Below are positions 1 through 64,000 of a DNA stretch of 64,000 nt, in pieces. Within the stretch, counting starts at the first letter, position 1. The number at the start of each line of letters is the position of its first letter. This DNA comes from Ascaphus truei (taxonomy: Eukaryota > Chordata > Amphibia > Anura > Ascaphidae), in the NCBI GenBank assembly GCA_036426205.1, contig WSYH01002423.1, forward strand, positions 23,338-87,337. Reading direction: 5' to 3'. Both the position numbers and the translations under genes were made by a program. The notes under the pieces are model-generated. The model was not told the origin of the DNA. It made no database searches and saw nothing but the letters and a program-made list of their open reading frames with translations.

Positions 1-485
1 CCTATGAGTAATAAATTGAGACAAAGGATTTGAAACCTGGCGTGCGTTACGTTTCATTTTGTTCGTCTCCCAGGCCTGATAAGGTTCATCAAAGATCGAA
101 GATAACAGTTGCAGGGCGTGAAAGCTTCCTGGGAAATCTGCTGCAAACAGGTGCAGATAGTGTATCCAGTCACAAGGCTTCAGTGTACCTGGCAGAGGAA
201 AGGTTCCTCTCGGTTCTGGAGCGTGGGTGAAGGAGTAACGGATTTTCCTTTCAGTTTTGGCGTTTAGAAGTGGGAAATTCACAAAGGTGGTGAGTATATA
301 TGTAAATTTTTATATATGATGCTTCACCCCCTCTGGGAATTTAATAGACCTAAATTGTGACTGAAGAATTGGGATAGGCCCTTTTAAACAGAATTTTTGG
401 TAAGAGTCCAGTAAATTCTGTGCACGACTGGACTGTTATCTCTGATTTAGCTGAACGACCATTGTATATTGTGTAAGTATAAATA
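1..485. other. Unassigned leader-like sequence upstream of the retroviral gag remnant
   Basis: No coding motif is recognised. The segment precedes a retroviral zinc-knuckle frame and may be the 5' part of the same decayed provirus. I could not locate an LTR edge or a primer-binding site, so the left end of the provirus is probably outside the window. Confidence 0.25.
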
Positions 486-860
486 TTGCAATTATTTGTC
501 ATAATTAAGCTGTTTTTCTTTAAGCTACTAATGGGTGCTTGCATGAGTAAGAATAACTCTGGACGGAAGCCTAGGAATGTACAATTTTTAAATGCGAGTG
601 TAAATCTGGTCGGATTCCTGAGGAATTTGTTGCAGAATAATGGTGTCTGTTTTAATTGTGGTGGTTTTGGTCATTGGCAGAGAGTGTGCCCATATCAGAG
701 TCAGAAGCAGGGAAGTGCTGCTTTGCCCGTGGGGGCTCAGAGTGAAAGTCTCTGTAAAAAAAAAAAAAAAAAAACACTGCTACCGAGTTTGTTTGTAACC
801 CTAATGAATTTTCTCCTGAATGATTTCTTGTGTGAGACACTGTATGGTCATGCTTATTAA
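486..860 (+). pseudogene. Endogenous retrovirus gag remnant with a CCHC zinc knuckle
   Basis: A short open frame contains one Cys-X2-Cys-X4-His-X4-Cys knuckle (CFNCGGFGHWQRVC), the RNA-binding motif of retroviral nucleocapsid. Basic residues lie upstream, as in nucleocapsid. No matrix or capsid part is recognisable, and a run of about 18 A near 756-774 ends the coding similarity. It would be the 3' end of gag of the provirus whose env remnant lies at 3757-5303. A cellular zinc-knuckle protein is possible from this motif alone; the nearby env frame makes a retrovirus more likely. Confidence 0.6.
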
Positions 861-3756
861 CATCTGTACAAAAAATATGAATATTAGTTGCTCATGATGA
901 AATCTAAATTTTAAAAGGTTTTAAAAAGGTGTACACCGAATATAGAGAGAAATACCTCACAACAAAAGGGGAGTATATTCAGCTCGGTCCCTGGTTATAG
1001 TTTGAAAGGTTTATTCGTCCTGGCCAGGCGGATACTTTTTAAACCGGACACATTTCTTTTCGTTTGCGGTATTTCTATCTTAATAAAAGGAGGGGCACAG
1101 CCTCTCTCTTACAGTTTAAAGAATGCAAAGCATTCACATTAAAATTAACTAGCTGTGCTTAAGCAGTTTAATCATGAGAACAAGGTAATGTAGAACTGTC
1201 TTCTTTTCCGTAAAGCAGTAAGATAACACATTTCAATTTTATTTCTACAGGATTAAGATGTTTTTGTTTAAAATGCTGGTAAGAGCTCATAAGCACTGTT
1301 TGAATTAATATATTGCATTATATATGGATATAACGCCATCAATGTACATAGCGCTTCAAAAGGAGGTTGTCCATGGTGTGAGCGGAGTGTGATGATATCT
1401 GCCTTTAGCAGCATGGAGGTCAGTTATTTTAGCGAGAATTGTCTCCGTTAAATAAGCAGTGTAGAAGCCATACAAGACAGGTAGGGTCAAGCTTGCTGTT
1501 TTTTTAGTCATGGTATAACTGTTGCATGTTTGAAGATAATTTGTTTAGTTTAAGAGAGGGCATAGTTAAAACGGGATAGCAATTGTATTGATGGAAGTTT
1601 GCAGGAATATGAGAGTTCTTGCAGAAGGCATTCAGGTGAATGAATGAAAGAATATTGCATGCTCTTGTAGGCATAGACTTGGTGTTTATAAGTAATTTGA
1701 AATATTCCCGTTATTTAATTTTTGAAAGACCATACAAAATGCAGTTTTAGGACAGCGTGGAAAGCTTTATATTTAACATTAAACTAATGTTACAATCCCC
1801 TGCGTGAGGATTAATCCAGCAGTTAATATGAATGAGGACAGCGAATAGACAGCGAAAAGGAACCAGGTTTCTATGGTACTGTGAAAATTTCTGGCTGTTA
1901 TTCCAGACAGAAAAGTAAAAAAAAAAAAGAAAGCGCTTTCTTGAAATATTATTTTTTTCTTTTTAAAGATCAGAGTGTCTGTTTAAAGTTAATGCGCCGT
2001 GTGCTACGAGCCACGTTAGCAAAGGTTCAGGGCCCCAAAAGCAACAAATTGTTGATTTAATATAGTAAAAGGAATCTTTTGTTCAGGATTTGCAGGATTT
2101 TTTATCTATATATAAATGCCAGGACAAGTTGTTGAAAACAGACTATGCAGGCTCTTGAATCATCTAAACACCAGAGGGTAAGGAAAAGTTTTGTACAACA
2201 CAAAAGGGGGAAAAACCTACAAATCTATTATCCGTTTAATTTTTTGCTATAATGCAAAAAACAACCTGGGTTTTTTAAGATCTATTTTTGTGTTTGGTTG
2301 TATTTTGTTCACATAGTAATATAAGGTAGTATAACCAAAGGGGGGAGATACATACATAGGTTCAGAATCTTATTATAAGACAATGTTAACTCCCCGAGAC
2401 TGAAAGGCCCCTGGTAGAATATAGCATGGGAAACCTTTAGCAGATTGTGAGGTACACAAAGGCAGGTAGCAAGCCGTCCCTATGTGTGAGAGGATACTAT
2501 GAGGTAGTGTGCCAAATTATAATTAACCATTTATTTGTTTGGTATGAATCGCGGAAATAGGTAGTTAAAGGACAGTGATAATCGTTGCATGGGTGTGAGC
2601 AGGGTATATATAAAATACAGGAGAGTTGCACATAATTTGTTTTTTTAGCAGAAAAAAAAGATGTTGCAGTGGAGGTGTTGAAGTGAACAAGCCAGGAGGA
2701 CTGGTGGGGTGGGTTACACTAGCCTGATGCGGGCGGTTGGGGATGCTTGACCTGTGGGGCGTAGTGTGTTAAGTAGTAGTTAGTATTAAAATGACCCCCT
2801 CTAATAAGAGTTGACAACATTTGCATCAGAAAAAAAATGGCAGATGGCAGTTAGGTATGACTGAGAGTAAGGTTGTATTGGAGAGAGAGAGAAGAAGGAA
2901 GAGAGTATGATTTGTAAGTGGTGAGGGAAAGTGTTTTTGTCCCCATTTTGTAGATTGGACACTCTAAGCAGTTTTCCAGGTCTTCGGGTAGGCCTGCCGA
3001 CAGGATAGAGTTGATTGGAAGCAAGGGTTTGAGGCAAAGGCGGATACGGTTTGGTACCAAGTTTTAGGAAACTTTGGAGTGTAGCAAAGTCAAGTCCATA
3101 TTGGTTGCTTAGTTTAAAATTGAGGAGCGTTCGTTAATAGGAATATATCTGTAATATGGGATGCTAATAATAGAGTACCATATTAATATTAATACAAATT
3201 TATTTTAGGTATATAAATTTCTCTCCCATGAGACAATTTAGGAGAGTTGACCCCAGAGTTCAAGACTAATTAAGGACCAGTTATTGGTAAAAAACAATAA
3301 TAGTATTGCATGCCAAACTAATATATATTTTTGAGCTTTTCTAGGGACAACGATTAAAGCTGTGATGAAAGGGACACCTACGCAAGACGGGTTAATGGCA
3401 AGCATTGTCTCGCAAGCACGCTCTGTTATCCGAGAAAAGGTCGAGGAAGATCTGCTATAAAGTCATCACCATCTTGCAGTAAAAAGTGTATCATCAGGAG
3501 ACAGTCAGCACGTGCAAAATCGTGCCAAGCCTAGCACAAACAGCATAATAAAGACAAGACATAGACCAGCAAAATAAGTGTTTGATGGACACATAATCTC
3601 TGACCACTTACTCTCAAGGGAAAAAAGGTCCATAGGCAAAAAGTCAAGGCGTCAAAACGTACCGACACTTTGAACTCCCTTTTTTTTTTAGAGGTTTTAT
3701 TATTTTTCGGTTACAATGTATGCTCCATTAGGTTGTGTAAGTTGGTCCCATAAGGA
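861..3756. other. Degraded inter-gag-env region, no recognisable pol
   Basis: About 2.9 kb lie where protease, reverse transcriptase and integrase would be expected, but no frame longer than about 80 codons and no catalytic motif is visible. A purine-rich tract (AAAAGGAGGGGCAC) occurs near 1086-1099, and a similar one near 4158-4170, resembling polypurine tracts. pol has either been deleted and replaced or mutated beyond reading by eye. Confidence 0.35.
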
Positions 3757-5303
3757 TGACAAATAGTATAAGGCTATTATTTTGTTTAACTTTGTTTTTT
3801 GTTGGATTTCTAGGTTACATAGAATCCTCACCTGCAGAAATGTGATTGCCCGGGGGGTTGGGAGAATGCTTGATCAGTCAAACACACGGTTATGTTTAAT
3901 GTGCTCACAGGTTAGAGTTAGAAACCGAAGAAGACAAGAGATGCATCCAACACAAGTGCTAAAAAAGTAGTCTATGGGAAAGAATAAGTTTCAGGGAATT
4001 ATTCCCAAATGTAGGAGTTGAGTTACGTATGACAGGTTTACAGGGATATCCTAAATCATACAGCCACAGGACATTTACTCACTTAACCAAGAATAGGAGT
4101 TTTTAGTTTAAATAATGACCCACGCAGAATAAAAAATAGCTCTGACTAATTTTAGCCTCAAAAGGAGGGGCATGTATGCGCCCTAGTTAAAAGCGCAAGT
4201 TGGTTATTATCCAGGATATTAGGGACCATGGGGACTGGGGTTGGATTGATTTGCTTGCGAAGCTAGCGAATGTGTTGTATGTGTGTGTTGTCTACTCATT
4301 GCTCTCTATGTATTAAGTACAGCAAAACTCTGATCCAGAGTGCGTTGCAAACCCCCACGACGCTGCCTCTCTGCGGTGAGATGTGGCCCAGTCCCCCAGA
4401 AGAAGAGACCAAAGAAAAAAGAATGAGGGCTGATTAATGGCCAGAAAAAAAAGGAATGAAGTTATGCACAACTTGGCATCTTGGTCCATCGGACTATGAA
4501 ACGGTTTACTGTTTGTTCTTTAATAGGACTATCTCTAAGGATATGGGGGGACGAGAGAAGACGGAATATGAGGAAAGGTGGAAGGTACACAAGGAAGTGA
4601 GTCAACCACAAGGAAAGGATCACGTCAGCCATTGTGACCATACAGCATTTCTGGTCGTTTTGCTATTCGACTAAATGGACAGTAGTAAAGAGTATGCAAG
4701 AAGAATGTTTGTGCCGGTCGCTCTTAGCAGGAAAATAGCCCCCACCAATTCTCACAAGAGAGGACCCTGAGATTGGAGTATTGTGGACAGAGGAGATGTA
4801 TAAGCCATTTTCTACTCTATTTAGAAAAGGAAGGAGGAGAGAGGAGGAGAGAGAGAGAGAGAGATAGAGAGAGAGAGATAGAGAGAGATATACTATGGTT
4901 GTGGTGGAAGTGGGCACTAAGATTGTACCCTGCAATCACACTGCCCTTTGTTATCTGGGATTCATTCTTCCCACTTTCTATGTATCTGACACGTTACCCC
5001 AAGGGAAGCAGAGAAATCGAAAAGATCTGACCAGGACCATTAGTCCAACCCGCATTGCAGCTGGGGTTTTTATACCTAGTTTAGGTGTTATGGATCTCTA
5101 TTCTAAATTAAGTGATGTTATGGTAAATATTAATGATGCTCTTAATCAGACAAGTGATGCTATTATCCGTCTGACTAATGAACAAGAGCAGATCCGAACA
5201 GTATTATTACAGAATAGAATGGCTCTTGATTATCTGCTAGCCTCACAAGGAGGTGTTTGTAAACTTGTAGGACAGAAGTGCTGTGCCTATATTGAAGACG
5301 AGT
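3757..5303 (+). pseudogene. Endogenous retrovirus env remnant
   Basis: A start codon near 3759 opens a hydrophobic, signal-peptide-like stretch of about 25 codons that soon meets a stop. The surface part is broken. From 4895 to the element border at 5303 a single frame remains open and encodes a transmembrane-subunit ectodomain: a basic cleavage-like RNRK, a heptad-repeat region, the LQNRMALDYLL block typical of the immunosuppressive segment, and the disulfide motif Cys-X6-Cys-Cys. This pattern fits gamma- or alpha-type Env. The frame is cut by the left end of the forkhead transposon at 5304; I did not find the missing C-terminal part past 12616. It is a broken copy and is described only as seen. 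Confidence 0.75.
4835..4892. repeat. GA-rich simple repeat within env remnant
   Basis: Runs of GA and GATA units interrupt the env region. They are the source of the low-complexity Arg/Glu and Ser/Leu frames on the two strands, which are not genes. Confidence 0.85.
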
Positions 5304-5573
5304 CTGGCGGTTTTGTATCGTTTTTGCCCGGAGTGTATTGCGTTATTTTCGCGCCCGTGATTTAAGCATTTTATTCCCGCTGTCTGCAATACTGCAATGC
5401 CGTGTAAAAACGCATGCGGGCGTTTGCGAGCTGTTGTCTTTGAAGTCTAATACCTTCGCGGTTCAACACAGTCTGTGCGTGCGCGCGCAGTAATAGTAAA
5501 ATTGCAAATTTAATTTATTTTAAAGTACAGTACTGTACATGCTCGGACACTGTTGGGGTGAAGTGAGGGGGTT

Positions 5574-5712
5574 CCTAACATCTGGGGGCACAATAAATTT
5601 TATTTCTAGGTGCCCTAGAACATAAGTTCCCACGCCAATTGGCCGTGAACTTGACCGAGGCCCTAAGTAGTTCCCACGCCAATTGCGCGAATATAATTTA
5701 AAATAATCAGTC
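5574..5712 (+). repeat. Outer left arm of nested inverted repeat
   Basis: Begins CCTAACATC and carries two copies of TTCCCACGCCAATTG separated by about 40 bases. It is the inverted counterpart of 11210-11333. A near-copy of the segment 5540-5650, including the preceding GCTCGGAC..TTCC block, recurs at 6133-6240, so the left end has been internally duplicated. Confidence 0.8.
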
Positions 5713-7439
5713 CTGTGGGTCTGAGCGGGTTTAAATTCGCCTAGCCCTCATGCGGAAGGAACCTTGCCATAGTAGCAAAATGTCAGCCTTGCACGACCCC
5801 CGGAACCGGAGGTACCAAAAGACAGTTTAAAAGCACATTACCAAAGTGGCTTTTTTTCTGCCATGCAAGTCAATGGCAGAAACCTGAAATTTAACATTAC
5901 CCTGACTCTGTTCTGTTGCCACGAGACGGTCGCAATTTGCCATGCAATCCTGCCGCAACTAGGACTACATGGTGACCGAATCTGAGCCCTCTAGGTTGAA
6001 CAGAACCGGAGATATGGGTTCCAGGTTTCTGCTCATTCTGATTTAGCCGTTTCAAAGCAGTGCGGGTTTCTCCGCCATTACGCTCAATGGTAGGACCCTC
6101 CTCGCCGGCGTGACCCTTTCTCACCGCCATTACTGCTCGGACCCTGTTGGGGTCAAGTGAGAGGGTTCCTAACATGTAGGGGCAAAATTAATTTTATCTC
6201 TAGGTGCCCTAGTACAGAAGTTCCCACGCCAATTGCGTGCTCATTGCTCTTTTTTTACAATGTTGCCGAGCTTGCGGCTTTGCGGTCAGGCAGTAAATAA
6301 ACATTGCAGTGTAATTCAACATGTTCTTTAATTGGTGGAGTCAGTACAAAAACATTTATTTACAAATACTGTACAATGTTGAAACATTTAAAGTGCACAG
6401 CAATTCTAACCATCAACACACAATAATTTGGGGGTTGTATTTAGGGGTTTATTCATCAAATTATTATAATGAACTGCCTTTTGAAATTACAGTGCTGTTA
6501 ACTATTTCAGCCACACACCTCCAGAGTTTTTAATCCCCCCCTAGCCAAGCGTCAATCGGCTGAGTCACCCTAGCCTACCAACCCCCACTCTCCACTGGGT
6601 TGTTAATCTTCTGCATATTGCCATTGTGTTCTTAATCCGCCCATAGCCGAGCTACAAAGACTCAGTACGCCTGCGTCTACAGTAATCACACCATCCCCCT
6701 CCCCCAACCCTTATCAGGAACCAAAAAATACAAATATAAAAATAATCAGGAATAATACATAATGCAGTCTTTATTAAGTTATTTTGGCAGATTGAAATTG
6801 GATAACCATTTGGAAAACATTTGGAAAACATGGGGAAACATGAGTAATGCACATTTATAAGAATATTATTTAATACTATATACAGTACTGTAATGTACTG
6901 TATAATATATATACTATTCCGTCTTTATCTTTTCCTCATTCTGTCTGCAGTACAGTAGTTCATTGAGAGAGGAGAGGTTTTGTGTACATCATTACTGCTG
7001 TTTATATACTGTACATTTTACTGTACAGTACAAGCAGATTAGACTGGACGCAACAACCCAACCCCCTTTTTCCTGAAACGACAAGAAAACAAAAAATTAG
7101 TGCAATTACTGTACTGTACTGTACTGTATGTGCATACTGTACTGTATTATGGCAGAACTACTGTAGGTGGCTGGTGCAGCTTTCTCTGGAAAGAAAAAAA
7201 TGGAGCAGTTAGTACGCAGTTACTGTAGTACTGTCAAACTAGTCTACTGTATACTGTAACTACTGTATACTCTGACTACTGTTAAATTCTATGTACTGTA
7301 CTGTAACCTGATGGCTGGTGCTGCTCTCTCTGTAAAGAATAAACTAACTACTGTAGTGTATACTCTTACTATCTGGAAAGAACAATTCTGTGCCATACTT
7401 ACCTGTATCATACTGTACTTACAATACTAAAGCACAGTA

Positions 7440-9123
7440 CTACTTTCCTGATGCTTGCCCATTACGCGCGATGACAATGGGCAACACAGTGGCAATATGG
7501 TCTATATATTTATTGCAGCGTTCCACGGTGAGTACATCATTCCAAAAACTCATTATGCCTTTCAACAACTCATCCTTTTTGGAGGGTTTCGCCACTTTCC
7601 GGATATGGTCCTTCAGCTGATGCCAGACCATTTCGATCGGATTGAAGTCTGGCAATCTGTGATTGGAAAGAAAGGACAATTGGTTTAAGAGCTAAAAACA
7701 GTGGGGAACAAAAATGGGACATGGTCTACTGCACTTACTCCGCTGGCGTCTTCACCCAGTTGATGCCGCGCTCAAGGATATGCGCCGTTGACGCGGTGTG
7801 CTTGGGATCGTTCTCCTGGTAGAAGCGGTGACCATCGGGGAACTCGCGTGTGATGTATTGCACTATCTCGGGCACAATGTTGTCTTGGAAGAAAGCTTTA
7901 TTCATGATTCCTATAGCAAGAAAAGAAAAGTGCTCAAAAAACTGCACAATAGTACTGTACAGTGCATACGGTAAGGCAACACTAGTCAAGTACAGTGCAT
8001 TAGGCGACATTATATTTGATAAATTTTACCTACAAAGATGACAATGCATCCCGGTCCATGCCTAGAGATGGCACCCCACACATGCAGCTTCACAGGGTGT
8101 TTTGGCCGCGGCTTCAAAGATATGCGGCCTTTTTTGTGGAATGCAAATCTTGCAAATCTCTCCAGCGACACAGTAGACTCATCTGTGAAGATGCAATCCT
8201 GGAAAGTCTCCCCACTTTCAATCCATGCCTGGGCCTGGAGCACTCTTTTGATTTTGTTTGCGTCCCGTATCATGGGGTACGCTCTGTAATGACAAGGAAA
8301 AAAAAATTAGCGGCACAGTGCAGTACAGTTTGCTAAACAACACTTTTAACTCCTGTACTGTCCAGTACTAACCTCACACATCCATATTTCCATCCAATGC
8401 TGCGTCTCATCTTCTTTATGCTGCTCTCGGATACAGTCAGATTCTGCTTTTCCTGCAGAGTGTTTTTAACCCTTAATGCACTCCTCTCATCATTCTCCTC
8501 ACTTATTTTGTCCACCAGAAGAGTTGTCTCCCTACAATGTAAAGAAAATATATTGTTTTATTAATATGAAGCAATATAAAATGTATATACTGTAAATATA
8601 ATGTTGTAATATTAAATAAATTGAAATATATATAAAATATAGACTGCTGTACTATAAATATAAATATACACAATAAATATACTGTTGTAATATAAATATA
8701 AATATACATCCTATATATACCGTTGTAAGATAAATTGAAATATACAAAAAATGTATACTGCTGTACTATAACTATAAATAGACAAACTATGTTGTAATAT
8801 AAATCAACAGAAATAACAACAGTATTACAATAGATACAGAACTGTACTGTAGATGTACTGTACTGTATGAACAGTACAGTACGTACAGTACAGTTTTCTA
8901 TATTTTTTTTTGTTAAGTTTTATAATTATACTTACGCGTTAGTAACCCTTGGTGCCTTTTTCCGGTCTCTGTTTTTTCCGTATGCATGATAGCACACGGT
9001 GTTTGATGGCACAATGGGGCCAGAAGTAGCTAACCAGCATTGGATAGCAGCAATTCGGTGTCCGCTCGTGTACATCTCCTTAATTCGCATGCTGAGATCC
9101 TTTGAAATCTTTTTAACAGGCAT
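7440..9123 (-). CDS. Tc1/mariner-like transposase, five exons
   Basis: Cut-and-paste transposase of the Tc1 group. Exons by splice signals: 9123-8936, 8531-8373, 8283-8030, 7910-7739, 7656-7440. Each intron has GT and AG, and the exon lengths (188, 159, 254, 172, 217) sum to 990 bases, an open frame of 329 codons plus stop. The start is the ATG of [11 protein letters not shown]; an upstream in-frame ATG exists but lacks family similarity. Residues 1-115 form paired-like helix-turn-helix DNA-binding domains. The catalytic domain has D150 (FTDEST), [12 protein letters not shown] at 183-194, QENDPKHTA at 232-240 and E266 ([15 protein letters not shown]). The usual second catalytic Asp, just before Asn in the DND motif, is Glu233 here, so activity is doubtful. 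The tail ([18 protein letters not shown]) matches the Tc1 group with TPAES before PDxNPIE. It faces away from the BEN-like gene across a short shared promoter region. Confidence 0.88.
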
Positions 9124-9376
9124 TGCTGCGAGTACAAAGAAATACAAACACAAGAATGTGTATTCGATGTTTAGTCGATGTGTATTCTATGTGCAATCAA
9201 TACACAAAATGGATGGTGTATTTATACGGTAATGACTCACATTAGAGTATGCCCACTTTCAACACCTGTACCTGGTCGCCATGCATAAAAGGTCACACAC
9301 TTTGCATAGGCCACCACTCCATGATCTTTATCTGAACTTGCCCTTGTCCAGATACTGCTTTGTGCCACCTGCTTCC
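9124..9376. promoter_or_regulatory. Probable bidirectional promoter between transposase and BEN-like gene
   Basis: About 250 bases separate the transposase start (9123, minus) from the likely start of the BEN-like gene (9377, plus). A TATTTATA-like element lies near 9219-9226. Head-to-head placement suggests shared control. No transcription start can be read from sequence alone. Confidence 0.4.
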
Positions 9377-10767
9377 ATGGAGCATCCCCGGTTCTATGGA
9401 CGCAAGAACCCACTCACCTCTGCCGTGCCTGTCATGCTGAAAAAGCGAAAGGCGGTTGCCGTTTCCACGCCAAGGGCAAAGCGACAGGCTAAGGCCAATA
9501 AAGAAAACCTTCTGCTGACCCCAAAGGTTAAGGGTTTTCTTAGACGTAAGCCTCATTATGTGAAGAAGATATACGGCGATGTACTCTCGACACAAAACAA
9601 TTGGCAGCCAACCCATCGAATCCGCAGACCACTTCCTCCCATATGCTTCGACGACTCTGCTGTAGCTGTCCCGGAAAACCTGTCTTCTCCACCCCCATCT
9701 TCTCCGGTTCCATCTGACGACGCTGCCGCCTCTGAAATCCACGGGTCACTGTCTCCTCTGCTCTTGGACGACTCTGCTTCTCGGCTGGAAATCCAAAGGT
9801 CACTTTCTCCATCCCTCTTCGACGAAGCTGCCGCTTCTCCTCTACCGGGTATCCACAGGTCACCTCCTCCACTCTCCATCGATGCCGCTTCTGTCCATGG
9901 AACCCCCATCTCATCCTACGTTGCACCCATCTCCCCAGATGTCCAGACGCCATGCACAAGAAGCAGCTCGTTAGACCGGATGCTGAATGGGATAAGTGTG
10001 GATCTCCCCGGGAATTCTATTGTGCTGGCAAAGATAGATCTGCTTCTGGAGACAATGCTAAATGTGGAGCAACGGATGCTACAAATGGAACAATAGATGG
10101 ATTGACGGATGGAGAAGATAGAGGCTGACATAGCGGGCATATATTATTTGCTCGGTGCTAATGCCCCTGTTTCCCCGCCGCCAGAGCAGGGGGCGACATG
10201 GATGTGATGAATGAGACCTTCGACCTCCTTCCATCAGCAAGCGCACCCCCTCCACCAGAAGATGTAGTGTACATGTATGCCGTTGAGGAGGACATGACAA
10301 CCCCGTCAAGACCACACCAGGAGACAACACGGCGACCATGACCGGAGGAAAGCTTCCTCCCAGACAACCTACCATTGCCCGTCGCCTCAAGTACACCCAC
10401 TCCCAAAAGACCTACACCCGCTCGCATCGAAACGGTGCCCGACATCACCCTGTGCGATCTGCCACCGGCGCTCAGGGAGAATTATAGGGTGAAGAGTGCT
10501 GGTGTACCCCACAAGTATGCCTTGATCATTTTTCAGCACCATGTTCACTACTCGTTGTACTGCGTGTGGGTGTTCAAAGTGAACTACGATGGGAATCGCG
10601 CAAAAAAGGCCCTTCCTGTCAATTTATGGAAAAACATTGTGGAAGAAATGCGGCGCTTTTATCCAGTTACAGATCCTGTAATGAAAGGCGTTAGAGACTG
10701 CCTTAATGGCGTTTTGCGCCATGCAAGGAATCGGCCATGGACGGACAATGTGGAGGACTTTCAGTGA
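9281..10767 (+). pseudogene. Coiled-coil/BEN-domain-like accessory protein of the composite transposon
   Basis: Two coding blocks. Block 1 (9281 or, more likely, ATG 9377 to 10096) encodes a basic N-terminus with KKRKAVAVSTPRAKR and KVKGFLRRK, probable nuclear localisation, a Pro/Ser/Asp-rich middle, and a leucine-rich coiled coil at the C-terminus (LAKIDLLLETMLNVEQRMLQ). Block 2 is open from 10162 (ATG 10198) to 10767 apart from one TGA at 10339, and ends in a domain resembling BEN, a DNA- and protein-binding fold: KKALPVNLWKNIVEEM followed by a DPVMKGVRDCLNGVLRHAR helix. A CCGCCAG acceptor-like site near 10182 could join the blocks, but I cannot identify the donor. AATAAA lies at 10851. The TGA could be a decayed CGA. 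The function in transposition is unknown; BEN proteins in animals often regulate chromatin. Confidence 0.55.
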
Positions 10768-10989
10768 GACCATACTGTTGTGCTGAACTGTATTGTACTG
10801 TACATGTTTTGCCCTACTGTTACTTAAAATGCTTCAACATTGTATTTGTAAATAAATGTTTTTGAACTTACTGCACCAATAAAAGAACATGTTGATTTGT
10901 CTTACTGTACTGTACATTGTTTCCATTTGCTCCTTTGATAGTACTGTATAACAAAATACAGTGTTTGTAGAATGTAGAGGCTTGCTGCA

Positions 10990-11209
10990 CTGTTTATTTA
11001 CTGCCTGACCGTAAAGCCGCAAGCTCGGCAACATTGTAAAAAAAGAGCAATGAGCACGCAATTGGCGTGGGAACTAGGTCAATTGGCGTGGGAACTTCTG
11101 TTCTAGGGCACCTAGAGATAAAGGGCTCAGATTTGGTCACCATGTAGTCCTAGTTGCGGCAGGATTGCATGGCAAATTGCGACCCTCTCGTGGCAACAGG
11201 TTATTTTAA
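10990..11209 (-). repeat. Inner right arm of nested inverted repeat
   Basis: The inverted counterpart of 5921-5990 (the TTGCCACGAGA..TCTGAGCCC block) and of 6168-6310 (GTGCCCTAG, CCCACGCCAATTG, GCTCATTGCTCT, TTGCCGAGCTTGCGG). Three further copies of the CCCACGCCAATTG motif occur here, suggesting repeated subterminal binding sites for a transposase or accessory protein. Confidence 0.75.
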
Positions 11210-11333
11210 ATTATATTCGTGCAATTGGCGTGGGAACTACTTAGGGCCTCGGTCAAGTTCACGGCCAATTGGCGTGGGAACTTCTGTTCTAAGGCACCTA
11301 GAGATAAAATTATTTTTGCCCATTGATGTTAGG
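11210..11333 (-). repeat. Outer right arm of nested inverted repeat
   Basis: Read on the minus strand this runs CCTAACATC, a GGTGCC/TCTAG block, two TTCCCACGCCAATTG repeats and the AATATAATTTAAAATAA spacer, matching the left arm at 5574-5712 in order. If TA is taken as the target duplication, the inner element would start at ACATC on both sides. Confidence 0.8.
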
Positions 11334-11399
11334 CACTGTATACCACTGTACAGTATACTGTAGAAGACACATAATGAAACGATACTGAACATGTAGAAT

Positions 11400-12188
11400 A
11401 AATGCATAGATTTATTTTTTCGGGTTTATTACACAGTATACTGTACGGCCGGAAAACATCAGCATACAGTACAATATTATCCATCGAAATCCCCCCATTA
11501 GCCGTTTTCTTATCTGAGGAAAAACAAAAAGAAATGTTTTAATGTACAGTTATGGTCAGCCTCTAAAAAAGTACCCAGCCAGTCCCACCAAAATAATACA
11601 GCAACTCACCATAGAATTTCCCATTCAGCTGGCGCGGGCGCCGGTCCACTGCCAGTCCAGCTTTCTTGATCATCCACGTCGATAGTCTGCAGCGGGACTA
11701 GTCCACCTGTAGTCAGCAGGTGAGGCTGGAAATCGCTTAGGTACATGCAAGCTTCATCAAAACTGCACACGAAATCCGGCTCAGGCTCAGGGTTGTCACT
11801 GACAGTGGGACAGTCATTGGAAGCCGGTGCTGGTGCTGGTGCATTGCTTGGCAGCGACAGTCGCTTCTTAGTTGGTTTTAACACGACCCTTTGCCTTTTG
11901 CCGCCTCCATGATCATAGATACGAGAAAAATCCGGTGATACACACCAATACCCTCCAACAAATTGGGGCTCAATACGGTGAAAACAGGGATCACTACAAA
12001 ACCTTTTCCTTACTGCACGCTTCCACGTATGAGGAGTTGGCGAAAATTTGTAAAAGTCATAGTTTTCGATAAAATACTGATAAATTTTAGCAACTGTTGC
12101 CATCTTATCATCTGTTGCATTAATCGCGGCACATATCAAATACGCGTAACTTCTGTTTTTGGAAAGCGGGCTGCACTTGAACACTCAT
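11400..12188 (-). pseudogene. Forkhead (winged-helix) domain gene, diverged copy in the composite transposon
   Basis: Predicted sequence-specific DNA-binding protein. The forkhead signature is clear: RSYAYLICAAINAT, IYQYFIENYDFYKF, WKRAVRKRFCSDPCFHRI, GGYWCVS. The domain is followed by a basic nuclear-localisation-like stretch (GGGKRQRVVLKPTKKR), a Pro/Ala linker and an acidic tail with FDEACMYLSDF. The conserved ATG is at 12188, but compared with the copies at 52522 and 62799 five bases are missing about 40 bases downstream, breaking the frame; the rest stays open to 11606. A 96-base intron (11609-11514, GT..AG) follows; splicing moves the stop to a TGA just past the junction. AATAAA signals lie near 11440. 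Upstream sequence to 12615 matches the left end of the family MITEs. The 5 bp deletion makes this copy probably inactive. Confidence 0.85.
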
Positions 12189-12615
12189 GGCGGGTGGGTC
12201 TCTGGAGAATACTGTAACTGAAACTGGTCTTTGTCTTTCTTTAATATGTATGAAAAGCCTACTGTAAATTGATACATTTTTGCAACCTTCAGTCGCAAGG
12301 CCAAGGCCAAGGCCAAGTTACAATAGCACACTGTGGTACAGTATCTTTTTTAAATGAAACACCTGCAAGCTGACACATTACTGATTCGGCGCATTACAAT
12401 TCATGAATTTCTGCCATCTGGCGGACACACGAAGCATTGCAGCCTATTTAAATCCGAACCATTATCAATAAACCCATCAACCGTGCGTCAGCCGGGCATG
12501 ACCCCTGGCTGGGAACGCAAAATGAACGCGGCATGCTCCAGGTGAACAGCGTGGCATTCCAGGAACAAGCCAGGTAAAAGCCTGTGATTTGTTAGAATAA
12601 AAGCTGCCGCAGCAG

Positions 12616-13230
12616 TACTATCCTTTAGAAAGTGCAGCTCCTGAGATAGGACTCAATCACAATCCAAACAGCAAACGATGAAGAACAGCAGGTGCGCAAA
12701 TTTCATCAGGACATTAAAGAAATTAAAACACAAAATAGTGCAACATTAATTTTTTCAGAGAAATAGAATTCGTATTGTAGACTCTGCAAATTTTACAGTC
12801 ACGTGTTTAACGTGATATTCAGGCAGTGTGGTTATTAGAAGTGACCAACTTTGATTGCATCCCGAGAGGTACTCCAAATCAACACAGGCAATGTTCCATA
12901 GGGGGGAGGGGAAATCCGCATATACAAGGAGAAAAGCAAAAATAGTGTAATATTGCTTTCTTATTAAAAAACACAAAGTATTGCACTTACATAAGTGTCT
13001 TTGTGGTGAGCATTCAGACCACCCTGGGTCAATTGAACAGAAAGCACTCCAAACAGCAGCAGCTTCTGCTCCATGGCCGATACAGCATCCACTGGGCTGA
13101 ATGATGCAGTCTCCGATATGAATGCCTCCAATAAAGTGTCCTTTAGTAGTGCATAACTTCACCCTACGCACGTTTCAACTTTACAGTCTTCCTCAGGGGC
13201 TAATTTAATGTCCTCCAGTGTCTCCCTCCC
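12616..13230 (-). repeat. Penelope-type terminal repeat with hammerhead-like motif
   Basis: Lies immediately 3' of the Penelope-like element (minus strand). At 13198-13165 the minus strand reads CTGAGGA, a short stem-loop, then GAAAC, as in a hammerhead ribozyme core. The 138-codon open frame across 13171-12755 has no recognisable domain and is probably non-coding terminal repeat sequence. Confidence 0.5.
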
Positions 13231-14042
13231 TTAAATAGCCCGCCGCCTTGATTCCCAATTGCGACGCCCTACTTGTGACGTCATTACATCCGACGTCACT
13301 ATGACACGTCATCACGTGTTTGATCGTATTAAGAATGTGTTTGCGCTATAGATACAGCAAATAATAGCGATTTAAACATATAACATGGTATTCCTATTAA
13401 GAGGATAAGCTTGTATATGCAGGTGTCTACCCCAATTAGCTATATTGACAGTGCTGTTTATCTCAATGGTGACACCTTGGGTATATCCGTATGATTGACA
13501 CATGCAGAAACAAAATACCCTCAACAATGTCATATACACAAAATTTGCAACATAATAACACTATATTCATTACAAATTGTCACAATTATGTCCTATATAC
13601 AAAATTACACTCTAATAACAGATTAAGTTACATAGAGAATCTAGATAATTATACAAAAGTCATTTATATAAAATTAACCCTCTGCCATGCTTATGTCTGA
13701 AACTATGTTTGCATAGTAACTAAGCACATGCAGACCAGCACTGACAGAAAGGTACAAATAAATTTTTTTTATTTTTAATCAATATACAAATATTCAAGAA
13801 CCTCATATTGCTAGTAAGGAATTTCTTGTAACGTGGATATCTAAAACATAAGAAGAAGATAATATAATTAAAACACAGATTAAAAGAAACAACTTATAAG
13901 AAGACATATTTCAAATTATAAAAATGAGGGGTATTATAGACCAGAAATTAATAAAACCACATATCATTATATATTTGATAATATTAAACCAGAAAGGCAT
14001 TTATGTCAAAATCGACATGTAGGCCTTCTGGTTTTAATGTCC
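13231..14042 (-). other. AT-rich 3' non-coding part of the Penelope-like element
   Basis: No gene is visible. It follows the endonuclease stop on the minus strand and precedes the terminal repeat. A cluster of TGACGTC-like sites occurs at 13275-13320 near the terminal repeat, perhaps a promoter region. Confidence 0.5.
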
Positions 14043-14922
14043 TTAAATGATGTACTGTATCCAAAAACATTCTCTCTTGGATAATGTTAAAGTTCTATCT
14101 CCCCCCCTCCAGTGGGCAGACACTTGCTCTATACCCATATATTTTAAACCAGAGGGGTCAGAGCGGTGACATTTTTTAAAATGGAGAGATACATTGTGAG
14201 TTTCCAGACCAATACCTATATTGCGTACATGCTCTAAAATTCGGACCCTTAGGGGGCGAATTGTGCGACCCACATATTGATATCCACAGGGACAGAATAG
14301 AACATATACTACATAAGTGCTTATACAGTTTATGAAACTTTTGATTTTTAAAGTTTCTTTAGTAACGTTGAAAATAAACGTATCTGTTTTATTAACCCCA
14401 ATCTTGCAGGCCTTACATTTATCACACTTAAAGGAGCCTTTAGGTTTTTCAGGTAACCATGACTCACTTCCAGATTTTAACTCTTTCCTTAAGGCACTAG
14501 GTGCTAAGCTGTCCTTTAGGTTTCTCGCCTTCGTAAAAACTACTTGGGGATGTTCTGGCAGGTATTCTTTTAGAATTGAATCCTGCTTTAGAACATGCCA
14601 AAGTTTACGGATGATGTTTTGTATTTGGCAAGATTTACTATTAAATTGGGTGATGAAAGGTATAAAGTTAACGTCTCATTTTTACCTTGGGAATTCCTAA
14701 TAGACTGCTTCGATCTAGTGTTATAGCTTTATTTTTGGCTTTCTCAATTGTAACTGGATTATAATTTTTTTCAAGAAATCTTTGTTCCAGTACTTTTGCT
14801 TGTTTTTGAAAAGTGTTAACCTGAGAACAATTTCTTCTAATATGTTGAAATTGTCTAAAGCGGACACTTTTAAGCCAGTTCTCATGATGACAGCTGGAAT
14901 TAAGAATATAGCTATTACAGTC
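14043..14922 (-). pseudogene. Penelope-like element, linker and GIY-YIG endonuclease part
   Basis: Penelope-like elements encode a telomerase-related reverse transcriptase joined to a GIY-YIG nuclease. Here the minus strand carries the region after the fingers-palm domain (SSCHHENWLKSVRF, KAKVLEQRFLE-like), then a Cys-rich linker (FKCDKCKACK), then the nuclease: FCPCGYQYVGRTIRPLRVRILEH with the GR and R-x3-R pattern and the C-terminal ECFWIQYI. Several stops and frameshifts break it. The reverse transcriptase half lies at 24131-24784; the two were separated by the Harbinger-like insertion at 14926. Confidence 0.8.
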
Positions 14923-15237
14923 TATGGGGGCTATGCACTAAGCTCAATGGCTTTGCGTTCTGATTTTCCAAAAAAGCAGGTTCGTTAAAAAGTGAGGCCG
15001 GGGACGCGATTCACTAAGGCCTTGATCCCATTTTTTAACGTACCTGCTCAAAATAGCTCAGAAACGCCACAGCGTACGTGTTGCTTTTTTCTCCCCTTCT
15101 AGTGTTCTTAACCTTTACGTACGCTAGCTGACAGAAAAAAAAGCCGCATGTAACATTCGCATGGAGATTCTCTATCTCCATGCAAGACTGTTACAGGTGA
15201 TCGTACAATAAATAAATACATTTTAATAATATTGTAC

Positions 15238-15490
15238 ATGAGCAGGGGGTCTCAGGACCTGAACTGCATTGGTTTCAGGTCCGAGGACCCTCTACTTCAG
15301 GAGATACAGGCCCCGTTATGGGGTGCCAGTATCCCCTGCTCTTTAAAGCTCCCGCGTCACGTGACAGGGACATTTAAATTCTGCAGGGGATACCGGCACC
15401 CCATGAAGGGGCCTGTATCTCCTGAAGTAGGGGGTCCCCGCGGCTGAAACCAATGCGGTTCAGCTCAGGAGACCCCCTGCCCATCTACAC
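15238..15490. repeat. Long palindrome 1 in the left arm
   Basis: Arms of roughly 100 bases begin GAGCAGGGGGTCTC and end GAGACCCCCTGC and fold around a short GC-rich centre near 15355-15365 (CACGTGAC). The same module, with worse symmetry, recurs at 35785-35910. Confidence 0.8.
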
Positions 15491-15594
15491 TAGTATTAAA
15501 ACACACATAACAATAAACAATAATTCATTACCGTAGCGGCTATCCGCTATGGCAATGAAGCTGCATTAATGTACATTTTAATAATAGTGTGCGG

Positions 15595-15865
15595 GAGCAG
15601 GGAGTCCCCTCAGCTGAACCACATGGATTTCTACCTCAGAGAACCCCTGCTTCCCGAGTTACAGGCCCCGGTATGGGGCATCGGGTGCCAGTGTCGCCGC
15701 CATCTTCATAGCGTCCAAGACGCGACGTGGGCTCAAAAAAGATGGCGGCGACACTGGCACTGATGCCCCAAACCGGGGCCTGTAACTCGGGAAGCAGGGG
15801 GTCTCTGAGGCAGAAATCAATGCGGTTTAGCTCAGGGGACCCCCTGCTCCCGCACACTATTATTA
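15595..15865. repeat. Long palindrome 2 in the left arm
   Basis: Arms of about 110 bases begin GTGCGGGAGCAGGGAGTC and end in its inverse CCTGCTCCCGCACAC. The central part includes AAGATGGCGGCGACACTGG and its inverse. It sits about 100 bases after palindrome 1 with the same outer motif, implying duplication of a fold-back unit. Confidence 0.8.
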
Positions 15866-16129
15866 AAATTTACATTAATGAAGCTTCATTACCTTAGCGG
15901 ATAGCCGCCAAGGCAATGAAGGGGTTAAGGCACATTAGCATGTTTATAGGGGACAATTGCCCCCAATAAACATAGCAATATACAACATACATCCCCCGCA
16001 CCCCCTAACATATACTATACAGTAATGGGCAAAAAAAATATTATCCACATATGGATAATAATGCATTTGCCCATTTTTAATACTTACAAATTACAATAAA
16101 TACAGTCAATATATATTACACTTACCTTT

Positions 16130-16205
16130 TACAGGCACCCACGATGAAGGTCGTCTTCATCCTCATCTTCCTCCTTCCCATGCCCCCTCCAATGCTGCAA
16201 AATAT
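16130..16205 (-). other. Acidic exon-like module, left arm copy
   Basis: On the minus strand an AG acceptor-like end (TTTTGCAG) precedes a frame encoding GHGKEEDEDEDDLHRGCL and a stop, followed by a GTAAGT donor-like site. The same arrangement occurs inverted at 23412-23485, and a related one at 37430-37495. Conservation of both splice-like borders suggests a real exon of an element-borne gene rather than chance low complexity. Confidence 0.5.
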
Positions 16206-16239
16206 ACACAAGAATAAAAACATCCAAAGTTATGTCCCT

Positions 16240-16292
16240 TAACCCCTTAATCACCATAGCGGTTATTAACCGCTACAGTCAATAAGGGGTTA
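16240..16292. repeat. Hairpin module around AGCGGTTATTAACCGCT
   Basis: A near-perfect palindrome of about 50 bases (CCCCTTAATCACC.. and ..ATAAGGGGTTAA). Related copies are at 15880-15925, 23318-23370, 37350-37395, 37760-37805, 63795-63835 and 63935-63990. It marks the Harbinger-like composites and the segment captured next to the forkhead copy at 63 kb. Confidence 0.8.
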
Positions 16293-16539
16293 ACCCACCC
16301 TCACCCACCACTCGGGAGGCCTACATACCCTCCCCCACTAACCCCGCACCCCGTGAGGCCTAACCACCCTCAACCACTACCCAGCTGGGAGGCCTACCCA
16401 CATACCCTTGGGGCCAATACCCCCTCCCCTACCCCCAGTACCCACAATAAAAACAATACACTGCCCCACAATAAACATCATTCTATTTATTAAAAACATA
16501 ACCCACCCATGTGCCCCCCCATAAATACAAGATTTATTC

Positions 16540-17150
16540 TTTTACATACAGGGATCTTACCCCAGGCCCACGGGAGTCCCCGGCGGGCTGACGGGTCACC
16601 TGACAGACCTACAGGGTGCCAGCAACATGTTTCACACAGGGTCTGGAGGCCTGTTGGTGGGTCCCACCAGGCACCATGGCCCACCAGGTGGTCTCCGCGT
16701 GTCACCGTGGGCCACAATGGGGTCCCCATGGTAGGCCCGCGGATGTCTGAGGGGCCCCGGGTCAGACCCAGAGGTGTCTGAGGGGCCTTGGGGGGTTCCC
16801 ATGGGGGTCTGGGGACCCATGGGTGGTCCCTAAGGATCGGTGGTGCCCCCACAGATGTGTGGCCACCAGTTCTTCCCCGCAGGTGTCCCCTGTGGACCCG
16901 CCAGCCTGTTACCCATGAGAAGCCCGAGGAGACCTCAGGTTGTCTCCAGAGGTCTCTAGTAAACCAAAAGGAACCAACCCTGTATGTAAAAAAAATAAAC
17001 CGGACCTATACACTCAATACATCAATCCTCCCCCCCCCCCCAACACATACAGTACAATAATGTGCAAAATAACTTTTATCCAGATATGGATAATAGATTA
17101 TTTGCCCATTATAAAACACATAAAATATGCATAAATCAAAACATGAATTT
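16540..17150. repeat. GC-rich block and AT spacer of left arm
   Basis: Inverted match to 22470-23080. It includes imperfect GGGGTCTGGGGACCC-type units and a run of C at 17029-17041, paired with a run of G at 22597-22613. Open frames here are by-products of the low complexity. Guanine-quadruplex formation is plausible. Confidence 0.7.
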
Positions 17151-17949
17151 TTAATCTTAAAATCACCACATTGCATGTTACAATAAATCCAGCATCACTT
17201 GTAAATATAAACCAACAAACCAGCAGCTACACAAATGTATATGAAATGTCACACAATTGCATGGAGTGTGTACATGTTGCAATTAATCTGTGTATCATGT
17301 AACACTATGCAAAATATATGTAACAATAAAATACACTATGAACAATGTCCCCTAACCACCAATGCCATCATGAAAATCAAATAGAAACTAAGCAACATCA
17401 ATACAATTAGCATCAATCAATTAATCCATTTCCTCAAACAATTACAATACAATACAAATCAATTATACAATTCCCTATTCAATTCCTAAAGCCAAACCCT
17501 TGCCAAAAGAATTCTAATTGAAAGTAACCACACTCATTCTAATCTAACTACCAGAAAGAAGCCATTAAAAAAAAAACTGTAACTAAATACAAATTACATT
17601 ATTCACACCAATGACAAAATAAAGCTGATAAATACATTAGCCATACATGAAAAGAACATAAACATTAGCAAAACAATCAATTATTATCCCTGTATGTATA
17701 TCAATATATATAGATATACATATCATACAGTGGCAATAATAGAGCATAAAATACAATGCATTTACATACAAAAATCACATAGAATACACGCATTCAGTGT
17801 CCGTGAATGTATGAATAGCCATAATTACATAATAGATACAGTCACGGGCATTAAATGGGACTGAAAAAATAAAAGACATGAATCAAAAATCAAAAAAACC
17901 TGTAAAAGTAAAAATAATACACTTTTCTTTTGTTTAATTACCATTAGAT
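17151..17949. other. AT-rich core sequence, no gene seen
   Basis: About 800 bases of A/T-rich sequence between the left arm and the leader exon. It could be intron of the minus-strand transcription unit (donor-like GGTGAGTGG near 17956). Confidence 0.4.
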
Positions 17950-18245
17950 GCCCACTCACCGAAATCCAGGCGACCCGGAAGCACTGGAACCAATCCACAG
18001 GTAACCATAAAATAAAAAACCCTTACAATCCATAATGGTGTCTTCTATCTTCTATTTGTAATCCTTCCCGTCTGTCTTGGGGTCTTCTTTTCTTCTTTGG
18101 GGTCTTCTCCGTCTTCTTCCGTCTTCTTCCATCTTCTTCTGTCACACCCTTCTTGTCTTCTTAGGAGGGGAGGTGTTCTCTCCTCGGCGTCAGGCTTCAA
18201 AATGAGGCGACATAGGCTTTTATAGGCCTATGGCGTCACATTTTG
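17950..18245 (-). promoter_or_regulatory. TATA-box promoter and purine-rich leader of an element-borne transcript
   Basis: On the minus strand CCTATAAAAGCC (near 18215-18226) is followed within about 50 bases by GAGGAGAGAACACCTCCCC and a GAAGAAGAC-repeat frame starting at an ATG (encoding MEEDGRRRRRPQRRKEDP), then an intron donor-like GGTGAGTGG. Upstream lie two TGACGTCA-type sites (18310-18380). A similar arrangement (CCTATATAAGGCC then GAAGA-rich sequence) occurs at 36168-36430 in the other composite. Function unknown. Confidence 0.4.
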
Positions 18246-18489
18246 GTCAAATGTTTCCCACAGTCCTGATTGGGCCGTGAAAAACATGTGATTTGGCCGG
18301 AAAAAAAAATGATGATGTCATTTAAATGCAATGACGCCAGCCAATAAGAATGGCTGAGTTTCAATTGCCTTTAAGATGACGTCATCAAAACAAAGATAGC
18401 CAGCGACACATGGTACGGTAGCCAATCAGAGCGTGGGAACTCCAAAAGACCTACCCAATGCAACTCAAGACACATCTTACATGATCCAA

Positions 18490-21400
18490 TCACAAAAAAA
18501 AGCAAAAAATTCAGGGAAATAATAGAAGAATTCTCCCTGGTCGATGTGTGGAGAGCTCAGCACCAGGGTCAAAGGGATTACACCTTCTTCATTGCCCCTC
18601 ATCAGTCCTACTCGATGTTAGACTACTTTCTGTGTACCAACAACATACTCCAGGATTCCTCCCACTCCAATATCGGCCCAATTACATGGTCTGACCACGC
18701 CCCAGTGGAACTCACCCTCACCCTTCCCTTTGTCAAAAACAATCCCTACAAATGGAAGTTGAATGATTCCCTACTCAACTGCCCAGAGACAGAGACAAAT
18801 ATAAGATGCAAACTCTCCTCCTTTTTCCAGATAAACGCAGGTACGGTCTCGGCCCCGGCTATGCTTTGGGAGGCACACAAGGCCTCAATTAGAGGAGAAT
18901 TAATCTCGATATCGGCCTATAAGAAAAAACAAAAAGCTAAACTCCAAACTGAACTAATAGATAAAATCAAACACCTAGAGCAGCAACACAAAACAACAGC
19001 ATCCAAAAAAATACTAAAGCAATTAAACCAAACGCGAGCAGCTCTCAAACAAACACAATTAGAGGAAGTAGAAAGGGCCCTAAGATGGACAAAACAAAAA
19101 TTATTTGATAAAGGAAACAAAGCCGATAAGCTCTTAGCCTCGAAACTTAGAGGCATACTGCTGCGACACACTTTATTAGAGCAAATACCCAGTATGTACC
19201 TGGCAGATACCTGGAATGCGCCGCTCCTCACCTCTGACAAGCCCCGTTGCATTTGCCTTCCCAGCCTGGGTTCATGCCTGGCTGATGGGCGGCTGATCTG
19301 TTAAATGATAATGATTAGGATTTAATAGGCTGCAATGCTTCGCGTGTCTACCAGATGGCATAAATTCATGAATTGTAATGCAGTATATATATATATACTG
19401 TGCAGTATTGGAGCCACGGGAATAAAATGCTTCAATCCCTGCTGGGAAAATACCTCAATGCACTCGGGCAGAAAACAGTCACAAACCTCAATACACCCGG
19501 GTATACCCGAATTCGTGGGACTAGCCGAGCTCGAATAAAGTGTGTCGCCAGTGTACGGGTAAAGTCACAAAATATCCAAAATCCGCACAAAATCAGGGAA
19601 AATCTCATATGACAAAAAAGAAATAGCACACGAATTTGCTGACTACTACTCTCAACTGTATAACCTACATCCTCTGGGCCAAAATCCGACCCCCTTAGAT
19701 ACAATCTCAAAATACCTGGGGGAGTGCTCCCTCCCCTCCCTTTCACAGGCCGAACTAGATAAACTAAATAAAGACATTACCCTAGAAGAACTAACCGAAG
19801 CCATTAGCTCCCTCAAACCGGCAAAAACTCCGGGCCCGGACGGATTTTCTAACACTTACTATGACATTCATGCTTACCCTGTCCCCTTACTTGCTTGACA
19901 TGTTCAACTCTTTTTTACAAGGAGAGCCAATCCCCGCTACCATCACTGCAGCAAACTTAGCCATTATCCACAAGGAGGGTCGAGACCCGCTCCTTTGTGG
20001 CAACTACAGGCCAATATCCCTACTTAACTCAGATCTCAAAATTTACAGCAAGATACTAGCAAACAGGCTCAACCCAATTCTCCCCAGACTCATTAATACA
20101 GATCAAGTAGGTTTTGTGTCAGGAATACAGGCCTCTGACAATACACGCAAAATAGTGGATATCATCGACCACGTGCATCTCACAGGAACCAATGCAATCA
20201 ATTGATCCTGAGCATCGACGGGCGAAAAAGCGTTCGACAGGATCAGATGGTCCTTCCTAGACCAAACAAGCTGAAGTTTGGTTTTAGTGGTCCCTATTTA
20301 GAGGGTGTTAGAGCCCTCTACCAAAAACCCACAGCATATGTAAAATTTCAGGAGGACTATCAGACCCAATTACAATAGAAATGGGACCAGACAGGGCTGC
20401 CCGCTATCCCCACTCCTATTTGCCCTAACAATTGAACCATTGGCAGCCAAAATTAGACAAGAAAAGGGATCAAGGGGATTTCGATCTCCACAAAGGAATA
20501 CAAAATTTCCCTATTGCGGACGATGTGATCCTGACCCGCTGACCCCCACATCTCCCTCCCGAACCTACAAAAGGTACTCCACCAATTTGGAACAGTCTCT
20601 GACTATAAAATAAATATAGACAAGTCAGAAGCCACTTAACATATCCCTCCCAAACACAACATGGAAGCTTTTGCAGTCCAATTATAAATACAAGTGGAGC
20701 ACCACATACATCAAATACCTAGGTATAAGAATTTCGAGCTCCCATGGATCCCTCTATCAACACAACTACCCCCCACTATTTGATCAAATTAAAAAAGACT
20801 TAGAGTCGTGGAAAAAACATCAAATATCATGGTTCGGGAGAATAATCTCCCTCAAAATGAACATCCTACCTCGGCTGTTGTACTATTTCCAAACCCTCCC
20901 GTAGTCGTCCCACTAACAGCCATGAAAAATGTACAGGCCCAAATGTTCCAATTTATCTGGAATGACAAGAGATCGAGGGTCCCCAGATCGGTAATGTTAT
21001 CAGCCAAACTAAGAGGCGGTCTGGGGGTCCCCGATGTGGTCAGGTACTACTTCGCAGCCCAGCTAAAGCAAGCCGTAGTTTGAAATTGCGACCAGGCAGC
21101 GGTCCGCTGGCTCGAGATAGAAACACATTACGCAGCCCCGCTACCACTTCAGCTACTGCTGTGGTCCCAAGGAGAAAAAGAAGGAGGATCAAGGAGGTTT
21201 GATCTAGGAGCAATGAGATGCACGTGGGACTCGTGGCTGAAAAGCAAAGGGAAGTATGGCCTGCTAAACACCCCCTCACAAATCACCCCGATCTTTGGGA
21301 ACCCGAACTTCCCGCCCGGGTGCTCCAAAAAGCAATTTGCCCAATTTCAGGGGCTTGGAATAAGGCTGGTTGCAGACTTGCTGAAAAATGGAGAGATTCT

Positions 21401-22395
21401 AACATTTAAAGAGGTACGGGACAAATACCAAGCTCAACACCTCCACCTATTCAAATACCTGCAAATTAGACATTTTTTGCTCTCGCTCTCGCAGAACTCC
21501 AAATTTCCCCCACCCACCAGATTCGAAACACTATGCAGTAAAGGCAGGTATCAAAGAGACCTAATCTCTGAGATATATAGGGGGATAGAGTCAGCATCAG
21601 AATCCCCGACCCAACACTATATGCAAAAATGGTCTGCGGACTTAAATATACAAATTGACAATGAGGAGTGGGAGGATATCTGGGAGATGGCAGCAAAAAC
21701 CTCAATCTGCACAGTAACAAAGGAGAATATCTACAAAATTCTATTCCAATGGTACCTGACCCCAGCTAGACTGAGCCAGCTTCCCCGACACCTCAGACCT
21801 GTGCTGGAGAGGATGTGGTCAAAAGGGAGACATGGCCCATATTTGGTGGACATGTCCGGAGATTCAGAGGTTCTGGGTTAGGATCCAGACGCTGCTCTAT
21901 GAGACAACGGGAAATCCTCTCCTCCTAGATCCACTGTCCCTGGTGCTGAGTAAACCCTTTGACGATGTACCCCCACCCATGAGTAGACTGGTCTCTGCAA
22001 TCTTGACTGCAGCTAGGTGCTCAATACAAGCAGCCTGGAAGCAGGTCAAAGCCCCTGCAAGAAACACAGTCATAAGGCGGGTGGACGACGTAATGTCTAT
22101 GGAAAAATTAACAGCTATGCTGCATAAAAAAATTACACAGTTCTGGAACACATGGGACCCATGGATAGGCCCCCAGGGCTTTAGATAAAGACATAAAGCG
22201 CAAACCCTAGTGAAGGGAATAACTCAGATCCCAAACTTCCCCCCCCCGCGCTCCCCCTCCCTTTCCCTCTCTCCAATCCTCCCTTCCCCCTCCCCCCTCT
22301 GTCTGTCTACCCTCCTCCACTCCCAGTCCCCCCCACCCCTTCTCCACTCCCTTAAACCCTACTATTAAAAAATAATGTTGGCTAGCATGCACTCA
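18490..22395 (+). pseudogene. 5'-truncated L1-clade LINE, ORF2 remnant
   Basis: Starts inside the endonuclease domain (EEFSLVDVWR, YSMLDYFLCT, GPITWSDHAPVELTL) and runs through the linker, reverse transcriptase (LKPAKTPGPDGF, NYRPISLLNSDLKIYSKILANR, DQVGFVSGIQASDNTR) and the C-terminal domain to a stop at 22188. Many frameshifts and stops make it inactive; the YADD-type region near 20510 is broken. A CT-rich 3' tail and AATAAA near 22398 follow. The insertion of a 396 bp MITE at 19158 splits the linker; rejoining at TA keeps the frame. It lies inside the 9.2 kb Harbinger-like element. Confidence 0.88.
19158..19553 (+). mobile_element. Forkhead-transposon-family MITE, copy 1
   Basis: 396 bases flanked by TA on both sides. 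Left end CTGCTGCGACACAC, right end inverse CACTGGCGACACAC. The left half matches the start of the forkhead-bearing copies (CTGATCTGTTAAATGATAAT, CCAGATGGCATAAA); the right half matches 5304-5400. It has no coding capacity. The surrounding L1 reading frame resumes after TA, giving an implied empty site. Confidence 0.9.
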
Positions 22396-24130
22396 ATAAA
22401 GTCGTACTTAAACAATTTTATGTTATTGAAAAGTATGTACTCATTCATGTAAATGTCAATGCCAATAAAAAAGATAGATACAAAAAAAAATTCATGTTTT
22501 GATTTATGCATGTTTTATGTGTTTCATAATGGGCAAATAATATATTATCCATATCTGGATAATAGTTATTTTGCACATTATTGTACTGTATGTGTTGGGG
22601 GGGGGGGGGGGGGTGGATGTATGTATTTAATGTATAGGCCCGGTTTATTTTTTTTACATACAGGGTTGGTTCCTTTTGGTTTGCAAGAGACCTCTGGAGA
22701 CACTCGGGCTTCTCACTGGTAACAGTCTGGCGGGACACCTGCGGGGAAGAACCGGTGGAAACACATCTGTGAGGGCACCGCGGACCCGTAGGGACCACCC
22801 GTGGGTCCCCAGACCCCCGTGGGAACCACCCGAGGCCCCTCAGACACCTGTGGTTCTGACCCGGGGCCCACCAGACATCCGCAGGCCTACCGTGGGGACC
22901 CCATTCTGGCCCACGTTGACCTGCGGAGACCACCTGGTGGACCATGGTGCCTGGCGGGACCCACCAACAGGCCTCCAGACCCTGTGTGAAACATGATGCT
23001 GGTGAGGTGACCCGTCAGGCCCACTGGGGACTCCCATGGGCCTGGGGTATGAACCCTGTATTTAAAAGAATAAATTATATATTTATGGGGAGGCAAATGG
23101 GGTGGGTTATGTATTTAATAAATAGAATGATGTTTATTGTGGGGATGTGTATTGTTTTTATTGTGGGTACTGGGGGTGGAGGTAGGGGGTATTGGCCCCA
23201 AGGGTATGTGGGTAGGCCTCCCGGCTGGGTAGTGGGTGAGGGTGGTTAGGCCTCACGGGGTGGGGGGTTCGTGGGGGAGGGTATGTAGGCATCCAGAGTG
23301 GTGGGTGAGCGTGGGTTAACCCCTTAATGATTGTAGCGGTTAATAACCGCTATGGTGATTAAGGGGTTAGGGGACAATACATTGGATGTTTTTATTATTG
23401 TGTATGTTTTACAGCACCGGAGGGGGCATGGGCAGGATGAAGATGAGGATGAAGACGGCCTTAATCTTGGGTGCCTGTAAATGGTAAGTGTAATATGTTT
23501 TAACTGTGTTTATTGATAGTTATATGTATTTAAAATGGGCAAATGCATTATTATCCATATGTGGATAATAGTAATTTTGCCCATTACTGTATTGTATGTG
23601 TTAGGGCGGTGTATTTAGTTATAAATATTGTTTATTATTTTTGGAGACGCAACATTGGTACCGAAGGCCCGTGGGTACCCCGGGAATCCCGTGGGGACCC
23701 CCGGATCACCGCTGGGTCAGACGGGGACACCCGCGCGACCCCCGGACTCCCTCGGGGACCCCCGCTGGGTCAGCCAGGGACACCCGCCGGCCTGTTGTAA
23801 AGGTTTTTTGCATGCAAAAATGAAAAGCAATAATTTTTTCTAAGTCCAGCTTTTTTTGCGTCTACCTCGAGCTGACATGTTCTGATCAACGCAACTTTTG
23901 CATACGCTAAGGTTGCGTTGCTTAGTGCATCCCACTTAAGGGCAGAATTTAAAGCAAACAGGGTTATGAACAAGCACAGTTGGACTTAGAAGAAATTCAT
24001 GAAAAAAGTCAGTTTTAGTGCGCAAAGTGCCTGTTTGCGTTGCTTAGTGCATCGGGTTCAGCGCAATATCACATTCTAAGAGCACTTTGCGCTCTAAAAG
24101 TGACTTAACGGAGCTTAGTGCATGACCCCC
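22396..24130. repeat. Right arm of the 9.2 kb Harbinger-like element
   Basis: Carries in inverted order the blocks of the left arm: ATTATCCATATCTGGATAAT (22540), G-run (22597), G/C-rich block (22660-23080), AGCGGTTAATAACCGCT hairpin (23335), acidic exon-like module (23412-23485), and a second ATTATCCATATGTGGATAAT (23553). The two long palindromes of the left arm have no full counterpart here, so they were gained on the left or lost on the right. Confidence 0.75.
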
Positions 24131-24784
24131 TATATTCTTAAAATGGGTTTTTGTCTATATAGTTTTATTTTCAATGAATATCAACAAATCCAAAAAAGGA
24201 ATGGACACTGAACTGTGTGTCTCTGTGAATGATAAGTTGTAATTATTATTGTTAATATACAACAGAAACTTTAATAAAAGAGATTCCGGGCCATTCCAAA
24301 TAAAAATAATGTCATTGATGTAGCGTCGCCACAGGACAAGGTTTGCGCCATAGGGGTTGTGATGATAAATAACCTCCTCTTCCCAGTTACCCAGGAAGAG
24401 GTTCGCATAACTAGGCGCAAACCTTTTACCCATGGCGGTGCCACATAACTGCAAATAAAAATCGTCCTCAAACATAAAATGGTTGTGTGTGAGAATGTAT
24501 TTAATACTTTCCAGGATAATTTTTTCTGATCTTGATCCAATTTATTTTTCTCCATCAGGACCTTTCTGATGGCATCACAACCCTGGGAGTGGTTTATAAC
24601 TGTATATAAAGAGCACACATCTACAGTGCAAAGTATAAACTCCTCCTACCATTCTATTTCTTGAAGTAGATTGATTATATAAGTAGTGTCTTTCAAATGT
24701 GAACTCAAATCTATGACATAGCTTTGGAGGAATTTATCTATGTACATAGATAAGTTACATGTGGCGGACCCAATACCCGATATA
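24131..24784 (-). pseudogene. Penelope-like element, reverse transcriptase part
   Basis: Minus-strand frames encode GIGSATCNLSMYIDKFLQ, then FILCTVDVCSLYTVINHSQG (motif A-like), GTAMGKRFAPSYANLFLG (typical Penelope motif B) and WRRYINDIIFIW (motif C), where the first Asp of the YIDD core is Asn. A frameshift separates the parts around 24475-24480. The frame would continue across the Harbinger-like insertion into 14922. The Asn change and frameshift indicate an old, inactive copy. Confidence 0.85.
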
Positions 24785-26403
24785 GGGCCTCATGCAGTAA
24801 GCGCCGAAAAAGTGCTCTCGGCAAATGTTCATTATCGGCATGATTTTGGCGATTTTCCCTCGCCGTATGCAATAAGGGCCAAATTCCTGGCGAATCAAGC
24901 CGAAAACATTTGTTCCCACTATGGCGATGATTTGCCGATCAGACACAGGTGTATCGGCGAGCTTGGCGAGTGCGTGTTATGTTCGCCAATTAAACTTGTT
25001 TCTGAATCTGGCGAAGCAAGCATGTTCTTGATTGTGCGGCCCATTTAAAGGCAGCATTTTTTTCTATTCATTCTCTGTGTTGTTGGGAGAGAGAGAGACA
25101 CACAGAGCTGGGCGATTTGCATATTTAATATTGAGAGAAAGAGTTGCTGTGTATTGTGATTGGTTTGTCCTGTGTTGTTTTGTTAACATATTTTTGTTGT
25201 TGTCAGTTTGTAAGTGTTGAGTGCGATTGTGTTTAAATTTCTTTTCTGTTCTTTTTGAGTGCTATAGGTATGGCTGAGAAGAGTGGGAGGAGTGATACTG
25301 GTGTGAGTGGTACTGGTAGTCATGTGAGTACGTGTCTGTGTGAACGTGGGAGTCAGGGGAGTGGTGTTTCTGTGAGTGCTAGTGTTGCTGCTGTGAGTGC
25401 TAGTGGTGTTGCTGTGAGTGCGAGTAGTGTTGCTGTGAGTGCGAGTGGTGTTGGTGTGAGTGTGAGTGCTGGTGGTGGTGTGTCTGGTGGTGGTGGGGTG
25501 TCTGGTGGTGGTGGAGGTGTGTCTGGTGGTGGTGGGGTGTCTGGTGGTGCAGCGCTTTTGGAGGCTCTTCCATTGGAAAAAGGAGAGTCCAGTCAGCAGC
25601 AGCCAAACTCTGTGGCTCGACGTGGTCGGAACAAATGTGTGGAGCAGCCACATAATCCTTGTTTCAATGATGAGGAAAACAGAGTTCTTGTGACAGGGAT
25701 TTTGGAGCATTATGACCATCTATATGGGCATTTAGTAGGTAAGTCAATCTTTGCATTGATTGTTCAAATACTTTTTCTCGTATCTGATGTCACATGTGTT
25801 AATTGAAATCTAATAATCTGTAATATCTATCAATGATAGTAGATTGTTGCGCACATTATCCTTGATTGTTTACACCGAACATAAGAATCCATAAAATGTG
25901 ATTTTGTATGTTCATTGAACATTCACGCAAGCTTCCTTAGCTTTGTATGTCTCCACATAATTGTAATACTCATGTGGCACACATATTCAACCAAAACCAG
26001 CATGTTATCTATCTCTTTCAACAGTTAGCAGAATTTTTATTTATTCGTCATTACATTAAATATTAACTTACCATAATTGTTATGTATTTCAAGGACGGAC
26101 AAGTTCAGCCGTGAAGAAAGAAATGTGGGAGCAAATTAGATTGTCTGTGTCTGCGTGTGGGAATCGTGTCAGGAGCCACACGAAATGTAGGAAGAGATTT
26201 GATGACGTGAAGGCGAATCTAAAAAAAAAATACAAGCACAATGGATGCATGCTTATGGCACTTTAGGCGGTCCGCCAGCACAAGCTCTAACGCTAACTCC
26301 ATTGGAGGAGCAGATGCGTGACAAATTTCTTCCGGTCGTCGTGGAGGGTTTGCCTGGGGACCGAGATATCGGTATATCCGAACATCCATTCCCACCAGGG
26401 GAA
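24785..26403 (+). mobile_element. Harbinger-like element fragment with Myb/SANT gene
   Basis: Starts GGGCCTCATGCAGTAAGCGCC next to ATA, at the border of the Penelope-like reverse transcriptase. The TIR resembles those of the MITEs at 29403 and 44730. I could not find the right TIR; after about 26403 the sequence passes into an AT microsatellite. The DDE transposase gene expected in a complete Harbinger is absent. Confidence 0.65.
25270..26403 (+). pseudogene. Harbinger-type Myb/SANT-like DNA-binding protein, two exons
   Basis: Exon 1 (25270-25738) starts with MAEKSGRSDTG, followed by a long Ser/Val/Gly repeat region and then the start of a trihelix Myb domain (NPCFNDEENRVLVTGILEHYD). The donor GTAAGT at 25739 and acceptor TTTCAAG before 26094 join in frame. 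Exon 2 adds RTSSAVKKEMWEQI and HTKCRKRFDDVKANLKKK, completing the Myb/SANT-like domain that helps Harbinger transposases enter the nucleus and bind ends. A run of ten A at 26221-26230 causes a one-base shift: the listed frame stops at 26265, while the shifted frame continues with family-like GGPPAQALTLTPLEEQM to about 26400. So it is a recent frameshift or a slippery site. Confidence 0.75.
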
Positions 26404-26459
26404 AAATCTTACTGTACTACACGTGTCGTCTCAAAATGTTTATATCAATATTCCACCCA

Positions 26460-26485
26460 AAATGTCATAAATAAAACAAATATAA

Positions 26486-26537
<52 letters not shown>

Positions 26538-26630
26538 TATATTATATATATATATAATATCTAAATGTATCAGCTTGGTGATGATAGTTCATATGTATAT
26601 ATATATATATATATATAATCAAAAAATAAA
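26460..26630. repeat. AT microsatellite
   Basis: Several (TA)n runs broken by a T run. No coding content. Confidence 0.95.
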
Positions 26631-26639
26631 TAGATGATA

Positions 26640-26849
26640 CCGTTCTGTGGCTACCAAAATGCTTTTAATTGTGCGAGCTTTCAAGATACACTGATCTCTT
26701 CTTCTGGCGATGTTACAATGAATGAAGCAAGCAAAGGGTATACTTAAAAACAGTGTCTCTTGGAATGTTATCTGTGCTTGTCCCTCCCCCGTGTGTGGAT
26801 GTGATTTATGGCTAGAGGTGTTAAATGGTTCCTGAAAGTTAGTGATGTA

Positions 26850-26884
<35 letters not shown>

Positions 26885-28260
26885 CTGTGTGAATATATAT
26901 GAATGGTGAGCCCACAGTGTATACAGTGCTTTACAAAAGGTGTGTGTGAGTGGGAGTTAATATAAATGGTGTGGGTTTGTGTGGAAATGTGAGAGATTGT
27001 AGCATAACTAGAAGTGTGTGTTGATACTATGTGGTCCCTATTGGTGTATAGGGATGGAAAAACAAGGAGTATTAGTATATGTAAGAGACATCTCTGTGTG
27101 CATACATATAGCACAGTATGTACAGACATGGCTTTTAGCGCTCCTGGGAAGAGAGTTCACTTGTGTCAGTAATGACTCATAAAATTTCAATCACCGGTGA
27201 GTGTCCTGAACAGTTGCATAAATTTGTATTCATGCAACCGTCTCTCTTTCTGTGTTTTAAGATTACCTTTGAGTATGGCAACCCTCAGATCGTTCATCTT
27301 ATGGCCAGAGTCAGAGAAATGTTCGCCAACAGGTTCATCTCTTGTTCCGCGTGTGATGCTGTGGCGATGCAGGTTCATTCTCTTTTTTAGCCCCTGCCCC
27401 GTCCCACCTATGTAGTAGCATCCCCCTGGGCATTTCATGCACATGATGAGGTACATGACATTGCTGGAGGAACAGGTGAATCTTCCTCTGATTTTGTATT
27501 CCCGATTCCTGTGTGGTATTTGTATTGTGTCCGCTGTGTAGAGCATTGCGCAGGTTTTGCATCTTGCGTCCTGGCATGGTTTCGTCCCGCTTTCAGTTGT
27601 ACTGCTGAATACTTTACTCCTCACCATAATATTCTTGAGATTATGAGGTTGTCTGTATGATAATAAGGGTGCTTCAGGGAAGACCTGTTGCAGTCTTGTG
27701 TCTTCCTGGAGGATGGGTTGTAGTTCCCTGGCAATATTGCGTAGGGCTCCAAGGTGTGGGTTATATGTGACCACCAAAGGTATCCTGTCGCTTGTCTCTT
27801 TCTGTTTGTATTCAAGTAGATCACTTCTTGGTATTCTGGTGGCTTTGTGAATTTGCTGGTCTACAATTCTGTGGTTATATCCACGGTTTATAAAATCTGA
27901 TCTCAAGGCTTTAATCCGCTGGTCTATGTCTGCTGTGTCGGAGCAAATCCGGTTGTATCGTATGGTATTAACTCCCACTCCACACACACCTTTTGTTAAG
28001 CACTGTATACTGTACACCGTGGGCTCTCCATTCATTTATATTCACACAGATACACACACACACTCTTACATCACTAACTTTCAGGAACCATTTAACACCT
28101 CTAGCCATAAATCACATCCAAACTGTTTTTAAGTATATCCTTTGCTTGCTTCATTCAATGTAACATCGCCGGAAGAAGAGATCAGTGTATCTCGAAAGCT
28201 CGCACAAATAAAAGCATTTTGTTAGCCACAGAACGATATCATCTATTTATTTTTTGATTA
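26640..28260 (-). mobile_element. 5'-truncated Penelope-like element between inverted terminal repeats
   Basis: A central minus-strand endonuclease frame is flanked by two inverted copies of one terminal repeat (about 26640-26965 and 27970-28260), sharing TAGCCACAGAACG, GCTCGCACAA.TAAAAGCATTTTG and AACACCTCTAGCCATAAATCACATCC. Inverted terminal copies are a known arrangement of Penelope-like elements. Each copy holds a hammerhead-like segment. CA/TG microsatellites expanded at equivalent places in both repeats (26850-26882, 28050-28066). Confidence 0.8.
27187..27972 (-). CDS. Penelope-like element C-terminal part with GIY-YIG endonuclease (partial)
   Basis: A single open frame of about 260 codons. 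It begins in the region after the reverse transcriptase (DIDQRIKALRSDFINRGYN), goes through the linker (LGALRNIARELQPILQED, CQDARCKTCAML) and ends in the nuclease: VMYLIMCMKCPGGCYYIGGTGQGLKKRMNLHR, with the YIG-like YYIGGT, conserved Arg in KRMNLHR and the C-terminal Glu region (KERRLHEYKFMQLF). The upstream 20 codons in the same frame derive from the terminal repeat and are not part of the protein. The reverse transcriptase is missing, so this is a truncated but otherwise well preserved copy, younger than the one at 14043. Confidence 0.85.
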   Translation of the reverse strand, partial: VNTIRYNRICSDTADIDQRIKALRSDFINRGYNHRIVDQQIHKATRIPRSDLLEYKQKETSDRIPLVVTYNPHLGALRNIARELQPILQEDTRLQQVFPEAPLLSYRQPHNLKNIMVRSKVFSSTTESGTKPCQDARCKTCAMLYTADTIQIPHRNREYKIRGRFTCSSSNVMYLIMCMKCPGGCYYIGGTGQGLKKRMNLHRHSITRGTRDEPVGEHFSDSGHKMNDLRVAILKGNLKTQKERRLHEYKFMQLFRTLTGD

Positions 28261-28292
28261 TTGAAGCTCGGCTAACACGGTACTGATACCTC

Positions 28293-28295
<3 letters not shown>

Positions 28296-28340
<45 letters not shown>
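28296..28340. repeat. (TA)n microsatellite
   Basis: Simple TA repeat. No coding content. Confidence 0.95.
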
Positions 28341-28344
<4 letters not shown>

Positions 28345-28604
28345 TATATGTATGCTCATTTGCATGTATTGGGTCTTCAATCCTGCCTTACACCATTATG
28401 AGCCAGCACACACCACCTGAACTGCAGGAAGGGATTATGTGTAATGATATTCAAAATAGCACACAGTGCCACCTTTTACTTTAGAAACCATTCAACATCT
28501 TTCCCCTATAGGTTTAAGCTTCCAGTATGGTCACAGCTTGGAGCACACACAGGGTTAACATGCATACCCACTAAACACACCCGCAGTCATCCTTTTGTCA
28601 CATT

Positions 28605-28700
28605 AATTATTTATTTATTTATTTATAAAATATTTTACCAGGAAGTAATACATTGAGAGTTACCTCTCGTTTTCAAGTATGTCCTGGGCACAGAGTAAAA
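28605..28700 (+). repeat. Dispersed about 100 bp repeat, copy 1
   Basis: Contains TTTACCAGGAAGTAATACAT, GAGAGTTACCTCTCGTTTTC and TGTCCTGGGCACAGAGT. Other copies are at 46570-46650 and 51722-51830. No gene. Probably a short non-autonomous element; the family is not recognised. Confidence 0.7.
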
Positions 28701-28855
28701 CAAATAATATATATATATATATATATGTGTATTTACACACACACAGAGAGAGAGACAGTGTGTGTGTATATCTATATAGATAGATATAGAGATACAGAAA
28801 GAGAGTATATGTATGTATGTTTGTATGTATGCATGTATATATGTATGTATGTATG

Positions 28856-28892
<37 letters not shown>

Positions 28893-28895
28893 TAT
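28700..28895. repeat. Compound microsatellite (TA, CA, GA, GTAT units)
   Basis: Low-complexity runs produce Tyr/Ile- and Thr/His-rich frames on both strands that are not genes. Confidence 0.95.
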
Positions 28896-28909
28896 ATATA
28901 TTTGTAATT

Positions 28910-29950
28910 CTTATCCTATCCGGAGTGTCAGAGGTTAATATAGACAGGCTAGGTCTCCAATATATATAGAGTTGCAATGGAAATAGAAGAGAGAAAAGAT
29001 ATATTGCACTTACTGTACTGCCAGTGTAATCAAAAACAGCATTTATGTATAGCTTCCCAGTGTGTGGTAGTAACTCTTTGCTTTGATGGTAATGTTGCTC
29101 ACATATTGTAGAGTCCACGGCCCCCTTCTGATATGTGTCCGCTGCGCCTGTCACCTCCGATTTCCTTGAGGGGGGTCACTGCACCTCTCCTACTCCCCTG
29201 TACCTTGCGCACGGTCAGGGGTGCCAGGAGGTGATATTACAGCAGCAGTGTCTCATTCACACTCGTATTCACATACAAGTAACTGCAGGGCCAGCAGCCA
29301 AAAGCTTCAGCAGAGGGGAAACCTCACCACACGTCACACGTTGTAGGGACCTATGGTTCTATCTGTTATTTCCATTGCAACTCTATATGTATTGGAGACC
29401 TAGGGCCTCATGCAGAGAGCAGCGCTAAAATAAAATGGAGATGTTAATAAATTGTACCTGTAATGGCGTGATTGTATCTCCATATGCAGAAAGGCCCGAA
29501 AACTGCATTTAAAATGATGTGTGAATATGGAGACTTTCAACCGGCGAGATCCGCGCTGGGGAAACATGTTTGAAAATCCGCGTTTTTTTCTTTTCTTTTC
29601 CCTCTCGCCGGTGAGCTCCAGCTTCCAGCCAACTTTTTTTGGCGGAGCAAATAGTATAATTTCTCTCCATTTTAATGGCGCGAACAGCCACTAGATGGCG
29701 ATCATGCCTTTCTGCATACGGCGGTTTAAAAGACTGCAGAAATATAGGGTCTCACCAACCGCGCGGCGCGTTTTTCAAACAAAAATTTTTTTTGCGCTTT
29801 TCTCTCTTTTCCCCTCATTCGCGCCAGTTCTTTACTTTTGGATGAAATATTTCGCTGCAAGCTGGCGAAACACAGCTTCTCGCTGCTCTCTGCATGAGGC
29901 CCCTAGCCTGTCTAGATTAACCTCTGACAATCTGGATAGGAAAAGAACAC
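28910..29950. repeat. Inverted repeat containing a precise MITE insertion
   Basis: The segment 28910-28995 (CCGGAGTGTCAGAGGTTAAT.. to ..GTTGCAATGGAAAT) is inverted at 29360-29402 plus 29903-29940. The right arm is interrupted by the MITE at 29403, whereas the left arm keeps the uninterrupted AGACCTAGCC site. The 370-base interval between the arms holds no recognisable gene. Confidence 0.75.
29403..29902 (+). mobile_element. Harbinger-like MITE with CTA duplication
   Basis: 500 bases with TIRs GGGCCTCATGCAGAGAGC and inverse GCTCTCTGCATGAGGCCC, flanked by CTA on both sides. The empty site is visible in the inverted partner repeat at 28940-28955, so the three-base duplication is proven within the window. 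No coding capacity; frames inside are spurious. Confidence 0.9.
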
Positions 29951-30244
29951 AAGCTATGCAAAATTGTAAGTGCATGAATTCAAATGTATGAACTTTAAGG
30001 GTTAATTAACCTGTATTGATACATTGCTATCTTCTCTTATTTTTTTTTGGACTAAAACGAATATATTTGAGACAACGTGCCGGAGGACATTTCTTCTGTG
30101 CTACTCGGTGCATGACTGAACTTCCAACAGTAATGTGGAAGGAGGTAGTATTTCCAGGTTTGGGAGGAAGTATGAGGAGCTCTGTTTTTGCAATGTGACA
30201 TTTAAGTCAGCAGGGGGCCATCCAGGATGATATCTGTCAGGGGA
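29951..30244. other. No recognisable feature
   Basis: About 290 bases without a motif that I recognise. Confidence 0.5.
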
Positions 30245-32640
30245 GACCTGTACTTTTACACAAAAACCACCGGGATCACGAGCACCAGACAGGACAAGGT
30301 TGTTGAATAAAATGAGGTTTATTCTGGCACGCCAGCTGACAACAGGATATATCTTTCTTTGTTATTGGTATTGGCATTGTTTGGAAAAGGTATAAAATAT
30401 GCATGAGCAAATTCATCTTAATGCAGTGTACTTTGCCAATCCAGTATATATAAAACCCTGACCATGTCCTAATGTCCTCTCTAAAGGTTTTGAGTTGTTG
30501 AGGGCAGTTCGCTTGATATTGCGATTTGGAATTGTTAGTAATGTTTACTCCCAAATATTTATACATTTGGGTTGCCACCTGAATTTGAAGTTAGATGCTA
30601 TAATAAAGAGATATCTGGGTTTTGCCTTATGTTCGCTGCTTGTGGTTCCATGCAAAGGGCAAATAGCAGAGGGGAGAGAGGGCATCCTTGTCTCGTGCCA
30701 CTTTTGATATTAAACCTTTCAGACGGGAAGCCTTGGCAGACACATTTGCCTTGGGATTTAAATATAGGGCCGAGATTGCCTTCATAATTTTTTCACGAAA
30801 CCCAACAAATCCGAGGAATGCAAATATGTAGAACAATCTATCTAATCAAGTGCTTTTTCAGCATCAAGCCTTAGTACCATAGTGGGTATCTTTTTTTCTT
30901 TTTTTTTTAATCCTATTATCCTTCTTGTATTATCTGCGGCTGCCCTACCTTGTATAAATCCCACTTGGTCTTGGTGCACCAGTGAAGGGAGAATTGCACT
31001 TATTTGGTTTGCTAGAATTTTAGAGTATATTTTCAGATCTAAGTTGATCAGCGAGATTTGTCTGTAGCTGTCGCAGTTTGTCGGATCTTTTCCTTGCTTG
31101 TGGATTAAAGTGATAGAGGCTTGCAACATGTTAGGTTGGAAAGAGGCTCCTGTCAGGATTGAGTTGAATACTCTCAGGAGGTGGGGGGCTAGTAGATTGG
31201 CAATTTTTTTGTAATAGAGGTTTGAGAACCCGTCGGGTCCTGGGGCTTTGTAAGATTTTAGGTTTTTAATGACACTGAATTTCAGCTAGTGTCATTTCTT
31301 TTCCTAGTTCCTCTCCAGCTGCTTTTTGAGTGTGGGATGAATTGCAGAGGCTTAGATGTTTAGTTCATTGTAGGTTTTTTACTATGCAGTACCTTGTGGC
31401 CGTTATATAGATCTGCATAATATTTTTGGAATTCCTGTGCCATACTTTGATGATTGATGGTTTGATGAGCTCACGTCTGATCCTAGCTTAATTGTATGGA
31501 TACTTTGGAACTAGTGGTTATTTCTCAATTTGGTCGTTAGCATTGTGTCAGGCTTATTAAATTTTTCATAGAATTTTTTTTTTGACCAATTGTGGGATTG
31601 TTCCACTTGTGTTGTTAAATATATATTAAGTTCTACCGTGGCATCTTTCAGTTGTTTTAGCGTGGCTTCCTTTCCATCATTTTTGTGGGCATAGGTTATT
31701 TGTTATTTGTGTTTGGAGTTCTGCGGTTTTCTTGATTCTAGCTTTTTTCCTATACGTTGTTAAGCTTATTAAAAAGCCTCTTAGCGTTGCTTTGTGTGTT
31801 TTCCAATGAGTTGTAAGGGAGGTCACACTTTCTTTATTATCTCGGAAGAAGTATTTAATTTCTTCGCCTATGCTTGAGCAGACTTCTGGGATTTCTAATA
31901 TAAATTTGTTTCGTTTCCAGAATGTACCTTGTTTCTTTACATTCAGCTAGGTGCATCTCAATTCAATAGTGGCATGGTCCGACCATGTAAAATCATATAT
32001 CTTGAAGTGTCAGATTTTGGGATTTAGTCTACTTGACACAAAAAATGTAGTCTATTCTAGTGTAAGATTGATGGGGTTGAAAGAAAAGTGTAATCTTTCT
32101 CTTGAGGGTGCATCTCCCTCCAGATATTTTCTAGTTGGGCTGTCTTAGTCCTGACATTAGGGCCCTGATATCTTAACTTCCGCGCTGCTGCGGCGGTCCC
32201 GATATGTCTATGTGTGGATTTAGGGGTAAGTTGAAATCTCATGTCAATATCATATACCCTTTAGCCACCTTGCTGAGAGTTTTAAAGACACGAGAGGAAC
32301 TTTTGTTGGGGGTGTATATATTTGCGATGGTCAAGGTCTGTCTGTATAGAGATCATACCAGAATCGGGAATCTTCTGTCTTTATCTTTTTTAACTTTGTC
32401 AATTATGAAGGGAATTTGGTTGTGTATTAGAGTTATAACTCCCCTTTTTTTACTTTCAGCTGAAGATAGCCAAAATTGACGAAGGTTTTGTTAGAATTTA
32501 GGAGGCTCGCTGTGTTAAAGTGTTTTTCTTGTGATAGAATAATATCACTTTCTTTCTTTTGTAGTCAGCCATTGCTATTTGTCTTTTTCAAGGGCTGTTA
32601 AATCCCTTAACATTATGGGAAATTAGTGACAATGCCATTG
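30245..32640 (-). pseudogene. L1-clade LINE ORF2 remnant
   Basis: On the minus strand, endonuclease-end sequence (NIWREMHPQEKDYTFLS) near 32130 precedes the reverse transcriptase (ASITLIHKQGKDPTNCDSYR, INLDLKIYSKILANQ, DQVGFIQGRAAADNTRR) at 31129-30842 and the C-terminal palm/thumb region (YKYLGVNITNN, WIGKVHCIKMNLL) at 30578-30276. Stops and frameshifts are frequent. It differs from the L1 at 18490 in many positions, so it is a separate subfamily or an older copy. The 3' end is missing after about 30245. Confidence 0.85.
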
Positions 32641-32663
32641 GAGAGATTGTGGGGTAACTTGTA

Positions 32664-33060
32664 CTGCACCGACACACTTTATTCGAGCAAATACCCAGTA
32701 TGTACCTGGCAGATACCTGGAATGCGCCACTCCTCACCTCTGACAAGCCCCGTTGTGTTTGCCTTCCCAGCCTGGGTTCATGCCTGGCTGATGGGCGGCT
32801 GATCTGTTAAATGATAATGATTAGGATTTAATAGGCTGCAATGCTTCGCGTGTCTACCAGATGGCATAAATTCATGAATTGTAATGCAGTATATATATAT
32901 ATACTGTGCAGTATTGCAGCCAGCGGGAATAAAATGCTTCAATCCCTGCCTGGAAAATACCTCAATGCACTCGGGCAGAAAACAGTCACAAACCTCAATA
33001 CACCCGGGTATACCCGAATTCGTGGGACTAGCCGAGCTCGAATAAAGTGTGTCGCCAGTG
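32664..33060 (+). mobile_element. Forkhead-transposon-family MITE, copy 2
   Basis: 397 bases, flanked by TA on both sides (TGTA on both if four bases are counted). Left end CTGCACCGACACAC, as in the forkhead copies at 52111 and 62388; right end GTGTGTCGCCAGTG. More than 95 percent alike to the copies at 19158 and 53776 by eye. Confidence 0.9.
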
Positions 33061-33473
33061 TACTTTAGAACATAGCTTAGCACTCCAGAATGAGGATTTC
33101 CACCTCTTGATCAGAGATAACACTCCAACTATTCTTTTTTTTTTTGGGAGGTGTGGGGGATGACGAAGATATGAGGTGGTGGTGTAGGGTTGGGGGGGGG
33201 GAGAGGTAACAGTACAGACAAAATACATTACGAAAAACAAAAAATACTTTGTTGGGATCCTATTGATCACTAGCTCTTCTGCCCTTGGGTTGTTAGTGGG
33301 TCATAAAACAAAGGAGCATGTCCAGGCTAACCACAGAAAAGGGCTTTGTAGATTGCATAGTAGAACTAAACAAAAATAGATCAAGGTGACTGCTGCTTCA
33401 TAAACAAAAAATGAGAAAACTCACCAGCAAGAGGTAACTAAAAACACCTTATTAGAACTACATAAAAACATTT
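33061..33473. other. No recognisable gene
   Basis: Contains T- and G-runs (33136-33200). It may continue the minus-strand L1 5' region, but no motif confirms this. Confidence 0.4.
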
Positions 33474-33590
33474 GAACAGAAAAAAACTCTCCTCCCAAAT
33501 GTTTCACGCTCCTTAATGGCGCTTTTTCAACTCCTTGAAAAAATGCCATTAAGGGGCGTGAAACGCGTGGGAGTTTTTTTCTGTTCACAT
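33474..33590. repeat. Long hairpin with GTGAAACGCGTG motif
   Basis: GAACAGAAAAAAACTCTC..GCTCCTTAATGGC and its inverse GCCATTAAGGGGC..GAGTTTTTTTCTGTTC form arms of about 50 bases around a short loop. The right arm holds a degenerate hammerhead-like end (GAAACGCG). The following 700 bases to 34300 show no gene. Confidence 0.7.
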
Positions 33591-34379
33591 ATGTACTGAT
33601 CGAAGGGACGCATCGGGGGTACAATGAAGGATGTATGCAGTCGAGCAGCGTTTGTACAGCCAGTGCCAATCTCAAGGAGTTGCAGGACAGTGAACAATAG
33701 TGAGTACAGGCTACTCCATACCGGTAAATCTGGAGGCATGGGTAAAAGCATTTGGCTGATATATTCCCTTTTGATGTCTACTCCTGCCCTCCATTTGTCA
33801 ATATGAATTATCTAGCTGCATCAATTATCTTCCAGAACCCAAGTTTATAGGCTCCGTCTATATACTATATCCATTTAAAAACCTATTTGGTTGCTTAACA
33901 CCCTAGAGCTTGAAATCGGTTTGGTTCAAAGTTGCATAGTAGAACTACGCTGGTCTATTTGAGGTAACATGAGTTTGCCCGAGGTCGCTTACCAGCCAGC
34001 GACTAAAACATATTTCAATATTAAATTAACATCTAACTTATAATTTCTAACATTTCCAACCATATTTTTTTCCCCTCCCTTCCTTCCTTTCTCTCTTTCT
34101 TCCTTCTGGGTCAGTGAGTTAAGACAGAAAACCAGCTCCCCTTTTTGTGGCAGACCTTTCAGTAACACATGTGCATTAATTGGAACGGACATTGGCGTTT
34201 TGCTAATGCCTATTAGTTAACTCGTCTCTGCATAATGAAAATCCCTGTTAATACATCTAACATGATGATGCTAGTTTGAGGAACTGGTATTTTTGAATAC
34301 AGAGAAGGAGCAGCTCAGTGGAATACAGCAGCGTGGAATACAGCAGTGCACACGAAAACGGCACCGTGATTTCTTAAAA

Positions 34380-34720
34380 TAATGGCCGCTGCATCTGTAA
34401 AGCCTTGATTGTATCATCTAGCCTCCATTCTAGGGCATCTGTCCTGCTGCCTAGAGAGGTGATCTCCTTCTTTATTACCTTCACTTTGCTGTTGAGCCAG
34501 GTCTTGAGAAAACTGAGCAGGTTTTTTTATATCCTTTTTTGTGACTTGTTGGTTAATTTCTTCTTGGTCTGATTCCTGCTCTGAATCGGAGCCCTCGCTT
34601 CAGATTTGCTCTGCAGCCCGTGGTGTCTTCGTGTCCGCTTTGTGCTTAAAGTATGTTGAGATTTGTTTTGTTCTTTTTCTTTACTGATATCTTCGGAGGT
34701 ATCTTGGATCAGTGAGTAAC
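34380..34720 (-). pseudogene. L1 ORF1-like coiled-coil fragment
   Basis: The minus strand encodes an acidic Ser/Glu-rich lead (about 34610-34560) followed by KVIKKEITSLGSRTDALEWR and LDDTIKALQ, the heptad pattern of L1 ORF1 coiled coils. A shift separates the two parts. Same orientation as the L1 ORF2 remnant at 30245-32640 and upstream of it, so they may be one copy split by insertions. Confidence 0.55.
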
Positions 34721-35493
34721 CCTAGTGGGGTTATGTGATTATAATTGGGTTTGAAAATTAACTCCCACAAAATAGTTAATTTTTAGTTTTTTAACATTGT
34801 TCTGATTTACTGTGTAAAGAAAAAATATAAACAACAATACATTTGATCTCAGAGATTATGCAAATGCTTTTTGCAGTATTCAATATTGCACTATAGAACA
34901 TTCACCTAAATAAAGTGACTTCTGTACAGAAATGTATTCACTGCAATCGATTACCTACTTACTAAAATAAACAGGAACCTTGGTGTAAAAGTAAATATCT
35001 TGCTTGGGAATTTAAAGTCACTGATTTTAAATCCCAACGGTGATTTCAAGAAATAATTAAGCGAGTTACAAGTTTTGGACTTAATTAGCAAGATATTTCA
35101 CATTCTCTACGTAACCTTTACAATGCCCCCCAAGCGTGCTTTAGGGGGTTTTCTTTAGTAATTCCGTCGTAACACACAGTATGCTGTTGCGTTGGTATTT
35201 TGTAATGCCAAATGTTAGAAATCCAACAGCAATTATTCATATTCATAAACTGAGTATTAATAGATAAACCTTTCTGAATATCATTACCTCCACTTATAAA
35301 AATGCCAACAATGCTTTGTTCTGCAAATGAGAAACTTGATTGGATAAACATTTAGTAGGAACTGCAATCTTAATAAGTATACAGTGAGAAAAACATTGAA
35401 CTGGCAGATGAAAATCAAAGTTATATGATGTGTTAAAATGGATGGGGGCTGAACTGCTTCAGGATCAGTCCCAGTTGGCGCACAAAGCATTAA
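34721..35493. other. AT-rich sequence without recognisable gene
   Basis: No domain motif and no long frame on either strand. Confidence 0.5.
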
Positions 35494-38400
35494 GGGGCCT
35501 ATGCTAGTAGACGTCATAAAAAAAAAATCTCTCGGACAGTAGGTCCGACAGTTTTTTGAGCGTTCTTATCACGGTATGCAGAAAGCCTTGAATACCTGCG
35601 ATAGCAAAATGCCCAAAACTGGCAAGGAGCAAAGTGATGTTCGCCTCTCTCTAAAGAGCTCATCTGGTGATCTGCAGCGATCTGGCCTAGCTGCACAGAG
35701 AGCTGCACAGACAGAGCCCCCTCTCCCTGTGCACATCTCGCCAGCAATCGCAAGGTTTCAATAAAAACATTTAATACTAGTGTACATGAGCAGGGCGGCT
35801 CCAGAATAGAACCGCGTTGATTTCAGGTCAGGGTACTCCCTGCTTCCCGAGATAAAGGCCCCGTTATGGGGTGCCGGTATCTCCTATGCATTAAAATATC
35901 TTGCGTCACGTGACCGTTGAATTTAAAGTGATGTCAAATGATTTTAACTCATGGAACATATCACATGGTACAGGAACCAATGGGATTGTCTTCAATCCCA
36001 TTGGCTGTAACACCATGTGATATCAGTCATGTGGTTTTAATGATGTGATGTACCTCCCTTGAAAATGTCACATCCGTAAAAAAAAAAAAAAGAGGCGGTT
36101 ACATGACACAGTATCAATCGCATTGGAGCTGTGCCACCTGACCCTAAAATGTGATGTCAAAGGCCCTATATAAGGCCTGTATGTCTCATTTTAGCTGAAG
36201 ATCTTGACGTGGCAACATCCGTTTTGGATTTTCCATGGGGTTTTGGATTGAAAGAAAGAAAATAGAAGATTAAAGAAAATAATGACAGATGAAGATATGA
36301 GAAAAAGATGATAGAAGGAAGATTTTTTTACCTGATGCTGTTCTTTAAGGAGGATGGATACAGATTGCGGGTGATGACGTCGCAGGTCGATAGCTTCCTG
36401 ATACGCCGGGATTTGGAGGGTGAAGACTTCTAAAGGTAATATAAATATGGAATGTATGTATATGTCTTTTTTTATTGTATTCATTTCTTTTTTATGTTTT
36501 TCATTATCAGTCAATGGGCAATGTATTCATCTGTGCCCCTTTAGGGTACATATAAATACAGTGACAGCCAATACATTTTTTGGCAAATGCTTATTTTGTA
36601 TTGATTGGTATTTTTTCTATTTCTGTTTATTGTTTTGATTAAATTGTTTGGAATTTGGATGGCTTGTTTTTAGAACATTTGTGGATTTGCTAGTGGTTTA
36701 AATTAATTCATTGTTTTGTTGGCTAGGGGTTTTATTTATTTATTTGATGTGTGGGCTAGTGCTTTTATTTCTTGAATTGGTTGGATAGGTGTTTATTTAA
36801 ATGTATTCTTATGTTTTGGAATAACATCATTTTAATTATTATGTTGTTTTGGTGATAAGTTTTATTCATGTATACTATCAGGATTTTTAGTTCTTTCATT
36901 GTTGGGGTGTTAAGGTGCTTGTGTATTTATTGTATTATTGTGTATTTTTTGGCTTTAATGATTTGTATTACTGCTGCGGCCCCTCCTATCCTCCGACTTA
37001 CCCGGAAAAATGCGGGGATGTTATCTGACTCTCACGGTCCTTCTCCACGCGACCCGAAATCAGCTGATAGCGCTAATAGCGCTAGACAATGAAAGCGCTT
37101 AGCGCTAAACAATAAAAATGCCCGCAGGTGCCCAAAACGGCCCCCATAAGCTCGCGATTTTTAAAATCGTGGGGAAAAGGCCGCAGGAGGCTAAAGACGG
37201 CCGCCACGCTAGGTTGACCATTGAGTGCTAAAGGGGCTTTTATTATAGGAGTTTGATGCACCGCTGTGCCAATCAATGAATAGAGGGTGGGTATAGTGGT
37301 CATGGGGTGGGTGGTTAGGCCTCCCAGGTGGCTAGCGGGGAGGGTAGGTTAAGCCCTTAATTACTACAGTGGTTATTCACCGTTAAGGGGTTAGGGGTCA
37401 TGAGATTGTATTTTTTCTTGTACTCTTGCTGCCAAAGGAGGACATGGAATTGGAGTATGGTGACGAGGACACCTTTCATGATGGCAGGGGTAAGTAGAAA
37501 GGTTTATTTTATTTATGCTGGATGTCTAATGTTTTATTTTATAATGGACAAATGCTCTAATATCCATATGTGGATAATTGTAATTTCCCCCCTTACTCAA
37601 CTGTATGTGTTGGGGGAGGGTGTTTGTTGGGGGTAAAGGAGGTGGGTATTAGTGTTGTTGTGTTTTAGAATGTTTGTGGGTAGCGAGGATGGATGAAGTT
37701 GGTATTTGGCACTTGGTGGGTGTTTATTCCTACCGGGTGAAAAGCGGGAGGAGTTAACTCCTTGATTACCATAGCGGTAATAACTGCAATGATAATGAAG
37801 GGGTTAACTCAACCTGCAACCCCCCCACAAGGCCTAAACACCCAAGGGCAAAATACCACCTTAACCCACCCCTGTTACCCACAATAAACATGGCACTGGT
37901 AGTTAACTGCTAGATTCCTGACGAAGCCAGATACAGTTCTTTTCAACTGGGTGAAACGCGTTGAGTGGACCTTTTTGATCTTGGATGCGATCCGTAGTTC
38001 ACCAGCCCTGCAGCCGTGATGTCACATGCTCCGACGGGCGCGAGGAAAGAAGCGCCAGTCTCGGATCACGAGCGGTGGAGGCTTGAAGAACCCAAGGGAG
38101 GTGGTGAGCAGTGCGGTGAACCTTCGATTTCACTAATTAAGTGATACATGCTTGTTTTAAACTTGCACATTGTGAGTGCGCATTTTATACCTTTTTTTAC
38201 ATAAAGAATTTAATATCAGCCTGATAGCACTATGTAGCTTTTTTTCATCCTTTACGTAATTCATCTCATCGCTGACTGAGCCTTTGAGGGGGGATCCTGA
38301 CTACATACATTCCATACGGGTAGCAGCCCTTCTTGCAAACTGCCTTTTATCCACTGATATCTTGTGAGTAAGCAAGACATACGAGCCAAGAAATCATCAC

Positions 38401-38968
38401 ATGCCTTATTACCTTTTTTTCCTTACATCTACACTTATATTGTGTGTTCTCTTGTCTTTTCTTCCCATACATGCTCCCCCTGGATTGTTTGAGATCTGGT
38501 AGTTAACCCCTTCATTGCCTTAGGAGATTTGTAAATGCATTTTTATTACATGGGATTCATGCCGGGGCTCTCCAGTGCTGATATTAATGGGCATCAGCTC
38601 TGGAGCCTCCTGGCATCAAACCGATGCAGGAAAAAAGCATTTTTTTTCTGTCCCTCTCTTGCCGCCGCCTCCTGAATTCTCCCCAGCTTCACACCAACTT
38701 TTTCTGGTGAGAGGATTTGGGGAGAAACTCACTATTCTAGAGCCGCGATTAGCCTCGGTAAGCTAATCGAGGCTACTAGAATTGCACGGGTTTCAGAACC
38801 TGCCGATAAGTGGCTTATCGCCGCTCACCCGGCGATGTGTTTTGGACGCAGCAAAAAATGGCGATTCATGTCTTTATCGCCCTCTTGTCAAGGCTTTCTA
38901 AATAGCAGTAGTCATTTTGGCTGAAAAGGCTCAATAAGTGGATTATTGAGGCAATTAGAATAGGCCCC
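35494..38968 (+). mobile_element. Harbinger-like composite element, about 3.5 kb
   Basis: Left end GGGGCCTATGCTAGTAG and right end ATTAGAATAGGCCCC resemble one another inversely. Internal modules match those of the 9.2 kb element: GAGCAGGG..GGCCCCGTTATGGGG (35785-35880), a TATATAAGG promoter-like block with GAAGA-rich leader (36165-36430), acidic exon-like module (37430-37495) with AG and GTAAGT borders, CCACATATGGATAAT-like hairpin (37560) and AGCGGTTATT hairpins (37360, 37770). A Penelope-type segment with a hammerhead-like core lies at 37900-38110. No transposase is seen. Confidence 0.6.
37915..37965 (+). ncRNA. Hammerhead-ribozyme-like motif with intact CTGANGA and GAAA cores
   Basis: CTGACGA at 37918-37924, a stem formed by AGCCAG (37925) and CTGGGT (37947), then GAAAC at 37953, followed by GCGTTGAG. 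This is the best core of the several motifs in the window. Whether stems I and III form, and whether it cleaves, cannot be judged by eye. Confidence 0.45.
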
Positions 38969-40274
38969 CGTGGGTGTCTGGGGGCCTCCAGGTGGTCCAT
39001 GTGGGTGTTTGGGGGGTCCTCGGGTGGCCCTCACGGGTGTCTGGGTGCCTCCCTAAGTCGGACATTTTACGTTGTTGATTTCTTTGAAAATTAATTTTTT
39101 TTTATTTGGGACCAAAAAATGTAATCTGTTATTTTTCTTATGAGTGCAGGGATAGGAGTAATTGACACAGATGACGGAAAAGGAGCACATTTTTTTTGTG
39201 GATGACATCCGGTCGCAGTAAGAGGCATCAAACAACATGTTTATGAACTAGCTTTAAAATATGTGGAAATTACTTTAGGTGTCTGGCTTAAAATAAAACA
39301 AAAAATGTAATAATCATTTGTCAATTAACATTACATTTATCTCGGTAACTTCAAACTTGAGTTAAAATCAACAGGAAGCAGTGCTAACCCCTTGAGTACC
39401 CACAATGCAGCTATCACATCATTAGGTCTTGCACTCCATGGGCCCCATGACGTATTTGCTACTGTAAATCATGAGCTTTTTGCTACTTTTCTATGAGAAA
39501 CCATGTTCTGCGCTCCTATGGAGCACTGAAAGCAATCTGACCAGACGACGAATAGAAGTGGAGACTCCTTCTTTGCTTCATCAGTTTATCACATAATCGC
39601 AATGACACCCTGGTGCCACGCCTCCTTCAGCACTCAAAGGGTAAAATGAGGGAGCCAAAGGACAGCTGCAAATGAGTCGAGTAGGAAGTGCAGGTTCCAC
39701 TTTACCTTGGTGACGTGTTAAAGGGGCAATTTCTCGTAGGGCGAAAGACGTAGATTCACTACACGTAAACAAATGGGAAAAAAATGGTGTTTGTTGTTTT
39801 GATCGACCTGTTCACTAAAGCCATATCACAAGCCTTAAAGCAGCGATAACCGATTTACCATGGCAAAATGCAAATGAGAATGCAGATGACAAATGCATGG
39901 CGTATTACTTTATTCATTACACTCAGAGTGTACCTATCTTTATTTATACTCGTGCTTCATGCAACACTCATTCTGTTTTGACAAACATATCTTACAATTA
40001 TCTAATCGTACAGTATAATAAAATGACACTTTAACTATATAGTAACATTTGTGCACAAATTAACATAAACAGTGGTCAAAGTGTGATGGTACTTAGACGT
40101 ACCATTATTATTTACTTAAACACAGGTCCATTTTCTTTTGAAAGAATATTGTATTTATTTAGAAATGGTCAACATCTCCAATTTTACTGCATTGTTTTTG
40201 TATAAATCTTTCAAAATTAACATCCAGGTATTAAACAAATTTTTGCCTCTGTGTTTACCAGGAAGAATCAATTG
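38969..40274. other. No recognisable gene
   Basis: The first 90 bases are G-rich units like those in the arms of the 9.2 kb element (GGGTGTCTGGGGGCCTCC). The remainder is AT-rich with only short frames. Confidence 0.5.
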
Positions 40275-41112
40275 TATTTGTAGTGCCGCGGGAGGAAGCC
40301 ACAACCTCTATATTAACAAACAATTGGTTAACTGAGGAAGAAGTTCATAGGTGGCTTGATAAAATTAAAGTAAATAAGGCACCTGGCCCCAATGGCATAT
40401 ATCCAAGAGTTCCCAAGGAGTTGTTCAGTAATAGCCAAACCATTACATTTAATATTCAAGACTCAATTTCCACAGGCTCAGTACCACAAGATTGGCGTCA
40501 AGCAGATGTGGTGCCTATATTTAAAAAAGGGAGCAAGATCACAACCAGGGACTTACAGACCTTTAAGTCTGACTTCAATAGTGGGGAAACTACTTGAATG
40601 TTTAATACAGGATAATATTCAGGAACACCTGATGGAAAACAAACACATGGCAGATGGGGTTTAATACAGATAAATGTAAGGTTATACATTTGGGAAACAA
40701 GAATAAACAAGTGACTTTCAAATGAAATGGGGATAAATTACTGTAGGGGAATCCGTGATGGAGAAGGATTTGGGCGTGCTTGTAGACAACAGGCTTAGCA
40801 ATAGTGCCCAAAGTCACGCAGTAGTTGCAAAAGCAAACAAGGTCTTATCTTGCATTAAACAGTCAATGGATGGAAGGTAAGTTAACATAATTATGCCCCT
40901 TTATAAAGCATTAGTAAGACCTTGAATATGGAGTACAATTTTGGGCACCAATCCTAAGAAAATACATTATGGAACTAGAGAGAGTGCAGAGAAGAGCCAC
41001 CAAATTAATAAAGGGGATGGACATTCTAACTTATGAGGAGAGGCTAGCTAAATTAGACTTATTTACATTAGAAAAGAGGCGTCTAAGAGGGGATATGATA
41101 ACTACAGCTCAA
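40275..41112 (+). pseudogene. CR1-like LINE reverse transcriptase remnant, copy 1
   Basis: Encodes WLDKIKVNKAPGPNGIYPRV, GSVPQDWRQADVVPIFKKG and SLTSIVGKLLECLIQDNIQE across a frameshift, the conserved start of CR1-type reverse transcriptases. An internal deletion then joins it to FNTDKCKVIHLG-like and EKDLGVLVDNRLSNSAQS, the region after the catalytic core, and the 3' end continues at 42960-43215. The segment between is an insertion. Inactive. Confidence 0.8.
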
Positions 41113-41139
41113 CCCCGTTATAGATAAAAATAAATAATT

Positions 41140-41345
41140 TTTTTTGCGCACACACTCACTGCACACTGCATACATTCACAGCACACTGCATACATTCACA
41201 GCACACTGCATACATTCACAGTACACTGCATACATTCACAGTACACTGCATACATTCACAACACACTGCATACATTCACAGCACACTGCACACACCCACA
41301 GCACACTGCACACACTCACAGCACACTACACACACTCACACACTG
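41140..41345. repeat. 20-bp minisatellite
   Basis: About ten tandem copies of GCACACTGCATACATTCACA with slow drift to CACACACTCACA at the 3' end, passing into a CA microsatellite. Not a CRISPR array: the units are contiguous with no spacers. Confidence 0.95.
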
Positions 41346-42959
41346 ACACACTCACACACACACAGTGTCACACAGTCAAATACACACACACAAACACACA
41401 CACAGAGAGACACACTATCTCTTTAAGGGAACTTGCTCTCGCAAGACAGAAGCAGAGACAGGGAGAAGAGATGGCAGATGCCGGGTAAGTGCTGTGTGCT
41501 GTTGCCGCTGCTTACCGGGTCTGGGAACACTGGGAGAGTTCTTAGCTTTCCCCCTGCGGCGGACAAGGTACCACCAAAAAAAAACCTTGTTTATAACGCG
41601 GTGGTCGCGGGTGGCCCCCGAGGACTGTGCTATAACAGGGTTAAGCTGTATATAGAAGAAACACTAGGGTTAGGGAGTGATCACAAAACCACACCAATTG
41701 AAGCAAATAATGAGTAAATAAATGGTAATCCAAAAAAGTGGGTGCAAACTGTGAACTGAAAAGTGAATCAGAAAAGGGGGGAAGGAAAACACAAATTGGA
41801 TGTGTCTCCTAAAAGAATTCACTATAATGCACTCCTACTTAATTTAAAATTTAACTTTTAATATATTTTCATAAAACATATGTTACCAAAAACGTCGTGT
41901 ATAATACATTAAAAATAAAATTAAATTGACATTAACTAGCGTCTGTGTCAGTGAATGTGTGTTGGAGTGGTCTCAAACTACAATTGTAGTAGAGGCTTCA
42001 GGACACAGAACGCTACTTAGTCAGGGTATAAACCCCTCTGGGGCACCTATGAGATCAGGTACACAAGTTATAGTAAATAAATAAATAAATAGACGTGCAC
42101 ACTCAGTAACTAGGATGTGTCGTAAGGCTACAGCAGTCCTGCTTAGGCTTGTAAACCACAGAGCACTTAAGGATGTTAATTATACATGTATTGCCATCCA
42201 ATATATATAAAAGTGCTGCTGATAGTATAGTGATGGAGGGTAAATGATTCACAGCTTAGTGAAGCTAATGTTCACAGCATATTGATCATTGAATCATTCT
42301 ACAGCACACTCCAAATGGTTATATCATATAAAGAGCAGGAATGCTTGCGCACTGAGTGTTGGTGGAGTACCCAATTCAGATCTACATAGATAAAGCCACG
42401 AGACTACAAAACACTACATAAAAGCAGCTCCAAGTAGGAGACTGACAACATGGCGCGTCCAACGTGCGTTTCCCTCCAGCAAAAGAGCTTCCTCAGGGAC
42501 AAATTTGATTGGGGGAGGAAGAATGAACCCTTATATACCCAAACAATACCTTGATTACAGATTGAACAGTTTACACCTGTTGCACATGCGCAGTTGGTCC
42601 GTTGTCAAACTACACCCCTCAAATTACAAAAATGCTTAATAAACCATCTGTGTAGGTTCCCACACATACAGCAACAAAAGTGCTGAATTGGTGTGTAGAA
42701 ACGAGTGTTTTTAGGGCTCTTATATCAGTCTGGCATAAATCGGCGAAATTTGAGTCCAATGCGCATGCGCGTGGACTCAGGAAATCCAACGGACCAGAAT
42801 GAAACCCACTGCGCATGCGTGGGCACTTAGAGTGAAAATGGCCAGATCAAAATTAGTGCTATGCGCATGCGTGAATACTTGTAAATTCTAGCCCGATATA
42901 CATATGACTGCACATGCGCGAAAACTCCCAAAATCCCTCGTTTAGAAGCTGTATATACA
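41346..42959. repeat. Insertion in the CR1-like copy with Penelope-type terminal sequence
   Basis: The CR1-like sequence breaks at about 41112 and resumes at about 42960. The inserted part holds no protein domain. On the minus strand at 42498-42461 it has CTGAGGA, a loop, and GAAACGC, as in hammerhead motifs. Further on lie several TGCGCATGCGC palindromes. Confidence 0.5.
42580..42925. promoter_or_regulatory. Array of NRF1-like palindromes
   Basis: Five sites of the form TGCGCATGCGC or a close variant at about 42587, 42760, 42811, 42862 and 42910, spaced by roughly 50 bases for the last four. NRF1 binds TGCGCATGCGCA. Their location next to a hammerhead-like terminal repeat suggests a retroelement promoter. 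Confidence 0.5.
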
Positions 42960-43215
42960 AATATATTCGGGGACAATACAAGGACCTTTCAAAATAACTA
43001 TTCATCCCACGGGCAGTACAAAGAACTCGGGCCATCCCTTAAGGTTGGAGGAAAGGATATTTCACCAGCAACAAAGGAAAGGGTTCTTTACAGTAAGGGC
43101 AGTTAAAATGTTAAATTAATTTCCCATGGAGACTGTGATGGCAGATACAATAAATGTGTTCAAAAAAAGGTTCAACATTTTTTTTTAGAAAGTAAAGGAA
43201 TACAGGGACCATTCC
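42960..43215 (+). repeat. 3' end of CR1-like LINE copy 1
   Basis: Shares CCTTAAGGTTGGAGGAAA, CAGCAACAAAGGAA and TACAGTAAGGGCAGTTAAAA with the other CR1-like copy near 51080-51160. Confidence 0.75.
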
Positions 43216-44729
43216 AAATAACATTTCCCATATATCAAGTGCAGCTAAAACCACCTCTTTCTTTCCTCATTATCTTCTGTTGTAGTTCTATTTGGTATAA
43301 CATCCAGAGAATATTTCCCCAAGTTTGAAATATGTTTAGGATGTTTTTGAATTGGGCACAGTACCACAGCTTTTTAAAGACACTACAACCACTGATCATA
43401 AACTTTTTGGGATAAGCTAAATTTTGATTTTTAAGAGAACAATATAAATTGCTTTGTGCTTTTATACTTCATGATATACACTGTGTCCAATCCTCTTGTG
43501 CATTGCTGTCTCCTCGCACTCCAGTAGTTAATCAAAAATAGACTTTGCTTTGGGTTGGGAATTAAGAGAAGAATTATCACCCTAATAAGCCATTACTAAT
43601 AATGGCAGCCGGGAGGTTGGAGAGTTGATCATGAAGGGAACTTGGATTGCCCCTGCTTTGGAGACGAGCAGCAAGAGGTTGAGTTGATACTTTTTCGCAG
43701 TTGGCACTTCTGTTTGCTAATTTCAGCCTGTAGGGAAGGTAGATAGTCCAAGTGCAATATTACAGATACCAAAAAAAACAACATTTTATGATAAAGTTTG
43801 TCTCTTAGTAGGTTTAGAAATTATTATTATTATTTTTTTTACTTATCTGTACTGTAGATCATCTGGTTAACAATACAGTCAATGTCAGTAGTGCACTTGT
43901 CCATTACTAGTACATTGTCTTAGTTCTGAGCAATCTGATCTTACCATTTAATCTCTTCTTAGGAAATACTGTAGTGGTTTAGAGACAAGTAATTAAAATA
44001 GCTCAGCTGACTATATTTAGTAATGATTTATCCTGTTTTGTACTTAGCACTAACCTTCTTTCTGAACATGCCTCTTTACTCTCTTCAGTTAATTGAGGTG
44101 CTGAATGCAGATAGGAATATTTTAGAGGTTACTTCTTGACAACAAGAAACTCGGCTTGATAAAGTTCTATGTAAAGTTACTAATATTAGTAATAATCATA
44201 TTTAAATTTAATTTTGTATATAGATTAACTTAACCGGTTCTTTCATCTTATACTCATGCTTCCATAACTAAAAAATTAGTTGCATATTTGAATTACTGTT
44301 TACTTTTAAGATGCCAAAGATATTTAGCAATGTGGCATTATGGAGGATCAAGTGCAACAGCATAAAAATAATGTTAAAAAAATATATATTAATATGTAAT
44401 CATTTTGAGTATCTTAAAATAGTAAGGTCACTGTAAAATAAATAATATAAAACATATATCCACTCCTCATAGCAGTTTTTTATGCCACTAAAGCAAAGTT
44501 ACCTATCGCTGCCACTAGGAACCATACAGTATATACATATTTATAATTTTAAATATTTATTGGCTTTAATTCAGCGCCAAAAATGGGAGATCTGTATGTG
44601 TGCAGGAACTGCCCCAATGTTTCTTACAAGTGAGCTCAATATGATACCAAATTAGATTGCAACCTTCATTTTTCTATTTATTATTTAATATCTAATTTTT
44701 ATTTAAAAGGCCCAAACACATTAGATATA
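43216..44729. other. 1.5 kb AT-rich sequence, nothing recognised
   Basis: No long frame, TIR or structural motif that I can name. Confidence 0.55.
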
Positions 44730-45221
44730 GGGCCTCATGCAGAGAGCAGCGCTATTTCAAAACTCGTCATTTTTTGTGGAAAGTCGCGCAGAAAACTGCC
44801 GAAAATGGCGAGTAACGGAAAACGCGTCATTTTTTTTTTTCGTTTTCAAAATCTCGCCGCGCGGCTGGCGAGAACCTACATCTCGCCAGTTTTAAAAATA
44901 TCCTAATGCAGAGAGCCGCGAACGGCATCTAGCGGCTGTTCGCGCCAAGAAAATGGCGCGATTTGCTACTATTTGCCTCGCCATGAAAAGTTGGCAATTA
45001 CATGGAGCTCGCCGCCTATAGGAAAGGGGAAAAAAAATGCGCGATTTTTTTTTATCACATTTCTGCAGCGTGCATCTCTCCAATTCTAACTCGCCACACG
45101 CATTAATGCCAAACATTGCAGAATTCGCACATTTCTGCATATGGAGAATAAAACTCTCCAAAAAAGCTACTTTTTATTAAACTCTCCAATTTTTAAATTC
45201 GCTGCTCTCTGCATGAGGCCC
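44730..45221 (+). mobile_element. Harbinger-like MITE
   Basis: 492 bases with TIRs GGGCCTCATGCAGAGAGCAGCG and inverse, the same family as 29403-29902. Flanks are ATA and TTA, so the duplication has drifted. Internally there are several CTCGCC and GGCGAG motifs. No coding capacity. Confidence 0.85.
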
Positions 45222-45559
45222 TTAGTGTCTACATTGCAACTCCTACAGTTTACCCTAACTTTCTGCACTCCCCCAAGCAGCACATGCAGTAGCTGTTTTT
45301 TCATGCACACTCATCAAAAATCTGTTATCTTAATCTTTTCTGACAGATGTCACTAAGATAGAGAGGTTTAGGGGCAGTTTATTTGGCCTGTAATATAGAG
45401 GGCGTGCTTACTGCGCTGTTCGCGCGCGCAGCAGTTAAAGTTGGTTGTGGTTAGCCAGCCATTGTATGCTAGGGGCGGAGCGCGCAAGGCAGTGAGCGTG
45501 GAGCCGGCGATAGCGGGGAAGACTCAAAAAGTAACTATTTGCGCCGCTACCGCCGCTGT

Positions 45560-45792
45560 AATGTATGTGTGTGTGTATATATATATATGTATGTACACAA
45601 TGTTAATAAATATTTTATTCTTAAAAATGTCTTTTTTTTTTTTAATTTTAAAAATATATAATAAATTGCACACGCACACGCACACGCACACGCACACGCA
45701 CACGCACACGCACATATACACACACATATACACATATACACACACATATATACATATACACATATACACATATACACATACAAACACACAGA
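45560..45792. repeat. Compound microsatellite (CACGCA, CATATACA)
   Basis: Low complexity in all frames; frames of alternating Val/Arg or Cys/Val are artefacts. The next 780 bases show no gene. Confidence 0.95.
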
Positions 45793-46569
45793 TCACTGCA
45801 AACCTGTTGCTCCCGGCAGCACGGACCACCATACACACAAAAAGTGTGCGTCACGTGCACGCGCGTTCGCACATACTATAGAACAAGCCTTACATAGCAC
45901 AGAAAGTGTATGCAGCACTGTGCATAGACTTTTACAGGCATAGTCAGCCCCTGCCCTGTAGATTTTATAATCCAATTTGATGCTCGGCACACAGTGATTT
46001 GCCCAAGCTCACAAAAAGAACTGACACTGGGATTAAAACCTGAGCCCTGGGTTATGATGCTCATTTTCGGGGGAATTAAATACTCAGTTTAAAAAAAGAA
46101 TCTACAGGCTGGGAAAAATAAAAAAAATAAACTTGCAAGGCAACTGCACCCTTAACCTTTTCACTGCTGGGTACTGATCTTATGACCAGTTGTCCAGGGA
46201 CATGAGCAGAATTAGCGATGGCTCCACTTCCATTCTGATCAGATTGGTGATCGCTATCAATTCATGGAAAAGAGCAAGGTAGTTTGATTAACAGATCCCA
46301 ATGGCAATTTGTTATGTATTGTATTCTCTTGTAAGAAGTGATGTTGTGCTGGAGGGAGGACAGAAAGGGTGTATAGAGATATTTGTTTCACTTTAGTTAT
46401 AATAATTTATTTATAAAACGTGTTGGCTCAATAAATGAGTTTGGATATTTTAAATCCGTTGTGCCCTGTGTTCCTTCTATCATCTACCCAGGACTGATTA
46501 CAGGCTTTCATACAAGCACCGGAGCACCGGTAACTGAACAAAAAATGATACATTTTGAGGTGTGCAGCA

Positions 46570-46650
46570 TTTCTCTTATTTGTCTTGCCAGGAAGTAACA
46601 CATTGAGAGTTATCTCTCTCTTTTTCAAGTTTTGTCCTGGGCACGGAGTT
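46570..46650 (+). repeat. Dispersed about 100 bp repeat, copy 2
   Basis: Shares CCAGGAAGTAACACATTGAG and GTCCTGGGCACGGAGT with the copy at 28605. Confidence 0.65.
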
Positions 46651-47133
46651 ATAATGATAATACATGGTTACAGTAAATGAACAGAGGTTATACATTCAAT
46701 TTAAAGATATTTCATGGACAGTTACAGCTAATATATTTAGTTTGGGAATTGTAACAGAGCATTTCATACGTCAGTAAATGGCTGACACCCTATGGGGAGT
46801 GACATGAAGTGATTGCTTCCAGCTGCTAACAATCCCACCCAGCAAAACAAAAAAAAATGTTGATCCTATTTTTTATAAAAAAAATAATTTATTACATTTA
46901 GGTGATCATGTGATTATCATTTGAAAACATTTGAAGAATTATATATAATCCTAACCTATTGTTTGCTGTATTCTTAATTTATCCTCAATATTGCTATAAA
47001 AAAAATTGACAAAAATGTGCTATGACATGGGGCCAAACTCCATGGATTTTGATATATTCACTGGCAGATTGTCACTGTGTTGCCACATTTGTTCAGACTG
47101 GGTAAATGCCAAAACAAAAGTACATATAGCCCT
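46651..47133. other. Nothing recognised
   Basis: AT-rich interval without a motif. Confidence 0.5.
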
Positions 47134-47605
47134 TGTAGGAGACGAGTAAAGAGGTACAACCAGAGAGATTGGGGAAATAAACCGTGGCTTTTATTTAGCC
47201 TGTATTTTCTAAAAACAACATAGCTTGAAGGCAGCACACAAATAAATCAAACAGCCTCTCCTTTTTAACTGCTTACTCACACTTCCCAGTCCCTATCTGG
47301 AGAACTGTGAGGAAAGACCCTTTTACCAGCATCTGACCCAAAGTCCAAAGAGGTAACTGTAAGCAGGGGCTCTTTACATCCGTCTCCGGGTCTGATTCGT
47401 GTCCATGAGGGTTCCAGGATCCGCTGCGCTCTGGAATAGAGGGTCTGGTTTCATGGGATCTCTCAAGGAGCCCAGTCCTTCTGGGCTAGAGAACCACACA
47501 CAGTTTGTGCAGCACACCTTTAAACCTACCTGATGAGCCAGGTGGAGAATGGCTAATGGACTCTTGATGCAATTAACCAGCTCCTTGCTGGATGTATCTG
47601 CTACA
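47134..47605 (-). mobile_element. Probable solo LTR
   Basis: On the minus strand starts TGTAGCAGATAC and ends CGTCTCCTACA. An AATAAAAGCCACGGTTTATTT polyadenylation region lies about 50 bases before the end, as in an LTR R-U5 border. Flanks GCCCT and CACCT are only partly alike. A related end occurs at 62125-62361 on the plus strand. Confidence 0.6.
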
Positions 47606-48689
47606 CACCTTTAGTAGTGTACAATAGCCACTAGTCTTGAATGGGTTAAAATGAAATCTGTTCAAAATAACATATTTTATTCTTGCACCAACGGAATTAG
47701 AAAACAATTCAGAAATTGTATAAACAGGCAGATTATGGAGGTGCCATCGTGATTTTAAATAAAACAGATTATCATGCACAGGCCATGCAACAACTAAGTA
47801 ATAGACAACATTATAAGTACTACCTTTTGACCCAATATACAAAATACAAATATTTACCAAACAGTTGCTGGAGAGGGCCTACACTCATAACATTCTAAAT
47901 AAACATCAGAAAGATTTTGTGACTGCCCATCATCCATTGACACTGATTCTTTGCCCATTGCTCAACCTACATAATAATCCAGTTAATCCCACAGGTAGGA
48001 CAATAGTGGCAGGTACTAATACAATGTTTCAAATGTTGACAATTTTTATTTATAAACTACCACAGCCACTAGTGCAGAAAACACCAGTGTATCCTAAGGG
48101 TCACTTCTGACTTTCTAAAATGATTAGATCAGACTGGGGTACATGGAGATAATATCCCCAATCACACGCCCTGCAGGTATTGCAGTCACCAGATGTTCAC
48201 TACATATTAGTATCTTCCTAGAACTATTGATTGAATTCACTTTATCACTACTAAAAACAATATTTACTAAGAACTATTTCAGATACAATAGATCGCTAAA
48301 AATAAAATTATAACTTTCTCTGACGGTGACGGGTGACGTCATCGGTCACGACGCCAGCACTATAAGCGCAGCCTTATATATCCATCACCTAGTATTCCTA
48401 ACAAACTGGAGCCAAAACCAGTGCCTGGGTTCTCAGAGACATGGGCCCACACAGGAAGATAACGCCATGTCAATCCAGCAAATACAAAATGCAACCAACA
48501 GTAGTGATAAATACCACTACGGGTCTTGTTCTAGTAGTTTTGAAGTTGTCAGTACCAAACTGCGTGGTTCTGATTTATGGATTTTGCTCTCTCTGCCAAA
48601 CCATATTTGAGGCTCTAGATTTAACTTGCGATACCAATCTCACCCCCCTTTACGAGGTGTTTAAAAAAAAAATGCTAGTTTTTAGGATC
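47606..48689. other. No recognisable gene; possible promoter near 48330
   Basis: A TGACGTCATC site, a TATATAT box near 48376 and GTGACGG repeats suggest a promoter-like piece, but no downstream coding region is seen. Confidence 0.35.
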
Positions 48690-48947
48690 AGATAACATAA
48701 CGGAGCTACTAGAATAGCAGTTGTGGGCAAACAATGCGGGTTTGAGGTTTCTTTTGACAAAGCGATCGGATTGTCATAGCAAGAGTGAAACCGATCCTAA
48801 AACAGCCATTTAGATACAGTTTCAACATGAGATAAGGGCTTGCAGAATAGCAGAGCATGCCAATCCACTTTTAAAGTGCACTTTAGAAGTGGTTTGTCAC
48901 ACATTGAAGCCACTAGAATAGGCCCCTATAGGTTTCTATAGGCCCCT
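48690..48947. repeat. Fold-back element with CTACTAGAATAG / CACTAGAATAGGCCCC ends
   Basis: The right end GAAGCCACTAGAATAGGCCCC matches the right TIR type of 35494-38968 (AATTAGAATAGGCCCC). The left border is unclear. Confidence 0.45.
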
Positions 48948-51170
48948 ACTGAAGGTTTAATACAGAATAACTCAGAAACGCCTAATGAAAAACAAAATTA
49001 TTATTAATAGTCAGCATAAATTGATGAAGGATAGATCATGCCAAACTAACCTTACTTGTTTATTTGAGGAGGTAAGCAGAAATTTAGACCAGGGTAATGC
49101 AGTTGTGGTCTCCATAGATTTTGCAGTGTCTTTTGTTATGGTGCCACGGAAGAGGTTAGTGTACAAAATAAAGGAAATTTGTACCTGGATTGAAAACTGG
49201 TTGAAAGATAGACAACAGAGAGCTGTCGTAAATGGAACATATTCAGGTTGGGCTAAAGTTGTGAGTGGAGTACCTCTAGGATCAGTGCTGGGACTTCAGC
49301 TTTTTAACTTGTTTATTAATAACCTTGAGGTTGGCAGAGAGCGCAGTCTCTATCTTTGCTGATGATACTAAATTGTGTAAGGTAGTAGAATCAGAGCAGG
49401 ATGTAATTTCTCTCCAGAAGGACTTGGAGAGACTGGAAACATGGGCAGGTAAATGGCAGATGAGGTTTAATGCAGATAAATGTAAAGTTATCCACTTGGG
49501 AATCCTTGATGGAGAAGAATTTAGGAGTGCATGTTAGAGAGCAGGCTCAGCAATAGTGTACAATATCATTGTCACGGTTGTGCTCGCCACAAACCTGGGT
49601 CGGACCGCGTGGCTGAGATGGGGTTGTAATAGCACCGACCTTAGACCGCGCAGGCTGATCCGGATTGCGCAGTTCGTAGTCGTACGTAGCAGGGTCAGGA
49701 CTAGATAAGGCAGCATCGTCAGTGGACAAGCCAGGGTCAGGACTGGAGACATCAGGGTAAACATTGTTCAAGCAGGAGTTCGGCATCAGGTAGTCAGGAG
49801 TTCCCCGCTTCAGCTTAGGAGTGTGAGCGCGGGAGTGGACTCTGCGCGTGCGGCGACCATGGCCCATGGTACTGGTCTCAGGAAGTGATAGATAGACCGG
49901 AGTGGGCACACCGCCTGGTAGCAGTGGTAGATCAGTGCTTCAGCGCAAGAGTCCTGAGCGGGCTGGACAATCGTCCGCTTCAGCGCAGGAACCAGGACAC
50001 AGCCTCTGCAATAGAGAATGAGCAGCAGGTCCCAGGAACCAGGGAGCTGAAGACAACACTGGGGAAACCTCTGCTTCAGCACAGGAGACAGGAACAGACC
50101 GCTGCGTGACACTAGCAGCCGGTCTCAGGAAACAAGGAGCTGAAGTCAACAAGGAGAGTACTCCGCTTCAGCACAGGAGACAGGAACTGACCGCTGCATG
50201 AGACTAGCAGCCAGTCTCAGGAAACAGGGAGCTGAAGTCAACAAGGAGAGTACTCCGTCTCAGCACAGGAGACAGGAACAGAACTCTGCGTGAACTAGGG
50301 AATAGAACTAGAGAGATTAGAACACAACAGAGCCAAGCCATAGGGCTTGTGGCAGAACACTTGTGAAAACCAGGAAGGGTTATGCTCGGCAGAGAAGGAT
50401 TGTGGGGATGCAGTTTTTAAAGGCCAGCGGGCCAATCCCCGGAGGAGGGTGTGAAGGCACTGCTCCAATGAGTGAGTACAAGGCTAGGTTGCAGTGATAG
50501 CTTGACCAGCTGCAGTAGATACCAGAGGGAGTGTTCCAGGACTGCACAGGTCTGTGAGGCAAGGTAAGCAGTAAACTGAGGTGTGGATTCCTTACAATCA
50601 TGCAGTAGCTGAAAAGGCAGATAAGATCTTATCTTGCATTAAACGGTGAATTGATGGAAGGGGGGAAGTAAACATAATTATGCCCCTTTATAAAGCATTA
50701 GTAAGACTACACCTTGAATATGAAGCACGTTTTGGGCACCACTCATAAAAAGGACATTATGAAACAAGAAAAAGTGCAGAGAAGAGCAGCTAAATTAATA
50801 AGGGGGATGGAAAATATGACTTAAGAGGAGTGGCTAGCTAATTTAGATTTTACATTACAAAAGAGTCACCTAAGAGGGGATATGATAACCAGGGCTCGAC
50901 AAATGCACTCGCCCCCTCTCCTGGGGCGAGTGCATTTTGGCCGCTGTTGAGTTTTACCAGCTTCACGGTGCAGCGTCTCCTGGCATTTTCCTGTATCTCT
51001 CTCTCAAACTTCATTGTCTCCTCCTGCATATCATGTGAAAATGGCTGCGCTGTGTCAAATGACATACATTGAGTCACCCCTTAAGGTTGGAGGAAATTAG
51101 ATTTCACCCGCAACAAAGGAATGGGTTGTTTACAGTAAGGGCAGTTAAAATGTGGAATTCATACCTAAAT
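48948..51170 (+). pseudogene. CR1-like LINE reverse transcriptase remnant, copy 2, interrupted by an LTR
   Basis: Encodes SRNLDQGNAVVVSIDFAVSF (palm motif A region), WIENWLKDRQQRAVVNGTYS, VVSGVPLGSVLGLQLFNLFI (motif B, PQGSVLGP-like) and SIFADDTKLCKVVESEQDVI (motif C FADD), then WQMRFNADKCKVIHLG. The 3' part resumes after the LTR at 50602 (HAVAEKADKILSCIKR-like). Several frameshifts. Near 50890-51060 a short insertion with a hairpin around TGCACTCGCC..GGCGAGTGCA interrupts the 3' region. Confidence 0.85.
49570..50596 (+). mobile_element. LTR-like insertion with exact 5-bp duplication
   Basis: Begins TGTCACGGTTGTGC and ends GATTCCTTACA; ATCAT occurs on both sides (49565-49569, 50597-50601). 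TG..CA ends and five-base duplication fit a solo LTR of 1027 bases. The middle (about 49930-50290) holds imperfect tandem repeats of roughly 100 bases (CTTCAGC.CAGGA..CAGGAAC, GAGCTGAAGTCAACAAGG). No protein is encoded. Confidence 0.8.
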
Positions 51171-51721
51171 AGAAGCACATAATGGATCATCGTCAACCTC
51201 CTCAGCCAAAATTGCTACACATCAACCTTAGTGCAGTAACTGCAAATCTAAACGGGGCACTTATTATACAAGACGAGCTAATTTATAATGCAAGTGCACT
51301 CAGCAAACTTATACACATCATAGAGGTCAGCAGACAGGTCAAAGAACAATAAAGTATCTACACGTACTGCCTACTGGGACAGTGCAGAGAGTTTATACAA
51401 TATCATGACACTCCAGTTACAGAGTCGCTGTAACAATCATTATACCTGGTAACACTACTGTATATCCCCTAATGGTCTTTCAAACACCTTAGAACTACGC
51501 AAGATAAATTGTTTAAATTACTACTGACAGATCTGTGATATATACTCAAAGAAAGTCAGTGAATCAGCATGCTTACATGTTACAGATCATTTTCAGTAGT
51601 AAAAAAGTAGTAGAATAATTATTTTATTTGCGATGGACCTTCAGACATATAAATTCTGGCAAGACTATTAGGATCAGGAAGCATCTGACTTGCCATCTAC
51701 CTTTATCATTTATATGATCCC
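51171..51721. other. Nothing recognised
   Basis: AT-rich interval, no motif. Confidence 0.5.
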
Positions 51722-51830
51722 TGTCATTGTTATTTATTTATTAATAAAATGTTTTACCAGGGAAGTAATTATACATTGAGAGTTAACTCTCATTTTCAAG
51801 TATGTCCTTAACACAGAATTATGATAGTAC
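51722..51830 (+). repeat. Dispersed about 100 bp repeat, copy 3
   Basis: Shares TTTTACCAGGGAAGTAATTA and CATTTTCAAGTATGTCCT with the other two copies. Confidence 0.65.
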
Positions 51831-52110
51831 ATATTTGCATTAAAGGATCAATCCAGGCAATGTCCTACATGTGTTTCTTTTTTAATAAATCAGTTCTGTA
51901 GAATTAGATAATAGTTATTCCTTTTTTTTATTTTAAATTCAACTCTTATTGTCTTAATATACTGAGCATTTTTTTTATAGCAGGATTTAGCACCCCTCTT
52001 CAGCAGTGCAAGTTCTTTGTAACACTTTCCTGCTTGTGATCATTTGTTGCAAATATTTTCAGCAGTTTGAGCTACAAACGGTAACAATAGGTAATGTTAC
52101 CTTAGTAATA

Positions 52111-53458
52111 CTGCACCGACACACTTTATTCGAGCAAATGCCTGGTTTGTACCTGGCAGAAACCTGGAATCCGCCGCTGCTCACCTCTTGCATGCTTCGT
52201 TGCGTTTGCCTTCCCAGCCACGGTTCATGCCTGGCTGACGGGGGCCTGATCTGTTAAATGATAATGAGAATGATTTACTAGGCTGCGATGTTTCGATTGT
52301 CCACCAGATGGCATAAACTCATGACTTAAGTAATGTGTGGCCTTTGCAAGTTGTTTCGTTTCCAAAAAAAAGTTACTTTATCCCAGTACAGTATGCTATT
52401 GTGTAACTTGTCCTTGAGACTGAAGGAAGAGTTGCAAAAAATGTATCAATTTAGGCTTTACATACAGTAATGTATTAAATAAAGACAAAGATCATTTTCA
52501 CTTACACTATTCTACAGAGACATGAGTGTTCAAGTGGAGCCCGTGTTCCAAAAACCTGACAGAAGTTATGCTTATTTGATATGGGCCGCTATAAATGCAA
52601 CAGAGGATAAGATGGCAACAGTTGTTCAAATTTATCAGTATTTTATCGAAAATTATGACTTTTACAGATTTTCGCCAACTCCTCATTTGTGGAAGCATGC
52701 AATAAGGAAAAGGTTATGTAGTGACCCCTGTTTTCACCGTATTGAGCCCCAATTTGTTGGAGGGTATTGGTGTGTGTCACAGGGTTTTTCCCGTATCTAT
52801 GATAATGGAGGCGGCAAAAGGCGAAGGGTCGTGTTAAAACGAAATAAGAAGCGACAGTCCCTGCCAAGCAATGCGCCAGAACCAGAACCAGAACCAGCAG
52901 CAGCACCAGCTTATCATCATGGTCCCGCCGTCGGTGACAACTCTGAGATGGATTTCGCAGCCAGTTTTGATGAAGCTTGCATGTACCTAAGCGATTTCCC
53001 GCTGACTACAGGTGGGCTAGTCCCTCTGCAAAATGATGAAAGCTGGACTGGAAGTGGGCCGGCGCCAGCGCAAGCTGAATGGGAAATTTAGTAATACTGT
53101 ACAGTATGGTGAGTACTGTATTTTTGCCGTATTATTTTGGTGGGGCTGGCTGGGAACTTCTTTAGGGGGCTGACCATTACTGTACATTAAAACTTTTCAT
53201 TTTGTTTTTCCTCAGAAAAGAAAACGGCTAATGGGGGGATTTCGATGGATTATATTGTACTGTATGCTGATGTTTTCCGGCCATACAGTATACTGTGTAA
53301 TAAACCCGAATAAATAAAACTATGCATTTATTCTACAGTACATGTTCAGTAAATTACTGCACATACTGGGGGCGAGATGTGTTTGCAGCAGAGAGAGATT
53401 TAATAATATTGTACAGTGAGCAGGGGGTTCCCTGAGCCAGAAATTAATGCTCAGGGAA
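52111..53458 (+). mobile_element. Forkhead transposon copy A, right side truncated
   Basis: Starts CTGCACCGACACACTTTATT next to TA. The 1348 bases are matched by 62388-63735 with the same length and only two differences that I can see (near 52325 and 53220). It contains the forkhead gene, its 3' intron and polyadenylation signals. After about 53345 it runs into a GAGCAGGGGGTTCCCTGAG module from the Harbinger-like repeats, then breaks at 53458. No transposase is present in this copy. Confidence 0.85.
52522..53318 (+). CDS. Forkhead (winged-helix) domain protein, copy A
   Basis: An intact 189-codon frame, 52522-53091, starting MSVQVEPVF; the ATG is conserved in all three copies. Residues about 12-86 form a forkhead domain: KPDRSYAYLIWAAINAT (helix 1), IYQYFIENYDFYRF (helix 2), WKHAIRKRLCSDPCFHRI (recognition helix 3 and following strand), GGYWCVS (wing). 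The usual NSIRHNLSLN core of helix 3 is HAIRKRLCSD, so the base-contact Asn and His are changed while Ile-Arg and Leu stay. Then come a basic stretch (GGGKRRRVVLKRNKKR) likely for nuclear import, a Glu-Pro linker and an acidic segment (FDEACMYLSDF) that could activate transcription. A 107-base intron (53109-53215, GT..AG) lies just after the stop, followed by AATAAA at 53299 and 53309. Predicted nuclear DNA-binding factor; target unknown. Confidence 0.88.
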
Positions 53459-53775
53459 GGGGGGTGAGTGCGCGAGGGGGGCCTGGCTACACGCGAGGGG
53501 GGACCTGGCTACATCGTGCAAGCAGAGGAGCTCTATGCAGCCACCTATAGCTCTGCCCAGTCATCTCTACACATTTATTTTCCTATATCTTTCTCCCACT
53601 GAGTCATATACTGTATGAGTGCTTTTCTTTCTTATCTAAGGAACTCAGAACAAAATATATTTGAAATCATCCCTTTCTGATGTGTTTGTATTGTGCACAT
53701 CTCTTCAAATATAGTTGGATGTGTATTCCTTCATTGGAAATATTTGGAAATAACAATATGCCTAATTTGTGTGTA
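53459..53775. other. Nothing recognised
   Basis: Begins with G-rich CGCGAGGGGGGCCTGGCTAC units, then unique-looking sequence. Confidence 0.45.
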
Positions 53776-54174
53776 CTGCTGCGACACACTTTATTCGAGC
53801 AAATACCCAGTATGTACCTGGCAGATACCTGGAATGCGCCGCTCCTCACCTCTGACAAGCCCCGTTGCATTTGCCTTCCCAGCCTGGGTTCATGCCTGGC
53901 TGATGGGCGGCTGATCTGTTAAATGATAATGATTAGGATTTAATAGGCTGCAATGCTTCGCGTGTCTACCAGATGGCATAAATTCATGAATTGTAATGCA
54001 GTATATATATATATATACTGTGCAGTATTGCAGCCAGCGGGAATAAAATGCTTCAATCCCTGCCTGGAAAATAACTCAATGCACTCGGGCAGAAAACAGT
54101 CACAAACCTCAATACACCCGGGTATACCCGAATTCGTGGGACTAGCCGAGCTCGAATAAAGTGTGTCGCCAGTG
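53776..54174 (+). mobile_element. Forkhead-transposon-family MITE, copy 3
   Basis: 399 bases flanked by TA (TGTA on both sides). Ends CTGCTGCGACACAC and GTGTGTCGCCAGTG. Nearly identical to copies 1 and 2, with a slightly longer internal TA run (54002-54018). Confidence 0.92.
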
Positions 54175-55244
54175 TATCTGAAATATTCTGAAGATGGAAT
54201 ATTGTATTTTTCTTGTATTTCTTCAAATGTATATAGTTTCCACAGAAACATAGCATCTTTAATTCTAATTATACCTCTTGTAATCCAGATATTGTTTCTT
54301 CCTGGTACAGTATACATCCTGGGGGGAATTCTTCATACCTCCACAAGGGAGTCATGAGCAAGGGTAGTCCCTTTAATCCCTTTTATTTTTCTCCCGTATA
54401 TCACAAACATTTAGAGTGAATTTAATAACCCGGTGGTTATATACTTCATTAGGTCTATTTTTTGGGGGGGGGAATTCACAATAGTGAATCTATATTCTGT
54501 ACAGGGATCTTTACTCATACATCTATGGTCTTTGACAAGCTCATTGTACTTCTCAGAATGTAAGCCTTTTTTTTTTCATCAGGGAGTCCCATCTAATTCA
54601 TTATCGATTTCTGACGCACTTGCGTCAAAATATATTGTATTTATACTAGCAATAAAAGCTGCCACATATTTATTTTTTACTAAGCAATGCTATTCCACAA
54701 GACACCTCCCGGAGACTGAGGACAACTCATGAACCATTTGTTCAAACGGTTGTGGAATAGCACTGCTTAGTAATTACAACAGATATCCTAGAATAACTCC
54801 AAGGAGAAACTGGTGCTACCAATTGTACACAGGCATGTACTACATACAGTCCAGAAAAATACTGCACAATAAGAAATAAAGCGCACTTCCGTCCAGTGTC
54901 CCACTAATAAATGAAGAGGCAATGTAGACACCCCACTAGAACCGTGCACCGTGACTATCAACGGGTAGGGGCTAAAATGTGGTAAGGAGGAATATAAAGC
55001 AGTAGTACCGCTGTGTCCCCTGTAAAGGAACAACCCGCTAAGTATACCGCTACCCTCCGCCACTGCCCTCCTACACCCGGTGTCACACACGGACAAGATA
55101 TCCTCACTGCGGAGGTAGGGGAAGGGAAAACTAGAAGAGTAGTCACTCACAGTCTTGACGCGCCGGGTCTCCGGTCAATGATGACGTCAGGTACCTCTGA
55201 ACCGGAAGAGGAATACAGCGTGCTCCAGCCCAGGTATATCGAGC
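54175..55244. other. No recognisable gene
   Basis: A short inverted pair around TATTCCACAA (54690, 54750) and a TGACGTCA site at 55184 are the only structures noticed. Confidence 0.45.
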
Positions 55245-56010
55245 AAAAATAGAGTTGTAAGGCGGTTCATTGCTGCCGCAGGGGTATAAAAGTGGAGGTT
55301 CCACACGCAATAAAATAAAAGGTTAGTTTATTTAGTGCATATACACAAAAAAGTCTGCCACAGAGCGAACTCTGATGCGTTTCGTCCCACCAGGGACTTT
55401 TGTCAATGATTCACATTTAAGTAGATTGTTTTCCCATCAGTTCATAATGTTTTTTATAATGACTTTATTATATTATTACCATGTATGTTATAAGTATGTT
55501 TTATGGAGGAATTAATATAGGATATAAGTGTTACTTGTTCTGCTACTGTGTAACTGGCACTTGTTGTCTATTTTTGCGTATATGTACTACTGGACATGAG
55601 TACCTTCTTTTGTTTTTAATTACATTTTGTGTCGTTTAGTGTCTTGTTGTAACAACTATGTGTCTATGGTGATGTCTGGATAGTGGGCACTGATAGTGTT
55701 CACATAGCGCTATAGCTTCTGATGTTCATTATTGGTTGATTAGCCATCAGGTGTGTTATCACTCACCCTACTTTAATTAACCTATTAACCAATTATACAA
55801 CTGCGCCGCACTATATATACATCACCAGGGGCAGTGCTGGATACTCTTTGACAAAGTCCCTGGTGGGACGAAACGCGTCAGAGTTCGCTCTGTGGCAGAC
55901 TTTTTTGTGTATATGCACTAAATAAAACAACCTTTTATTTTATTGCGTGTGGAACCTCCACTTTTATACCCCTGCGGCAGCAGTGAACCGCCTTACAACT
56001 CTATTTCTGC
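55245..56010. repeat. Inverted pair of Penelope-type terminal repeats with hammerhead-like segments
   Basis: 55245-55425 and 55838-56010 are inverted copies, sharing GTTGTAAGGCGGTTCA, GGGGTATAAAAGTGGAGG, TGCGTGTGGAACC and GTCTGCCACAGAGCGAACTC. Each has GTCCCTGGTGGGACGAAACGC, the stem II-GAAAC part of a hammerhead, preceded by a degenerate TTGACAA. The loop of about 410 bases has no coding region. GGGTATAAAAG is TATA-like. Confidence 0.7.
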
Positions 56011-56596
56011 TTAGTAATTATCAGTCTATATGCTCTTGTTAGATTCAACAACAACTTATTTCTTGCGTGTTATACAAAACTGCATTCACTGACAAACTAA
56101 AAAAAAAAAACTGAAAGCAAAGGTTAATCATGTTAATCAGTCAGCCAGACTAATACAACCTAACATTATTAATCGGATAACACATGGTACTGCCCGGTTC
56201 CCATTGCCCATAAATCTGATGTATATAGAAAATCATGCAATGTGAAGGATTAGAAAAAGCTAATTAGTTCAGTTGTGTTACAATTACTTTTACTTTGTAG
56301 ATTGCCCTGATGTTCGTAGACTGCTTACCTCTTGACAATAATAATCGCTTAATGTGCTACAAGGTTCATGTCAGAAGTTGAATTATAGCAAATTATAATA
56401 ATAATTAAAGGTATTCTGCTGTATTCTGCTATCATATAATATAAAATGATGTTATGCTGAACAGTCTTGCATGCCGCTCCTGTAGGAAATTCCTCAATTT
56501 TTATTTAATTTAAATGGAAAAGAAATCTTAAAATCAATTGTGAAAGTAGAGCTACAGCAAACTTGAAGTATGATGAAATTAAAATAATGATGATTA

Positions 56597-56639
<43 letters not shown>

Positions 56640-56829
56640 TTTACATCTTTTGCTGGTAACTCATTGGCACCTAAGTATTAGGATAAGAACTTCTTGCCAT
56701 TCTTCTTCTCTTCGGCACAAGTGAAAAAGAGAGGAGTGGTGATTATACATCAATAGGCGAATATTTTTTGCCCCAAAAGAAACACAGATGAATCGCGAGG
56801 ACAGATTCCTCACAGTAGTGGGGATCCTC
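56011..56829. other. AT-rich sequence with (AT)n near 56609
   Basis: No gene recognised. The AT microsatellite runs 56609-56640. Confidence 0.6.
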
Positions 56830-57644
56830 CATTGGAAGGCTTTGCAATGTCAAATGTCTACGCCTCGAACAAGTGTAGCTCTAATTTTTTTAATAGGTTT
56901 GTTCAAATCCTGGGGAGCGTCACACAAGGCCAGATAATTCTGGGAGGAGACCGCAACATGACCCTCAATCCCTCCTTGCAACGCTCCTCCCCTTCCTGGT
57001 TCCTCCCCTAAACAGAGTAAACATTCAAACATCAAAGCCCTACACAGGGGCCTGCCATCTTTCCATCTTGTCGACACTTGGCGTGAATTAAACCCAAAGA
57101 GAAAGACGTCACATTTTTCTCCACGCCACTCCAGTCATATGACCGTATCGACATATATTGTTTTAAGCGCCAACCTAATTCCAACGTCAAAGAGTCAGAA
57201 ATACATAGTATAAATTGGTCAGACCTTACCCAAGTCAAATCATCTCTACAGAACCTAGATATCAGATTTCCCAAATCACATTGGAAACATAATGATTCCC
57301 TAATAAAAATCCCGGAGATTCACCAAGAAATTGAGATTATTTTTCCAAACCAATGTAGGGAGTGTATCCTCGCTGTCAACCCTCTGGGAAGCATGTAAGG
57401 CCAGAAGACTGATGAGCATAGCAGTAAATAGAAAAAAACTAGAAGGGAAAAAATGTACTCCATGCAAGCTGACGTTGACACCATATCGAATCTACACAGA
57501 GACCGAAGAGGCAACATTAAGGAGACAAAGGGAGACAAGGGCAGAGTTGTATATAAACTCACATCCCTCGCAGAACAATCCATGAGGTGGATGAAAAGGA
57601 AGATATTTGAAAAGGCTAATAAACCTGACTCCATACTGTCAGAC
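56830..57644 (+). pseudogene. L1-clade LINE, endonuclease end and linker, 5' piece
   Basis: Frames encode FVQILGSVTQGQIILGGDRN (endonuclease, GGDFN-like), FHLVDTWRELNPKRK (typical L1 endonuclease C-part) and VGSVSSLSTLWEACKARRLM (linker), with stops between. It is interrupted by LTR-like sequence from about 57645; reverse transcriptase continues at 58985. Confidence 0.8.
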
Positions 57645-58205
57645 TTGTCCAGGTGCCTTGGAAAATGCTAGACCTGTTCTCTTGAATATGCATTCAGGAT
57701 GCATTACCAAAAGTGTCCACCAGTCTGGAAACATTAAAAGACTACATTTCCCAGATGTCTTGCAGACTAGGACTCACTCACTCCCTGTTCTGAGACCTAT
57801 ATAAATCCGGGAAGTTGCCCCCCACATGGCGTTGCAACTCTGCTCCCAGCTTAGTTCACGTCTACTCCTGTAGGGCTAAGTTCTCTGCCTGTTTCTCCTT
57901 GGTTTTGACCTCAAACTTCCTACTGGACTTTGCCTTTGCCTATCCCTCTAGTACCTTCCTGCTTAATTGTATATGACCTCGGAACTGTACAGGACTTTGC
58001 CTAACCCTCAAGTAGCTTGCTGCTACACTGTGTGTGACCCTGGTTTTCCTGTGACTCTGCTCGGCCTTGTCCTTTCCTCTGGATTTTCCTTCCTGAGTAT
58101 CTATCATCCTCAGTGTTCAGAGTTTACAACGCCATATATTTTACTCTTCCGAGGGTTAATAGTTCATCAAAAGTTTTTCATGAACTGGCAGATGCAGTAG
58201 ACGCC
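57645..58205 (+). mobile_element. LTR-like sequence inserted in L1
   Basis: Starts near TGTCAGACTTGTCCAGG. A TATATAAATCCGGG box near 57798 is followed by a CT-rich stretch (CTGCTCCC, GTTTTGACCTC, CTTTGCCTTTGCC) of the kind seen downstream of Gypsy-type LTR promoters. I could not find a matching end or duplication, so the border is open. Confidence 0.4.
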
Positions 58206-58515
58206 TTGCTATTGTCAGGATCCCACTTTAGAGACAAGAGTATCATTCACTGATCCCCCTGCAGTGCCTGTTATTGCTTACTCTGGGATTCCCATTTCAA
58301 AGACAAGTTTAAGTATCACTGATTTTTCTACAGTGTCTGATGTACTTATTGCTGACGCTAAGATTCCCACATCAAAGACTAGTTTTCCTCTCACTGATTT
58401 CCCCACAGTACCTTATATAACCCTTGGTTATTCTGGGACTCCCACTCCAAAGACATGTTTATGTCTCGCTGATTCTTCTGCAGTGTTTGGAGGTATCACA
58501 AGGCAACATAAAATA
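58206..58515 (+). repeat. About 75-bp tandem repeat with an open frame
   Basis: Four imperfect units begin GGATCCCACTTT, GGATTCCCATTTC, AGATTCCCACATC and GGACTCCCACTCC. A frame through the last three encodes a repeated SGIPISKTSLSITDFSTV pattern. Whether the frame is used is unknown; it may simply be a minisatellite whose unit length is a multiple of three. Confidence 0.6.
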
Positions 58516-58769
58516 TAGGGTACACCATCCCTTTAAGCCAAAACATAAAGCGTAAAGACAAAGCCTACTCCATCTTGGAGACTTATTAGACTGAAAGGGC
58601 CCTAACTACCTGACTGGCTGAATAGTTTAGTTACCAGTCTGAAACACAAAAGAGTATCAGGGCGCAATATTCTGTATGTATTGTGTATAGTATTAGCCAC
58701 AGTGCAATAACCCTACACTACAGACACGCCTGAAGAAACCAGAGTATGCCGGACCAGCATACTAAGATA

Positions 58770-58940
58770 AGATATTGATATACAGAAGCTTGGTGTCAGG
58801 TGTCGGCATGGCAACGCTGCGTCATTTGACGTCGCAGTGTCATGTGATGTCATGGTTGCCACGGTAACGTGACGTCAAATGACGCCACGGGTCACGTAAC
58901 GTCACTCGACCCCGCTGCATCATATGACGCCGTGCGAGGT
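58770..58940. promoter_or_regulatory. Cluster of TGACGTC/TGACGCC sites
   Basis: At least six CRE/ATF-like sites in about 130 bases, partly arranged as an inverted repeat (GCGTCATTTGACGTC and GACGTCAAATGACGCC), in a CpG-rich island within AT-rich surroundings. Confidence 0.5.
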
Positions 58941-58984
58941 AAGGTGGGGAGCGCTCTGAGGAGAGCAGGCAGGGGGGGGGAGGA

Positions 58985-61340
58985 AGTTTGTGCGCCCCTG
59001 CAGTAAGGCGTATTGTTGATTTGATAGCCAAGGCAAAAGAAGATAACACCCCCTTGATGCTGCTCAGCCTCGATGCCGAAAATGATTTTGACAGAGTTGA
59101 TTGGTCTTATATGCAGGGAATCCTGACAGTCTGGTTTCTGAGATGCTTTTTAAGAGCAGTCCTCTACCTTTACACCACCCCCACAGCCAGAGTAATACGC
59201 CAGGGATTCCTATCAGACCAAATTCTGATTAAAAGTGACACATAACAGGGGTGCCCGCTATCCTCATTCCTGTTTCCTTATGCATGGAGCCCTTGACTGT
59301 GCACATTAGGGATAACTTTAATATCTCTGTAACTTGTTGGGAACAAGGTCTTTAAATTATCCTTCTTTGATGAAGATGTCATGCTTTCCCTGTCCCGCCC
59401 ACAGACCTCCCTCCCAAACCATTTCAATTAACTCTCATGGTTCAATGCTCTTTCAGGTTTTAAGATTAATAACAGTAAGTCTGAAGCTCTTATTATTAAT
59501 CTGAAAAGAGAGGTGTCAAATTGTTTGAGCTGAACTTTGACTTCAAATGGCATTCCAGACCATCAAGTACCAAGGTATCTTCATGATCACAGATTATCAC
59601 AATCTTTACAAAGATAATTATCCCACCCTCTTGAGGACTCTCCAAGACGATCTATGGATCAGGTCTAGCTTCAACATTTCCTGGATAGGGAGAATACAGT
59701 CGGTAAAGATGAACCTTCTCCCATGTTTTCTTTATCCTTTTTCAAACACTGCCCATTCCAATTAATAATATAGTCATTCACAATCTTCAATCGCTGATTA
59801 CCAAATTCGGATGGAACAAAAAGGCCTAGAATATGCAGACAAATCCTAACCCTGACTCACAAGAGCTGGCGGGCATACACTATCATGCCTAATCTCCTAA
59901 TGTATTACATGGCCGCCCAAGGCCAATTGGTGGTCTCTGTAATTCATCCAATAGGGTTGGATAGGCTTATATGGCTCCCTACGTCGGTCCTTATACTAAA
60001 GCAGGGTCTATTACCCACAATTCTACACTCTCTCAAATTATGGGGAAAACTCAGATTTAAATAGAAATGTATGTCTATGAATTCATTCTAGATAACCCAG
60101 ACTTTGAGCCAGGCCTGATGAAAAGCGCATTCCTGAATTGAGAGTTGGCCAGTATAACAAGGTTGAGGGACCTGAGTTAAGGTCTCAGGGCTAGGCAGTT
60201 TCACTACTTCTCTAAAGAAAATGGCTTGCCTAACATACAGTTATTCCACTTTCTGCAACTCAGAGCTTACTATTACAAGGTTAAACCAACTTCCCCCCTA
60301 CTTGGTTTTGAGATAAACTTAATCTGAGTTCACAGCTCTACGGCTATTTAGCTTTTCTGGAAGGGGACACCCAGGGAGACCTGGGGTTTATAAGGCAATG
60401 GGAGAGAGAGTTGGGTGAGGAACTAGAGGGGAGGGCTGGGAGGAAATATTTGAGGGGGTGGCAACAAGCTGCATCTGCACAACCATAAAAGAGAATGCAT
60501 ACAAGCTCATGTTGAGGTGGTACAAAACTCCATTATATGGTCCAAATATGTCCCTGGCTACTTACCCCTGAACCCTAAGGGTTGTGGGAAGGGAGCTTCC
60601 TTTATCCAGATGTTGTTGACCTGTCCTGTTGTAACCCACCACTGGAAAAGGTACAGACCTGGGAACAACGGATACTGGACATGGACCTCCTACTTGACCC
60701 CTGGCTATTTCTCTTGAATAGGCCATTCCATGGCTTGTCCAGAGCTGACAAACTACTCACCCACATAGTCACAGCAATCAAATGTGAGCTGACAGTCCTC
60801 TGGAAAAAGAGTAAAATCCATCCCTGCATAAGCCATAAATTGTTGTTTATTTGCCAGGCAAAGAAGTTGACGAGACTCCTGAATGATTCATGTTATAAAT
60901 TCCAGGGAGTCTGATGGCTCTGGCTAACCTTTGGAGGTATCGCTGTTATTGACTCCACCACAGTGCTTCACTAAGCTTCTACCCACATGAGCCCCTCTCT
61001 TGGGTCCTGGGTCAGTCCACCCAAGAACAGTCCCCCATGCCCCCCCTCCCTCTAATAACTTTGTCTTCCCTTCAAGGTGATGCTCCAGAGGTTAATTTCG
61101 TGTCACCTATATTTACTGGTTGTTCCCGCTCCATATGGCTCATTAATTAAAACTGTGGCCGGTTTAGGGGTATTAATGGATGTAAATTTCTTACGACTAT
61201 CTGATGCAATTATGTATATATTGTACATATAACTGTACTAAAAATGTATGTGCCTTCCCCCCTCCCCTTTCTTTCCTGTATCCACCCGCCCTCAATTTTG
61301 TGTTTATTCCACATGAAAACCTCAATAAAAGTGAGAAAAG
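58985..61340 (+). pseudogene. L1-clade LINE, reverse transcriptase and 3' end, 3' piece
   Basis: Begins AVRRIVDLIAKAKEDNTPL and LLSLDAENDFDRVDWSYM (palm region). Later SFNISWIGRIQSVKMNLLP marks the C-terminal domain, and a 3' part ends around AATAAAAGTGAG near 61323. The early fingers region is missing, so the junction with 57644 includes a deletion. Many stops and shifts; inactive. Confidence 0.8.
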
Positions 61341-62124
61341 TCCCTTCCTTAAGAAGTCACCCCTACTACATACTGTAAATGTCATTGATTGTTTTGATAA
61401 AAATGCCCTCGGGAGAAGGGCAGTTCCATGACTATCCTAACAGGTCAAAAACTTACACTCTTGAAAAAATGCACTGTAAACAGTTGTAAAGTTTTTTGCT
61501 TCTCTCCTGCTAAGGTTGAAAAGCTGGATTCCTGAAAGTTTAGGAGCTGTACCAAAAGAAACAGCATGATGCAAAGTCGTTTGTCAAGGAGTAAATATAA
61601 GGTTTGGCTAATGAATGTGAACAGCAGAGGTTACCAACACGGCTCCTGTTTTCTAAGAAGGATTGTTATATCTCTGGGGAGTTCTACATAATTATCCCCT
61701 GAAAATAAATTCAAATATACTGGTAGTACAATGATTGCCAAAAAAAGACACTTTAATAGCATGTAAGGAAGGAACATTGATAATTACAGCAATTAGAATG
61801 GTTTTTTTCTGCAAGACTATGTTAGGAACTCATGATTTTACATGTATATTACATTGATTTGCTACAATATTTTCTTGTATTTCCGAAGGCTTTTTTTAAA
61901 CTGCACGAGGTAACTCACTAGGAATGGGCGAAACTGTCAAAATATGTTCCCCCGGAATTCCGTGGATCATTTTGATAAAATCCATTTTGCACACTAAAAT
62001 ACGCATGCGGATTGTGGAGAGAAGAGAGAGAGGCGAGAGAGGAGAGAGAGAAGAGAGGAGAGAGACCTTTCCAGAGTCTGGCACTCTGGCAGACGGCAGA
62101 GTGAATATTTTTGTACAACCCAGA
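61341..62124. other. No recognisable gene; GA repeat at 62010-62065
   Basis: Unassigned sequence with a purine-rich simple repeat. It may include the 5' part of the LTR-like sequence that ends at 62361. Confidence 0.45.
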
Positions 62125-62361
62125 TCTGGACTGAGCCCCTGATAAAAGGTACCTCTTTGGACTTTGGGTCAGAGGCTGGTAAGAAGCCTAGCCACCAGAT
62201 AGGGACTGGGAGAGTGAGTAAGCCCTTACACAGGGATAGACTGTTTATTTGTGTGCTGCCATAAAGATGTATTGTTTGAAGCTACGGGCTGAATAAAAGC
62301 CAAGGTTTATTTTCCCCAAACAGGTCTCCCTGGTTATACCTCTGTACTCGTCTCCTACAGA
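62125..62361 (+). repeat. 3' part of an LTR related to 47134-47605
   Basis: Shares, inverted, GTACCTCTTTGGACTTTGGGTC-like, TAGGGACTGGGAG, AATAAAAGCCAAGGTTTATT and ACTCGTCTCCTACA with the probable solo LTR at 47 kb. It ends 26 bases before forkhead copy B. Confidence 0.6.
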
Positions 62362-62387
62362 ATCTTATTCTCATAATCTTTAAGATA

Positions 62388-63735
62388 CTGCACCGACACA
62401 CTTTATTCGAGCAAATGCCTGGTTTGTACCTGGCAGAAACCTGGAATCCGCCGCTGCTCACCTCTTGCATGCTTCGTTGCGTTTGCCTTCCCAGCCACGG
62501 TTCATGCCTGGCTGACGGGGGCCTGATCTGTTAAATGATAATGAGAATGATTTACTAGGCTGCGATGTTTCGATTGTCCACCAGATGGCATAAACTCATG
62601 ATTTAAGTAATGTGTGGCCTTTGCAAGTTGTTTCGTTTCCAAAAAAAAGTTACTTTATCCCAGTACAGTATGCTATTGTGTAACTTGTCCTTGAGACTGA
62701 AGGAAGAGTTGCAAAAAATGTATCAATTTAGGCTTTACATACAGTAATGTATTAAATAAAGACAAAGATCATTTTCACTTACACTATTCTACAGAGACAT
62801 GAGTGTTCAAGTGGAGCCCGTGTTCCAAAAACCTGACAGAAGTTATGCTTATTTGATATGGGCCGCTATAAATGCAACAGAGGATAAGATGGCAACAGTT
62901 GTTCAAATTTATCAGTATTTTATCGAAAATTATGACTTTTACAGATTTTCGCCAACTCCTCATTTGTGGAAGCATGCAATAAGGAAAAGGTTATGTAGTG
63001 ACCCCTGTTTTCACCGTATTGAGCCCCAATTTGTTGGAGGGTATTGGTGTGTGTCACAGGGTTTTTCCCGTATCTATGATAATGGAGGCGGCAAAAGGCG
63101 AAGGGTCGTGTTAAAACGAAATAAGAAGCGACAGTCCCTGCCAAGCAATGCGCCAGAACCAGAACCAGAACCAGCAGCAGCACCAGCTTATCATCATGGT
63201 CCCGCCGTCGGTGACAACTCTGAGATGGATTTCGCAGCCAGTTTTGATGAAGCTTGCATGTACCTAAGCGATTTCCCGCTGACTACAGGTGGGCTAGTCC
63301 CTCTGCAAAATGATGAAAGCTGGACTGGAAGTGGGCCGGCGCCAGCGCAAGCTGAATGGGAAATTTAGTAATACTGTACAGTATGGTGAGTACTGTATTT
63401 TTGCCGTATTATTTTGGTGGGGCTGGCTGGGAACTTCTTTAGGGGGCTGACCATTACTGTACATTAAAACTTTTCATTTTGTTTTTCCTCAGAAAAAAAA
63501 AACGGCTAATGGGGGGATTTCGATGGATTATATTGTACTGTATGCTGATGTTTTCCGGCCATACAGTATACTGTGTAATAAACCCGAATAAATAAAACTA
63601 TGCATTTATTCTACAGTACATGTTCAGTAAATTACTGCACATACTGGGGGCGAGATGTGTTTGCAGCAGAGAGAGATTTAATAATATTGTACAGTGAGCA
63701 GGGGGTTCCCTGAGCCAGAAATTAATGCTCAGGGA
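62388..63735 (+). mobile_element. Forkhead transposon copy B
   Basis: Same left end and the same 1348 bases as copy A, flanked by TA at 62386. After 63735 it continues into the second half of a GCAGGGGGTTCC hairpin and then the AGCGGATAGCCGCT and AGCAGTTAATACCGCT hairpins of the Harbinger-like family. Its right end is beyond the window or lost. Confidence 0.85.
62799..63595 (+). CDS. Forkhead (winged-helix) domain protein, copy B
   Basis: The 189-codon frame 62799-63368 encodes the same protein as copy A, residue for residue. The only difference near the gene is in the 3' exon, where an A-run after the acceptor (63493) replaces AAAAGAAAA, which does not touch the coding frame. The 3' intron is 63386-63492. 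Near-identity with copy A despite unrelated left flanks indicates very recent movement or gene conversion. Domains and residue changes are as in copy A. Confidence 0.88.
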
Positions 63736-64000
63736 ACCCCCCCCCCCCTGCTCCTGATCAATATTATTAAAAATACGGAAAATGCTGCGTCATTACCATA
63801 GCGGATAGCCGCTAAGGCAATGAAGGGGTTAACCCACCGTGCCCGCTTTATTGTGTGTAGTGGGGATGGGTGAGGGGGGTATTTGGCCCTTGGTGTGAGT
63901 TTAGGACTTGCGGGAGGGGGGGGGGTTGCGGGTGCACTTAACCCCTTCACGATCGTAGCAGTTAATACCGCTACGGTCATGAAGGGGTTAAGCCCTCCCG
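63736..64000. repeat. Hairpin modules of the Harbinger-like composites
   Basis: Contains the second arm of the GCAGGGGGTTCCCTGAGC hairpin, ATAGCGGATAGCCGCT (63799), a G/T-rich block and GTAGCAGTTAATACCGCTAC (63955), in the same order as the left arm of the 9.2 kb element. No gene. Confidence 0.7.

Follow-up and report, generated by a model that had tools for sequence, protein, structure and literature searches.

A forkhead gene present three times in the window (the whole 64,000-nt stretch of Ascaphus truei DNA analysed here) is, with a probability that we put at about 0.9, a resident gene of a Tc1/mariner-superfamily transposon, and copies of the forkhead-bearing element family occupy well over a hundred genomic sites. 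The initial annotation had proposed that the gene is carried by a mobile element, and this is borne out by flanks that are unlike next to TA, by complete short copies and by a recurrent layout with a transposase. A search of the literature for a DNA transposon bearing a forkhead found none.

The open reading frames (ORFs) of elements B and C encode the same 189-residue protein, identical in sequence. Against a curated score cut-off of 27 bits, the Pfam Forkhead model (PF00250) matches this protein with 56.9 bits (E=2.3e-15) and copy A with 51.4 bits (E=1.2e-13), confirming that what had been described as a winged-helix gene is a forkhead. Copy A had been annotated as a minus-strand gene running from 12188; the forkhead domain is indeed located there, but translation from the ATG at 12188 meets stops throughout, and it is the frame starting at 12184 (192 residues) that reads through the domain. 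By our reading of the alignment, a gap of about 5 bp near codon 12 relative to B accounts for the shift.

The transposon domain is 30–38% identical to those of FOXL2, FOXA2, FOXC2 and other FOX factors. It differs from them in having two additional residues ahead of its recognition helix, a shorter wing 1 with GG-W, and a helix that reads WKHAIRKRL rather than the usual WQNSIRHxL. The N, R and H of this helix are DNA contacts in FOX domains; in the transposon protein only R is kept, with N changed to H and H to K. Judged by its Pfam profile, the domain with this altered helix is still a forkhead domain, and the substitutions suggest a changed DNA target. The protein also contains a run of basic residues and an acidic tail, and its predicted structure is a low-quality model (mean pLDDT only 38). 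A protein database search, in which candidates must share five-residue words with the query, returned Ascaphus relatives alone and so has little bearing on the origin of the gene or its presence in other frogs.

Elements B and C begin alike, with TA (52109-52110 and 62386-62387, respectively) followed by CTGCACCGACACAC, and the left end of A, on the minus strand, is TA followed by CTGCTGCGGCAGCTTTTATTC. The scanned terminus motif lies 405 bp from the ATG in B and in C and 422 bp from it in A (the scan was run without loci L037 and L029, the latter being the window's own copy A). The earlier claim that all three genes start at one distance from a common terminus is thus correct in that each lies about 0.4 kb inside a TA-adjacent end, while A departs from it in both spacing and its diverged end. 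The 19-bp CGACACACTTTATTCGAGC occurs eight times in the window with at most three mismatches, against none in 100 shuffles; the diverged terminus of A is not among these sites. The same 19 bp stand inverted at either end of three MITEs in the window, each with TA on both sides, in agreement with the initial proposal that MITEs share the forkhead-element terminus. The coordinates of these features are collected in the table.

Table. Features of the forkhead-bearing transposon family in the window.
Feature	Position	Strand	Details
MITE, same termini	19158..19553	.	TA at 19156-19157 and 19554-19555
MITE, same termini	32664..33060	.	TA on both flanks
MITE, same termini	53776..54174	.	TA on both flanks
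Three-gene Tc1/mariner-type element A, decayed, 7.3 kb	5302..12615	-	Position of right tip approximate; no preserved TA there
Internal inverted repeats of A, right arm	5571..6309	.	
Transposase gene of A	7440..9123	-	329 aa, DDE_3; 5 exons: 9123-8936, 8531-8373, 8283-8030, 7910-7739, 7656-7440
Second gene of A	9281..10767	+	ORFs 9281-10096 and 10375-10767; no Pfam match
Internal inverted repeats of A, left arm	10985..11336	.	
Forkhead gene of A	11606..12188	-	Frame broken near codon 12; Pfam match and frame reading
Forkhead element B	52111..53458	+	Left terminus to last base common to other copies
Forkhead ORF of B	52522..53091	+	189 aa; Pfam Forkhead match
Forkhead element C	62388..64000	+	Homology to copy L002 reaching window end
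Forkhead ORF of C	62799..63368	+	Protein identical to B; translation

All eight of the first loci compared begin with TA and the terminus, and their flanks are all different. Three short complete forkhead elements, read end to end, have both inverted termini and TA. TA target duplications flank these three elements, the three MITEs and an 8.9-kb copy elsewhere in the genome (L040), with an empty-site comparison for one MITE. Within the window, no right terminus of B or C was found. B is separated from C by 10.3 kb and matches it at 99.8% identity across 1352 bp (A is 79% identical to either), a picture that also fits a host FOX gene multiplied by segmental duplication. We assign that explanation a negligible probability, because the flanks of the copies are unlike right up to the TA, the termini are scattered over 111 sites, and host-like FOX matches form a distinct group at 107.8 bits or more. 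The complete short copies and the recurring transposase layout likewise contradict this case, which the initial annotation had named as the alternative to a mobile element.

The copy-number and terminus mapping called for in the initial annotation gave 111 genomic occurrences of a 59-bp stretch of the terminus and none of its reversed control. When the first 103 of 150 forkhead matches were paired with 100 of the 111 termini, a forkhead match lay 404–433 bp downstream of 80 of the 100 termini listed, and at exactly 405 bp for 70 of them. Many forkhead frames are open among the copies, and a stop codon was counted by eye in 35 of the best 150 A-like copies, each genome search scoring no more than 150 candidates.

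The window's forkhead copy A makes up the left portion of a decayed transposon, 7.3 kb long, with three genes, arranged as left terminus, forkhead, a second gene on the opposite strand, a five-exon DDE transposase and right terminus. L040 has the same layout, with TA-CAGT tips at both ends, and A, L040 and a further locus (L042) agree in the order and orientation of the three genes. Each is defective: in A the forkhead is broken, the second gene is split and one catalytic site reads QEND; L040 lacks a long ATG-started forkhead ORF, and its second gene is interrupted; in L042 the forkhead contains a stop and the transposase is incomplete. No copy with all three genes intact was found among those read.

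The transposase matches DDE_3 in Pfam (E 1.5e-14) and Sleeping Beauty (SB100X; 1.7e-13), and its relatives are fish Tc1-like proteins, with others in oyster; an N-terminal match to HTH_Tnp_Tc3_2 (E=0.027) falls short of the Pfam cut-off. The catalytic exon reads ENDPKH in copy A and in L029, its duplicate, and DNDPKH in all four other loci showing it (L032, L033, L036 and L040); through these other loci the family has the D, D, E acidic triad, with a D-E spacing of 32 residues. We assign the forkhead-bearing element to the Tc1/mariner superfamily, with which it shares a DDE_3 transposase, TA duplication and inverted termini, tipped with CAGT in L040. Animal Tc1/mariner elements usually have one gene and measure 1–2 kb; the frog element differs in its two additional genes, its 7–9 kb length, the introns of its transposase and, in copies other than A, the 32-residue spacing. 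The second gene encodes a product of about 500 residues and is a single open frame in many other copies (L009, which holds a stop, and L035 were set aside from its scan and alignment). A Pfam search with it gave no match, and a candidate BEN domain at its C-terminal end thereby found no support; the predicted structure of the C-terminal part is a low-quality model (pLDDT 44).

The three genes might instead have met by chance, a separate Tc1/mariner element having inserted into a forkhead element. Long internal inverted repeats bound the transposase part of A, the decayed interior of L019 is inverted relative to A, and L039 is a forkhead element without a transposase, another transposase copy lying beyond its right arm; a second unclean pair, L041, has a MITE-type right arm between the genes. 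We nevertheless find a chance composite improbable. Among best-scoring matches, ten forkhead-transposase pairs lie 3–6 kb apart, where 0.14 are expected by chance, and nine are on the same strand, the tenth being on opposite strands; 18 of 21 forkhead-second gene pairs share one orientation. The stretch following the forkhead is found at 209–221 bp in five of five loci, and the right repeat of L040 holds an inverted forkhead 3' region, so the start of the repeat there is not an insertion boundary. Weighing the other way, no forkhead was found within 2.5 kb at L045, which lies beside a second gene-transposase pair. An old composite now moving as a unit would alter our reading little.

Between subfamilies the forkhead is under purifying selection: dN/dS is 0.33–0.49 in 12 between-group pairs, and two comparisons gave p=3e-4 and 8e-4, though the pairs share branches and are not independent. 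These values weigh against a captured FOX gene that hitch-hikes as neutral cargo without benefit to the element, which we regard as rather unlikely. In favour of such a passenger, MITEs lacking the forkhead have spread too, so that the gene is not required in cis; the B-type copies are near-identical and young, making their open frames little informative; and the stops counted above among A-like copies point the same way.

We lean slightly towards the forkhead protein being a helper for its element, and hold it an even chance that the gene is both resident and a helper. As a helper, the protein would bind element DNA, at the ends, the subterminal repeats or the promoter, and may keep the element expressed or accessible or guide the transposase; forkhead-only derivatives and MITEs would be mobilised by transposase supplied in trans. 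Such a protein would be a functional analogue, though no relative, of Harbinger's Myb-like protein or of the VANC protein in VANDAL elements. In Harbinger, a Myb-like DNA-binding helper gene adjoins the transposase (PMC9179366); the frog element may likewise keep a DNA-binding helper near its transposase, but its domain and transposase are unrelated to those of Harbinger. VANC is described as an element-encoded protein working on its own element's DNA (PMC5735166), a kind of target that the frog forkhead could share, whereas VANDALs are plant elements with a different protein.

A 14-bp repeated subterminal motif is present in A and L040 and absent from B-type elements. Canonical FOX sites number 23 in A (11.4 in base shuffles) and 50 in L040 (14.5), counts in which AT-rich repeats weaken the test, and 2 in a 1.65-kb element (2.6 shuffled), with no excess. 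Enrichment of FOX sites is unconvincing as evidence of self-binding, being confounded by these repeats and absent from the 1.65-kb element.

The protein could also target host genes, for instance favouring germline conditions for spread. Its FOX-type domain, basic stretch and acidic tail would suit this role, with which purifying selection is compatible; the altered recognition helix argues against simple mimicry of host FOX factors, and we think this role quite unlikely.

The element likely acquired its forkhead by capture of a FOX gene. A small tree joined F1 and F2 at a support of only 0.50, and the comparison led to no assignment of the transposon domain to a FOX class. As a tentative history, a Tc1/mariner lineage may have taken up a FOX factor long ago and, by rewiring its recognition helix, made of it a DNA-binding protein of the transposon that perhaps opens chromatin; it may later have split into several mobile forkhead families, whose genes far outnumber the host FOX genes in one frog genome. 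An element retaining a FOX factor under selection allows a direct test of whether DNA transposons in vertebrates enlist captured transcription factors to remain expressed or accessible. Unlike FOX factors, the transposon forkhead is mobile and multicopy; new host FOX genes could arise from such copies, and the family would offer many naturally occurring FOX domains whose DNA-recognition residues are altered.

The initial annotation had described three winged-helix genes in the window. All three are forkhead genes by Pfam (56.9 bits for the protein of copies B and C, 51.4 bits for copy A). In copy A a frameshift separates the gene from the ATG chosen for it. The translated ORFs of B and C give the same 189-aa protein; the two copies are 99.8% identical and their flanks differ. 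As had been proposed, the ORFs start at similar distances (405, 405 and 422 bp in B, C and A) inside a common terminus adjoining TA, and three MITEs in the window bear this terminus, inverted at both ends and with TA on each side. Three AATAAA signals lie 0.2 kb behind the forkhead ORF of copy B.

We searched the assembly (2.82 Gb, 19,235 contigs) with the forkhead protein, and 150/150 scored places, from 16,937 first-look candidates, showed at least 95% identity. Thirty of these best 150 reached the query's full score and 146 had no stop as read from the table, a count that the ranking by score favours; with an A-like protein as query, a stop was counted by eye in 35 of the best 150 copies. 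A 59-bp piece taken from the left terminus of B-type copies (B-type and A-type being subfamilies) has 111 exact matches in the genome, and its reversed control has 0. When 100 listed termini of the 111 were compared with the first 103 of the 150 protein matches, 80 had a same-strand forkhead match 404-433 bp downstream, at exactly 405 bp in 70. The terminus motif stands 403-475 bp before the ATG in 32 of 35 rows of fetched or window copies (33 distinct); it was not found before the ATG in loci L010 and L028, and only a shorter part is visible in L012. Three fetched loci contain complete short elements (Table), and L019 has both termini, ~6.5 kb apart. The earlier claim that a forkhead gene is carried by a mobile element was right. 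Protein-database relatives come from Ascaphus truei only, with three matches for the single query and five among 7997 scored candidates for the alignment query; PMC12822217 places this species among the frog genomes analysed there.

Table. Forkhead elements and other features (window positions, or fetched locus)
Feature	Location	Strand	Length	Remarks
Forkhead copy A	12188-11606	minus		
Forkhead copy B	52522-53091			
Forkhead copy C	62799-63368			
Element A	5302-12615	minus	7.3 kb	decayed; three genes
Motif AATTGGCGTGGGAA	5571-6309 and 10985-11336			7x in inverted repeats of element A
Conserved stretch past forkhead ORF	53092-53337			compared with L038-L042
Long palindrome (TTCCCTGAGC...GCTCAGGGAA)	53400-53458 / 63680-63770			near 3' end of shared part of B and C, before the point where they diverge
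Complete short forkhead element	L004		2.43 kb	both termini, TA
Complete short forkhead element	L008		1.65 kb	both termini, TA
Complete short forkhead element	L014		2.1 kb	both termini, TA
Retroviral env-like ORF	4895-5365			Pfam TLV_coat, E=3.7e-10; ends about at right tip of element A
Putative LINE-like ORF	18546-19304			broken by MITE
MITE	19158-19553			
ORF, looks like GIY-YIG endonuclease end of Penelope-type element	27187-28035	minus	282 aa	

The domain is 30-38% identical to those of FOXL2, FOXA2 and FOXC2. Compared with them, it has two residues inserted ahead of the recognition helix, its wing 1 is four residues shorter, with GG-W, and its recognition helix reads WKHAIRKRL rather than WQNSIRHxL. 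It is followed C-terminally by a basic stretch and then an acidic tail; the predicted structure of the protein was uninformative. A Pfam forkhead search of the genome scored the best 150 of 12,894 candidates, so its numbers are no copy count: 21 matches at 107.8 bits or more look like host FOX genes, and the other 129 score 73-94 bits, above the 57 of the window's protein. We fetched four of these 129 (L046-L049). L046, L047 and L049, 86-94% identical over ~1.2 kb, encode a second forkhead type, F2, which is repetitive in this genome; L048 encodes a third, F3, seen in one copy and closest to FOXL2 (78 bits). Both are closer to FOX than the window's type, F1. All three types have the two-residue insertion and the shortened GG-W wing, as judged against the three FOX domains only.

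Copy A extends beyond the forkhead into a larger element whose ends match the MITE arms. Its transposase (five exons, 329 aa) matches DDE_3 (1.5e-14) and Sleeping Beauty (1.7e-13) and has relatives in gar, croaker, zebrafish and pearl oyster. A relative from croaker bears the name BESS domain-containing protein, which hints at possible additional domains in the fish proteins. All four other loci showing the exon with the catalytic site have DNDPKH there, the Glu following after 32 residues, and the window copy has ENDPKH; in the literature searched, no paper uses the term DD32E alongside transposase. The second gene, on the strand opposite to the transposase, is split in element A; elsewhere in the genome its open frame reaches as much as 534 aa. 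The repeat motif of element A, likewise present seven times in L040, is absent from the B-type elements and MITE examined.

We place the element as a transposon of Tc1/mariner type in which the forkhead gene is resident and its product is a putative helper. The joint claim has roughly even odds (0.5), because two of the four pairs fetched do not form one clean element. These loci, L039-L042, were picked for closeness of forkhead and transposase matches, and in all five cases (with copy A) the post-forkhead sequence of A begins 209-221 bp past the ORF. Element A, L040 and L042 have all three genes in like order and orientation; none of the fetched copies has all three intact. L040 has TA-CAGTTGCGGC at one end and, 8.9 kb away in the adjacent stretch L043, CAGTGGCGACC adjoining TA at the other; in its right repeat the region behind the forkhead recurs in inverted form, which is at odds with an insertion boundary there. 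No right end was seen for L042. In L039 the forkhead element is <4 kb and the transposase lies beyond its right arm, and in L041 a MITE-type right arm separates the two genes, so that neither demonstrates a single element.

Genome-wide pairing, judged from positions alone among the best 150 matches per gene, has a chance expectation of 0.14 pairs per comparison. Forkhead and transposase formed 10 pairs within 9 kb (L039 and L041 included), with the transposase downstream in all and on the same strand in 9; forkhead and second gene formed 21, the latter downstream on the opposite strand in 18; and second gene and transposase formed 18, of which 17 were divergent. Each comparison includes the window's own copy once. 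Against a resident forkhead we count one forkhead-transposase pair on opposite strands, the inverted, decayed interior of L019, and L045, a 2.5-kb stretch of C8 that adjoins a second-gene/transposase pair and holds rearranged repeats and no forkhead.

The transposase would move the three-gene element and, given the shared tips, probably the shorter derivatives in trans. The forkhead gene lies directly behind the left arm; our best guess is a product that binds to DNA of the element and aids expression, access or transposase recruitment. Such a helper might be likened to the Myb-like protein of Harbinger, reported to aid nuclear import and bind the ends (PMC9179366), or to VANC, reported to take DNA methylation off its elements (PMC5735166).

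When four B-type copies were paired with three A-type ones, all 12 pairs had a dN/dS of 0.33-0.49 at a dS of 0.18-0.24; within groups dN/dS was 0.27-1.1 (B-type, on few changes) and 0.40-0.49 (A-type). The synonymous excess over the whole gene (p=3e-4 for B versus L038, 8e-4 for B versus L042) and over the forkhead domain (p=0.02) comes from comparisons with branches in common. This selection argues for some function of the protein. Identity between the groups is no more than 70-74% in the left arm but 93-97% in the 214-234 bp past the ORF, for which we see no explanation other than exchange or constraint.

Elsewhere in the window, joining the flanks of the MITE that breaks the putative LINE-like ORF with one TA lets its frame continue, with a one-frame shift ~18 codons on.
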